This document shows positions 1 to 53,294 of a stretch of DNA of 53,294 bases, one piece after another. The position numbers and the translations under genes were made by a program. The notes beneath the pieces are model-generated. The model did not search any database, had not been told where the DNA came from, and saw only the letters and a list, made by a program, of their open reading frames with translations. Every line of letters begins with the position of its first letter. Within the stretch, counting starts at the first letter, position 1. This DNA is from Saprospiraceae bacterium. Its GTDB lineage: Bacteria; Bacteroidota; Bacteroidia; Chitinophagales; Saprospiraceae. The DNA is taken from the NCBI GenBank assembly GCA_013140975.1, contig JABFRV010000002.1, forward strand, positions 1 through 53,294, given 5' to 3'.

Positions 1-2153
1 CGGTAATCAATAATGCAGATGACAATTGTGCATTAATATCAATAGAATACAAAGACGAGATCTTTACAATTGAGCCTGATGCTTGTTTCAAAATCTTACG
101 TACATGGACAGTTATTGACTGGTGTCAGTATGACCCATTCATTGATCCTGAATTCGGAAGATGGGAAGCACTTCAAGTAATCAAAGTTAGAGACAGAGAT
201 AAGCCAGTAGTTACATGTAATGTTGGACCATGTGAGCCAGCTACATTAAGTAATTCATTGGGAGTATGTGTTGGACATATCTCATTAACAGCAGATGCAA
301 CAGACAACTGTAGCCCAATTGACTGGTTGTTATGGGAATATAAGATTGATGCATTCAATGATGGAAAAGGTGAGCACGGTGGATATGATTTCAGAGTAGG
401 ATCACTTACAAAGAAGGGAGCTGCTGCTGGAGATACAACTGAGTATAGCCACAATCCATTTGCAGATGACAGACATAATCCATTTGATGCATCTGGAACT
501 TATCCAATCGGTATCCACAAGATCTGTTGGTTTGTTGAAGACGGATGCGGTAACGTAGGAACTTGTTGTACTTTATTTGAAATAAAGGATTGCAAAGCTC
601 CAACACCATACTGCTTAACTGGAATCATAACAGTTCCAATGCCATCTACAGGATGTATTGACATCTGGGCAAAGGATCTTGATCACGGATCATTTGATAA
701 TTGTACAGATAAGGATGACTTGTTGTTCTACTTCGATGGAGATCCAAGCAAAACAAGTATCAGAATCTGTTGCGAAGACTTCGTAAGAGCACAAGCTAAC
801 GATGCACTTAGAGTGGATGTTGAAATGTGGGTTGAAGACGAAGAAGGAAACAAAGACTATTGCAAGACTGTAGTTATCGTACAAGATAATTTAGATATCT
901 GTCCTAATACAGGAAGTGCTGGAAAGATTACAGGAGAACTTAAGACAAATAAGGGTGAATTAACGAATCCGGTAGACGTACAATTGTACAATGCAGGAAA
1001 CATGATGTCTCAAGTTACAGGTGGTCCATATAGCTTTGGTGATCTAAAATTATCACAGACTTATACAATTAAGCCGAATAGAAATGATGATCATATCAAT
1101 GGAGTAAGTACACATGATATTACAGTTATCCAGAAGCATATTCTTGGAAAAACTGCAATCACAAATCCTTACTTATTATTAGCAGCTGATGTAAACGGTA
1201 ATTCTTCAATCACATCTGCAGATATAGCTGAAATCAGAAAGTTGATCCTTGGATCAATCAGTGAGTTCTCAAAAGTTCAATCATGGACATTTGTACCAAC
1301 AGCATATCAATTTGCAGATCCTGCAAACCCATGGAATGCACCAAGACAAAGCAGTGTTACATTCGGAAACACTCCTGAAGTTAAGGCAGTTCCATTCGTA
1401 GCAGTGAAGATGGGAGATGTTACTGAGAATGCAAGAGCAAGCAACGTAGGAGGAACTTCTACTAGAACAAGAGGTCAATTAAACATTGAACTTGATGAGA
1501 AGAATCTAGTAGCTGGCGAAACTTACAGAGTAAGCTTTAAGTCAAGCAACTTCGAGAACGTTAACGGATATCAGTTTACATTGAAGTATGATGCAACGGC
1601 ATTAAGCTTTGAAGGAACTGAAGAAGGAGTTCTTGGAACTACAGAAGCAAACTTTGGATTAACAAGAACAGATAAGGGAATCATTACAACGAGCTGGAAC
1701 GGAAACGCTCCTGTAAGCTTCGGAACGAATGATGTATTATTTACACTTGTATTCAAAGCTACAAAGAGCGGAAGAATCAGCCAGTCATTCAGCATCACAA
1801 GTGATGTTACAACTGCTGAAGCTTATGTAAATACAGACTTAGCAAAAGTTAATCTTGGAGTACGCACAGATCGTGGAGTTGTAGCTGGCGAGGTATTTGA
1901 ATTATACCAGAACGAGCCAAATCCATTTGCAAAGCAAACAACAATCAGCTACAGATTACCTGAAGCTGGAGCTGTTACGCTTACAATCTATGATGTTACA
2001 GGAAAGATTATCAGAGTATACAATATTGGTGGCCAGAAAGGTCTTAACACATACAATGTGAATAAGTCTGATATCGGTACTAGTGGAGTATTATACTATC
2101 AACTTGATGCAGCTAACAATACTGCTACTAAGCGTATGGTTGTAATCGAGTAA
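1..2153 (+). CDS. Giant secreted protein, C-terminal part (HYR-like, dockerin-like, cohesin-like, T9SS tail); 5' end outside window
   Basis: The frame is open from base 3 to the stop at 2151-2153 with no start at the window edge, so this is the C-terminal ~717 residues of a larger protein. In order it shows Cys-rich HYR-like modules (motifs such as DNC and VEDGCGN), a carboxypeptidase-regulatory-like segment (about 925-1090), two 12-residue EF-hand-like loops typical of type I dockerins (NDDHINGVSTHD and DVNGNSSITSAD, about 1080-1262), a cohesin-like beta domain with GYQFTLKYDATALSFEG (about 1471-1870), and a type A T9SS sorting domain (NEPNPFAKQT to the end). The likely role is a cell-surface or matrix protein exported by the T9SS. 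Codon choice is visibly more biased (AGA, GGA, CCA, AAG) than in the next two paralogues, which hints at high expression. Family and export route are well supported; the ligand is unknown. Confidence 0.9.
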   Translation, partial: VINNADDNCALISIEYKDEIFTIEPDACFKILRTWTVIDWCQYDPFIDPEFGRWEALQVIKVRDRDKPVVTCNVGPCEPATLSNSLGVCVGHISLTADATDNCSPIDWLLWEYKIDAFNDGKGEHGGYDFRVGSLTKKGAAAGDTTEYSHNPFADDRHNPFDASGTYPIGIHKICWFVEDGCGNVGTCCTLFEIKDCKAPTPYCLTGIITVPMPSTGCIDIWAKDLDHGSFDNCTDKDDLLFYFDGDPSKTSIRICCEDFVRAQANDALRVDVEMWVEDEEGNKDYCKTVVIVQDNLDICPNTGSAGKITGELKTNKGELTNPVDVQLYNAGNMMSQVTGGPYSFGDLKLSQTYTIKPNRNDDHINGVSTHDITVIQKHILGKTAITNPYLLLAADVNGNSSITSADIAEIRKLILGSISEFSKVQSWTFVPTAYQFADPANPWNAPRQSSVTFGNTPEVKAVPFVAVKMGDVTENARASNVGGTSTRTRGQLNIELDEKNLVAGETYRVSFKSSNFENVNGYQFTLKYDATALSFEGTEEGVLGTTEANFGLTRTDKGIITTSWNGNAPVSFGTNDVLFTLVFKATKSGRISQSFSITSDVTTAEAYVNTDLAKVNLGVRTDRGVVAGEVFELYQNEPNPFAKQTTISYRLPEAGAVTLTIYDVTGKIIRVYNIGGQKGLNTYNVNKSDIGTSGVLYYQLDAANNTATKRMVVIE

Positions 2154-2179
2154 TAGTCCTATAAGATTTTACTCACTAA

Positions 2180-2211
2180 GAGAATCAGTTCATGAATTTG
2201 AACTGATTCTC
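2180..2211 (+). other. Perfect 13-bp stem hairpin in 3' UTR
   Basis: GAGAATCAGTTCA at 2180-2192 pairs exactly with TGAACTGATTCTC at 2199-2211 around a 6-nt loop. No T-run follows directly, and the real terminator hairpin lies 31 nt further on. It may protect the 3' end of the mRNA or assist termination. Confidence 0.6.
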
Positions 2212-2242
2212 GAAGTGAAAAGATAAATCGGTTTTTGGGATG

Positions 2243-2279
2243 GCCTCTCTTCAAGAAATTGAAGGGGGGCTTTTTTTTT
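2243..2279 (+). terminator. Rho-independent terminator of the first secreted-protein gene
   Basis: GCCTCTCTTCAA (2243-2254) pairs over 12 positions, two of them G-T, with TTGAAGGGGGGC (2259-2270) around a GAAA loop and is followed by nine Ts. The 13-mer GTTTTTGGGATGG immediately before it (2231-2243) recurs before the terminator of the fourth paralogue at 14136-14148. Confidence 0.9.
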
Positions 2280-2564
2280 GAGCAAACCCTTCTCTGTCAA
2301 CTTATTATGAAGCACTTTAGATAAGACATATTTACTTTTCATTAATATAGCAAAAAAATATATTAAATAACTCTATGTTATATGATTACATATAACATAT
2401 TTTTGCCATATGATTGTAAGCATTCTCTTGCAATCTTCCCTTCCTAAAAGCAATAAGAATTAAAAGTTCCATGTGATTGGATGATCCCAAATTTGATCAT
2501 ATGGTTTCCAGGCATCATTTGATTCCTGGTAAAATTATTATTGAATTTAGCAAAACTCAAGTGT
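2280..2564 (+). other. Structured AT-rich intergenic leader before the second paralogue
   Basis: The stretch holds no gene. It contains a promoter-overlapping palindrome (2374-2405), a hairpin at 2412-2435 (GATTGTAAG against CTTGCAATC, one G-T pair) and a hairpin at 2508-2529 (CCAGG-ATCA against TGAT-CCTGG with one internal mismatch) just ahead of the start codon. These could form a folded 5' leader. Confidence 0.5.
2374..2405 (+). promoter_or_regulatory. Promoter -7 element TATTTTTG abutting a perfect 11-bp-arm palindrome
   Basis: TATGTTATATG (2374-2384) and CATATAACATA (2389-2399) are exact inverted repeats separated by ATTA. The Bacteroidota -7 consensus TAnnTTTG is matched by TATTTTTG at 2398-2405, so the palindrome covers the region where the -33 contact and spacer would lie. 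It reads as an operator for the 2565-9428 gene pair. An alternative is an AT-rich terminator hairpin followed by five Ts. Confidence 0.45.
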
Positions 2565-5500
2565 ATGTGCACTGTAAACTCTTTAGGTATTATTTTTAGA
2601 TATCCAATTTCCCTTGGAGCTATTCTTATTTTAATCTTGACATCTTTTAAATCTTTGTCAAAGATTGATGAGAATAGCTCTTGTGCACTTTCTTCTAAAT
2701 CAAACTATGCAACAAGCATAATCGCTCCACCGGATTTAGTACTGCACATAAATACTTTGAATCAATGTGACACAACAGTAATTCTTCCACCAGCTATTAT
2801 TCAGGGAATGCCCGGCTGTAATATTGTATCAATAACTACAAGCTCAGCATTTAGTAGATTAAATTCTAATGGAGGTCCAATGAATTTTCACACTGGTATT
2901 CACAAAATCGTCTACTGCGTAGAAGATGATTGTAGAAATTCTGATTGTGATACTATGAATTTAATCGTACATGATAGTCAAAATCCTCAAATGACTTGTC
3001 TTCCTGATGCTGTAGTTAGTCTGAATTCAGAGGGTACTGGTATAATACCAGCGAATAAGTTAGATGGAGGCAGTTTTGATAATTGTGGGCATGTATTTTT
3101 TAAAGTCAAGCGTATGACAAGGCCCATTGGATATGATTGCACAACTGAAGATAACCCTAATTATATGTTCGACGACAAAGTTCAGTTTTGTTGTATGGAT
3201 ATTTTTAATTCACCAGTTCTACTCATTGTTCGGGCATATGACGTATACCCCGGAGACGGTTTAGTGAATGACAGTTTTTTAAGACCGCATTATGTTGACT
3301 GTATGGTTATGATAACAGTTGTAGATAAAATCGGTCCGACACTTGTGTGTCCTCCTTCAGCTACTATCTACTGTGGCCAGGATGTTGACAGTGTATTTAA
3401 GGGAAGGCAGCCTTTTTTTATGGACAACTGTTTTTCAGTTGATTTAGATACGCAGATAGTAAGAAACATAAATAGCTGTGGTTTTGGTACCATTGATCGG
3501 ATTTTTACTGCTAAGGATTCATTGCAATCAGTGACACAATGTACACAGACGATTACAGTATTAAGGAACAATACATTTAATGGCTTAGATACGTCTCAAT
3601 TGAAATGGCCGGCACATACAACCGTGTATGCTTGTAGAATTAAGGCAGATACAATTGATGCCGGAGAACCCATTATTAATGAATTTGAATGTGATAATAT
3701 ACTAGCCAGAAAGAAAGATAATTTATATTATTTTAATAGAGGAGGAGTATGTGGGAAGTTACTTCGGTTATGGGAAGTAATTGACTACTGTAAATACAAT
3801 TCAAGATATACACCCAATCCAAATGTAGCTGAAAATGGATATTACTCATATTATCAGGAGATTAAAATAATTGACACAATACCGCCGCAAATTATTAATG
3901 CAAGAGACACAATATTAAAATCATTCGCGGCCGACTGTGGTAATGCACAATTCTTTCTTCAAAGTATATTATCTATTGACTGTGGGGATATTAATAATTT
4001 GAGTTTCACATTTGATGTTGATTACTTCACAGATGGAATCATTGACCGCAGTGGTAATGGACCTAATGCGAGTGGAATATTTCCAATGGGTAATCATACA
4101 GTTAGTTATCACGTAAAAGATTCTTGCAATAATATAGCAACGAAGTCAGCTTCTGTTCAAGTTAAAGATGGCAAGGCTCCTTCTGCATTATTGTTGTATG
4201 GTATTAGCACTACTTTGCAAGAAATGAGTACAGGTGTGATGGCAAGTGTAAAAGCTAGCCAGTTTAATAATAAGAGTGAAGATAATTGCACAAAGGGTAG
4301 TGATTTAAAGTTTTCTTTTTCTAATAATATAAATGATACAATTAAGGTATTTAATTGTAATGATAAGGGTCAGAATGACGTGGACATATATGTCTGGGAT
4401 GAATGTCTGAATTATTCTGTTGTCAAAACATTTATTAATGTGGTAGACATAAATAACGTATGTCCAACATTTATAGTTAGTCATTCGATATCCGGGAAGG
4501 TTAGATCACTTAGTGAGGAGCTTCTTGAAGATGTTCATGTTACGATGAAAGACTCTATTCATTATGAAATTATAGGATCAAACGAAAAAGGAGAATACGC
4601 TTTTAATAATATACCAAGCGGTATGACATTTCAAATGAGTTTGCATAGTAATAAAGATGTAATAGAGGGGTTGTCAACAGCTGACATTGTTAAAATACAA
4701 CAACATGTATTAGGTAAAAGATTGCTGAACAACGTCAATGAACTTATAGCTTCGGATGTAGACATGAACGGCAGAATTAGCAGCGCCGATATTTCGCACA
4801 TTAGAAAAATTATATTGGGAATTACAACGGGATTTCCTTCTAATCAGACATTTGTTTTCATTAATAAATTGTATGAATTTAAAAATAAGACAGAGCCATG
4901 GATTGAATGTGCAGAACAATCAGAAATAAAAATAGCCAATATATCCAAGTCAGAGGTAATAGATTTTTATGGAATAAAATTAGGCGATGTAAACAATAGT
5001 TTAAAAGTAAGAAGTAAAAATAATGTATCATTATACTATAAGTTCAACAATGGGCAAATAGATTTTTATAGCAGCATTAGCAAAAATTTGTTTGGTATAG
5101 AATGTTTAGTAGATTATGTTAAAGGCGTTAATCCAAATTTAAATTTTAATGTAAGTAGTAATTTCTTCAATGTCGATCAAAATCGGATAGAAGGAGATGT
5201 GAGGATAATAATGGTTTCAGATGAAATTGTTCACATACCTGCGAATGCAGTTATATTTAGTATTGCATCAGACCAATTGTTGGATGAATATATATTTAAT
5301 GATTGGCAATTAAAAGGAGAATTGATAAATGATGAGATTGAAGCGCAAAAGATTAATTTTTTCTCTTCGGATCTAGTAGAGAATAATAAGTTTAATATAT
5401 TATCATTTGGCCCTAATCCAGTTGATGATTATTTCAATATTGAAGTCAAATCGGATGTCGACCGATTGTACATTGAAATTGTTAATCAAGAAGGAAAAGT

Positions 5501-5642
5501 AATTCTTAAAAAGAAGATAAAGATTGTTGATAATATACAATCTATAAGAATTGAACGAAACGAAATAGGAACATCAGGAATATATACGATTAAATTATTT
5601 AATAGTCAATATTCCTGGTCGCAAAAAATATTTATTCAATAA
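2565..5642 (+). CDS. Giant secreted HYR-like/dockerin-like protein with T9SS tail (second paralogue)
   Basis: An ATG at 2565 gives a 1025-residue protein with an N-terminal hydrophobic export segment (SLGAILILILTSF); an in-frame TTG at 2541 would add eight residues and is less convincing. The body is a series of Cys-containing HYR-like modules (for example VEDDCRNSDC and DNCFSVD). Towards the C terminus come a regulatory-like segment, the dockerin-type loops NKDVIEGLSTAD and DVDMNGRISSAD, a strongly diverged domain where the paralogues have a cohesin-like fold, and a T9SS tail (FGPNPVDDYFNIEV). The next gene begins 12 nt after the stop, so the two are probably co-transcribed. It is more AT-rich and less codon-biased than the first paralogue. 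Its function is unknown beyond surface or secreted localisation. Confidence 0.88.
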   Translation: MCTVNSLGIIFRYPISLGAILILILTSFKSLSKIDENSSCALSSKSNYATSIIAPPDLVLHINTLNQCDTTVILPPAIIQGMPGCNIVSITTSSAFSRLNSNGGPMNFHTGIHKIVYCVEDDCRNSDCDTMNLIVHDSQNPQMTCLPDAVVSLNSEGTGIIPANKLDGGSFDNCGHVFFKVKRMTRPIGYDCTTEDNPNYMFDDKVQFCCMDIFNSPVLLIVRAYDVYPGDGLVNDSFLRPHYVDCMVMITVVDKIGPTLVCPPSATIYCGQDVDSVFKGRQPFFMDNCFSVDLDTQIVRNINSCGFGTIDRIFTAKDSLQSVTQCTQTITVLRNNTFNGLDTSQLKWPAHTTVYACRIKADTIDAGEPIINEFECDNILARKKDNLYYFNRGGVCGKLLRLWEVIDYCKYNSRYTPNPNVAENGYYSYYQEIKIIDTIPPQIINARDTILKSFAADCGNAQFFLQSILSIDCGDINNLSFTFDVDYFTDGIIDRSGNGPNASGIFPMGNHTVSYHVKDSCNNIATKSASVQVKDGKAPSALLLYGISTTLQEMSTGVMASVKASQFNNKSEDNCTKGSDLKFSFSNNINDTIKVFNCNDKGQNDVDIYVWDECLNYSVVKTFINVVDINNVCPTFIVSHSISGKVRSLSEELLEDVHVTMKDSIHYEIIGSNEKGEYAFNNIPSGMTFQMSLHSNKDVIEGLSTADIVKIQQHVLGKRLLNNVNELIASDVDMNGRISSADISHIRKIILGITTGFPSNQTFVFINKLYEFKNKTEPWIECAEQSEIKIANISKSEVIDFYGIKLGDVNNSLKVRSKNNVSLYYKFNNGQIDFYSSISKNLFGIECLVDYVKGVNPNLNFNVSSNFFNVDQNRIEGDVRIIMVSDEIVHIPANAVIFSIASDQLLDEYIFNDWQLKGELINDEIEAQKINFFSSDLVENNKFNILSFGPNPVDDYFNIEVKSDVDRLYIEIVNQEGKVILKKKIKIVDNIQSIRIERNEIGTSGIYTIKLFNSQYSWSQKIFIQ

Positions 5643-5654
5643 AGAATTAGTACA

Positions 5655-8600
5655 ATGAAAATTCCATCTACTCAAATAAGTCCCATCCCAAAATGGCTTT
5701 GTAATATTAAAAGTATTACATTTATGTATTTGGTTTTAGTTCTTCAATTACAGGCTAGTCCAGAGGATTGGCCTGTATATGAAGACATTCCTCATCTTGG
5801 GTTAGTCAAAGTTGAAGAAGCTCCTCTTCCATGTTTTGGAAGTGTTCAAGTTTCCTTAGCTTTCAATGGCAGAGCTGTTCTAACTGCTAAGATGTTTATA
5901 TCTGATCCAACAATTTCTGTTTCTGCGATGAAAGTAGAAGTATTGGAAACGGGAAGAAATTATGTGGATTGTAATGATATTGGAAAGTCCAGAAGTGCTA
6001 AGGTTAGAGATACCTTAACCAACAATTCATGCTGGGCAGTGATTACAGTAGAAGATAAGCTTATGCCTCCTTTATTATGTGAGAATGATACTTTTCAGTG
6101 TACAACAGATCCTTTTGATATTCGATATGAAACACTTATAGATGTAGAAGATAATTGTGATGACAACCCAACGATTTATTACGGATTGAATTTTCAAAAA
6201 TTGAATTGTCATGTAATGATTTCTTCTATCATGCATGTCAATTATATTGTAAAGGATAAGAATGGTAATTCAGCAACCTGTGTAAAAGATGTGGTATTTA
6301 AAAAGTTACCATTAGATAGTATTCAATTTCCTGCAGATGACACAGTCTATTGTACTGCCCCGGGAAATTCCGGAGTTCCCGGTTATAATGGAGAACCTGT
6401 TAGTGCAATGTGTGATTTAATCGCATCGCGTCTTGATGATACAATACCTGTCTGCGGTGGCATGTATAAGATAAACAGAAGATGGACAGTAATGGATTGG
6501 TGTCTTAGAATTAGTAAGACTCAAATGCAGGAAATTTTGGTTTCTGATACAGGAAGACCTGTAATAATTTGTCCTCCTGACAGTTCATTAGTGTTACAGG
6601 GTCAAAATTGTATTGCTAATTATACGTTGCCGTCGATAAATGCAACAGATGGATGTGCGCCTTCAGAATTATTATATTATCTTATTCGAGTTGATTCATT
6701 ATACACTGCAAGACCTGGAGAAACAGTAAGTCTTACAGAAGGGACACATACACTTGATTATATTGCTTTTGATCCGTGTGGAAATGCCGATACATGTAGC
6801 AGAAAAATTGATGTTCAGGATAAATCAGCTCCGTCATTAGTATGCCCAAGTAAATTGGTTATTTCATTAGGAGCTAATGGAGAAGTCAAGGTTGATATAA
6901 GTTATCTCGAAAAATTTATTTTTTATACGGACAATTGTGGTGTGACTGATATTTTTATAAGAAGGGTTACTAACAGATGTGCAAGACCTCAGGATACTAT
7001 ATATCGTCGTGATGTCACTTTTTGCTGTTTGGACTTAGGATCAACCGAAATGTTAATGGTAAAAGTTGTAGATCAGTGGGGAAATTCGAACTTATGCATG
7101 ATCCCTATGGAAATACAAAACAAACTCGTAACTTTAGTAAATTGTCCAGCGGATAGAAACCTTCAGTGTGATCAGGATACCAGTGTGAATTTTACTGGTA
7201 AACCCAAAGTTACAAATGTTTGCACAAATCTAAGTTTTGTTATAACACACAGTGATTCCGGAACGCTTGATTCTTGTAGAGCAGGAATAATTAAAAGAAA
7301 ATTCTTTATTCAATATTCAGATGGAACTATCGATAGTTCATGTCTACAAACGATTAATGTTGTAAATACTGTTAGTGTTTTACAAATTGAATGGCCTAGA
7401 GACACTTTGATAGCAGGTTGTACATCAAATGACCCGAATGATCTTGGTCAGGAACCTTTGGTATTGAACTTTACTTGCAGAAGGATAGCATTTGAGTATA
7501 GAGATAGTATTCCCGTTCTTCCGGTTGATTCATGCCCAAGAATACTAAGGATATGGAGATCAATACCAACATGTGGATTATCTGAATATAGGGATACGCA
7601 GACAATACTTTTACTGGATTTAAATCCACCAATATTAAAGGGTCCAAAGGATACTTTCCATTGTGTGGAGGATACTTTCTGTCATCCCTTCATCAATTTA
7701 CCAGATTTGGAGATTTCAGGATGTAATACTATTGTTACCGTAACTAATAATTTCACTAATGGTGGCGTAAACTGTAGCGGTATATATCCATTAGGAAGAC
7801 ATACAGTGATATTTACTGTAGTTGATGGTTGTGGTCATGTTGTTAAAGATACTGTACTTATTGAAATAGTTGATAAGATTTCACCATCTGTAAGTTGTAG
7901 AAGATTATTAAGAAACATTCAAGCGAATGATAGTGCTAAAGTAACTGCTCGTGACTTGGTAGCTACTTTTAGTGATAATTGCACACCTTCTGGCTTATTA
8001 GTGTTCACCTTCGACCCTGCAAATCTAAATGATACTTGCAGATTTATTTCTTGTACAATGCACAAGCAATTTCCGGATTCTTTATGGCCAATATTAGTAT
8101 ATGTTAAAGACCTTTCATTTAATAAAGCCAGTTGTATAGCAAGAGTTGATGTCGATGACCCAAGTGGATTTTGCAACAACTTGGTTGGCAATAAGATTGG
8201 AATTACCGGATTGATTCGATCAACAACTAAAGAACCTCATGTAAATGTCCCTGTTAATGAAATGAATGAACACAAAGAAGCGAAAACAAATTACAATGGA
8301 TTATTTGAAATGAGTGGATATAAAGAAAGCGATAGCATTGAGATTATTCCAATATACAATGAGGATTGGTTATCAGGTGTAAGCACATTGGATATAGTAA
8401 GAATTCAAAAACATATATTGGGAGTAGATCCATTCACTTCTCCATTTGAATGGTTAGCAGCGGATGTAAATAAAGATGGAAGAGTAAGTAGCCAGGATAT
8501 CAGTCTTGTAAGAAAGTTAATATTAGGAACTGTAACAGAAGTTAAGGGAAATACTTCATATCGTTTCATTCCTGAAAATTATACATTTAAGGATTTAGAA

Positions 8601-9428
8601 TTTCCGCTTAATGATGATGTAGAAGAAGTTATTCAAACGGATTATTTAACAACAGATTTTAAAGCTAATTTTACGAGTATTAAAGTAGGGGATGTGTCAG
8701 GAGCATTAGGAAATGTGAATACCTCTACTCTTACCCGAAATAGATATTATAGCATTGGTACTATGGATGCAATATTGTCAGATGACGTAAAAGGTATAAG
8801 TACATTTTCTGCGGAGCAAGATTTTACAGTTGAGGGTTATCAGCTAAGAATTTTGTTTGATCCTGATTTGGGTTACCCAGAAAGGTTGGTTGAGTACAGC
8901 AACTCAGAACAAGGAAGTAATATGTCTGAAGAACAATACAGTGTAGTCGAAGATAAATTAGTTATAAGTTACACAAATCAATTTCCGAAAAGAATACATA
9001 AAGGTGATAAGTTGTTTTCGATTGTTTGGAAATCCGCAAAAGAATGCAAAGTATCCAATATAATTAGGGAAACTGCATTTAATGATAATGAGGTTTATGC
9101 TTCCGCATATTCCAAATATCCTTTAATAATTCATATTAATGATCAGCAAGCTCTGAGCAGTACGCCGGAAATTGAAAACTTTAAATTGGCTCCTAATCCT
9201 TTTACTGAGGATTGTACTATAAGTTTTATTTCAAATATGGAAGTTGATTCGTATCTGGAAGTAATTTCAAGTAATGGTAAAATTGTCCTATCCAAGTGGG
9301 TTTCTATTTTAAACGGTTCTAATAGTATACGAATTGCAAAGAGTGAATTACAAGGACAGGGTATTTATCATTATAAGTATATAATTGGAAATTATATTAA
9401 GAAAGGAAAGATTGTATTAACGAAATAA
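5655..9428 (+). CDS. Giant secreted HYR-like/dockerin-like protein with T9SS tail (third paralogue)
   Basis: The protein has 1257 residues and starts with a signal peptide (ITFMYLVLVLQLQAS). The N-terminal domain (FGSVQVSLAFNGRAVLTAKM) matches the fourth paralogue's CNGKVQISLDQNCQAVITPGM, so the pair share a conserved N-terminal module. Several HYR-like modules follow (DPCGNADTC, VDGCGHVV). Near the C terminus are the canonical dockerin loops NEDWLSGVSTLD and DVNKDGRVSSQD, a diverged cohesin-like beta domain (VEGYQLRILFDPDLGY), and a T9SS tail (LAPNPFTEDCTISF). It lies 12 nt downstream of the second paralogue and shares its transcription unit. A binding partner cannot be deduced. Confidence 0.88.
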   Translation: MKIPSTQISPIPKWLCNIKSITFMYLVLVLQLQASPEDWPVYEDIPHLGLVKVEEAPLPCFGSVQVSLAFNGRAVLTAKMFISDPTISVSAMKVEVLETGRNYVDCNDIGKSRSAKVRDTLTNNSCWAVITVEDKLMPPLLCENDTFQCTTDPFDIRYETLIDVEDNCDDNPTIYYGLNFQKLNCHVMISSIMHVNYIVKDKNGNSATCVKDVVFKKLPLDSIQFPADDTVYCTAPGNSGVPGYNGEPVSAMCDLIASRLDDTIPVCGGMYKINRRWTVMDWCLRISKTQMQEILVSDTGRPVIICPPDSSLVLQGQNCIANYTLPSINATDGCAPSELLYYLIRVDSLYTARPGETVSLTEGTHTLDYIAFDPCGNADTCSRKIDVQDKSAPSLVCPSKLVISLGANGEVKVDISYLEKFIFYTDNCGVTDIFIRRVTNRCARPQDTIYRRDVTFCCLDLGSTEMLMVKVVDQWGNSNLCMIPMEIQNKLVTLVNCPADRNLQCDQDTSVNFTGKPKVTNVCTNLSFVITHSDSGTLDSCRAGIIKRKFFIQYSDGTIDSSCLQTINVVNTVSVLQIEWPRDTLIAGCTSNDPNDLGQEPLVLNFTCRRIAFEYRDSIPVLPVDSCPRILRIWRSIPTCGLSEYRDTQTILLLDLNPPILKGPKDTFHCVEDTFCHPFINLPDLEISGCNTIVTVTNNFTNGGVNCSGIYPLGRHTVIFTVVDGCGHVVKDTVLIEIVDKISPSVSCRRLLRNIQANDSAKVTARDLVATFSDNCTPSGLLVFTFDPANLNDTCRFISCTMHKQFPDSLWPILVYVKDLSFNKASCIARVDVDDPSGFCNNLVGNKIGITGLIRSTTKEPHVNVPVNEMNEHKEAKTNYNGLFEMSGYKESDSIEIIPIYNEDWLSGVSTLDIVRIQKHILGVDPFTSPFEWLAADVNKDGRVSSQDISLVRKLILGTVTEVKGNTSYRFIPENYTFKDLEFPLNDDVEEVIQTDYLTTDFKANFTSIKVGDVSGALGNVNTSTLTRNRYYSIGTMDAILSDDVKGISTFSAEQDFTVEGYQLRILFDPDLGYPERLVEYSNSEQGSNMSEEQYSVVEDKLVISYTNQFPKRIHKGDKLFSIVWKSAKECKVSNIIRETAFNDNEVYASAYSKYPLIIHINDQQALSSTPEIENFKLAPNPFTEDCTISFISNMEVDSYLEVISSNGKIVLSKWVSILNGSNSIRIAKSELQGQGIYHYKYIIGNYIKKGKIVLTK

Positions 9429-9453
9429 TGTAAAACCAACAATAAGAATTTAT

Positions 9454-9489
9454 AGCCCTTACCATGCAAATGAGTAGGGGCTTAGTTTT
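9454..9489 (+). terminator. Possible terminator of the second/third paralogue unit
   Basis: AGCCCTTAC (9454-9462) pairs with GTAGGGGCT (9474-9482) through nine positions including one G-T, with an 11-nt loop. The T-run after it is short (AGTTTT), so efficiency is doubtful. Confidence 0.4.
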
Positions 9490-9686
9490 AAAAGTTGAAT
9501 AAGATTCTGTTCATTTTACGAAATAAGGACACTCTTTCAAATAAAAATAAGCCTGCTAAATAAAAATCTCAGGGACCAATCCTTATTCAACTGTCTATAA
9601 TTTCACTAATTTACATATTATAAAAAAATATAATATAAAATATACCCATTTATGGTATATATATGGAAAACACTAATATGTATACA

Positions 9687-9716
9687 TTTGCCTTGTATTA
9701 AAGATTTTTATATTTG
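9687..9716 (+). promoter_or_regulatory. Bacteroidota promoter TTTG-N18-TATATTTG for the fourth paralogue
   Basis: TTTG at 9687-9690 and TATATTTG at 9709-9716 are separated by 18 nt, close to the -33/-7 consensus of the phylum. Transcription would begin near 9723, giving a leader of about 275 nt before the ATG at 9998. A second TAnnTTTG match (TACATTTG, 9683-9690) overlaps the -33 element. Confidence 0.6.
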
Positions 9717-9931
9717 TATACTTCTGATAAAAAGTAATTAACAAATAGATAAAATTAACAATACACAAGAGCTTTCAAAAAGCTACCTACAACCCAAGAA
9801 GAAATTAGTACCTCTCTTTAATGTAAGGCACATTTAGCCTTTTTTCCAACCCAATGATGATAGACACATGTCTGTCTTAATTGCTGATTTGCAGATGCAT
9901 TTCCGCCTTTGAGATTGTGATATGATTACTC

Positions 9932-9960
9932 TTCGATCAGATTCTTGTGATCTGAACGAA
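9932..9960 (+). other. Hairpin in the long 5' leader of the fourth paralogue
   Basis: TTCGATCAGAT (9932-9942) pairs with ATCTGAACGAA (9950-9960), 10 of 11 positions, around TCTTGTG. It sits 37 nt before the start codon. Confidence 0.5.
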
Positions 9961-9997
9961 AGGCTTGTATTCTTTAATCATTAAACATATAGATCTC

Positions 9998-12900
9998 ATG
10001 GAGAAAACGGTTATTACTTCTCTTAGCTTACTAAACAAAAAAATGCGATGGACTAGACCATCCACATTGATTTTGTTGATTGGAATGTTTCTGACACTCA
10101 CAGCAGTAACGGACCTCAATTCACAATGTAGCCTCGCATGTAATGGAAAGGTTCAAATTTCACTTGATCAAAATTGTCAAGCAGTTATTACACCTGGAAT
10201 GGTTATTAACGATACGATGACTTCCTGCCCGGGAGCTACATTCGTCGTTAAAGTGCTTTTATATAAAAAGGCAATTCCTACTTCTCCGATGGTTACTGAA
10301 AATGAAATTGGTAAACCATTGCAAGTTGAAATCACAGCTCTTCCTTCGGGTAATAAATGTTGGGGTGATCTTATTGTTGAAGATAAGCTTCCTCCGGTAA
10401 TCACTTGTAAGAGTGATACAGTTCCATGTTTTTTTGCATCGAAATCTGTACCTAGTGTGGTAGATAATTGCAATACAATTCTTGGACGAAATGATACATT
10501 AATCAAATTGGATGAGAGAATTGAAACTATAAGTTGTGATCCAAATTACATTAAAAGAGTAGTTAGAACATGGGAAGCTAAAGATTATTATGGTAATAAA
10601 ACGCTTCCGTGCAAAGACACAATTTTATTAAAGAGATTTGATACGTCTAAAGTGATATGCCCTTTAGATAGAACTTTGGCATTAGACAATCCTATAAATT
10701 GTAAAGAGTTAGTATATAAAAGAATAAAGCTAGATAAGAATGGTCATCCACATCCTGATGTAACAGGTTGTCCTTTATATAGAGATACTGTTAGTAAAAA
10801 TCCACTTGATATTCAAACAATCAAATTGTGGCCTGTACTAGACATATATTGTAATGTGGCTGTAACATACGATGACATTGATCTTGGCACTATAGGTTGT
10901 GTACATAAGATAATGAGAATGTGGAGCATTCGTGAATGGTGGTGTAGTTCAGAAAGAATTCGCACTTGCATCCAGATTTTGGAGATTGTTGATAATGAAG
11001 CTCCAGTTCTACATTGTCCATATAATATTGATGTAACTACTGATGGAAATTATAAGTGTGAAGCAACTGTAAGCATTCCGCCAGTCGGCGTATTTGACAG
11101 TTGTTTGTCTACAATTAGAGTTGATGTTGAATACCCTGGAGGATTTTTGAAAAACTCTAACGGTGGAGTAGTAAAGTTACCAGTTGGACAAAACATAGTA
11201 ACATATATTGCTTATGATCATTGTTACAATTCAAGTTCTTGCTCATTAGTAATAAATGTGTTAGATAAGACAGCTCCTGTGGTTGTATGCGATAGAGAAA
11301 CTACTGTTGCATTATCATTAGATGGAATTGCACATGTTTATGCAAAAACATTTGATGATGGAAGTTACGATGACTGTCATATTGATTCTTTCTTAGTGCG
11401 AAGAATGTCAGATGGACCTTGTGACAGAGACAATCTACTTGATCCATTTAAACCTTATGTTGAATTTTGTTGTGAAGATGTAGGGCGAAACATAATGGTT
11501 GTGTTTAGAGCTAAAGACAAGCATGGTAATTTTAATGATTGCATGGTCGAAGTTGAAGTTCAAGATAAGATTAAACCTATATGCAAAGCACCAGAAAATA
11601 TAACAATTGGATGTGATGTTCATGTTGACTTAAATAACTTGAATGTTTTTGGTAGAGTTGTGCCCAATACAACTCAACCTTCAGGATACAATACAATTAA
11701 GTTCTGGGGGCCTGCTCACGATACTGTAAGATTAACAATACACAATGGTTATGCATATGATAATTGTGCATTAACAGTAGATAGTGGGTTTATTGATCTA
11801 AGAACGCAATGTAATACGGGTGACATCAGAAGGTTCTGGGTTGTAAGAGATAACAACGGCTTTGATACTTGCTGGCAGAATATTCATATTGAGAATTATC
11901 ATCCATTTGATTTTGCTGACTTGATTTGGCCATTAGATTCTACAATAACTAATGGTTGCCCTAATCCATCAACGTTAACTGTTGAACGATTCGGTAGACC
12001 AAGAGGATTAAATGAAGATAAATGTGATTTACTTGGATTTTCATATGAAGATCAAGTATTTCACTTTACGAATGGAGCCAATGCTTGCTTCAAGTTAATC
12101 AGAACTTGGAAAGCGATTGATTGGTGTCAGTTTGTGTACAATACAGGAACACGTAGATATGAGTATCAGACAGCAGTACATCAACAAATCATTAAAGTTA
12201 ATAATACAATAGATCCAAGAATTATTGGCTCTTTTACGGATACAACATTCTGTACTCTTGATAGCTGTAATACTGGACTTATTAATTTGTCTGTTAATTT
12301 TAGTGATGACTGTACACTTGCAGCTGATTTGTCATGGGAATATTTAATAGATTTAGGAAGAGATGGAAGATTTGAACATTCTCACAAAGGAATAGGAGGA
12401 AGTATTAATATAAATGGTAGATATCCTCTTGGAAGACATAGAGTAAAGTATGTCGTTGAAGATAGATGTGGCAATAAAGTTTCTAGAGAAAGAAACATAA
12501 CCATATTGAATTGCAAGCCACCAACTCCTTATTGTCTTGTTGGAATAGCAGTTGATTTAATGCCTATGGATTCTGATGGCGATGGAAGAATCGATACTGC
12601 AATGATATGTGTATGGGCAAGTGATCTTGACAATGGAAGCCACCACCCATGTGGAAATCCGGTGACTCTTAGTTTCTCAAGTGATACTACAGATAAGAGC
12701 AGATGTTTTACATGTAGAGATAGAGGTCAACAATCTGTATCAATTTGGGTAACAGATGTAACAACTGGACTTCAATCATTCTGCAATACTTTTGTAGAAA
12801 TACAAGATAATAACAGAGCATGTAACAGGAACTTGACTTCCGGTAACGTGTCTGGTTTGCTTTCATTTAATGATAAGGATCCTTTGAGTAATGCAGAAGT

Positions 12901-14104
12901 TACTCTAGTTGGAAGCGCTGAGCCTATGCAGGTTACTTCGCATACAGGAACATACGCCTTCGTGGATATGCCATTCAATGGTGCACAATATACCGTTCAT
13001 GCCAATCGAGATGATGATCCTCTTAATGGAGTTTCTACTGCGGATATCGTAAGAATTCAAAAGCATATTTTAGGTAAGCAATATATAACAAATCCTTACC
13101 AAATTATTGCTGCGGATGTGAATAAATCTTTATCTGTTACCTCTGCGGATATCAATGAGTTAAGAAAACTAATACTTGGTGTTTCTAATAGATTTAGCAA
13201 TAACACAAGTTGGGTATTTGTTGATAAGAATTATAAATTTATTGAAACTGATGATGCAGTTCTTACAGAATATAAGGATTTCGCTCCAAAGGATATAGTT
13301 ATTAATTCTTTTAATCAATCTTTCATTGGAAACCTTCAAGGTATTAAAGTTGGAGATGTTAATGGAAGTTTTACTGGTCTTCAGAATACAAAGACCCGCA
13401 CAAACTCAATGTTGAATCTAATTGTAGAAGAGAAGCAGTTCTCTTTAAATGATGAAATTCAAGTACCAATCCTTGTCGCTAGAGAAAATATCATTTCAGG
13501 ATATCAGTTTACGATTCAGTATAATCCAACACAACTGGAATTGCTAAATATAGTAAACGGTGAATGTTCAATAGGTAAAGAAAATTCGAATTGGACAAGA
13601 ACTAATGATGGGTTAGTAAGTATCAGCTGGAATGCTACTTCTTCTGGTACTTCAAACGATGAACTAAAATTACTTTCTAATAGTGCAATATTTACTTTGA
13701 AATTTAAGGCTCTTTCGACTGGTCAGCTTTCAAAATCATTAGAAATTAATTCAACAATAACTAAGGCAGAGGCATATGATTCTCAATTAGAAGAAATGGA
13801 AATTGGATTAAGCTTCAGAAATGGAGTTCAATCAGGTGATCATTCATTTGTACTTTATCAGAATCAACCGAATCCATTTTCGGAAATTACGAGAATTGGA
13901 TTTGATATGCCAAAAGCTGCAAAAGCTACATTATCTATCTATGACTTAAATAGCAAGTTGGTTTACCAACAGACTATTCAAGCTAACAAAGGATACAATA
14001 ATGTAGAAATCAATCATGCTCAGCTTGGTGTGACCGGCGTCCTCTACTATCAGTTGGATGCAATCGGATCAACAGAGACGAGAAGAATGATTGTCATTAA
14101 GTAG
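9998..14104 (+). CDS. Giant secreted HYR-like/dockerin-like/cohesin-like protein with T9SS tail (fourth paralogue)
   Basis: The ATG at 9998 yields a 1368-residue protein. A TTG at 9965 is in frame but would place a poor extension before the signal peptide (PSTLILLIGMFLTLTAV). After the conserved N-terminal module (CNGKVQISLDQNC) come many Cys-rich HYR-like modules (YDHCYNSSSC, VEDRCGN). The C-terminal third has a regulatory-like domain, dockerin loops DDDPLNGVSTAD and DVNKSLSVTSAD (about 13010-13190), a well-kept cohesin-like domain with GYQFTIQYNPTQLELLN (about 13405-13830), and a T9SS tail (NQPNPFSEITRIGF). It is the closest relative of the first, truncated gene: the C-terminal architecture and even the 3' flank match. 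It probably forms a cell-surface protein; whether its dockerin and cohesin-like parts bind each other is open. Confidence 0.9.
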   Translation: MEKTVITSLSLLNKKMRWTRPSTLILLIGMFLTLTAVTDLNSQCSLACNGKVQISLDQNCQAVITPGMVINDTMTSCPGATFVVKVLLYKKAIPTSPMVTENEIGKPLQVEITALPSGNKCWGDLIVEDKLPPVITCKSDTVPCFFASKSVPSVVDNCNTILGRNDTLIKLDERIETISCDPNYIKRVVRTWEAKDYYGNKTLPCKDTILLKRFDTSKVICPLDRTLALDNPINCKELVYKRIKLDKNGHPHPDVTGCPLYRDTVSKNPLDIQTIKLWPVLDIYCNVAVTYDDIDLGTIGCVHKIMRMWSIREWWCSSERIRTCIQILEIVDNEAPVLHCPYNIDVTTDGNYKCEATVSIPPVGVFDSCLSTIRVDVEYPGGFLKNSNGGVVKLPVGQNIVTYIAYDHCYNSSSCSLVINVLDKTAPVVVCDRETTVALSLDGIAHVYAKTFDDGSYDDCHIDSFLVRRMSDGPCDRDNLLDPFKPYVEFCCEDVGRNIMVVFRAKDKHGNFNDCMVEVEVQDKIKPICKAPENITIGCDVHVDLNNLNVFGRVVPNTTQPSGYNTIKFWGPAHDTVRLTIHNGYAYDNCALTVDSGFIDLRTQCNTGDIRRFWVVRDNNGFDTCWQNIHIENYHPFDFADLIWPLDSTITNGCPNPSTLTVERFGRPRGLNEDKCDLLGFSYEDQVFHFTNGANACFKLIRTWKAIDWCQFVYNTGTRRYEYQTAVHQQIIKVNNTIDPRIIGSFTDTTFCTLDSCNTGLINLSVNFSDDCTLAADLSWEYLIDLGRDGRFEHSHKGIGGSININGRYPLGRHRVKYVVEDRCGNKVSRERNITILNCKPPTPYCLVGIAVDLMPMDSDGDGRIDTAMICVWASDLDNGSHHPCGNPVTLSFSSDTTDKSRCFTCRDRGQQSVSIWVTDVTTGLQSFCNTFVEIQDNNRACNRNLTSGNVSGLLSFNDKDPLSNAEVTLVGSAEPMQVTSHTGTYAFVDMPFNGAQYTVHANRDDDPLNGVSTADIVRIQKHILGKQYITNPYQIIAADVNKSLSVTSADINELRKLILGVSNRFSNNTSWVFVDKNYKFIETDDAVLTEYKDFAPKDIVINSFNQSFIGNLQGIKVGDVNGSFTGLQNTKTRTNSMLNLIVEEKQFSLNDEIQVPILVARENIISGYQFTIQYNPTQLELLNIVNGECSIGKENSNWTRTNDGLVSISWNATSSGTSNDELKLLSNSAIFTLKFKALSTGQLSKSLEINSTITKAEAYDSQLEEMEIGLSFRNGVQSGDHSFVLYQNQPNPFSEITRIGFDMPKAAKATLSIYDLNSKLVYQQTIQANKGYNNVEINHAQLGVTGVLYYQLDAIGSTETRRMIVIK

Positions 14105-14148
14105 GCTAAATTCGTTTTGTTCTAAAGAGTTTACTGTTTTTGGGATGG

Positions 14149-14185
14149 GACCCCTCTTAGGTAATGATCTAAGGGGGTCTTTTTT
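14149..14185 (+). terminator. Rho-independent terminator of the fourth paralogue
   Basis: GACCCCTCTTAG (14149-14160) pairs with CTAAGGGGGTC (14169-14179) with one bulged base, followed by a T-run. It is preceded by GTTTTTGGGATGG (14136-14148), identical to the sequence before the terminator at 2243. Confidence 0.85.
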
Positions 14186-14236
14186 ATTATGTAAAATCCA
14201 GAACAATTTTATTATTTAATTGTCTAAGGATAATTG

Positions 14237-14647
14237 ATGGCAAGAATATTAGGAATCGACTATGGAATGAAAAGATGCGGAATCGCAGCTACCGATCCAA
14301 TGCAAATCATTGTAACCGGCTTGAATACCATTGAAGAATCTAAGCTTCTGGAATTTATTTCAGTGTATTTGCAAACTGAAGAAGTTGAAAAGCTTGTTAT
14401 TGGAAGGCCACAACACGCCGATGGCACAGACACTTATTTAATGAAATACATAAATAAGTTTTGTGAAGTAATGAAACAACGATATCCTAATATTCCAATA
14501 GAACTCTATGATGAAAGAAAAACTTCAATTCAAGCTGCAAAAATTATTTTTGATTCTGGCATTCCAAAGTCCAAAAGACAAAATAAAGAATTGATAGATA
14601 AAGTGAGTGCTGTCTTAATTCTTCAAAAATATTTAGGTCATATATAA
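14237..14647 (+). CDS. ruvX: Putative pre-16S rRNA nuclease / Holliday junction resolvase RuvX (YqgF)
   Basis: The 136-residue protein has the RNase H-like fold signature of the YqgF family: GIDYG with the catalytic Asp at residue 8, the RCGIA segment, the IGRP block and the DERKTS motif near residue 95 in the C-terminal half. Length is normal for the family, whose members process the 5' end of 16S rRNA and were earlier proposed to resolve Holliday junctions. ATG 14237 is preferred over the overlapping TTG at 14234 because family members start MxRILGIDYG. The tatD gene follows after one base, so the two are an operon. Confidence 0.93.
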   Translation: MARILGIDYGMKRCGIAATDPMQIIVTGLNTIEESKLLEFISVYLQTEEVEKLVIGRPQHADGTDTYLMKYINKFCEVMKQRYPNIPIELYDERKTSIQAAKIIFDSGIPKSKRQNKELIDKVSAVLILQKYLGHI

Positions 14648-14648
14648 T

Positions 14649-15413
14649 ATGAAATGGATTGATACACACACGCATCTTAATGTAAGTGAGTTTGATAATG
14701 ATAGAATTCAAGTTATAGAGAATGCATTGCAGAATGGAATAATTAAAATGATACTCCCTAATATTGATGCATTCCATATACCTTCAATGAGTTTAACAAA
14801 ATCCTTAAGACCTGATTCCATTGAATTGATGATGGGACTGCATCCTTGCAGTGTTAAAGAAAATTATAAGGAAGAACTTGTTATAATTCGAAAGGAATTA
14901 TTTGAAGGTAAATACAAAGCAGTAGGAGAGATAGGGCTTGATTTATATTGGGATAAAACAAGTTTAGATATTCAGAAGGATGCATTTATGGAGCAATTAA
15001 AATGGTCTCATGAATTAAATCTGCCAGTAAGTATTCATAGTAGGGAAGCCACTCAAGAATGTTTAGAATGTATTGTTGGCTTGAATAAAATGATTCAAGG
15101 TGTATTCCATTGTTTTAGTGGAACGGTTGAGCAAGCACGAAAAATTGTGGAATTAGGAATGTTTCTTGGTATTGGAGGAGTTGTAACTTATAAAAAGACA
15201 AACCTTCCCGAAATAATCAATGCTGTCGGTTTAGAAAATCTTGTTCTTGAAACAGATTCTCCATATTTAAGTCCCGTTCCAAATAGGGGAAAGAGAAATG
15301 AATCAAGCTACATTTCTTTAATTGGTAGAAGTATTGCAGATATATTGAATAGTCGGATAGAAGAAGTTGCCGAATTAACGACATTCAACGCGCAACAGAT
15401 CTTTAGAATCTAA
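14649..15413 (+). CDS. tatD: TatD family metal-dependent deoxyribonuclease/hydrolase
   Basis: The 254-residue protein carries the TatD TIM-barrel metal ligands: the THTHLN pair of histidines at residues 7 and 9, EIGLD (metal-bridging Glu), HSRE, HCFSG, and ETDSPYLSP with the final Asp. Family enzymes are 3'-5' exonucleases acting on DNA or RNA ends. The start is one base after the ruvX stop, indicating translational coupling. Confidence 0.93.
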   Translation: MKWIDTHTHLNVSEFDNDRIQVIENALQNGIIKMILPNIDAFHIPSMSLTKSLRPDSIELMMGLHPCSVKENYKEELVIIRKELFEGKYKAVGEIGLDLYWDKTSLDIQKDAFMEQLKWSHELNLPVSIHSREATQECLECIVGLNKMIQGVFHCFSGTVEQARKIVELGMFLGIGGVVTYKKTNLPEIINAVGLENLVLETDSPYLSPVPNRGKRNESSYISLIGRSIADILNSRIEEVAELTTFNAQQIFRI

Positions 15414-15517
15414 AAATTTAATCAAATATTGATCTTCATGGATTTCTTAGTAGATTTGCGGACTGAAAGAAATTTATTTCAGATATAGATATTAAATTGA
15501 ATATCTAAAGTATTGAA

Positions 15518-15605
15518 GGAGAGTTGTCCGAGTGGTCGAAGGAGCACGCCTGGAAAGTGTGTATACTCCAAAAGGGTATCTAGGGTTCGAATCCCTAACT
15601 CTCCG
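15518..15605 (+). tRNA. tRNA-Ser (anticodon GGA)
   Basis: This is an 88-nt class II tRNA. The acceptor GGAGAGT (15518-15524) pairs with ACTCTCC (15598-15604), with discriminator G at 15605. The anticodon loop reads CTGGAAA, so the anticodon is GGA. There is a long variable arm (TACTCCAAAAGGGTA) and a T loop GGTTCGAATCC. The terminal CCA is not encoded (GCA follows). Confidence 0.97.
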
Positions 15606-15753
15606 CACATCGTAAATATTGTAATTTATTTATCAGAAAATATCTAAATATTATTATTCGTATTTACCATCATAAAAAATTGATAACTTTTTAAAGGATA
15701 GTCATTGTAATTAAAAGTATCGATTTAGTTAGATTGAATTATCGAATATTCTA

Positions 15754-16125
15754 TTAATGTATTGCCATTTTCCCTTTTTTCTGAAAGTCTCCAGCTTTAA
15801 GCTCCCATTTAACAATAGACGGCAGTTTTTTCTTTGTAGGAATATTAAAAAAATTACGACCTACTCTCAAGCTATCGATTTCTTTAGTAAGTAAAATTTT
15901 ATCCATAGTATCTTTTACAGTAAGTAACGCGTGATAGTGTTTTTTACGGAGTACAATATATAAATGGAAGTTATATGGATTTGAAGTATCTTTTTTAAGA
16001 GTATCTTTTAAAGTTTCACATGGTATTTTTTCAAATGTATAAGAGTCCACATTAAGGGATCGATACGGCAAAGCGAGGGCATAAAAGCCTAGGAAAATAA
16101 GAAAAGACACACCAAAGGCTTTCAT
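15754..16125 (-). CDS. Small secreted protein of unknown function
   Basis: The 123-residue product begins with a plain signal peptide (AFGVSFLIFLGFYALALPY) and has no Cys lipobox, so it is probably periplasmic or surface-exposed. The rest is a basic, beta-strand-rich domain (HLYIVLRKKHYHALLTV, RNFFNIP, VKWELKAGDFQKKGK) that I do not recognise. A promoter-like TACTTTTG lies 43 nt upstream on the same strand. Codon use resembles its neighbours. Confidence 0.7.
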   Translation of the reverse strand: MKAFGVSFLIFLGFYALALPYRSLNVDSYTFEKIPCETLKDTLKKDTSNPYNFHLYIVLRKKHYHALLTVKDTMDKILLTKEIDSLRVGRNFFNIPTKKKLPSIVKWELKAGDFQKKGKMAIH

Positions 16126-16168
16126 TAATTTACCGTTATTTGATTTGAAATGGATCTAAATATCTTTA

Positions 16169-16176
16169 CAAAAGTA
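16169..16176 (-). promoter_or_regulatory. TACTTTTG -7 element for the small secreted protein gene
   Basis: The reverse strand matches TAnnTTTG here, giving a predicted leader of about 37 nt to the start at 16125. No clear -33 TTG is seen. Confidence 0.35.
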
Positions 16177-16265
16177 CAAAACTTACCCTGAAAGCTAAAC
16201 TTTCATATCGATGAATAATTGAACAACTGTAGTATGATTAGGTTTATAAGAGAGCAATTAGTAAT

Positions 16266-18998
16266 ATGAAAAACTTAAATTTTCTCAATAACGCGCACCC
16301 TGCATATATAGAGAATTTGTTTAAGCAATATAGTGCTCATCCTGAGATGGTTGAACCGGAATGGAGACAATTTTTTCAGGGATATGAGTTAGGTTTATCT
16401 GAATCTGCACAGAATTCAGAACCGGAGACGCACAGTATTCATAAAGAATTGGCAATTTTTAGAATGGTTGAAGCATTTAGATCAAGAGGGCATTTGCTTT
16501 CTGATACAAATCCGATCAGGCAAAGAAAGGATCGAAAAGCCAACCTTGGATTGCATGATTTTGGTTTAGACGAGCATGATTTGCAAAGGAATTCAATTGT
16601 TGGTAAGACTATTAAAAACCAATCAACAACTGTTGAAGAATTATTTAAATATCTTAATTCTGTGTATTGTGGATCAATAGGGTTTGAATATAGCCACATT
16701 GAAGACCAGTCTAAAAGGAATTGGCTTCAGGAACGAATTGAAAGTATGACTCAACGTGTTAATTATGGATTAAGCGTTAACGAAAAGAAAAGAATATTGC
16801 ACAAGCTAAATGGTGCAGTAATGTTTGAAAAATTTCTTCATACGAAGTATGTCGGACAAAAAAGATTTTCATTGGAGGGCGGTGAAAGTACGATTACAGC
16901 AATAGATACAATTATTCAGGAGTCTTCAAATATGGGAGTAGAAGAAGTAGTTATTGGAATGGCTCATCGTGGAAGATTGAATGTTCTTGCTAATATTATG
17001 GGAAAAACATATGATCAGATATTTAGTGAGTTTGAAGGCACAGCAGTTCCTGATTTAAGTTTTGGTTCTGGCGATGTAAAGTATCATTTGGGGTATAGCT
17101 CTATGATTGAAACAGAAAATGGCAAAAATGTTTATTTGAAATTGGCGCCGAATCCATCACATCTTGAAGCTGTAAATCCGGTAGTAGAAGGTTTGTCACG
17201 AGCTAAAGCAGATTTATTGTATAAGTCAGATTACGATAAGATTCTTCCTATATTAATACATGGCGATGCAGCAGTCGCTGGACAGGGAATTGTATATGAA
17301 ACTTTACAAATGTCTCAGCTGGATGGATATTATACAGGAGGGTCAATACATTTTATCATAAACAACCAGATAGGATTTACGACGGACTTTGAAGACGCAC
17401 GTTCTTCTACGTATTCTACTTCTGTTGCCAGTTTGGTGCAAGCACCCGTTTTTCATGTGAATGGGGATGATCCTGAAGCAGTTGCATTTGTATCCAAGTT
17501 GGCAATAGAGTACAGGCAAGAATTCAATAATGATATTTTTATTGATATGGTCTGCTACAGAAGACATGGTCATAATGAAGGGGACGATCCTAAATTTACA
17601 CAACCCAAAATGTATGCATTAATTGCTGATCATCCTAATGTAAGAGATATATATGTAAAAGCGTTAAGTGAAAGAGGTGAAATAGAAAAAGCGCTTGCAA
17701 TAGAGATGGAAAAAGAATTCTGGTCTTTGTTACAGGAAAGATTAGATTATGTAAAACAGAAGCCACTTCCTTATAAATATCAAGAACCGGAACTCGCATG
17801 GAAAGAATTAAAGAAGAACCAGAGAAATATTGTAGGAAATAATCCGGATACTTCAATTACTACAGAAATGGTATCCATAATCATGGAGAAATTATTCACC
17901 TTTCCACCAGACTTTAATGTTCTTCCTAAAATTAATCGCTTAATTGAGGCTTCTAAAAAATTATTTGATAGCCAAAAACTTGACTGGGCTATTGCTGAAT
18001 TATTAGCATATGGAAGCATTTTAATGGAAGGGATGAATGTAAGAATGAGCGGTCAAGATGTAAAGAGGGGAACATTTTCTCATAGGCATGCAGTATTATA
18101 TGATGAATTACATAATACAGAGTATAATCGATTAAGCAGACTTTCGGAAAAACAGGGTCACTACTTTATCTACAATTCGTTGTTATCAGAATTCGCTGTT
18201 CTTGGATTCGAATATGGATATTCTCTTGCAAATCCACATCAATTGGTAATTTGGGAAGCGCAATTTGGGGATTTTGCAAATGGTGCTCAAGTCGTTTTTG
18301 ATCAATTTATTGCAACTGCAGAAGTCAAATGGAATCGCTTTAGCAATATAGTATTATTATTGCCTCATGGTTATGATGGACAAGGTCCTGAACATTCCTC
18401 AGCAAGATTGGAAAGATATCTTCAGGCAGCAGCGGAAAATAATATAATCATTGCGAATGTTACAACTCCTGCAAATTATTTTCACTTACTTAGAAGACAA
18501 GTTAAAGCAGATTTCAGGAAACCACTTATTGTAATGTCTCCTAAATCTTTATTAAGACACAGTCGCTGTGTTTCCAACATAGAAGAATTGACTGTTACAA
18601 AGAAATTTTCAGAGATTATTATTGATAGAATTGATACTACTGTAAATATTAATAAAGTTATTTATTGTTCAGGCCAGATTTATTATGATGTATCGCAGAA
18701 AGTGATTGATGAAGGACGAAAAGATATTGTCATTGTTCGGTTAGAACAATTATATCCATTTCCGTTGAATCAAATAAAAGAATTAATTACTCAGTATGGG
18801 GAGTCTCAGCATATCTGGGTGCAGGAAGAACCAAGAAATATGGGAGCGGCAGATTATATCTATATTAACTGGCCAAATAAGAATCTAAATGTAATAAGCC
18901 GTTCGGCTAGTGCTGCTACAGCTGTTGGTTATAAAAAAGTGCATGATGAACAGCTTGTTTCTATTTTAAAGCAGACGATTGGTTTAGTTGACGGTTGA
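16266..18998 (+). CDS. sucA: 2-oxoglutarate dehydrogenase E1 component
   Basis: The 910-residue product decarboxylates 2-oxoglutarate with thiamine diphosphate and passes the succinyl group to the lipoyl E2 subunit in the TCA cycle. The N terminus (FLNNAHPAYIENLFKQY) is the usual E1o start. The TPP/active-site segments are clear: GMAHRGRLNVL with His234, GDAAVAGQG at about 333-341, NNQIGFTT, the RRHGHNEGD loop, and the C-terminal QEEPRNMGA block. Length is normal. The E2 gene (sucB) is not next to it. The last two codons and the stop lie inside a GTTGACG heptamer tandem repeat, so the C terminus ...GLVDG is partly made of repeat sequence. Confidence 0.97.
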   Translation: MKNLNFLNNAHPAYIENLFKQYSAHPEMVEPEWRQFFQGYELGLSESAQNSEPETHSIHKELAIFRMVEAFRSRGHLLSDTNPIRQRKDRKANLGLHDFGLDEHDLQRNSIVGKTIKNQSTTVEELFKYLNSVYCGSIGFEYSHIEDQSKRNWLQERIESMTQRVNYGLSVNEKKRILHKLNGAVMFEKFLHTKYVGQKRFSLEGGESTITAIDTIIQESSNMGVEEVVIGMAHRGRLNVLANIMGKTYDQIFSEFEGTAVPDLSFGSGDVKYHLGYSSMIETENGKNVYLKLAPNPSHLEAVNPVVEGLSRAKADLLYKSDYDKILPILIHGDAAVAGQGIVYETLQMSQLDGYYTGGSIHFIINNQIGFTTDFEDARSSTYSTSVASLVQAPVFHVNGDDPEAVAFVSKLAIEYRQEFNNDIFIDMVCYRRHGHNEGDDPKFTQPKMYALIADHPNVRDIYVKALSERGEIEKALAIEMEKEFWSLLQERLDYVKQKPLPYKYQEPELAWKELKKNQRNIVGNNPDTSITTEMVSIIMEKLFTFPPDFNVLPKINRLIEASKKLFDSQKLDWAIAELLAYGSILMEGMNVRMSGQDVKRGTFSHRHAVLYDELHNTEYNRLSRLSEKQGHYFIYNSLLSEFAVLGFEYGYSLANPHQLVIWEAQFGDFANGAQVVFDQFIATAEVKWNRFSNIVLLLPHGYDGQGPEHSSARLERYLQAAAENNIIIANVTTPANYFHLLRRQVKADFRKPLIVMSPKSLLRHSRCVSNIEELTVTKKFSEIIIDRIDTTVNINKVIYCSGQIYYDVSQKVIDEGRKDIVIVRLEQLYPFPLNQIKELITQYGESQHIWVQEEPRNMGAADYIYINWPNKNLNVISRSASAATAVGYKKVHDEQLVSILKQTIGLVDG

Positions 18999-19035
18999 CG
19001 GTTGACAGTTGACGGTTGACGGTTGACGGTTGATT
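18987..19035 (+). repeat. GTTGACG heptamer tandem repeat across the sucA stop codon
   Basis: Seven 7-nt units begin at 18987, 18994, 19001, 19008, 19015, 19022 and 19029. Five are GTTGACG, the third is GTTGACA and the last GTTGATT. The sucA stop TGA (18996-18998) is inside the second unit. A change in copy number downstream of the stop would not alter the protein. Confidence 0.95.
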
Positions 19036-19120
19036 CGTTTGAAAGATAAGACGAAAGTTGGAAATAGTAAAAGGCTCGCTTACGATTTCATTGCAAGTAG
19101 TTTGTAATACTATTTTTAAA

Positions 19121-19798
19121 TTATTCGAGGGTAATTAAATAATCAAATCTGTAATTCGAATAAGGTTGCCAGGATTCTTGGGCAATATGCTCTCCTTTTA
19201 ATTTAAGTGATTGACAGATTGAATCCAATTCAGAAGGACTCCAAAATTTACCCATATCAGAATTTTGAAATTGATTTTTGATATGATATTTCAATCTGTC
19301 TATAGTACTTGGATAATAAACGGATAATTTTTGAATATCAGGAATATCGCCAATGAGTATACGAGTATTTGGATTGGACATTCTAATGACGTTTTTAATT
19401 AAATCTTTTCCTTTTTCGAAAGTGTCAATATATTGAAATGAAAAATATAAAAGTATTTTGTCATATTTTTTATAAGAAGCATAAGTTAAGACATCAGAAT
19501 TAATGAATTGGATTTTACCAGAGTTGTATTTGTCTTGAGCTTTGCGTATAAGATTGCTTGAAATATCAACGGCATCAACTTGACGGCAGTGTTTAGAAAT
19601 TAAATTTGTTAGTAAGCCATTGCCACAACAAAGGTCTAGAAGTGAATCTTCTGGTTGAAGTTCAAGTTGTGAAATAACCCTCAAAGCAATCTTATCTAAA
19701 ATTTCTTCTGAATGTTCTTTGCCATGAATTATTCTGGCAACCTGCTTGTATTCATTAGAATCATTCGCTTTTTGATTCCAAAATTTTTTCCAATCCAT
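19121..19798 (-). CDS. Class I SAM-dependent methyltransferase
   Basis: The 225-residue protein has a Rossmann-type SAM-binding site: motif I LLDLCCGNG at about residues 54-62, then VDAVDIS with an acidic residue at the end of strand 2, and the IQFINSDVL region. It begins MDWKKFWNQKA, as many small-molecule methyltransferases of this type do. Its start is 11 nt from the icmF stop on the same strand, so it is likely translated from the same message. The substrate cannot be assigned; the icmF link is only positional. Confidence 0.85.
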   Translation of the reverse strand: MDWKKFWNQKANDSNEYKQVARIIHGKEHSEEILDKIALRVISQLELQPEDSLLDLCCGNGLLTNLISKHCRQVDAVDISSNLIRKAQDKYNSGKIQFINSDVLTYASYKKYDKILLYFSFQYIDTFEKGKDLIKNVIRMSNPNTRILIGDIPDIQKLSVYYPSTIDRLKYHIKNQFQNSDMGKFWSPSELDSICQSLKLKGEHIAQESWQPYSNYRFDYLITLE

Positions 19799-19809
19799 TG
19801 TGTTATTTT

Positions 19810-22800
19810 TTACATGTTTCTTCTATACTTTCCACCTACTGAAAATAATGATGAAGTAATCTGTCCTAATGAACAAGTTTTTACTGCCTCCATTAATTCT
19901 TTAAACATGTTTTTATTTGAAACAGCTGCTAATTGTAATGAATGTAATGCATCTGTGGATTTTTGAATATTTGATTCTTTTAAATTATTTAAGGATACGA
20001 TTTGGTCTTTCTTTTCTTCTTCTGATGCTCTTATAACTTCTTTAGGTAAAATCGTTGGAGATCCATCTTTGGAAAGAAAAGTATTGACGCCAATGATAGG
20101 ATATTCACCATTGTGTTTTAACGTTTCATAATAAAGGCTTTCTTCCTGGATTTTATTTCTTTGATACATAGTTTCCATAGCACCTAATACGCCACCTCGT
20201 TCTGTTATATTATCAAATTCTTTTAGCACTGCTTCTTCCACAAGGTCTGTTAGCTCTTCAATGATAAAGGAACCTTGTAAAGTATTTTCATTTTTTGCAA
20301 GACCCAATTCGTTATTGATTATAAGTTGAATAGCCATCGCTCTTCTCACCGATTCTTCCGTAGGCGTAGTAATCGCTTCGTCGTAAGCATTGGTATGAAG
20401 TGAATTGCAATTGTCATAAATTGCGTATAATGCCTGAAGTGTTGTGCGTATATCGTTAAAAGATATTTCTTGAGCATGTAAAGATCTTCCGGATGTCTGA
20501 ATATGGTATTTTAACATCTGTGATCTTTCGTTGGCTTTATACTTGTGCTTCATGGCTTTGGCCCAAATTCTGCGAGCTACTCTTCCGATTACTGCGTATT
20601 CCGGGTCTACACCGTTGGAAAAAAAGAATGAAAGATTGGGTGCAAAGTCATCGATGTTCATTCCTCTTGATAAGTAATATTCTACAAAGGTGAATCCATT
20701 ACTTAAGGTAAATGCCAATTGTGAAATGGGATTGGCTCCAGCTTCGGCAATATGATATCCGCTTATTGAAACAGAATAAAAGTTACGTACATTATTTTGA
20801 ATAAAAAATTCCTGAACATCGCCCATTAACTTCAGAGAAAATTCAGTTGAAAATATGCATGTATTTTGTGCCTGATCTTCTTTTAAAATGTCTGCTTGAA
20901 CGGTGCCACGAACAGAATTTAAGGCTTTAATTTTTATTTTGTTATATGTTTCTGAGTCCAATATTTCATCCCCGGTACATCCTAATAAAAGCAAACCAAG
21001 TCCGTTGTTATTGGAAGGTAACTCTCCTTCATATCGTGGTCTTCTTATTCCTAGGTCATCATATTTTCGTTTAAGAATTTCTTCAACTTTAGGTAATAGA
21101 TTATTTTCTCTAATGTAAATTTCACATTGTTGGTCAATGGCAGCGTTCATAAAGAAGGCACAGATTGTTGCAGCCGGACCATTAATGGTCATACTTACTG
21201 AAGTGCGAGGATCGCAAAGATCAAAACCACTATATAATTTTTTTGCGTCATCGAGAGAACATATACTTACGCCGCTATTACCAACTTTACCATAAATATC
21301 AGGCCTATAATCAGGATCTTCACCATATAATGTTACAGAGTCAAATGCAGTGCTAAGTCTATTGGCAGGCATATCAACACTTACATAATGAAAACGTCGG
21401 TTCGTTCGTTCCGGCCCTCCTTCTCCTGCAAACATTCTTGTGGGATCTTCTTCTTTTCTCTTAAAAGGAAAAACGCCAGCAGTATAAGGAAATTCACCAG
21501 GTACATTTTCTTGTCCAATCCAATGTAGTATATCTCCCCAATCTTTGTACTTAGGCAATTCAACTCTTGGAATTCTAGTGTGTGAAAGTGAAGTAGTATA
21601 AGTTGGTACCTTTATATCTTTAGAACGAACCTGATAGACAAATTCATCTTTTCTATAATCAGCTTTTTTATTGTCCCAGTTTTCTAAAATATTTTTTAAT
21701 TGGCCATCTAAGGATTGTTCTATTGAATTTATTTTTTGATCAATGACTTGAATTACATTAGCTTCTTTAATTTCAGAGCGAACTTCTTTAAATGATTGTA
21801 GTTGAGAAGCAATTTTTGACTGCGTATCAATCCATTCATCATACTTTCGGTTATTGTCGGATATTTCACTTAAATATCTTGTTCTACTTGGCGGAATAAT
21901 ATAAATTTTCTCAGAATCTCCCACAGGTAATTGAAGTGTAGAGGTTAATTCAAATCCTGTTTTTTTGTTTAATAATTCAATAACTTTCTTATATAATAAG
22001 TTCGTTCCAGGATCATTGAATTGTGCTGCTATCGTGCCAAAAACCGGCATCTCATCAGGTTGCTGATTCCATAATTGTTTATTTCGCTGGACCTGTTTTC
22101 TCACATCACGCAACGCGTCCATGGCACCATGTTTGTCAAATTTGTTAATTGCAATTATATCTGCAAAATCAAGCATGTCGATTTTCTCAAGTTGAGTCGC
22201 AGCCCCATATTCCGGGGTCATAACATATAAAGAAGCATCGCTAAAGTCAACGATTTCTGTATCACTTTGACCTATACCTGAAGTTTCAAGAATAATAAGA
22301 TCAAATTCTGCAGCTTTAAGAATGTGTAGAGCATTTTTTATATGAGGAGATAAAGCGAGATTGCTTTGGCGCGTGGCCAATGATCTCATATATACTCTTC
22401 CATTATGAAATTCTGGATGAATAGCATTCATTCTTATTCGATCCCCTAAAAGCGCTCCTCCAGTTTTTCGTTTACTTGGATCAACTGAAAGTATAGCAAT
22501 TTTTTTATCCGTAAAGTCCAGTATGAATCTTCGTATCAATTCATCAACAAGACTAGACTTTCCAGCTCCTCCTGTACCAGTTATACCCAATACGGGAATA
22601 TTTTTTTCAATAGGTTTTTTTTGTAAAGAAAAAACAATGTCTGATGCTTTCTCCGGAAAGTTCTCGACTGCTGAGATTAACCTTGCGATTGATTTAGAAT
22701 CTTGTTGATGAACTGCGGTCATTTCGCCATTCAAAGATGAGCCGGTCTGAAAATCACATTTCATAAGAAGATCATTGATCATTCCCTGAAGACCCATGTG

Positions 22801-23187
22801 GCGTCCATCATCAGGACTATAAATTCTACTAATTCCGTATGCGTGAAGATCTTCAATTTCAGAAGGCAAAATAGTACCGCCACCGCCGCCAAAGATCTTT
22901 ATATGACCACACCCTTTTTCTTTTAATAAATCAAATATATATTTAAAGAATTCATTGTGACCTCCCTGGTAAGAGGTTATTGCAATACCCTGGACGTCTT
23001 CCTGAATAGCAGCATCCACAATTTCCATTGCAGAACGGTTATGTCCAAGGTGAATTATTTCCGCACCCGAAGACTGAAGGATTCTACGCATTATATTAAT
23101 GGCTGCATCATGTCCGTCAAAGAGTGAAGCTGCGGTTAAAATCCGGATTTTATACTTTGTTTGGTAGGCCGCGGTCTGAACTAACAT
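19810..23187 (-). CDS. icmF: Fused isobutyryl-CoA/acyl-CoA mutase with GTPase domain (IcmF-type)
   Basis: The product has the IcmF order: an N-terminal B12-binding domain with the base-off ligand motif FDGHD, a MeaI-type G3E GTPase with P-loop GTGGAGKS about 204 residues from the predicted start, then a linker and the mutase barrel ([46 protein letters not shown]). It catalyses cobalamin-dependent carbon-skeleton rearrangement of acyl-CoAs; the GTPase acts as a built-in cofactor-loading chaperone. ATG at 23187 gives 1125 residues, nearer to known IcmFs than the TTG at 23232 (1140). The mutase block has Phe (RRFHYVS) where methylmalonyl-CoA mutases carry a Tyr, as expected for a non-methylmalonyl substrate. 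Isobutyryl-, n-butyryl-, isovaleryl- and pivalyl-CoA all remain possible. Confidence 0.93.
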
Positions 23188-23281
23188 ACTCCTAAATATC
23201 GGTAAAGATAGTGAGAAAACAAATACTCTCAAATGCTTTATTATGGCCTTCCGAATGAATTATTCATTGAATAATTAACTT

Positions 23282-23313
23282 CAAAATTATCGATTAAGAA
23301 CATCCTGAATCAA
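23282..23313 (-). promoter_or_regulatory. Promoter TTG-N21-TAATTTTG for icmF
   Basis: On the minus strand TTG (23313-23311) is followed after 21 nt by TAATTTTG (23289-23282), which fits the Bacteroidota consensus. The start would be near 23275, leaving an ~88-nt leader before ATG 23187. No cobalamin-riboswitch-sized space exists. Confidence 0.55.
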
Positions 23314-23335
23314 GTAACTACTCGCTATAAAACAG

Positions 23336-23343
23336 TATATTTG
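23336..23343 (+). promoter_or_regulatory. TATATTTG -7 element for the beta-helix protein gene
   Basis: It matches TAnnTTTG and lies 27 nt before the ATG at 23371. It is divergent from, and close to, the icmF promoter. A -33 element is not obvious. Confidence 0.4.
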
Positions 23344-23370
23344 ACATTTATACGATTGAATCAGTAGATT

Positions 23371-24852
23371 ATGCCAAAAATTATTCTTTTATTATTATTT
23401 TCATTATGTAGTGCAGTAAATTCTAAAAACTATCATGTTCAAACCCGCGGAAATGATGCAAATGATGGTTTGAGCTTTGCTACAGGATTCCTGACTATTC
23501 AGAAAGCGACGAATCTGGCTCAAGCAGGCGATAGTATTTTAGTTTATGATGGTAGCTATAAAGGCTTTGATCATTTTTATAAGAAAAGTGGTACAGCTAC
23601 TTTACCTATCGTCTATTTTGCTAAAGGAAAAAGTGTAATTATAAATCAATCCTGTGGCCGAGGAGGTGACGGAATAAATATTGAAGGGAATGATTATATA
23701 GAGTTGATTGGTTTCAAGGTTCAGTTTATTCCTGATATAACAGGAGGAGGGGAAGATGGAATAAGAGTTGTGTTAGCCAATCACGTGTCAGTTAGAAATT
23801 GTGAAGTTGACAGTTGTTATCGTGGAATATTTACTGGATATACTGATGATTTTCTAGCTGAGAATAATATTTGTAAGCGATCTTTTGGCGAACATGGTAT
23901 TTATGTTTCTAATAATAGTGATCGTGTTGTAATTCGAAATAATATTTGTTTTAATAACAGACGAGCGGCAGGAATTCAACTGAATCCAGACTTGAGTAGC
24001 GGAGGGCCTGGCATTTCCGGTGATGTAAAAATTTATAATAATATTTGTTATGGTAACCGGATTGGACTTAATCTTCAGGGAATTTATTATAGTGTGATAT
24101 ATAATAATCTAATTTATAATAATGGCTCAGGAGGTGGAGGAAACGGAGTCACATTTTTTCTAGGTGACGCTGCAACCGGTTGTAATGATGTTAAATTTTA
24201 TAACAATACAATTGTAGTTCCTTCTACTTCACAATGGGGAATTCTTGCAATCGATAGCGACAGTCTTCAAATCTATAATAATATTATAGTTAGTTTTTCA
24301 GTCAAGGGATCATTATATATTGATAAAAGTTGTACAAATTATCTGAGTGATTATAATGTTTTGAATGATAAGATGACCCAGGACGATGGAGCAACTTATA
24401 TTAATTTTCAACAATGGCAAAAACTTGGTTTTGATATTCATTCTATATTGGTGAAGGACAATAATATACTTTTCAGAGACTATTCAACACTCGATTTTCA
24501 ATTGTATGATAAATCCCCGGCAAGAAATTCCGGAAGTAATCAGGTTTCTGCTGTAGTGAAAGATGATTTATTGTCAATTTTGAGACCACAGGGAATTGCT
24601 TATGATATAGGATGTTATGAATTTCAGGAAATTACCGGAGTTCATAAAGTGAAAAATAAAGAAAAAATTAATTATATTTTGAAGCTAAATTCTCTTGAAA
24701 TCCTTAGCTATAAAAATAACGAAATTTATTCTCTTTATAATTTGCAAGGAATAAAAGTTCGTGAAGGATTTCACATGGATGTTGATGTGTTAAGTCCTGG
24801 TATATATATTTTAAGTAATGGCAAAAATGTTGATAAGATATTTATCCATTAA
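23371..24852 (+). CDS. Secreted right-handed beta-helix repeat protein
   Basis: The 493-residue protein has a signal peptide (MPKIILLLLFSLCSAVNS) followed by the YHVQTRGNDANDGLSFATGFLTIQ opening common to DUF1565-type parallel beta-helix proteins. Repeated coils rich in N-N-I-C or Y-N-N (VIRNNICFNN, KIYNNICYGN, VIYNNLIYNN, KFYNNTIVV, QIYNNIIV) run from about residue 100 to 310. The C terminus (EIYSLYNLQGIKVREG to FIH) resembles a T9SS sorting domain. Such proteins often bind or cleave polysaccharides (pectate-lyase-like fold), but no catalytic set is recognised, so only a carbohydrate-related surface role is inferred. The neighbour downstream is another secreted protein. Confidence 0.85.
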   Translation: MPKIILLLLFSLCSAVNSKNYHVQTRGNDANDGLSFATGFLTIQKATNLAQAGDSILVYDGSYKGFDHFYKKSGTATLPIVYFAKGKSVIINQSCGRGGDGINIEGNDYIELIGFKVQFIPDITGGGEDGIRVVLANHVSVRNCEVDSCYRGIFTGYTDDFLAENNICKRSFGEHGIYVSNNSDRVVIRNNICFNNRRAAGIQLNPDLSSGGPGISGDVKIYNNICYGNRIGLNLQGIYYSVIYNNLIYNNGSGGGGNGVTFFLGDAATGCNDVKFYNNTIVVPSTSQWGILAIDSDSLQIYNNIIVSFSVKGSLYIDKSCTNYLSDYNVLNDKMTQDDGATYINFQQWQKLGFDIHSILVKDNNILFRDYSTLDFQLYDKSPARNSGSNQVSAVVKDDLLSILRPQGIAYDIGCYEFQEITGVHKVKNKEKINYILKLNSLEILSYKNNEIYSLYNLQGIKVREGFHMDVDVLSPGIYILSNGKNVDKIFIH

Positions 24853-24898
24853 GAGCCTATTCTTACCCAACTAAAACGAATAATTTTACGTCATCTAT

Positions 24899-24906
24899 TA
24901 AATTTG
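24899..24906 (+). promoter_or_regulatory. TAAATTTG -7 element placed 6 nt before the start codon
   Basis: TAnnTTTG matches at 24899-24906 and ATG follows at 24913, so the predicted first transcribed base is at the start codon (leaderless mRNA). The TTG at 24904 is part of this element, not a start. Confidence 0.4.
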
Positions 24907-24912
24907 TATTTT

Positions 24913-25755
24913 ATGACGAAATTGATCATTGTTTCTTTTATTTTATGTATTGGTAATTTGACTGCCGGTAGTTTTATTGAAGAACATAATATTAATTGTG
25001 GGGATAAGGTAGAAATTGATAAGTTGGGATACCCTACCTGGAATCCTGCTGTTATATTTAAATTGCCAAAGCATGGATATGCATCTTTAACTTCAAAAGA
25101 TCTTGCGCCACAAAAGCTTGTTTATTCCGCACCAAATTGTGTTAACATAACGGATACTGTTGTTGTATTATGTGCAAGAGCTACTCAAATAACCTGTGAT
25201 ACCGGCTATTATATTTTTAAAGTTCATTGTAATTCGGTGGATACAGCTGAATTCATTGTTGTGTCTCAATTGAAATGTAATGACACTTTAACAATAGAAA
25301 ACCTGAATGCTTTTCAAATCCCAGTAATTAAAGATTCAGCAAAATATGGATCTTCAGAACTTATTTATTTCCCTACGGATGGTGTAGCTGTAAAGTATAT
25401 TCCTAATAAAGACTATGAAGGGCCAGATTTTATCAAGATTAATTTACGCAATAACCGGATCATTTTCTACCTTATAAATGTGTATTGTAATTCCTTAAGT
25501 TCAGTAGATGAAATTCCTAAAAATAAACTTGATGTTAAGGCATATATTCAAAAGTCAAATGTAGTAATTCAAGCGCCTGAGAAAATACATAAGCTACATT
25601 TATGGACACTTGAAGGCAATACGATTTATTTTGAAGAAGAGTCGATAAATGAGAACACTTTGCATGTTCGGTTCCGGGATGATTATAAAGGGCTTATAAT
25701 TGGAAACGTGAAAACCCAAAGCGGATCTGCTTTTATTAAACTTATCAAGCATTAA
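24913..25755 (+). CDS. Secreted protein of unknown function with possible sorting tail
   Basis: From ATG 24913 the protein has 280 residues with a signal peptide (MTKLIIVSFILCIGNLTAGS). It contains two Cys-bearing beta-rich halves with a similar plan (INCGDKVEIDKLGYP ... YIFKVHCNSVD and LKCNDTLTIENLNAF ... LINVYCNSLSS), which suggests an internal duplication of about 100 residues. The final 70 residues (IQKSNVVIQAPEKIHKLHLW to KLIKH) have the strand pattern of a T9SS tail. No family is recognised. It follows the beta-helix gene after 60 nt but seems to have its own promoter. Confidence 0.75.
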   Translation: MTKLIIVSFILCIGNLTAGSFIEEHNINCGDKVEIDKLGYPTWNPAVIFKLPKHGYASLTSKDLAPQKLVYSAPNCVNITDTVVVLCARATQITCDTGYYIFKVHCNSVDTAEFIVVSQLKCNDTLTIENLNAFQIPVIKDSAKYGSSELIYFPTDGVAVKYIPNKDYEGPDFIKINLRNNRIIFYLINVYCNSLSSVDEIPKNKLDVKAYIQKSNVVIQAPEKIHKLHLWTLEGNTIYFEEESINENTLHVRFRDDYKGLIIGNVKTQSGSAFIKLIKH

Positions 25756-25853
25756 GTATTAGGAGATTTAAATAGAAAGACTTTTCAAGACTTTAATTTC
25801 ACAATCAAATTTTTAATTTGATGTAATTAATATCGTTAAAAACCGTAGTTGAT

Positions 25854-27371
25854 CTATCGAATATAATTTCTAGATTTCGATACAACCACCTTATAGAACT
25901 GATTCACTTCAGGCGATATTTTTAATAATATAACTGCAGGTATAAAAATGAGCGCCCAGATTATACTTTTAATACTAACCTGGATTAGTGCTGAAATGTA
26001 CATATGACTTCCAATCCTTAAGTCGAGATTATTCAATAAATACCATGCACTGAATCCTAAAAAAATACTGAGCACTACAGCTTTTAATGTATTCATTGTA
26101 AAGGGTTGAATACCTAGCTTATAATAAATAAATATGTATCTGGAGAAATTGAAAAGGAATAATACTGCAAGTCCTGATATGGCGATTCCTTTCATCCCCA
26201 TACTCTGAATCAGATAATAATTTAGAATGACCTTTACGATTGAAACAACGATAATTGTATATAGATTAAAGACAAAGTATTTGGAGAGGATAATTATCTC
26301 TGAGTTACAACCCGTTATCATATCTAATAATCTTCCTACTCCAAGAAAGAGGACAATGTACATGGCTGAATCGTAACCTAATCCTTCAGGCATGAGCTTC
26401 AGCATTTCCGGAAAGACAATTAAAAGTAAAGTAAAAATGAAAGCACCAATAATATAATTATTCAATGAAGTCTGCCGATAATGACGAAGAACTTCATCCC
26501 ACCTTTTATGACGAATTGCAGAAGAAAGTAAAGGCGTTACAACAGCAATTATTGCCGCAAATGGAACCGACATAATATTTATGATGTAGTAACCAATATT
26601 AAATTTTGCTACTTCAGCCTGTCCTTTAAGTGCGCCTAACATGATTGTGTCAATATAAAGAATTATGAGCAAAAATGAAGAACCCAATATTGCAACGCCT
26701 CCATATCGAATCATTGTTTTATAAACTCTTTGTGTTAGTTTGCTAATTTTAAATTTGGCATTCCAGCCATCAAAATATTTTATGTAGATCAGTATACTAA
26801 TTGAACTTATGGTTGTTAAAGTGCAAAACCAAAAAAAATACTGACTAAAAGATAGCAGGTTGAATGCGAATAGAATTATTAAAAGAGTATTTCCAATTTT
26901 AGGAATGAGTTCATTGATTGCTTTCGGAAATATTGTTCTTAAATGAGCAACGCAAAAAGCAGAGGCCACTGATCCAAGCATTGTAAAAAATGTAAGATAA
27001 AACATTAAGGGTATATACGATTTTAACTCGGAACTGTGCTGAAAGTAGAATTGATAAAAAACTCCCTTTAGTAAAAAAGTAATGAATCCAAAAATTAAAA
27101 AACCTATTAATGGTAAACCAAAGACAATCCATATCAGATCTTTCGAATTGTTACGTTGGTATAAAGGAAGGAAGCGAAATAATATCGAACTTGCTCCTAA
27201 TTCAGAAAATCCAGCCATTAGAACTGCAAGTGTTAGAATTGAGCGAGTCATCCCTATTTCATCCGGGGAGAAATATTTGGGCATTAATACCAATAAGTTG
27301 ATGTAACCGATAAACATCGATACATATACTAGTATTGAAGAATAAATACTTTGTTTCCTTACTATACCCAT
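25854..27371 (-). CDS. Polysaccharide/oligosaccharide flippase (Wzx-like, MATE/MOP superfamily)
   Basis: The 505-residue protein is mostly hydrophobic with about 12-14 predicted membrane spans, beginning YSSILVYVSMFIGYINLLVL and the PDEIGMTRSI loop seen in Wzx-type lipid-linked oligosaccharide translocases. It would flip undecaprenyl-linked glycans across the inner membrane. It lies 39 nt downstream of the YfhO-family gene on the same strand, so the two are likely one operon. Glycosyltransferase and asnB-like genes occur within 10 kb. The glycan is unknown. Confidence 0.88.
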   Translation of the reverse strand: MGIVRKQSIYSSILVYVSMFIGYINLLVLMPKYFSPDEIGMTRSILTLAVLMAGFSELGASSILFRFLPLYQRNNSKDLIWIVFGLPLIGFLIFGFITFLLKGVFYQFYFQHSSELKSYIPLMFYLTFFTMLGSVASAFCVAHLRTIFPKAINELIPKIGNTLLIILFAFNLLSFSQYFFWFCTLTTISSISILIYIKYFDGWNAKFKISKLTQRVYKTMIRYGGVAILGSSFLLIILYIDTIMLGALKGQAEVAKFNIGYYIINIMSVPFAAIIAVVTPLLSSAIRHKRWDEVLRHYRQTSLNNYIIGAFIFTLLLIVFPEMLKLMPEGLGYDSAMYIVLFLGVGRLLDMITGCNSEIIILSKYFVFNLYTIIVVSIVKVILNYYLIQSMGMKGIAISGLAVLFLFNFSRYIFIYYKLGIQPFTMNTLKAVVLSIFLGFSAWYLLNNLDLRIGSHMYISALIQVSIKSIIWALIFIPAVILLKISPEVNQFYKVVVSKSRNYIR

Positions 27372-27410
27372 TCATATGAAGGTAACTGTTTCGCTACCAT
27401 TGTACTGATC

Positions 27411-29876
27411 TTAATTTTTTCTGGTATTCAGCCATACACTTAGACCAATAAGGCACATTAATAAAATTGAACCTATTGCAGAAAGTGTTTCACCGGTAAA
27501 ATATGAAGAAGGTTGGAATTTTAGTACAATTTCATGTTTGCCAGATGGGACACGTAATGCACGTAAAGAATAATTAGACCTAAATAATGGAGTTTCTTTT
27601 CCATCAACAGTTGCAGTCCAACCCAAATCAGGTCCATACCATATTTCAGATAGAACAGCTATTTGATCAGAAGCTGATTCTGAAGTATATTTTAGCTCGT
27701 TAGGCGAATAAGATGTAAGTTGAATATTTCCAGATCCATCACCGTTTGAACCCGCAATCTGTTTCCATTCATTATGAATAATTGCAGTATTCTTTAAATT
27801 ATTTTTACTCAGAGAAGCAATTTCTTCATCTGCGGAGTTTACCCATTGAACATTGCTTACGAACCAAGCTGCTCCATTGGCAGCTGTATTTGGCAATACA
27901 ACTTCCTTTCCGGGTTCTCCAAAAATAAAATACTTTGTGTTGAGCATGTTTAAAACCTGAAGTTGATTCATGGATTGAATAAAACTACTGTCATTTGGAT
28001 TTCCTGAAAATGTCTGAAGAATTTGCTGCATTTTCTTCATCTCTGCATCAAGGCATTGATCGATAATATCCTGATATCTGCGCAATTTAGCAGGATGATA
28101 ACCTCCGACAGTATGGTGATAATATGAAGGAATAGAACTGTTATAGGTATTCACCGTTGCGTCGTACACTCTGTATCCTGGTGCTTTGTCTGAAAGAATT
28201 TGTTCATCAACTTTTCTCTTCTGAAAAATTGAATTTCCTGCACTAGTACTCATAAAGTCATCATGAGTTAAATATCGGCTATTGATTGAAAATATATCAA
28301 ACAATGCTATGGCGCCGAAAACACCTAAAAATAAATTTGATTTTAACTTTCCAAGGTTATAAAAATAAATCAATGAAGAACCAGCGATTACTATTAATAA
28401 ACCCCGTAAAGCATCACCACTCATCATCGCCTCACGTAAATTTATTAGAACTTTTGTCTGATCATCAGTAGCACCTTTGCTCATATCAAAAAATCCGGGA
28501 CCAATAATCCAAAAGAAAGCACATATCGCTCCTAATATACCTGCACTGTAATACAAAGCCTTTTTCACAGCATTGGAATCGAATTCTTTTCGATACAATT
28601 TTGCCAATGTGAAGAATGCGAATATTCCCATGTACAATGCAACAATTGTAAGTATTGAACTCGGGGCACGGAACTTGTTTAAGAAAGGAAGTGTGTTAAA
28701 TAGTAATTCGTTCAGCAATTCAAAATGTCTACCCATAGACATTAGCATTAGAAATGCGGTACTGATAGCGAACCACCATTTGAGTTTTCCATCAATGAGA
28801 AAACATCCCATCAAAAACAATAATGCTATAAGAATACCGATATAGAAGGGACCTCCAGTGAATGGAAGGTCACCCCAATACGTAGGAACTTGTGTTGTTT
28901 TGTTAACTGGGATTCTATTTTCTTTCAATGCTGACTTTAAGGAAGAATTATTCATTGCTTTTTCTCCACTTGCACCTCCTACAACTCCAGGTATTATTGT
29001 AGCAGTTAAATCAAGAATTCCGTTGCTCCATGCCATTGCATAATCCCACTCTAATCCACTTTTGTTAGATGCTTCACCAGTAGATGCTGATGTGGAAAGT
29101 ACAGATCCACCTCTCATTGTTTGTGTTACATATTCTTTTGTTGTCAGAAGTGTAGTTGCGGATCCCATTAAACCTATTACAGTTACAGCTGCTAATAATC
29201 CGGTATTAATTGAGAAATCTTTCCAATTTTTATTTTTAATTGTCTCATAAAGTATGAATGCAATTAAAGGTACAATTCCAAGTAAGATATAATACGTCAT
29301 TTGAACGTGATTATTCACAACTTGCATTCCAAATCCAAATCCGAATAATGCAAGACCCAACCAACGGTTCTTCGTGTATGTAGCCCAAATTCCAGTCAAC
29401 ACGCATGTTGCAAATCCTATTACTGCGAGCTTGGTAAGGTGACCGGCTTCTAATAATAAAATATTTCCAGTGCTGAATGCAAGAACTACTGATGCTATTG
29501 CTGCTACGTAGGAACCTAATCCAAAAAACAACAATCCTATATAACTAAAGAGCATAAGAGCAAAGAAAGTATTAATTGGAGGTTTCGCTAATTTGAGAGG
29601 TATTAGTTGGAGGTAGTTTAGAAAGTTCGTTTTTGATTCCATAGAAGTTTGGTATAAAGGCATACCACCAAACATATTGTTGGACCATAATGCCACGTCA
29701 TCATTGGCTTTGTTATATTCTATGCTTTCATGAGCCATTGCCTGCCATGATTTAAAGTCAGATTGCTGTAAAACCTTACCCTTCATTGCCGGTAAAAAAT
29801 ATAAAGTGGCAATGACATAAAATAGAGCAACTATAATAAGGTGAGGAATTAGCTTTTTGAAATCAAATTTATTCAT
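27411..29876 (-). CDS. YfhO-family integral membrane protein
   Basis: The 821-residue protein has an N-terminal hydrophobic region with many membrane helices (IIVALFYVIATLYFLP; the DFKSWQAMAHESIEY loop; NNMFGGMPLYQ, a hallmark of the family), then a large extracytoplasmic region (about 530-790) with YYHHTVGGYHPAKLRRYQDI and WYGPDLGWTATVDGKETPLFRSNYSLRALRVP, and a final helix. YfhO-type proteins are GT-C-like and in some Firmicutes glycosylate lipoteichoic acid; in Bacteroidota the substrate is not settled. It precedes a Wzx-like flippase, in keeping with a role in surface glycan assembly. Confidence 0.9.
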   Translation of the reverse strand: MNKFDFKKLIPHLIIVALFYVIATLYFLPAMKGKVLQQSDFKSWQAMAHESIEYNKANDDVALWSNNMFGGMPLYQTSMESKTNFLNYLQLIPLKLAKPPINTFFALMLFSYIGLLFFGLGSYVAAIASVVLAFSTGNILLLEAGHLTKLAVIGFATCVLTGIWATYTKNRWLGLALFGFGFGMQVVNNHVQMTYYILLGIVPLIAFILYETIKNKNWKDFSINTGLLAAVTVIGLMGSATTLLTTKEYVTQTMRGGSVLSTSASTGEASNKSGLEWDYAMAWSNGILDLTATIIPGVVGGASGEKAMNNSSLKSALKENRIPVNKTTQVPTYWGDLPFTGGPFYIGILIALLFLMGCFLIDGKLKWWFAISTAFLMLMSMGRHFELLNELLFNTLPFLNKFRAPSSILTIVALYMGIFAFFTLAKLYRKEFDSNAVKKALYYSAGILGAICAFFWIIGPGFFDMSKGATDDQTKVLINLREAMMSGDALRGLLIVIAGSSLIYFYNLGKLKSNLFLGVFGAIALFDIFSINSRYLTHDDFMSTSAGNSIFQKRKVDEQILSDKAPGYRVYDATVNTYNSSIPSYYHHTVGGYHPAKLRRYQDIIDQCLDAEMKKMQQILQTFSGNPNDSSFIQSMNQLQVLNMLNTKYFIFGEPGKEVVLPNTAANGAAWFVSNVQWVNSADEEIASLSKNNLKNTAIIHNEWKQIAGSNGDGSGNIQLTSYSPNELKYTSESASDQIAVLSEIWYGPDLGWTATVDGKETPLFRSNYSLRALRVPSGKHEIVLKFQPSSYFTGETLSAIGSILLMCLIGLSVWLNTRKN

Positions 29877-29901
29877 ATATATATTTTTCTAATATGTATC
29901 A

Positions 29902-29909
29902 CAAAAGTA
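29902..29909 (-). promoter_or_regulatory. TACTTTTG -7 element for the YfhO-flippase unit
   Basis: The minus strand reads TACTTTTG 25 nt before the start at 29876. No -33 TTG at normal spacing is visible. Confidence 0.4.
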
Positions 29910-30131
29910 CAAAATCCTTTATCAATTTATGAGAATGGATTCAAAGTCGGTGACCTGTTTGGCAATTTATAGAATTGAAATGGTCTTCAAGGGTTCATGA
30001 GTTTTTATATTTTTTGTTTTAATTGCAATATTATTTAAAGACACCTTTATCGAATTAATAATTTATTCACATCAGTTTTTGCTCCCTTAAATTATTGATA
30101 ATTAAATACTTATATTATAAAACATTAAAAC
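29910..30131. other. AT-rich non-coding spacer upstream of the repeat array
   Basis: No open frame or RNA gene is seen between the YfhO promoter and the repeat array. A weak, uncertain additional repeat unit may begin at 30097 (GATAATTAAATACTTA). Confidence 0.5.
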
Positions 30132-30357
30132 GACGTTTATAAACTTCAAAAAATATATAAAAAAGATTAATAAGAACATCAAAAAAAAGTATATTTGCAG
30201 TATAAAAAAATCAATAACAATATAAAATAGATGAATAAATACATCAAATAATATAATAATAGAATTATATAAAAATCAAAAATGATATAAAATGAATAAT
30301 AAAACAATCAAAAATAAATAAAAATGATGACTATAAACATCATTAATTAACTTTGTG
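30132..30357 (+). repeat. Seven-unit degenerate tandem array, 32-33 bp period, each unit with a 4-8-4 dyad
   Basis: Units start at 30132, 30165, 30197, 30230, 30262, 30294 and 30326 (steps 33, 32, 33, 32, 32, 32). Each begins with a 16-mer made of a GA-type half site, 8 AT-rich bases and an ATC-type half site: GACG/CTTC, GATT/CATC, GCAG/AATC, GATG/CATC, GAAT/AATC, GAAT/AATC, GATG/CATC. Five of seven continue TCAAA after the dyad. The remaining 16-17 nt is A/T only or nearly so. The ATG at 30360 falls 34 nt after the last unit start. The period is close to three helical turns, so all dyads face the same side of the DNA. It looks like an operator or nucleation array for a dimeric protein. Confidence 0.8.
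30190..30197 (+). promoter_or_regulatory. TATATTTG -7 element inside the repeat array
   Basis: It matches TAnnTTTG at the junction of the second and third repeat units; transcription would start near 30204 with a ~155-nt leader carrying four further units. A second match, TAACTTTG at 30348-30355, lies 4 nt before the ATG. Confidence 0.35.
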
Positions 30358-30359
30358 GA

Positions 30360-31565
30360 ATGGATTCTTGGGAGAATTTAAGGCAGGAGCATAACGAGTA
30401 TCTACAATCTGTAGATGAATCGTTTAGCAGACAATCCAGGTGGAATGACATGGATTGGGCTGAAAAGCTGCTTTTTATCAAAGGACCAAGGGGAGTAGGG
30501 AAGAGCACAATGATTCTTCAGTACATACGTGACAAATTTCAATTTGATGCGAAAGCTTTGTATGTGACAATGGACAGTCTTAATTTATCAGGAATGTCAA
30601 TTCTGGAAATTGCTAAGAAACACCAGAATCTTGGAGGTACACATTTATATATAGATGAGATACACAAATACGAGGGTTGGAGTAAAGAACTTAAGAATAT
30701 TAATGATCTCTATAAGAAGTTGCATGTAGTAGTGTCAGGCTCCTCAATATTAAAAATGGATAAGGGAGAAGCAGATCTAAGCAGACGTGCTGTAACATAT
30801 AATATGGAAGGCCTTTCTTTCAGGGAATATATATGGTTTAAGACAGGAATAGTTCTTGAAACTTTGAAACTGGAAGATATAGTAAAATCTCACGTAGATC
30901 TTTCAGTTGAAATTAGCAATAAGATCAATCCTTTATTGCTACATAAAGAATATCTGCAATTTGGGTATTATCCATTTTTTATGCAAGGCACGAAAAGCTT
31001 TCGACAAAAACTCAATAATGCAGTAAATCAAAGTATTGAGCAAGACATTATGCAGATTAATGAGATCGAAGTAAATAATATTGGAAAAATTAAAAAGTTA
31101 TTATATCATCTTGCTATTAGTGTTCCCTTTAAACCGAATTCAACGAAACTTGCTGAGAGTCTTGGACTTAATAGGCAGACATTGAATCTATATCTTTTTT
31201 ATTTGACCGAAGCAAAAATAATTCAAAGTATTCTTGCTTCCGGAAAGTCATACAGCATGATTTCCAAACCCGATAAAATCTATTTAAATAATACGAATTT
31301 ATGTTACCTGGTACCAGAGAGCAGGGTCAATACAGGGAATCTAAGAGAAACTTTTTTTGCAAATCAACTGAGTAAATTACATAATGTAAATACATCAGAC
31401 AAAGGAGATTTTCTCATAGATAATAAATATATTTTTGAAGTAGGAGGTCCGAATAAGAAGTTTACACAAATAGCAGATTTGCCTTTTTCTTATACAGTTG
31501 TTGATGATGAAATAACCGGATATGGAAATAAAATTCCGTTATGGTTATTTGGAATGTTATATTAA
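30360..31565 (+). CDS. AAA_14/DUF4143 family ATPase
   Basis: The 401-residue protein has an N-terminal P-loop ATPase domain with Walker A GPRGVGKS at residues 42-49, Walker B LYIDE at 96-100 followed by IHKY, and a sensor segment VSGSSILKMDKGEADLSRR. The middle is a winged-helix-like region (LNRQTLNLYLFYLTEAKI). The C terminus has the nuclease-like fold fragment typical of DUF4143 (NKYIFEVGGPNKKFTQI, then GNKIPLWLFGML). Members are widespread, often in multiple copies, and have no settled biochemical role. It stands alone between the YfhO-flippase unit and the asnB cluster, directly behind the phased repeat array, and is the best candidate to bind or be controlled by it. Confidence 0.88.
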   Translation: MDSWENLRQEHNEYLQSVDESFSRQSRWNDMDWAEKLLFIKGPRGVGKSTMILQYIRDKFQFDAKALYVTMDSLNLSGMSILEIAKKHQNLGGTHLYIDEIHKYEGWSKELKNINDLYKKLHVVVSGSSILKMDKGEADLSRRAVTYNMEGLSFREYIWFKTGIVLETLKLEDIVKSHVDLSVEISNKINPLLLHKEYLQFGYYPFFMQGTKSFRQKLNNAVNQSIEQDIMQINEIEVNNIGKIKKLLYHLAISVPFKPNSTKLAESLGLNRQTLNLYLFYLTEAKIIQSILASGKSYSMISKPDKIYLNNTNLCYLVPESRVNTGNLRETFFANQLSKLHNVNTSDKGDFLIDNKYIFEVGGPNKKFTQIADLPFSYTVVDDEITGYGNKIPLWLFGMLY

Positions 31566-31622
31566 AGATAATGAGTATTTCAGATAGTGTGTTTTTTTAT
31601 TAATAATTTTCATCATGTACTT

Positions 31623-31646
31623 CTTGGTCCGCGGGAGCGGGCCAGG
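31623..31646. other. GC-rich 10-bp hairpin in AT-rich intergenic DNA
   Basis: CTTGGTCCGC (31623-31632) pairs with GCGGGCCAGG (31637-31646) over ten positions, two of them G-T, around a GGGA loop. It is by far the most GC-rich spot in the neighbourhood. No T-run follows (GAGGTGCAAGG), so it is not a standard intrinsic terminator; a REP-like palindrome or a foreign remnant is possible. Confidence 0.6.
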
Positions 31647-31789
31647 AGGTGCAAGGATGAATTGAATACGAATTGCTTATCAAGCAAAGTTCTTCGTAAG
31701 AAAAAATCAGCGATTTAAGAAAATTTAGTTTATTTATATTATAGTGAGAATATTTATTGCATTTGTAACCATTATAGCTTTTATAGCAT

Positions 31790-31797
31790 TAATTTTG
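31790..31797 (+). promoter_or_regulatory. TAATTTTG -7 element 5 nt before the asnB start
   Basis: It matches TAnnTTTG; the first transcribed base would fall at or next to the ATG at 31803. A TTTG at 31762-31765 lies 24 nt upstream, slightly farther than the normal -33 spacing. Confidence 0.4.
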
Positions 31798-31802
31798 CGT
31801 TG

Positions 31803-33755
31803 ATGTGTGGTATTGCGGGAATTTTTCATTTTGATGATAAAAAAGTTAATTCTGATTGTATCAGAAGAATGAATGATATTGCGCAACATCGCGGACCAGA
31901 TGATGAAGGATTTGCGATGATCAATACTGTAACGAATAATGTTCAAGTATTACTCGGGCATCACTCAGACAAAAACTTGGTGAATCGTTTTCCACAAATC
32001 AGTAATTTTTATAATCAGCATTATAACCTGGTTCTTGCATTTAGAAGATTAGCGATAGTAGATCTTAGTATTGCTGGCCATCAACCCTTCTCAGATGAAA
32101 GTGGAAATTATTGGGTAACTTTTAATGGAGAAATCTATAATTATATAGAACTCAGGAATGAACTTCAGAACTACGGATTTCAATTCAGAACTTCCAGTGA
32201 TACGGAAGTTTTGTTAAAAGCATATATTCATTGGGGAGAGGAATGTATTTCTCATTTTGTTGGAATGTTTGCTTTTGTAATTTGGGATGGAGTAAAACAA
32301 TTAATGTATGGTGCCCGTGATCGATTTGGTGTAAAGCCATTTAATTATTATATTGATGAAGATATATTCATATGGGGATCAGAAGAAAAGCAAATTATAG
32401 CCAGCGGATTACTAAATTTTCAAGTTCATCAAAATTCAATCAACCGTTTCTTTCTTCTTAATCAACTACATGATAGTGAAGAGACATTTGTAAATAATAT
32501 TAAAAGAATTCCAAGTGGTCATTGTTTTACAATAAAAAATAAAAAATTTAGTATCGTAAAATATTGGGATCTGGATCCACTTCAAGATCAATCCTATTTG
32601 AGTAAAGAGGATAGAATCGAAAAATTTCGATCCCTTTTTACTGAAGCGGTTAAATTACGATTGCGATCTGATGTTCCAATTGGTATAGCATTAAGTGGTG
32701 GATTGGATTCGTCCAGTATTGCAATGATATCTAAAGATCTTTTGACAAGTAATGTAAAGACATTCTCGGTTTATTATGAACAAGATAAAAAGTATGATGA
32801 AAGAGAATTTATAAAAGCCATTCTAGATACCGGAGGGTTTGACCCAATTTTTTATACGCAGGATGAACAGATAAATTTTGATGCGATTCGGAATTGGGTA
32901 TTTCACCAAGATGGACCAACATCCGGAGCAAGTCCGTATAGCGCATATTTAAATTACAAGAATGTAAGAAAATCAGGAATCATAGTGTTGTTGAATGGAC
33001 AGGGTGGTGATGAAATTCTAGCAGGATATCCATATTATTTTAAGTATTTACTGGCAGATTATATTAAACATGGGAAATTTGGAACAATACTTAAATGCTT
33101 AAATCAATGGCGCAAAGATCAATCCCTTGAACAGAGTCTTAAGCATCTTGGAGGCGGAATTCTTAATTTGTTCCTGTCTCAGGAAAGTATGATTAAAAAG
33201 GAAACATCTAAGTATTGCACTACAGATCTATATTTATGTAAAGAAAGTTTTAAAGTTCAAAGTACATTCAATCTGAAATTTAAATCCGAATTGAAACAAG
33301 TATTATATGATACATTAAAAGTTCGAATGTTGCCACATTTATTGCATTGGGAAGACAGGAACAGTATGGCATGTTCTATTGAAAGCCGGGTTCCGTTTTT
33401 GGATCATCGTTTGGTTGAATTTTCATTTTCTTTACCTGATGATGAAAAAATTGATTCTGGTATGACAAAAGTTATTTTGAGAAAAGCAATGGAAGGAATA
33501 CTGCCTGAAAAAATTATCCATCGAAGAGATAAGAAAGGATTTGGAACCCCAACGGACATTTGGACAAAAGGAACATTACATAATAATATTAGTGACCTGA
33601 TTCATTCAAAGTCTATTGAATCAAGAGGAATATGGAATATAAAGAGCCTGCGTCGCTCTTTTCAAGAAAATCAGTTTGGCGAAAACGAATTGTGGAAAAT
33701 AGTAACAACGGAATTGTTTATCCAGGAATTTGAAAAACTAAACACTAGAAATTAA
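31803..33755 (+). CDS. asnB: Asparagine synthase (glutamine-hydrolysing) / amidotransferase
   Basis: The 650-residue protein has a class II glutaminase domain: MCGIAG with the nucleophilic Cys at residue 2, FNGEIYNYIELR and DRFGVKPF. It is followed by the synthetase domain with PP-loop SGGLDSS at 298-304 and GQGGDE. ATG 31803 is certain, because Cys2 must become N-terminal; the TTG at 31800 is excluded. It uses Gln, ATP and Asp, or a related acid. Since a methyltransferase and a glycosyltransferase follow within a few bases, it may instead amidate a sugar acid or small molecule, as asnB-like genes in glycan loci often do. It is slightly longer than E. coli AsnB (554), which fits the AsnB family found in polysaccharide clusters. 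Confidence 0.9.
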   Translation: MCGIAGIFHFDDKKVNSDCIRRMNDIAQHRGPDDEGFAMINTVTNNVQVLLGHHSDKNLVNRFPQISNFYNQHYNLVLAFRRLAIVDLSIAGHQPFSDESGNYWVTFNGEIYNYIELRNELQNYGFQFRTSSDTEVLLKAYIHWGEECISHFVGMFAFVIWDGVKQLMYGARDRFGVKPFNYYIDEDIFIWGSEEKQIIASGLLNFQVHQNSINRFFLLNQLHDSEETFVNNIKRIPSGHCFTIKNKKFSIVKYWDLDPLQDQSYLSKEDRIEKFRSLFTEAVKLRLRSDVPIGIALSGGLDSSSIAMISKDLLTSNVKTFSVYYEQDKKYDEREFIKAILDTGGFDPIFYTQDEQINFDAIRNWVFHQDGPTSGASPYSAYLNYKNVRKSGIIVLLNGQGGDEILAGYPYYFKYLLADYIKHGKFGTILKCLNQWRKDQSLEQSLKHLGGGILNLFLSQESMIKKETSKYCTTDLYLCKESFKVQSTFNLKFKSELKQVLYDTLKVRMLPHLLHWEDRNSMACSIESRVPFLDHRLVEFSFSLPDDEKIDSGMTKVILRKAMEGILPEKIIHRRDKKGFGTPTDIWTKGTLHNNISDLIHSKSIESRGIWNIKSLRRSFQENQFGENELWKIVTTELFIQEFEKLNTRN

Positions 33756-33758
33756 AGA

Positions 33759-34814
33759 ATGGACATTGAAAGGATAAAAGAATTTTCCAAAACGTTAGAA
33801 AGCGAACTAATGAATATGGATTTTCGAAAATTAGGTTTAAGTGAAGCGGGTGTAGCATACTATGAATTTAATTTGGGAAAATTAAAATTTAATAACTTTT
33901 CAAATGCAATATCACTATTTAGAATTATAGAGAAAAGTGCAAAACCTATAAATGAGTTATGTATTATTGATCATGGTGCCGGAATAGGATTTTTTGGATT
34001 ATTGGCAAAAAAGTGCGGCGTAGGAAGTATAGTTTGCCACGATTTAAGTGAGGAAATGATTCACGATTGTAAAATACTATCTGATAGGCTGGGGTTATCG
34101 TTTGAGCATTATGTAGTAGGAGACACAGATATACTAGTGCGCTATTGTTTGGAAAATAAATTATTCGTTGATGGATTGTCATCACGGAATGTTATTGAGC
34201 ATATTCCGGATTTAGAAGTATTTTTCAATTATTTATCTCAGCTGCCAACAAAAAAGTTAGTGATGATGATTACTACTTCAGCAAATGTCCATAATCCTAT
34301 CGTACATCAAATACATAAAAAGTTGCATCGAGAATTTGAAGAAGTTGGATCAAATGAAGACATGATGCGAAGTAAAATTGATAAGTCAAAATCAGGAAGA
34401 AACATTCGAAGGAAAATTATTACTGCAGAAATTACAGATGTCAGTGATGAAAAATTAGAAGCTTTAATTACAAATACAAGAGGGTTAACGCGACAAGAAA
34501 TAGAATTATGTATAGAAGATTTTAAGACTTCTGGAATTATTCCATCTTTAAAGGAGAAATTGACAAATACCCGAGATCCTAATTCAGGAACATGGGTTGA
34601 ACGTTTGGTTCCTTTTGATACTTATCTGAAGATATCATCTAAGTATGGATTTAGCGTTGAAAGCCTTCCGGGATTTTATAATCAGCATTATAAGAATTTA
34701 TTATTGAATATAGCTGGTAAGGTAGTGAATCTTATAATTTATAGTATCCCATCTCTGCATAAACAATTATCACCATTTCTGGCTATGAGATTTGTATTGC
34801 AAAAAGATCAATGA
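33759..34814 (+). CDS. SAM-dependent methyltransferase in the asnB cluster
   Basis: The 351-residue protein has motif I IIDHGAGIGFFG at about 68-79 and VCHDLSEEM with the ribose-binding acidic residue, which define a class I SAM fold. The C-terminal half (SLKEKLTNTRDPNSGTWVERLVPF and LPGFYNQHYKNLL) is not one I recognise; the hydrophobic final segment may contact the membrane. It begins 3 nt after asnB and overlaps the glycosyltransferase by 4 nt, so all three are co-translated. The substrate is likely a glycan intermediate, which is inferred from position only. Confidence 0.8.
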   Translation: MDIERIKEFSKTLESELMNMDFRKLGLSEAGVAYYEFNLGKLKFNNFSNAISLFRIIEKSAKPINELCIIDHGAGIGFFGLLAKKCGVGSIVCHDLSEEMIHDCKILSDRLGLSFEHYVVGDTDILVRYCLENKLFVDGLSSRNVIEHIPDLEVFFNYLSQLPTKKLVMMITTSANVHNPIVHQIHKKLHREFEEVGSNEDMMRSKIDKSKSGRNIRRKIITAEITDVSDEKLEALITNTRGLTRQEIELCIEDFKTSGIIPSLKEKLTNTRDPNSGTWVERLVPFDTYLKISSKYGFSVESLPGFYNQHYKNLLLNIAGKVVNLIIYSIPSLHKQLSPFLAMRFVLQKDQ

Positions 34815-36112
34815 AGAAAGTATTAATTATAACATACTACTGGCCGCCAAGTGGTGGCCCCGGCGTTCAACGTTGCTTATATTTTGTCAAATATTTGAGG
34901 GAGTTTGGATGGGAGCCAATTGTGTATACAGTTGATAAGGGAGAATTTCCGTATTATGATTATTCTTTAGAAAAGGAAATACCGGATGGGATACAAATTT
35001 TAAAGCACAAGGCGGTTGAACCTTTTTCCATTTATAAAAAGTTGGTAGGATTAAAAAAGGAAGACAAATTAAAGCCGAATGTAGTAGTTGAAAAGTCTAA
35101 GAGGCCATTGCTCCATTCCATTGCAACCTGGATTAGAGGTAATATTTTTATTCCAGACGCCAGAATGTTATGGATTAAACCTTCCGTTAAATTCTTATCT
35201 GCCTATTTATCTGAGAATAAAACTGATGCAATATTGACATCTAGTCCTCCACATTCCTTGCAATTAATTGGATTGGAGTTATCCAAGAAATTCAACATCC
35301 CCTGGTTGGTTGATTTGAGAGATCCATGGACAAGAATATTTTTTGCTGACAAACTCAAAATGAGTGCCTATGCTAAGAAAAGGAATTTAGAATATGAAAA
35401 GAATGTTTTATCACAAGCTACATCTATAGTTACTGTTAGTCAGTCTTGTGCGGAAGGTTTCAAAGAAATATGTGGACGTTTACCTTATGTAATAACAAAT
35501 GGATTTGATAAAGTAAGTGAATCCATTATTCGAAATGATGATAATATTATAATTGCATATGGCGGTACTCTTTCAGGAGACAGAAATCCGGAAAAATTAT
35601 GGATTGAAATTAAAAATTATATAGATAAGAATGTCTCTTTAAAATCAAAAATTAAATTGCAGTTCTTCGGAGCAATTGATCCGGCAGTTTATGAGTCAAT
35701 AAAGTCAAATAAATTAGGAGACTACCTCGAAACATTTGATGCCTTATCTCATGATGAATATTTAAAACGAATGAGTCTGGCCGATATATTATTGCTAGTT
35801 GGGACTAAAAATGACAAAGGAGTAATTACCGGAAAGTTTTTTGAATATCTTGCAATGAAAAAACCAATAATTTCAATAAGTCCTAATGATTCTGATGTCG
35901 AAATAATATTAGAACAAACACAATCCGGTAAAAACGCCGGCTATGAGGATGTTTTAAAAATTAAAGAAATAATAAATTGGGCTATTGATATTTGTAAAAA
36001 CAAAGAAACTTTTCAACCGAATGCAAATGAAATAGAAAAGTATAGTCGAAGAATACTTACAAAAAAATTGGCAGATTTACTTGATGCGTTCAGCGATAGT
36101 AAGTACAATTGA
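34811..36112 (+). CDS. Glycosyltransferase (GT4-like)
   Basis: The 433-residue protein begins MKKVLIITYYWPPSGGPGVQR, the standard N terminus of a GT-B fold glycosyltransferase of the GT4 type, with the acceptor-side motif WLVDLRDPW, YGGTLSGDRNPEKLW at the C-domain start, and GKFFEYLAMKKPIISI, the nucleotide-sugar-binding block. It overlaps the preceding methyltransferase by 4 nt. Its 3' end overlaps that of the convergent lhgO by 36 nt. Acceptor and sugar are unknown. Confidence 0.9.
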   Translation: MKKVLIITYYWPPSGGPGVQRCLYFVKYLREFGWEPIVYTVDKGEFPYYDYSLEKEIPDGIQILKHKAVEPFSIYKKLVGLKKEDKLKPNVVVEKSKRPLLHSIATWIRGNIFIPDARMLWIKPSVKFLSAYLSENKTDAILTSSPPHSLQLIGLELSKKFNIPWLVDLRDPWTRIFFADKLKMSAYAKKRNLEYEKNVLSQATSIVTVSQSCAEGFKEICGRLPYVITNGFDKVSESIIRNDDNIIIAYGGTLSGDRNPEKLWIEIKNYIDKNVSLKSKIKLQFFGAIDPAVYESIKSNKLGDYLETFDALSHDEYLKRMSLADILLLVGTKNDKGVITGKFFEYLAMKKPIISISPNDSDVEIILEQTQSGKNAGYEDVLKIKEIINWAIDICKNKETFQPNANEIEKYSRRILTKKLADLLDAFSDSKYN

Positions 36113-37267
36113 TAAAGAAGCAGTAGCTGCAGGTGAAGGAGCATTGCACACATTTATGATATTTCCTGTTTCGAAAATGACGAAATCATCAATTATGGAG
36201 CCTTCCGGATTGCATGCTGAGGCTCTGACTCCAGAACCTCCTGGGACAAGGTCTTCTTCTTGTATTTCTGGAATCAACTTTTGAAGCGATTTAGTAAAAA
36301 GATGTTTCGAAAAACTTCTTTTATATTCTTCAAATCCCTGACGCCAGAATTTCCGTGCAAGTTTTCTAAATCCGGGATAACTTAACGTCTCAATTAACTC
36401 GAAGATATTCACATCTGATTTTTTATAACCTTCTCTTTTAAGCGCTAAAACTGCATTTGGACCAGCTTCTAAAGCTCCATCAATCATCCGCGTAAAATGT
36501 ACTCCAAGAAATGGAAAATTGGGGTCTGGGGTTGGGTAAATTAAATTTTTTACTAGATGTTTTTTCTCCTCTTTTACTTTATAGTATTCTCCACGAAAAG
36601 GAAGAATTTGCAGGGGAATATCTTCTTGAGTTAATCTTGCAATTTTATCACTATACAATCCAGCACAATTTATTATTGTGTCAGTTGAGTAGCTATTATT
36701 CTCTGTCTGAATTTGTAAAGCATTTTTATCTCTATGAATGAATTTTACTCTTTGATTCTTTATTATTCTTCCGCCTTTAGATTCAATTATTTCTAAATAT
36801 TTTTTGCCCACTTCTGTGTAATCTATTATACCGGCTTGAGGAACGAATATGCCTTTAATTCCTGCTACATGCGGTTCAATTTCCTGAAGTTCATTTTTAG
36901 AAACTAACTTAATGCCTTGTAGTTGATTTGCCAGACCTCGTTCATAAATATTGTTCAAAGGCAATAATTCTGATTCCTCGGTAGCTACAATTATTTTACC
37001 ACAAATCTCATGACGAATATTATATGTTCTACAGAAATCCAATAACATTTTATAACCTCTAATACAATTTTGAGCTCGAAGACTTCCCGGTTTATAGTAT
37101 ATTCCTGAGTGTATGACACCTGAGTTATTTCCTGTTTGATGTTTACAAATTTCAGATTCTTTTTCAAGAATTGTTAATTGTAAATCAGGATGTAGCTCAA
37201 GAAGTTGATATGCAGTAGCAAGTCCTACAATTCCTGCACCTATAATAGTTACTTTCTTTGAAGCCAT
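36077..37267 (-). CDS. lhgO: L-2-hydroxyglutarate oxidase
   Basis: The 396-residue FAD enzyme begins KKVTIIGAGIVGLATAYQL, a dinucleotide-binding site at residues 4-22, followed by TGNNSGVIHSGIYYKPGSLRAQNC, strongly characteristic of LhgO/L2HGDH. FPFLGVHFTRMIDG and GGSGVRASACNPEG are further family blocks. It oxidises L-2-hydroxyglutarate, a side product of dehydrogenases acting on 2-oxoglutarate, back to 2-oxoglutarate and passes electrons to the membrane. It starts 9 nt after the upstream membrane-protein gene and ends 36 nt inside the convergent glycosyltransferase gene. Confidence 0.92.
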   Translation of the reverse strand: MASKKVTIIGAGIVGLATAYQLLELHPDLQLTILEKESEICKHQTGNNSGVIHSGIYYKPGSLRAQNCIRGYKMLLDFCRTYNIRHEICGKIIVATEESELLPLNNIYERGLANQLQGIKLVSKNELQEIEPHVAGIKGIFVPQAGIIDYTEVGKKYLEIIESKGGRIIKNQRVKFIHRDKNALQIQTENNSYSTDTIINCAGLYSDKIARLTQEDIPLQILPFRGEYYKVKEEKKHLVKNLIYPTPDPNFPFLGVHFTRMIDGALEAGPNAVLALKREGYKKSDVNIFELIETLSYPGFRKLARKFWRQGFEEYKRSFSKHLFTKSLQKLIPEIQEEDLVPGGSGVRASACNPEGSIIDDFVIFETGNIINVCNAPSPAATASLSIVLTIAERIK

Positions 37268-37276
37268 ACCTGAAAA

Positions 37277-37894
37277 TTAATGGATGAAAAAACTTAATAT
37301 TCCAGCCAATATTATTGTCCATCCTGTAATAATTCCGGAATTATGTTCCCATTTATGAGAATCAATTTTTTGAAAGCCGTGCCACAAAAAATTTACCCAC
37401 AACATCATAAATAGAATAGAGCAGAAGGTGTAAATGATAGATATTAACAGTAAACTTAGCCATCCATATTTGGAAGCTCCGAAAAAAAAGCCTGTTATCT
37501 CAATACAAGGAGATAATATCATAAACATCATTAAGGATAAAAACAATTGTTTCTTTCTGACTGGGGGTTGTGTAATTTCATCATCTACATGAAAATGATG
37601 ATGGGTATGATGCCTCCATAAAAAATAGATTCCAAATACAATAATTAGAGTTGGACTTAACCAAAGCGTAATATCATGAAACCATTCATTTAGGCCGATT
37701 CCTATTGCTCCAAGCATTATTCCAATTATGAGTGTGCTAAACACATGGGCACATGCAAGATAGAAACTCATGGTTAGGGTTTCCTTCTTTGACCATTGAT
37801 ATGTTTTTGAAATGCCTAAAAGAGGAATCCAGTGACTAGGAATTAAAGCGTGTAGTAAACTAACCAAAATGGTTCCAATGATTAAATGGATCAT
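37277..37894 (-). CDS. His-rich inner-membrane protein, probable metal exporter
   Basis: From ATG 37894 the protein has 205 residues; the longer TTG start (37903) is unlikely. It has about six membrane helices with a conserved-looking opening (LLHALIPSHWIPLLG) and a cytosolic loop rich in histidine (WRHHTHHHFHVDDE, near residue 95). This pattern resembles NicO/RcnA-type nickel-cobalt efflux proteins and related UreH-like transporters. It is shorter than RcnA. Metal specificity is not determinable. It shares an operon with lhgO and diverges from metH, a cobalamin enzyme, so a cobalt link is conceivable but unproven. Confidence 0.7.
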   Translation of the reverse strand: MIHLIIGTILVSLLHALIPSHWIPLLGISKTYQWSKKETLTMSFYLACAHVFSTLIIGIMLGAIGIGLNEWFHDITLWLSPTLIIVFGIYFLWRHHTHHHFHVDDEITQPPVRKKQLFLSLMMFMILSPCIEITGFFFGASKYGWLSLLLISIIYTFCSILFMMLWVNFLWHGFQKIDSHKWEHNSGIITGWTIILAGILSFFIH

Positions 37895-37958
37895 ACAATG
37901 CAAAGATTAAAAAATTCCTAATAATAATTTATTATATAAATATTTTATCGGTAAATTA

Positions 37959-37966
37959 TACATTTG
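37959..37966 (+). promoter_or_regulatory. TACATTTG -7 element 6 nt before the metH start
   Basis: It matches TAnnTTTG, and the predicted first transcribed base coincides with ATG 37973. The TTG at 37964 belongs to the element. Only 78 nt separate metH from its divergent neighbour, leaving no room for a cobalamin riboswitch. Confidence 0.45.
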
Positions 37967-37972
37967 CATTAT

Positions 37973-40900
37973 ATGAATAAAAGATGGAAACAGCTTGAAA
38001 GTGAAGCCCAATCGAGAATATTAGTACTCGATGGAGCTATGGGTACAATGATTCAAAGACATAAACTCACTGAAAGCGACTTTAGAGGAGTAAGATTTTC
38101 CAATAGTAATATTGACTTGCAAGGAAATAACGATTTATTGTCAATAACCAGACCTGATATTGTTTTGAATATTCATAGAGAATACCTAGAGGCTGGCTCG
38201 GATATAATAGAAACCAATACTTTTTCAGCTAACAAAATTTCACAAGCAGATTATAATCTTGAAGATATATGTTATGAGCTAAATTTTGAGAGTGCGAAAT
38301 TGGCAAAGCAGGCTGTTAATGATTTTGAGAATGCACATCCCGGTCATTATAAATTTGTGGCGGGCGCGTTAGGTCCAACTACAAAAACTGCAAGTCTTTC
38401 ACCGGATGTAAATAAACCAGAATTCAGAGCTGTTACATTTGATGACCTGAAGGATGCATACTACGAACAAGCAAAAGGATTGGTAGACGGAGGAAGCGAT
38501 ATATTATTGATAGAAACGATATTTGACACTTTAAATGCGAAAGCGGCAATTTATGCTATAGAAGATTTATTTGATAAACTTGGGTATCGATTGCCTTTAA
38601 TGATTTCAGGAACTATTACAGATGCAAGTGGCAGGACATTAAGTGGACAAACGGTAGAAGCATTTTATGTTTCAATGACACATGTTCCTTTATTTTCCAT
38701 TGGATTAAATTGTGCATTAGGTGCGAAAGAAATGAAGCCACATTTGCAAGCATTGGATAAAATTGCAGAATGTAAAATTAGTGCATATCCAAATGCAGGT
38801 TTGCCCAATGAATTAGGAAGTTATGACCAGACGCCGGAAGAAATGAAGGAGTATATCAGAAATTTTGCTTCATCCGGATATGTTAATATAGTTGGTGGAT
38901 GTTGTGGTACAACTCCAGGTCATATTCAGCTCATGGCGAATGCAGTGAAAGGAATAGAACCTAGAAAGCCTAAGCAGAAAAATCAGAATACCCGATTATC
39001 AGGATTGGAAATGTTTGAATTCAGACCTGAATTAAATTTTGTAAATGTTGGAGAAAGAACAAATGTTACAGGATCTAAGGCATTTGCTAAATTAATTCTT
39101 GGAAATAAAATGAATGAAGCAATTACGGTTGCTAAACAACAGGTTGATGCTGGAGCACAGATAATTGATGTCAACATGGATGAAGGACTTCTTGATGGTG
39201 TTAAGGCCATGAAAGAATACTTGAATTATATAAGTTCCGAACCTGATATTATAAAAGTACCAGTCATGGTAGATTCATCCAAGTGGGAGGTGATAGAAAG
39301 TGGATTAAAATGCTTGCAGGGTAAATCTATTGTAAATTCTATTTCCTTAAAAGAAGGAGAAGAAATTTTTAAGAGTCAGGCCAGAAAAATACGAAAGTAT
39401 GGAGCTGCTGCAGTCGTAATGGCATTTGATGAAATTGGGCAAGCTGATACTATTGAAAGAAAAGTTGAAATTTGTGAAAGAGCATATAACATACTTGTTC
39501 ATGATATTGGTTTTCAACCTTATGATATAATTTTTGACCCTAACATATTTGCAGTTGCAACAGGTATTGAAGAACATAATAATTATGCCATTAATTTTAT
39601 AAACGCCTGCAAGCTTATAAAAGAAAAATGTCCAGGAGCAAAGATTAGTGGAGGAGTTAGTAATCTTTCATTTTCATTCAGAGGAAATGAAACTGTACGT
39701 CAGGCAATGCATTCAGCATTTTTATATCATGCGATTCAAGCAGGGATGGATATGGGAATTGTCAATGCTGGTATGATTGATGTTTATTCAGATATTCCAG
39801 CAGATCTACTTCTGTTGGTTGAGGATGTTCTATTTAATCGAAGACCTGATGCGACTGAAAGGTTAACAACTTTTGCAGAATCTGTAAAGTCAAAAGGCAA
39901 AACTGAAAGCAAAGAGATTGAAGAATGGAGAACAAAAGATGTAAGAGCCAGATTAACATATTCATTGGTAAAAGGAATTACAGAATATATAGAGACAGAT
40001 GTTGAAGAAGCAAGAATTGAGTTAAACTCTCCTATAAAAGTTATTGAAGGACCATTGATGGATGGAATGAATGTTGTCGGTGATTTGTTTGGTTCAGGAA
40101 AAATGTTTCTTCCTCAAGTTGTAAAAAGTGCTCGGGTTATGAAGCAGGCAGTGGCTTATTTATTGCCGTATATGGAATTGAATAGCACTGAAAAAGCAAA
40201 AGCAAAAGGAAAAATATTGTTAGCAACAGTAAAAGGAGATGTTCACGATATTGGTAAAAATATAGTAGGAGTTGTCCTAGCTTGTAATAATTATGAGATT
40301 TATGATATGGGAGTTATGGTAAGTTGTGATAGAATTCTTGAGGAAGCCAAAAAAATTAATGCTGATGTTATTGGACTAAGTGGGTTGATTACTCCTTCTC
40401 TGGATGAAATGGTAAATGTAGCAACTGAAATGAAAAAAAGGAATTTTAAAATTCCTCTTCTTATTGGAGGTGCTACTACTTCTAAATTGCATACAGCCTT
40501 AAAAGTTGAACCCGAGTATGATTGCCCAGTAATTCATGTGTTAGATGCATCAAGAGCTGTTACTGTAGTTTCTAATTTATTAAGTGATGATATTCAATCT
40601 AGAGATAGTTATCTTGATGCTATAAAAAATGATTATGAACAAGTTAGAGTCCAGCGGCAGAATAGAAATATCACGAAAGAAAAATTAGATTTGAATGAGG
40701 CAAGAAAAAATAAATATGTTATTCAATGGACTTCTTACAACCCTATTAAGCCTGCTGAATTAGGCATTCAAAAAATTGATTTCGAATTACGGACTCTTCT
40801 AAATTATATTGATTGGACTCCTTTCTTTTTATCGTGGGAATTAGCCGGCCGTTTTCCACAAATTTTAGATGATGAAATTGTAGGAGAGGAAGCTCTAAAA

Positions 40901-41644
40901 TTATATAATGATGCGAATCAAATGTTAAATGAAATTATATCTAACAATTCAATAGCGGCAAGGGGTATTGTTGGAATATTTCCAGCTCAATCTAAAGATG
41001 ATGATATAATTCTATTGGATAAGGACAATCAAGAATTTATGAAGTTATATCATCTAAGACAACAAGTTAAAAAAGCAGAAGGACAGGCAAATTTATGTCT
41101 AAGTGATTTTATTGCTCCTTATAATAGTGGAATAATAGATTATTTAGGTGCTTTTGCAGTGTCAGCAGGATTTAATGCTGATGAATTGGTTGCTTCCTTT
41201 GAGAAAAAACATGATGATTATTCCGCGATAATGGTTAAGGCAATTGCAGATCGACTTGCTGAAGCTGCAGCAGAATATTTACATTACATAGTGAGGACTA
41301 AAATATGGGCTTATCAAAAAAATGAGAATTTAAGTAACAATGAACTAATTGCAGAAAAATATATTGGAATAAGACCAGCTCCCGGGTATCCGGCATGCCC
41401 TGAACATACAGAAAAAGATTCTTTATGGAAATTACTGGATGTAGAAAATGAGATAGGTATCAAACTTACAGAAAGCAAAGCAATGTATCCTGCCGCTTCA
41501 GTGAGTGGTTGGTATTTTTCTCATCCTGAATCCAAGTACTTTGGAATATCTGAAATAGAGGATGATCAGGTTTCTGATTATGCTAAAAGAAAGGGTTGGG
41601 ATATTGCAACTGCGAGAAAATGGTTGGGACCGATTATAAAATAA
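37973..41644 (+). CDS. metH: Cobalamin-dependent methionine synthase
   Basis: The 1223-residue protein carries all four MetH modules: the homocysteine barrel with zinc ligands Cys247, Cys310 and Cys311 (identical numbering to E. coli), the methyltetrahydrofolate barrel starting [13 protein letters not shown], the cap and B12 domain with DVHDIGKN (axial His758), and the reactivation domain with [12 protein letters not shown]. It moves a methyl group from 5-methyltetrahydrofolate to homocysteine. ATG 37973 is chosen over TTG 37964 because the latter lies in the promoter. Length matches E. coli MetH (1227). No metF or riboswitch is adjacent. Confidence 0.97.
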
Positions 41645-41794
41645 ATACAATTGCGATTTACAAAAACTAAATTCATCTAATAAAAATTTCCAAAACTCAA
41701 TTTGGAATACTAAGTTTTAATCGTATGAGTAAAATAAATGTAATATATAGATTGGCTAATATCACGAAAACTAGTAAAAAATAATAATTATGAA

Positions 41795-43078
41795 CTAGTC
41801 TTTTGTGTCAGCCAATTTTAAAATAGATTCTACTAATTTATCTAGATCATTAAGGGAAGTATACACATTGGGTGTAATTCTCACGCTATTTATATTTTCC
41901 CAGTTAATTGCCACTGAATGAATTCGATTGTCGTTATAAATGAAGTCGGCTAGTTCATTCGGTTTTTTTCCTAATACGCTAACATTAGCAATTGCGCCAC
42001 TAAATTCTTTGGAAAGAGGAGAAGTAATTTTTACTTTCGGATGTTGTATAACTTTATTTGTCCAATACGTCTTTAATTCAAAGAGGCGATCAAATTTTCT
42101 TTCAGGACCTATCATTCTGTAAAAATCGATTGCATTAGCGATGGCTTGTTCAATTGCCAATGATCTTGTGCCTAAACTTTCGAATTTTCTTATATCAGTG
42201 CTTTCAGAATCTGCAGAGGCAAGAAGTGGATAAAGATTTTTAATTTTTTCTTTACGAACATAAAGTAACCCACTTCCGATTGGAGCACTAAGCCATTTAT
42301 GTAGACTGGTTCCAAAATAATCACAATTAAGATCTTTAATTTTGTATGGAAAATGAGCGAATGAATGAGCGGCATCTACTAAAACTTCAATACCATTTTT
42401 TCTTGCAACATCTGCAATTTCTCTTGCTGGTAGAAGTTGGCCATTCCAATTGATTGCATGTGTAATATGAACGACCTTTGTTCTTGGTGTAAATTGTGCA
42501 GAAAAAGCATCAATAATTTTCTTTTTATCTTCAATTGGAAAATCAAAGTTAATCCATTTTAAAACAATGCCATCTCGTTTTTCTCTTTGTTTCCAAGCGT
42601 TAATCATATTGGGATAATCTTGTTTTGTTAGGACAACCTCATCCCCTTTGTTAAGTCGAAGGCCAAAAATGATTGTTTCAAGTGCTTCCGATGAATTACG
42701 ATTGAAAGCCAATTCTTCCATATCGCAACCTGCGATTTCTGCCATATTCTTTCGCATTGGTTCTCGTCCGCCATCTAAAACTCTCCACATGTAATATGAA
42801 GGTCCGTCATTGCACATTCTATTATAATAATCTAACGCTTCTTGCACAACTCTTGGAGATGGAGCAACACCACCATTATTAAGATTTATCATTGTTGGAT
42901 TAACAGAATATGCAGAGCGAATTCCAGCCCAGAAATCATCGTCTTTGAGTCCTGATAGCTCCTTTAAAAAAGCAAGACTTCCTGTATATTCTTTCTCCAT
43001 TGCTTTTAAAATAGAGCCGGAAGTGCTTAAGCCTAAAGCCGATGCTCCTAAGTATTTAAATAAATTTCGCCGTTGCAT
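41795..43078 (-). CDS. Exported class V aminotransferase-fold PLP enzyme
   Basis: From ATG 43078 the protein has 427 residues. The N terminus MQRRNLFKYLGASALGLSTSG has twin arginines and a hydrophobic stretch, resembling a Tat signal, as expected for a cofactor-loaded exported enzyme. The PLP fold is clear: HITHAINWNGQLLPAREI, DAAHSFAHFP with Asp235 and His238, and the Schiff-base Lys261 in TSLHKWLSAP. Closest in style to isopenicillin-N epimerase-like or cysteine-desulfurase-like proteins; the substrate is unknown. It is third in a minus-strand run after fumC and the M16 peptidase, with a 121-nt gap. Confidence 0.85.
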   Translation of the reverse strand: MQRRNLFKYLGASALGLSTSGSILKAMEKEYTGSLAFLKELSGLKDDDFWAGIRSAYSVNPTMINLNNGGVAPSPRVVQEALDYYNRMCNDGPSYYMWRVLDGGREPMRKNMAEIAGCDMEELAFNRNSSEALETIIFGLRLNKGDEVVLTKQDYPNMINAWKQREKRDGIVLKWINFDFPIEDKKKIIDAFSAQFTPRTKVVHITHAINWNGQLLPAREIADVARKNGIEVLVDAAHSFAHFPYKIKDLNCDYFGTSLHKWLSAPIGSGLLYVRKEKIKNLYPLLASADSESTDIRKFESLGTRSLAIEQAIANAIDFYRMIGPERKFDRLFELKTYWTNKVIQHPKVKITSPLSKEFSGAIANVSVLGKKPNELADFIYNDNRIHSVAINWENINSVRITPNVYTSLNDLDKLVESILKLADTKD

Positions 43079-43199
43079 TTGATAAAAGTTTACCAAAAGT
43101 AAGACTTATTATAATATTAACTATTGAAAGTTGAGTATATTTAAAAGGCGAAGGTATAGTTCAATGTAATTGGCATTTTTGATGCCCATAGAAGTAGAT

Positions 43200-44432
43200 T
43201 TAATTCGAATAAATTAAGTAATTCGCGGAATCGAAATTAAAGTATTTATTAAATACATTTTGGATATCTGAGCAAGTTATTGATTTGTAATTTTCAAGCT
43301 CAGTATTTACGAGGTTGGGGTCACCTAAAAATTCCGAATATGAAAAATTAAGGGCTTGATTAATAACTCCTATTTGCGAAGAAATAAAAGCACTTTCATT
43401 CTTATTCAAATACTTTTGATAAATATTGTTCGAAATCGGATTTTGTTTTAACTCAATTAGAATGTTTTCAAGAGCGAATAGTCCTTCTTCTATTTTGCGG
43501 TCTTTCATTATTTTGCCTTCAATTATGATTAAACCAGGATCATAAGTTGAAGTTAAGTAGCAATCTATAGAAGAAAATAGCATATTTTCTTTTTTAAGAC
43601 GACTGTATAATAAAGATGATTTTCCTTCGGCAAGAATATCTGTAGCAAAATCAAGGGCATAAAAATCTTTGTGTTTGCGGTTACTTGCATGAAATGCTAT
43701 ATACAGAGCTTCTTCAGGATAATTTCCACTAACAGATAAAACTCTTTTTGAATCTTGCGTGGGTTCAGAAATAAAATTGTTCGAGTTAGGTGTACCTGAA
43801 GGTATTTTTTCAAAGTAGTTTTTAATAAGATGGGAAGTGATGTTATTGTCAAAATTACCTGAAATTACCAATATTGCATTTGCAGGACAATAGTATTCAG
43901 AATAGAATTTTTCTATATCGTTTAATTTTAATTCGGATAATTGCTCTTTGCTTTTTCCAATAACGGGCCATTGATAAGGGTGAGTTTTGTATGCCAAAGG
44001 CATTAATTGATGTGAAAACATTCCATAAGGATTATTAAGATAGTGTTCACTAAATTCTTCAATTACTACTTTTTGCTGGACTTCAAAGTCTGTTTTAGTG
44101 ACCTTAAAACCATTCATTCTAGAAGCTTCGAGTTGTAAAAGTAAATTTATTTGAGAGGCAGGCGCAACATTATAATATTGCGTTGTATCAGTCGTAGTAA
44201 ATGCGTTACAGTCACCACCAGCATTTTGAATTAAGTCATCAAAATCAATGTTTTTACCACAATTGGAAAACATTAGATGTTCAAATAAATGTGCTATACC
44301 TGTTTTATTTGAATTTTCATCACGCGAACCAACTTTGTAAAGAACACAAACGCAAACTAAATTTGTCAAATTATTAGGAACTGTAATTACAGTTAAACCA
44401 TTGTCTAGTACGTTCTTAAAAAATTGTTGCAT
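43200..44432 (-). CDS. M16 family zinc metallopeptidase
   Basis: The 410-residue protein has the inverted zinc motif HLFEH at residues 48-52 (His48, Glu51, His52) and the downstream Glu block VVIEEF at 122-127, so it should be catalytically competent. It includes the active and inactive M16 half-domains of a pitrilysin-type processing peptidase. No signal peptide is visible, so it is probably cytosolic. Bacteroidota commonly carry M16 pairs; here there is only one. It lies 82 nt downstream of fumC. Confidence 0.92.
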   Translation of the reverse strand: MQQFFKNVLDNGLTVITVPNNLTNLVCVCVLYKVGSRDENSNKTGIAHLFEHLMFSNCGKNIDFDDLIQNAGGDCNAFTTTDTTQYYNVAPASQINLLLQLEASRMNGFKVTKTDFEVQQKVVIEEFSEHYLNNPYGMFSHQLMPLAYKTHPYQWPVIGKSKEQLSELKLNDIEKFYSEYYCPANAILVISGNFDNNITSHLIKNYFEKIPSGTPNSNNFISEPTQDSKRVLSVSGNYPEEALYIAFHASNRKHKDFYALDFATDILAEGKSSLLYSRLKKENMLFSSIDCYLTSTYDPGLIIIEGKIMKDRKIEEGLFALENILIELKQNPISNNIYQKYLNKNESAFISSQIGVINQALNFSYSEFLGDPNLVNTELENYKSITCSDIQNVFNKYFNFDSANYLIYSN

Positions 44433-44514
44433 AGATGAATTATTATCTTACATCCAATTGTAAATATTCTTGTTAATAAATTAAATGAGGTTTGTAATTC
44501 TGATTATTCAATTG

Positions 44515-45912
44515 TTATTGAAGATTAACCATTGATTCTGGAATAACCCACTCATCGAATTGTTCTGAAGTAAGATATCCTAAAGAAATTGCAGTTTCTT
44601 TTAATGTTTTACCGGTTTTGTGAGCAGTTTGAGCAATTTCAGCAGATTTATAATATCCTATTTTTGTATTTAATGCTGTTACAAGCATTAAAGAATTGTC
44701 TAGATTTTTCTTAATATTCTCATGTAATGGTTCTAATCCAATTGCACACTTATCATTAAATGAAACACAAGCTTCACCAATTAACTTTGCACTGTGAATA
44801 AAATTGTAAATCATCATTGGCTTAAAAACATTTAATTCAAAATGCCCAGTTGCACCACCTATATTTATTGCTACATCATTTCCAAGTACCTGAGCAGCAA
44901 CCATAGTTAAAGCTTCGCATTGCGTGGGATTCACTTTTCCCGGCATAATTGAAGAGCCGGGTTCGTTATCAGGAATAAAAATTTCTCCAATACCACATCT
45001 AGGACCTGAAGCAAGCATGCGAACATCATTTGCAATTTTCATTAATGAGCAAGCGACAGTCTTTAATGCGCCATGAGCTTCGACGATTGCATCATGTGCA
45101 GCAAGAGATTCAAATTTATTGGGAGCTGTCTTAAATGGAAGTTTTGTTAGCATGGCAATGTTATTTGCAACATTAACAGAATAATTTGGAGGTGTATTAA
45201 TACCTGTACCTACTGCTGTACCACCAAGTGCTAATTCTGAAAGATGTGATAATGTATTTTCTATTGCCTTTATTCCATAAGATAACTGTGCAACATAACC
45301 TGAGATTTCTTGTCCCAATGTAAGTGGGGTAGCATCCATAAGATGTGTTCTACCAATTTTTACAACTCTCATAAATTCTTTTGACTTTACATCGAGGGTA
45401 TCTCTTAATTTTTTCAAGCCTGGAATGGTACATTCTACAAGAATTTTATAAGCTGCAATGTGCATTGCTGTAGGGAAAGTATCATTGGATGATTGTGATT
45501 TATTCACATCGTCGTTAGGGTGGATTATTTTTTTATCATCGGATAATTTCCCTCCATTTATTACATGAGCTCTATAGGCGATCACTTCATTGGCATTCAT
45601 ATTGGATTGAGTACCGGAACCTGTTTGCCAGACTACCAATGGAAATTGATCATTGAGTTTATTATCAAGAATTTCATCACACACTTTTGATATTAATTCG
45701 CAAGATTCTTTGCTAAGAATATCAGCTTCAAAATTTGTTATCGCTGCGGCTTTCTTAACATAAGCGAATGCATGAATAATTTCAATGGGCATTCGATTAA
45801 TATCTTTTGCAATTTTAAAGTTCTCAATTGAACGTTGTGTTTGAGCACCCCAATAAGCATTTTCAGGAACATTAACCGAACCCATAGTGTCTTTTTCAAT
45901 TCTAAAACTCAT
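44515..45912 (-). CDS. fumC: Fumarate hydratase class II
   Basis: The 465-residue enzyme interconverts fumarate and L-malate without an iron-sulfur cluster. Signature segments are [28 protein letters not shown] at 131-144, [16 protein letters not shown] with the catalytic His, and [11 protein letters not shown] at 319-329 with the catalytic Ser. ATG 45912 begins [16 protein letters not shown], the standard FumC N terminus; the upstream TTG would add a poor extension. It supports the TCA cycle along with sucA in this window. Confidence 0.97.
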
Positions 45913-45989
45913 TTCTAAAGTTATTATTATATTATTAATGTTTGGTTTCAAGTCAACTTCAATAGAATCGTTTTGACTATCACAATAAG

Positions 45990-46020
45990 GACAATTATTG
46001 TCTAAATTGGTTCAAATTTA
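45990..46020 (-). promoter_or_regulatory. fumC promoter (TAAATTTG) with a 13-nt palindrome downstream
   Basis: On the minus strand TAAATTTG lies at 46020-46013, giving a start near 46006. A perfect palindrome GACAAT-T-ATTGTC (45990-46002) begins only 4 nt past that start, in operator position. A -33 element is not evident. The regulator is unknown. Confidence 0.5.
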
Positions 46021-46047
46021 CGAACTAAAAAAGAAGTAATAAATTAT

Positions 46048-46079
46048 TGTTTTTTATATGTGTATTAGCTGTATTTTTG
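46048..46079 (+). promoter_or_regulatory. Promoter TTG-N21-TATTTTTG for the epimerase gene
   Basis: TTG at 46048-46050 and TATTTTTG at 46072-46079 fit the consensus and decide the start: the in-frame TTG at 46047 lies inside the -33 region and cannot be the start, so ATG 46098 is used. Confidence 0.55.
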
Positions 46080-46097
46080 AGACTTGATTATCAACAT

Positions 46098-47075
46098 ATG
46101 GAATTAAAAGACTCAAAATGCCTTGTAATAGGAGGGGCAGGATTTATTGGCGGATTCGTAGTTTCTGAATTGCTTAAGCATCCGGTTAAATCTGTAATAG
46201 TTTACGATAATTTCACTCGTGGAAAATTAGATAATTTACAGAAGAGTCTTGAGGATCCCCGCTGTGTGATATTTCCTTTTGGAGGTGATATTAGAGATTT
46301 AGATATTCTGAATAAGGCAATGGAAGGTGTCGATTATGTTTTTCATTTAGCCGCAATGTGGTTGCTACATTGCAAAGACTTTCCAAGAACTGCTTTTGAA
46401 GTGAATATAGCTGGTACTTTTAATGTTTTAGAAGCTTGTGTTAATAACAAGGTAAAAAAACTCGTTTATTCATCTTCTGCTTCAGTTTATGGGGATGCAA
46501 TTGAAGTTCCAATGACGGAAGACCATCCTTTTAATAATAAAAACTTTTATGGTTCTACTAAGATAGCCGGCGAAGCAATGTGTACAGCCTATAATGATCG
46601 ATATGGTCTTGAAGTAGTTGGGCTTCGTTATATGAATGTTTATGGTCCGGGACAAGATCAACATGCGGCATATACAGGAGTTATACCTATAATGCTCAAT
46701 AAAATTTCATTGAATGAACAGCCTATAATTAATGGAGATGGTTCTCAGGCTTATGACTTCATTTATGTTGAAGATGTAGCGCGTTGCAATGTAGCTTGTA
46801 TTTTTTCAGATGTAAAATATGGTTTTTATAATGTTGGCACAGAAGTACAGACTAGCATTAGGGAACTTTGTGACAAGATCTTGCAATTGAAAAATTCTTC
46901 ATTACTCGTTAAGTACGTACCATATTCGGAAGACGATGCCAGACAATTTGTCCAAAATAGAATTGGTTCACGTCTTAAGTCAGAAACAGAACTTAACTTT
47001 AGATATAAATATTCACTTGAAGAAGGATTAGAAAAGTTAATCAATTGGAGAAAAAATTCTGGCATTGATAAATAG
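46098..47075 (+). CDS. NAD-dependent epimerase/dehydratase (extended SDR)
   Basis: The 325-residue protein has the nucleotide-binding GGAGFIGG at 12-19, VFHLAA, and SSSASVYGD followed by the catalytic pair in NFYGSTK (YxxxK). RYMNVYGPGQ and IYVEDVARCNVA complete the extended-SDR pattern of UDP-sugar 4-epimerases and related nucleotide-sugar enzymes. It probably makes an activated sugar for surface glycans, though it is not adjacent to the glycan cluster. It is divergent from fumC and convergent with the giant adhesin gene. Confidence 0.9.
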   Translation: MELKDSKCLVIGGAGFIGGFVVSELLKHPVKSVIVYDNFTRGKLDNLQKSLEDPRCVIFPFGGDIRDLDILNKAMEGVDYVFHLAAMWLLHCKDFPRTAFEVNIAGTFNVLEACVNNKVKKLVYSSSASVYGDAIEVPMTEDHPFNNKNFYGSTKIAGEAMCTAYNDRYGLEVVGLRYMNVYGPGQDQHAAYTGVIPIMLNKISLNEQPIINGDGSQAYDFIYVEDVARCNVACIFSDVKYGFYNVGTEVQTSIRELCDKILQLKNSSLLVKYVPYSEDDARQFVQNRIGSRLKSETELNFRYKYSLEEGLEKLINWRKNSGIDK

Positions 47076-47205
47076 CTGTACTTAATAATTTAGCAATATA
47101 TATTGCTTAAAAAATTTCTTTTTAATACCTACTTAGTTTTATTTTTTCGAAGTTCATTCCACCTAATTTTAAGAATTTCAACTCGTTGTTTTCATTCAAA
47201 TAAAA

Positions 47206-50200
47206 TTATTTTACTTTAAGAAAATTTTGAACAACCTGATTATTATTCGTTTTTATTTCAATATAGTATTGGCCGTAAGTCAAGAAGCTTATATCTATTG
47301 TTTCTAAATAACTGCCAGCTTTATAATACTTTAATTCAGGAACTGTAAATACATTTTTACCTTCTTCATTGAATATTTTCATTTCGACTAAAGATGATTC
47401 ATCTAAGTTGAATTTTACGTTCAGGTAATCTTTAGCAGGATCTGGATATATATTTAAATTAAATTTTTCTGATTTTTTAATGTTTACCGATCGTTCTGGA
47501 CTATAAGTATACGACTTATCAAAATCGATTTGCTTAATACGATAATAATAAATTCCACTCGTTTGAACATCGAAGTCATCAGAATGATAGTCATTAATTA
47601 CGTTTATATTATTTTTAGACTTTACTTCGCCTATTGCAGAGTAATTCTTTTGTCCTGGTGATTTTCTTTCGATAATGAATTTATCTGTATTAAATTCTAG
47701 CCCTGTTTGCCAATCTAATTCAACGAATGTGCCATTATAAGTTGCTGTAAAACCTAACCACTCTAAAGGAACTGGACCATAAATTACTCCTGCATCAATG
47801 TCCTGATTAGATTGACCTCCAACCAGATTTATTAAAGCTGTCGTTCTTGTTAAAGGATCGAAATCACTGTTTGTTGCACTGGTAGCATTTGGAGAATTAT
47901 GAGCTGTAAGAATATATCCCTGAATAGTATCAACTAAGAATTTTACATAATAGTTTCCAGGTATTAAATTAGTAAATTGATAATATCCTGCCTCTCCTGT
48001 CACTGGATTATTTGCAGTTATAGTTGTGCTTAATATATTTCTATTTTGATCTAAAAGTGCAAGTTCAATATTGTTTACCCCCGGCTCATTTGCATCTTGT
48101 ACACCATTATTGACACCGTTAGTATCATCTAACCACACATAATTACCGATTGAACAACCATTGAAAAAACCTGCATCTATACTTGTATTGATATCGCCAC
48201 TCTTCAATTGTATAAGAGTGGTACTTCCTGTAAATGGATCAGCATCACTATCATTAATATCATTTGATCCAACAGCGTTTGGTAGTGTTGCTGAATATTG
48301 AGCCGGTTTTGTAAAATTAATTATATAGTCACCCGGGTCAAGTTCAGTAAATTCATAATATCCTTGTTCATTGTTTTTAGTACGAGTTAATGTTGATGCA
48401 AGAACCTTCCCTCTAGTATCTCGAAGCTTAACTACAACATTGTTTATTCCTGGTTCACCGAAATCTTGTCTTCCATTTCCATTTGTATCATCCCAAACAA
48501 AATCACCAATTGATACAGCTTTTACAATTCCTGCATCTATTGATGTGAATTCTTCACAGTCAATAACGATATATACTTTTGTATTACCTGTAATCGGATC
48601 CGGGTCACTATCTCTGGAATCATTTGGTGTATAATCTTGTTTCGTAAATTTATAACCAAGAGGTAAAGTAAACTTTACAGAATAGTTTCCAGGAGAAACA
48701 TTTAGAAATTTATAGAAACCAGAATTGCCTCCCGGACCGCCAGTTCTTGTCAATTGTGTTTCTATTACTCTACCAGTATCATTTAGTAATGTTACCAAAA
48801 CATCATTAATACCAGGCTCACCAGAATCTTGTCTTCCATTTCCGTTCATATCTTCCCATACATAATCTCCTATGGCAGTATAATTTAAATCAATTACTTC
48901 TGTTGAAACTATTGAATCACAACCATTTTCTAAATTCGTTACCGTTACAGTATAAGTACCTTTCTTTTTGGTTGTCAGTGTTTGTGTTGTTTCTCCTGTG
49001 TTCCAAAGATATGTTACTCCAGTATCTGGTAAAGCAATTAAGGTTACGGATGTTTTTTGGCAAGTAATTGGACCATCATTACTTGCAATTGCACTCGGCT
49101 TCGTTAAGTTTTCAATAACTGTTGTTGATGCGGTTTCGCTACATCCACTTGAATCTGTTACAGTTACTGTAAATGTTCCTCCCGATGTAACAATTATTGA
49201 TTCTGTTACAGCCGATGTATTCCATAAGAATTTAACTCCTGGTGTAGCTTGCGCAGTGAGAGTGGATGAAGTATTAATGCAATTTATTGAACCTTTATTT
49301 AAAAGAATTAAATTTAATACAGAATTGTCCTTTGTTACTGATGTTATAGCAGTAGAAGTACATCCATTATTAATGTTAGTAACGGTTACAGTATAAGTGC
49401 CAACATCAGTAACATTTAATTCTTGAGATGTAGAGCCATTACTCCATTTATAAGTTACATCAGTTTTAGGTTCTGCAGATAATGTAACACTTGATTTCAG
49501 ACAATTTATTGGCCCATTATTTGAAGCTATTGCGATTGGAGGTGATTTATCTTCTATAATTGTTATACTTGAAGTTGAATTACATCCATTCTTCGATGTA
49601 ACTGTTATTGTGTAAGTACCACTTTGATTGACAGAAATTGAATTTGATGTTGAATCATTACTCCAACGATATTTAGCATCAAGAATAAAATCTGTACTTA
49701 TTATGGTATTTGTTTTTATGCATGTAAGAGGTCCTTCACTTCGAATAACAACTTTAGGAGTCAGGCTATCAATAGTTACTATTGTTTCTGCACTAGCAGT
49801 ACAGCCATTACTAGAATTAGTTACTGTAACAGTATATGTTCCTGGTGTAATAACAGTTGTGCTTCTTGCAATTGAATTAGTGCTCCATTGATATGTGACA
49901 TTGGTTGTTGGAGAAGCAGTTATTCTTACTGATGGATTTATACAATTTATTGGACCGTTATTTGTTGCTATTACATCTGGTCTCGTAATATCCCATGCTA
50001 CATAGCTTGTTGAAGAAGCTGTACATCCATTTGATTCTGTTACAGTAACAGTATAGACTCCAGAAGTTCCTGTATTAATAGATTGAGTAGTTGAATCATT
50101 ACTCCAACGATATTTTACTAAAGATGAAGAAGTAGCACTTAATGTAACATTTAATTTCTTGCAAGTCAGAGGTCCATCATTTGATATTGTTACAGTTGGA

Positions 50201-53200
50201 TAAGTTTTGTCTTGAGTAACGACAGTTGTCGCTTTTGCAGTACAGCCATTTAATCCGGTAACAGTAACAGTATAAGTTCCTGGAGTTGTAATAATAGTAG
50301 TTTGAGTTGTTGCATTATTAGACCATCGATAAGTCATGTCTGTAGCTGGAAGAGCTGTAAGAGTTACAGTGGTTTTTGTACAAGTTATAGGACCATCATT
50401 TGAAGCAGTTGGATTTGGCTGTGTGATGTCTTGAGTAACTATTGTTGTAGCAGTTGCGGTACATCCGTTAGAAGAGTTTGTAATCGTAACGGTGTAAGTT
50501 CCTCCTGCTGTAACATTAACAGACTGAGTAGTAGCATTATTAGACCAGTTGTAAGTTACGCCAGTAGTAGGTTGAGCAGATAAAGTAACAGAAGTTTTAG
50601 CACAAGTAATTGGACCATCATTAGATGCTATAGCATTTGGCTGTGTGATGTCTTGAGTAACGATAGTTGTTGCAGTACCTGTACAACCGTTTGCTGCAGT
50701 GATAGTAACTGTGTAAGTACCAGGAACTGTAACATTATTGGATTGAGTGGTAGCATTATTCGACCATAAGTAAGTAACCCCTGTAGTTGGAGTTGCAGAA
50801 AGCGTTACAGAAGTTTTAGTACAAGTTAGTGGACCATTGTTAGTAGCAGTTACAGAAGGAATGGTTTTATTTTCAATAACTGTAGTTGTAGCAGTTGCGG
50901 TACATCCGTTTGAAGAGTTTGTAATCGTAACGGTGTAAGTTCCTCCAGCTGTAACATTAACAGACTGAGTAGTAGCATTATTAGACCAGTTGTAAGTTAC
51001 GCCAGTAGTAGGTTGAGCAGATAAAGTAACAGAAGTTTTAGCACAAGTAATTGGACCATCATTAGATGCTATAGCATTTGGCTGTGTGATGTCTTGAGTA
51101 ACGATAGTTGTTGCAGTACCTGTACAACCGTTTGCTGCAGTGATAGTAACTGTGTAAGTACCAGGAACTGTAACATTATTGGATTGAGTGGTAGCATTAT
51201 TCGACCATAAGTAAGTAACCCCTGTAGTTGGAGTTGCAGAAAGCGTTACAGAAGTTTTAGTACAAGTTAGTGGACCATTGTTAGTAGCAGTTACAGAAGG
51301 AATGGTTTTATTTTCAATAACTGTAGTTGTAGCAGTTGCGGTACATCCGTTTGAAGAGTTTGTAATCGTAACGGTGTAAGTTCCTCCAGCTGTAACATTA
51401 ACAGACTGAGTAGTAGCATTATTAGACCAGTTGTAAGTTACGCCAGTAGTAGGTTGAGCAGATAAAGTAACAGAAGTTTTAGCACAAGTAATTGGACCAT
51501 CATTAGATGCTATAGCATTTGGCTGTGTGATGTCTTGAGTAACGATAGTTGTTGCAGTACCTGTACATCCGTTTGCTGCAGTAATAGTAACTGTGTAAGT
51601 GCCAGGAGTTGTAATGTTTATACTTTGAGTTACAGCAGAATTACTCCATAAGTAAGTTACCCCTGTAGTCGGAGTTGCAGAAAGTGTTACAGAAATTTTA
51701 GTACAAGTAAGCGGACCATTATTTGTAGCAGTTACCGAAGGAATGGTTTTATTTTCAATAACTGTAGTTGTAGCAGTTGCAGTACATCCGTTTGAAGAAT
51801 TCGTAATCGTAACGGTATAAGTACCACCTATTGTAACATTGACTGACTGAGTCGTTGCATTATTAGACCAGTTGTAAGTTACACCAGTAGTAGGTTGAGC
51901 AGATAAAGTAACAGAAGTTTTAGTACAAGTTATTGGACCATCGTTAGATGCAATTGCATTAGGTTGCGTGATGTCCTGAGTAACGATAGTTGTAGCAGTA
52001 CCTGTACATCCATTTGCTGCAGTAATGGTAACTGTATAAGTACCAGGAGTTGCAATATTTATACTTTGAGTTACAGCAGAATTACTCCATAAGTAAGTAA
52101 CCCCTGTAGTTGGAGTTGCAGAAAGCGTTACGGAAGTTTTAGTACAAGTGAGTGGACCATTGTTTGAAGCAGTTACCGAAGGAATCGTTTTATTTTCAAT
52201 AACTGTAGTTGTAGCAGTTGCAGTACATCCGTTAGTAGAATTCGTAATCGTAACGGTATAAGTACCACCTATTGTAACATTGACTGACTGAGTCGTTGCA
52301 TTATTAGACCAGTTGTAAGTTACACCAGTAGTAGGTTGAGCAGATAAAGTAACAGAAGTTTTAGCACAAGTTATTGGACCATCATTAGATGCAATTGCAT
52401 TTGGTTGTGTGATGTCTTGAGTAACGATAGTTGTAGCAGTACCTGTACATCCGTTTGCTGCAGTAATGGTAACTGTGTAAGTGCCAGGAGTTGCAATGTT
52501 TATAGTTTGAGTTATAGCAGAATTACTCCATAAGTAAGTTACACCTGTAGTCGGAGTTGCAGAAAGCGTTACGGAAGTTTTAGTACAAGTGAGTGGACCA
52601 TTGTTTGAAGCAGTTACCGAAGGAATGGTTTTATTTTCAATAACTGTAGTTGTAGCAGTTGCGGTACATCCGTTAGAAGAATTCGTAATCGTAACGGTAT
52701 AAGTACCACCTATTGTAACATTAACAGACTGAGTCGTTGCATTATTAGACCAGTTGTAAGTTACGCCAGTTGTAGGTTGAGCAGATAAAGTAACAGAAGT
52801 TTTAGTACAAGTTATTGGACCATCATTAGATGCAATTGCATTAGGTTGTGTGATGTCTTGAGTAACGATAGTTGTTGCAGTACCTGTACATCCGTTTGCT
52901 GCAGTAATAGTAACTGTGTAAGTACCAGGAGTTGCAATGTTTATACTTTGAGTTACAGCAGAATTACTCCATAAGTAAGTAACCTCTGTAGTTGGAGTTG
53001 CAGAAAGTGTTACAGAAGTTTTAGTACAAGTTAGTGGACCATTGTTTGAAGCAGTTACCGAAGGAATGGTTTTATTTTCAATAACTGTAGTTGTAGCAGT
53101 TGCAGTACATCCGTTTGAAGAATTCGTAATCGTAACGGTATAAGTACCACCTATTGTAACATTGACTGACTGAGTCGTTGCATTATTAGACCAGTTGTAA

Positions 53201-53294
53201 GTTACACCAGTAGTAGGTTGAGCAGATAAAGTAACAGAAGTTTTAGTACAAGTTATTGGACCATCGTTAGATGCAATTGCATTAGGTTGCGTGA
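47206..53294 (-). CDS. Giant adhesin-like secreted protein: Ig-like repeats, three SdrD_B-like domains, T9SS tail (5' end outside window)
   Basis: The minus-strand frame stays open from the window edge (53292) to the stop at 47206-47208, at least 2028 residues; the N terminus and signal peptide lie outside. There is no Met and no TTG Leu codon in the first ~985 codons, so a start called at 50337 is false. Reading from the N-side: about 20 Ig/PKD-like modules of ~73-74 residues with signature NDGPITC ... YxWSNxxTTQ ... GTYTVTV ... NGC, giving one likely Cys-Cys pair each; then three SdrD_B-like domains beginning IGDYVWED, IGDFVWDD and IGNYVWLD (GEPGIN motif); a WLGFTATYNGTFVELDWQT domain; and a type A T9SS tail. 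It would form a long surface stalk. The partner is unknown. Confidence 0.93.
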   Translation of the reverse strand, partial: TQPNAIASNDGPITCTKTSVTLSAQPTTGVTYNWSNNATTQSVNVTIGGTYTVTITNSSNGCTATATTTVIENKTIPSVTASNNGPLTCTKTSVTLSATPTTEVTYLWSNSAVTQSINIATPGTYTVTITAANGCTGTATTIVTQDITQPNAIASNDGPITCTKTSVTLSAQPTTGVTYNWSNNATTQSVNVTIGGTYTVTITNSSNGCTATATTTVIENKTIPSVTASNNGPLTCTKTSVTLSATPTTGVTYLWSNSAITQTINIATPGTYTVTITAANGCTGTATTIVTQDITQPNAIASNDGPITCAKTSVTLSAQPTTGVTYNWSNNATTQSVNVTIGGTYTVTITNSTNGCTATATTTVIENKTIPSVTASNNGPLTCTKTSVTLSATPTTGVTYLWSNSAVTQSINIATPGTYTVTITAANGCTGTATTIVTQDITQPNAIASNDGPITCTKTSVTLSAQPTTGVTYNWSNNATTQSVNVTIGGTYTVTITNSSNGCTATATTTVIENKTIPSVTATNNGPLTCTKISVTLSATPTTGVTYLWSNSAVTQSINITTPGTYTVTITAANGCTGTATTIVTQDITQPNAIASNDGPITCAKTSVTLSAQPTTGVTYNWSNNATTQSVNVTAGGTYTVTITNSSNGCTATATTTVIENKTIPSVTATNNGPLTCTKTSVTLSATPTTGVTYLWSNNATTQSNNVTVPGTYTVTITAANGCTGTATTIVTQDITQPNAIASNDGPITCAKTSVTLSAQPTTGVTYNWSNNATTQSVNVTAGGTYTVTITNSSNGCTATATTTVIENKTIPSVTATNNGPLTCTKTSVTLSATPTTGVTYLWSNNATTQSNNVTVPGTYTVTITAANGCTGTATTIVTQDITQPNAIASNDGPITCAKTSVTLSAQPTTGVTYNWSNNATTQSVNVTAGGTYTVTITNSSNGCTATATTIVTQDITQPNPTASNDGPITCTKTTVTLTALPATDMTYRWSNNATTQTTIITTPGTYTVTVTGLNGCTAKATTVVTQDKTYPTVTISNDGPLTCKKLNVTLSATSSSLVKYRWSNDSTTQSINTGTSGVYTVTVTESNGCTASSTSYVAWDITRPDVIATNNGPINCINPSVRITASPTTNVTYQWSTNSIARSTTVITPGTYTVTVTNSSNGCTASAETIVTIDSLTPKVVIRSEGPLTCIKTNTIISTDFILDAKYRWSNDSTSNSISVNQSGTYTITVTSKNGCNSTSSITIIEDKSPPIAIASNNGPINCLKSSVTLSAEPKTDVTYKWSNGSTSQELNVTDVGTYTVTVTNINNGCTSTAITSVTKDNSVLNLILLNKGSINCINTSSTLTAQATPGVKFLWNTSAVTESIIVTSGGTFTVTVTDSSGCSETASTTVIENLTKPSAIASNDGPITCQKTSVTLIALPDTGVTYLWNTGETTQTLTTKKKGTYTVTVTNLENGCDSIVSTEVIDLNYTAIGDYVWEDMNGNGRQDSGEPGINDVLVTLLNDTGRVIETQLTRTGGPGGNSGFYKFLNVSPGNYSVKFTLPLGYKFTKQDYTPNDSRDSDPDPITGNTKVYIVIDCEEFTSIDAGIVKAVSIGDFVWDDTNGNGRQDFGEPGINNVVVKLRDTRGKVLASTLTRTKNNEQGYYEFTELDPGDYIINFTKPAQYSATLPNAVGSNDINDSDADPFTGSTTLIQLKSGDINTSIDAGFFNGCSIGNYVWLDDTNGVNNGVQDANEPGVNNIELALLDQNRNILSTTITANNPVTGEAGYYQFTNLIPGNYYVKFLVDTIQGYILTAHNSPNATSATNSDFDPLTRTTALINLVGGQSNQDIDAGVIYGPVPLEWLGFTATYNGTFVELDWQTGLEFNTDKFIIERKSPGQKNYSAIGEVKSKNNINVINDYHSDDFDVQTSGIYYYRIKQIDFDKSYTYSPERSVNIKKSEKFNLNIYPDPAKDYLNVKFNLDESSLVEMKIFNEEGKNVFTVPELKYYKAGSYLETIDISFLTYGQYYIEIKTNNNQVVQNFLKVK
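47781..48876 (-). other. Three SdrD_B-like domains in the giant adhesin
   Basis: Each unit starts with IGxYVWxD and contains NGxQDxxEPGxNxVxVxLxD, then a GYYxFTxLxPGxYxVxF-type strand set, about 110-120 residues each. Such domains bind calcium in staphylococcal SdrD and rigidify stalks; calcium binding here is inferred. Confidence 0.8.
50405..53294 (-). repeat. Array of 441-bp (147-codon) repeats encoding pairs of Ig-like modules
   Basis: The marker TTAGACCAGTTGTAAGTTAC recurs at 50540, 50981, 51422, 51863, 52304, 52745 and 53186, always exactly 441 bp apart, so no indel separates six intervals. Each unit codes for two related modules: one with GPITCxKTSVTLSAQPTTGVTYNWSN and one with GPLTCTKTSVTLSATPTTGVTYLWSN. 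By eye about 618 bp (about 50508-51125) are identical to the sequence 441 bp further on, so the units were copied or converted recently. Modules closer to the C terminus (48900-50400) are clearly diverged. Confidence 0.95.

Follow-up and report, generated by a model that had tools for sequence, protein, structure and literature searches.

A phased dyad array as a likely self-operator upstream of an AAA_14/DUF4143-type ATPase gene

Introduction

Operators consisting of dyads that are placed over the promoter of their own regulator, with a specificity that differs between copies, are found in toxin-antitoxin operons and in the C proteins of restriction-modification systems. In STAND/NLR ATPases, the winged helix is usually regarded as a regulatory and not as a DNA-reading element. 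Features reminiscent of both groups are encountered in an ATPase gene and its upstream region, which are part of the window, a term that here refers to the entire analysed stretch of 53,294 nucleotides from contig JABFRV010000002.1 of a Saprospiraceae bacterium. With toxin-antitoxin systems and C proteins, the loci of this ATPase share dyads over their own promoter and copy-specific operator words. Unlike in these systems, a single protein would carry DNA-binding, ATPase and nuclease-like parts, and there is no recurrent partner gene among 90 ATPase loci. The likeness to the STAND/NLR ATPases CED-4, RPP1 and Roq1 and to the DNA-binding NLR Rx1 is a match in fold, which shows no function, and in contrast to these proteins, binding of the window ATPase would be sequence-specific and aimed at its own promoter. 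Also among its closest known counterparts are the archaeal AAA+ ATPases SSO1545 (2fna) and PABY2304 (2qen), for neither of which we know of an operator. Self-operators are of a known kind, and what did not turn up among titles and abstract openings of the open-licence literature is their occurrence in this family, a conserved geometry combined with differing words, and a link between a recognition helix and operator bases.

By profile, the window ATPase belongs to PDC-S01 of PADLOC, a tentative phage-defence candidate whose mode of action is to our knowledge not known. All 25 members of our alignment A1 match the PDC-S01 profiles, with the window protein reaching a best E of 1.1e-27. Excerpts of PMC12988326 list PDC-S01 among the commonest defence candidates and describe such candidates as mostly awaiting validation. 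A self-operator or DNA-sequence specificity, as proposed here, is unmentioned in the excerpts of this article and of PMC13356809, and no operator of the DUF4143/PF13635/PF13173/COG1373/PDC-S01 family appears in titles and abstract openings of the open-licence literature.

Results

Domain organization of the ATPase

The gene (30360..31565, on the forward strand like all features described below) encodes a protein of 401 residues, which is classified as AAA_14/DUF4143-type ATPase by profile matches including those to PDC-S01. Its AAA_14 P-loop domain (PF13173; residues 35-157, 30462..30830, E 1.5e-26) scores 93.4 bits against a cut-off of 27, and this domain is matched at E 1e-3 by 25 of 25 members of A1. 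The match to DUF4143 (PF13635) amounts to 25.0 bits (27.0 in a second scan), which is under the cut-off of 28.1 (E 1.7e-5), with 20 of the 25 members matching at E 1e-3. A winged helix-turn-helix (residues 238-291, 31071..31232) is predicted in the AlphaFold model with a mean pLDDT of 92.3. It contains helices at 238-254, 261-268 and 272-284, the last of which is the recognition helix (31173..31211). This helix starts with Arg 272, which is 95% conserved, and contains Gln 273 and Asn 276, which covary with operator bases, while Asn 271 is located just before it. The C-terminal domain (31272..31562) is assigned a restriction-endonuclease-like fold by weak matches only, and fold searches of this domain gave no match standing out. 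It contains an E360-V-G362-G363 motif, with E360, G362, G363 and K366 being invariant in 75 sequences. The canonical PD-(D/E)XK catalytic motif includes E-x-K, which is absent from the C-terminal domain of the window protein, where no lysine is found at the usual place. The fold of the ATPase may resemble the NBD-helical-winged-helix arrangement of oligomerizing STAND/NLR ATPases, and ORC/Cdc6 proteins are among its structural matches. No other close member of the subfamily was found in the genome, whose four further DUF4143 genes reach only 36-97 bits with the subfamily profile, far below the window protein.

Seven candidate operator units in the window

The initial annotation had placed seven 16-nucleotide dyads directly upstream of the gene, and we find all seven sites at the starts that it had assigned. 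In an 18-nucleotide register, which was taken from relatives, the candidate operator units extend from 30131 to 30342 with successive spacings of 33, 32, 33, 32, 32 and 32 bp in a region of 85% A+T. Taken alone, unit 1 (CGACGTTTATAAACTTCA, 30131..30148), unit 4 (AGATGAATAAATACATCA, 30229..30246), unit 5 (AGAATTATATAAAAATCA, 30261..30278) and unit 7 (TGATGACTATAAACATCA, 30325..30342) have positive dyad scores (6.3, 4.8, 2.2 and 6.8), whereas those of unit 2 (AGATTAATAAGAACATCA, 30164..30181), unit 3 (TGCAGTATAAAAAAATCA, 30196..30213) and the weak dyad of unit 6 (TGAATAATAAAACAATCA, 30293..30310) are negative (–4.5, –5.0 and –1.0). The proposed dyad symmetry thus holds for the former four units and fails for the latter three.

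A spacing of 32 or 33 bp across the subfamily

Orthologues were collected from 100 relatives and from overlapping samples of 295 genomes of the class and 398 genomes of the family, together with 80 loci from named genomes, which are the best 80 of 555 and originate mostly from Bacteroidota, with a few carrying labels such as Spirochaetes, Desulfuromonadales, Geobacter or Omnitrophota. The 243 orthologues used for the analysis of spacing are those with an alignable N-terminus and start and at least 180 bp of upstream sequence after removal of duplicates. In 178 of them, the best-scoring pair of similar 18-nucleotide dyads is separated by 32 (67 loci) or 33 bp (111 loci), compared to 70 of 1215 shuffled upstream regions. 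Both outcomes that would have refuted the initial annotation are thus absent, as such arrays precede numerous homologous genes and are not reproduced by shuffling. Upstream of other open reading frames of the same loci, this spacing is best in 59 of 628 cases, which is above the 5-6% of shuffles, and some of these frames may be false predictions or border on the same intergenic DNA. The remaining 65 orthologues have a different best spacing, which in 12 cases is 29 bp. Among L039, L189, L249, L261, L263, L278 and L292, some orthologues contain dyads at 29 bp with good scores and others show a spacing of 58-59 bp, which is twice 29, pointing to what may be a second array geometry.

The unit is defined by an 18-nucleotide TG-NNNN-N6-NNNN-CA pattern with frequencies of 0.85 for T and 0.83 for G at the outer positions and variable inner bases. 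Its number was determined in the 168 orthologues with a best spacing of 32/33 and a score over 8. As upper bounds, since four offsets were tried per extension step at a 97.5% threshold, 159 of these loci contain two to four units, 137 contain two or three and 4 contain six or more, and in 16 of the 168 chains the last unit starts at or inside the gene and is probably false. Long arrays are found among near relatives of the window, with six units in L008 and L243 and seven in L052, but distant branches likewise include arrays with five to eight units, such as the eight of L115. Latter is the longest array among the 168 loci and follows a strict 33-bp step from –278 to –47 relative to the start codon.

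In 79 distant homologues, whose start codons were crudely set as the first ATG, the best spacing is 32/33 in 28 cases compared to 34 of 790 shuffles, and their dyad words differ. The spacing rule therefore probably reaches beyond the subfamily, though not to all members, and spacing by three helical turns may be a property of the larger family. In a distant DUF4143 paralogue of the same genome (L004, on G000:C52), the 18-mer AAATTTATCGCCACTTTT is present twice at a spacing of 32 bp about 100 bp upstream of the gene, as a perfect direct repeat and not as a clear dyad.

Overlap of the units with the predicted promoter

The –7 box of Bacteroidota promoters has the sequence TAnnTTTG and is located at –12 to –5 from the transcription start according to excerpts of PMC9723704, and the same consensus is given in excerpts of PMC7366714. 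With promoters predicted from this consensus only, the box starts exactly 6 nucleotides before a unit in 85 of the 168 loci, such that its final TG coincides with the first TG of the unit, whereas 32 other offsets, covering shifts from –16 to +16, are never found in more than 6 loci. The other 83 loci have a box elsewhere (61) or no box (22). In the commonest layout, one unit would span about –6 to +12 and the preceding one about –39 to –21. This geometry is also found in the window, where the possible promoter suggested by the initial annotation corresponds to the –7 box TATATTTG (30190..30197), which starts 6 nucleotides before unit 3 and whose TG forms the first two bases of the unit. From the position of the box, transcription would start near 30202 and the resulting leader of about 158 nucleotides would hold four units, beginning with unit 4. 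Unit 3 would consequently overlap with the –7 box and the predicted start, and unit 2 would cover the –33 region. A second –7-like box (TAACTTTG, 30348..30355), four bases before the ATG and with an offset of +23 from the start of unit 7, does not show the usual distance to a unit, would give a nearly leaderless message and is less likely to be the main promoter.

We consider it likely that the array constitutes a multi-unit self-operator of the downstream ATPase, to which the protein would bind cooperatively as dimers on 18-nucleotide dyads to repress its own expression. Binding, dimerization, cooperativity and repression in place of activation are features that we infer from the computed array, its spacing, its overlap with the promoter, the covariation between helix and operator and the different words of paralogues. 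In the proposed mechanism, each unit would be held by two winged-helix domains, and adjacent dimers, being 32/33 bp or about three helical turns apart, would reside on the same face of the DNA, where neighbours could cooperate via their AAA+ domains. With one unit on the –33 region and another on both the start site and the last bases of the –7 box, RNA polymerase would be blocked, and the probable autorepression would limit the amount of an ATPase that is STAND-like and has a nuclease-like tail. Repression is suggested by the position of the units, which would also be compatible with activation. It appears unlikely to us that the ATPase binds the array but activates its gene, or mainly uses the DNA as a platform for the nucleation of oligomers or the storage of an inactive state. 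The seven units of the window, of which four follow the likely promoter, exceed the needs of simple occlusion and the fold may resemble that of oligomerizing STAND/NLR ATPases, but the overlap with the –7 box in 85 of 168 loci places a unit in an occluding position and 137 of these loci contain a set of only two or three units. If the array acts as repressing self-operator, its seven units in the window may confer tighter cooperative repression, form a roadblock in the leader or serve as storage platform for inactive ATPase.

Relationship between recognition helix and operator bases

Direct reading of the site by the protein predicts that changes in its recognition helix are accompanied by changes in the variable bases. 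We have thus analysed covariation in the 168 loci, which correspond to an effective number of 131, between protein columns and half-site positions. The top five of 3573 signals relate residue 271 to base 5, 276 to base 3, 273 to bases 3 and, in fourth place, 4, and 271 to base 4, with columns 299, 61 and 223 ranking just under these residues, which are located at the beginning of the recognition helix in the winged helix of the ATPase itself. The same three residues take the top five or six places at all three score cut-offs that were applied, including stricter ones. When identity is regressed out in 84 disjoint nearest pairs, the highest ranks among 337 columns are those of 271 and 273, in this order, followed by the non-helix columns 74 and 46, and residue 276 alone ranks only 140. 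The helix triple shows a partial r of 0.46, while none of 5000 random triples exceeds 0.42. Operator agreement between sequences with 33-50% identity increases from 0.32 to 0.39, 0.46 and 0.55 with zero to three helix residues shared. The correlation in these non-independent pairs is 0.254, and the highest value among 1000 random triples is 0.095. The relationship is illustrated by recurring combinations of residues 271/273/276 and words, such as NNV with TGCTTA, HNN with TGCA and SPY with TGTAAA. The window, L052 and the 42% identical L020 combine Q273/N276 with TGAT, and base 5 of the window (G or T) only partly fits N271, which mostly accompanies T. Residues 271, 273 and 276 would accordingly help to read the variable bases, and it is in turn expected that differing copies have differing operators with little cross-regulation.

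Such differences are found between paralogues, a few of whose operators look spurious (e.g. L172). None of 41 within-genome pairs have similar operators, where identity-matched pairs from different genomes predict only 0.6, and operators of paralogues differ on average at 3.21 of 5 positions compared to 2.87 in matched pairs. With 0 of 41 against 0.6 expected, there is no signal of selection for insulation among paralogues, and the differing words reflect ordinary divergence.

Nucleoid proteins commonly target phased A/T-rich DNA, and the 85% A+T of the array would suit such a protein or another cellular regulator for which the ATPase gene is merely a target. We regard this explanation as very unlikely, since a shared regulator would need one site, while the words differ between paralogues of the same genome and track the recognition helix of the encoded protein. 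Very probably, it is the ATPase itself that binds to the promoter of its gene and controls it. The autoregulatory operator and the landing site for the ATPase, which the initial annotation had listed as separate options, would then be the same thing, with bases covarying with the helix of the ATPase in units that overlap the promoter.

Gene neighbourhood

Among 90 ATPase loci, the largest common cluster of non-ATPase neighbours is present in 4, and two or more ATPase-like open reading frames are found in 6. In the window, the ATPase and eight proteins around it (23371-37267) include no replication initiator and no ParA/ParB by Pfam. An iteron-like nucleation or replication site, as considered in the initial annotation, or a centromere-like partition site, is extremely unlikely on these grounds. 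Although phased direct repeats beside the gene of a DNA-binding AAA+ protein resemble iterons and ORC/Cdc6 proteins appear among the structural matches, neither an initiator nor a partition protein is found among these nine proteins and no family of neighbours extends beyond 4 of 90 loci. Elsewhere in the window, a 7-nucleotide tandem repeat (GTTGACG, 6.7 copies, 18987-19033) is located at the end of the open reading frame 16266-18998, and a 441-nucleotide repeat of 6.5 copies with 95% matching (50303-53294) continues up to the end of the contig and may encode a section of a very long protein of repetitive sequence.

The array compared to shuffled DNA and to a sister species

Autocorrelation of the window array peaks at lags 65 (0.601) and 32 (0.541), the former of which exceeds the highest value obtained at any lag in 500 dinucleotide shuffles (0.573), whereas the latter alone does not. 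Tandem Repeats Finder detects periods of 32 and 65. The seven-unit chain of dyads at 32/33 scores 9.7, compared to a shuffle mean of –14.3 with a standard deviation of 5.6 and a maximum of 11.7 (500 shuffles), and if any step from 24/25 to 40/41 is allowed, 1 of 120 shuffles equals the window. Taken alone, the dyad symmetry of the window is only moderately unusual. The positions of G and C show no 32-bp period (Rayleigh p of about 0.25-0.30 at 32-32.4 bp), their best period being 10.8 bp with an uncorrected p of 0.002. A DNA similarity search finds no second match to the array region in the own genome. Exact TGATG-N8-CATCA sites occur 13 times in this genome, one of them inside the array, compared to 1 for the reversed word, and the 12 sites outside may constitute a small regulon in trans.

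Strong evidence for the array being real is comparative. In G002, a genome of the same genus, an orthologue with 71% identity (L008, which is outside the 168-locus set) is located between the same neighbours, YfhO and asparagine synthase, and is preceded by six units on a 32/33-bp grid in DNA that is T-rich where the window is A-rich. The motif built from the window scores 49.9 on this upstream region, where 300 shuffles reach at most 15.3. This score was obtained with steps of 32/33, the best of ten step pairs, followed by 31/32 (34.4) and 33/34 (24.0), while the remaining pairs never exceed the score of one unit. Conversely, a motif of the six G002 units finds the seven units of the window (107.5 against 23.1) in a test that is partly circular, as the G002 units were chosen with the window motif. 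In both species, the same –7 box TATATTTG is found at the third unit from the upstream end, as judged by eye for G002. Chance periodicity of AT-rich intergenic DNA, for which at least 1 of 500 shuffles matching the dyad symmetry of the window and the lacking 32-bp period in G/C positions could be quoted, is of practically negligible probability in view of the transfer of the window motif to the sister species and the family-wide 32/33 spacing. G002 is the only one of eight other genomes of the genus with an orthologue. By the coordinates available, the other seven do not contain the head-to-head arrangement of YfhO and asparagine synthase found in the window, and no clean insertion boundary was seen.

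Discussion

With a self-operator and a statistical connection of three helix residues to the operator word, binding sites could be predicted for many copies of PDC-S01, and sequence-specific DNA binding would be placed in a STAND/NLR-like ATPase. The differing words may explain how the same genome accommodates several copies, and the loci may offer Bacteroidota a natural collection of operator-regulator pairs that differ in their words. The option of a storage platform for the seven units leads to a more speculative view, which we consider doubtful, where AAA_14/DUF4143 (PDC-S01) proteins would act as promoter-tethered STAND sentinels. Held as inactive dimers on their own array by their own helix-DNA code, they would be released by a trigger, which would free the nuclease-like effector and at the same time de-repress the gene, with different words allowing several of them to coexist without crosstalk.

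The distribution of this widespread ATPase gene is patchy. At E 1e-60, matches are present in 46 of the 295 genomes sampled from the class and in 77 of the 398 sampled from the family. Many of the matching genomes contain two or more copies, numbers that are lower bounds as at most 6 and 4 candidates were scored per genome in the two samples. Copies of the gene, which is mostly found in Bacteroidota, are also present on contigs with the labels Spirochaetaceae, Treponemataceae, Geobacter, Desulfuromonadales, Francisellaceae, Omnitrophota and Syntrophobacterales (L072, L084, L090, L118, L125, L126, L127), hinting at transfer between phyla or at binning errors.
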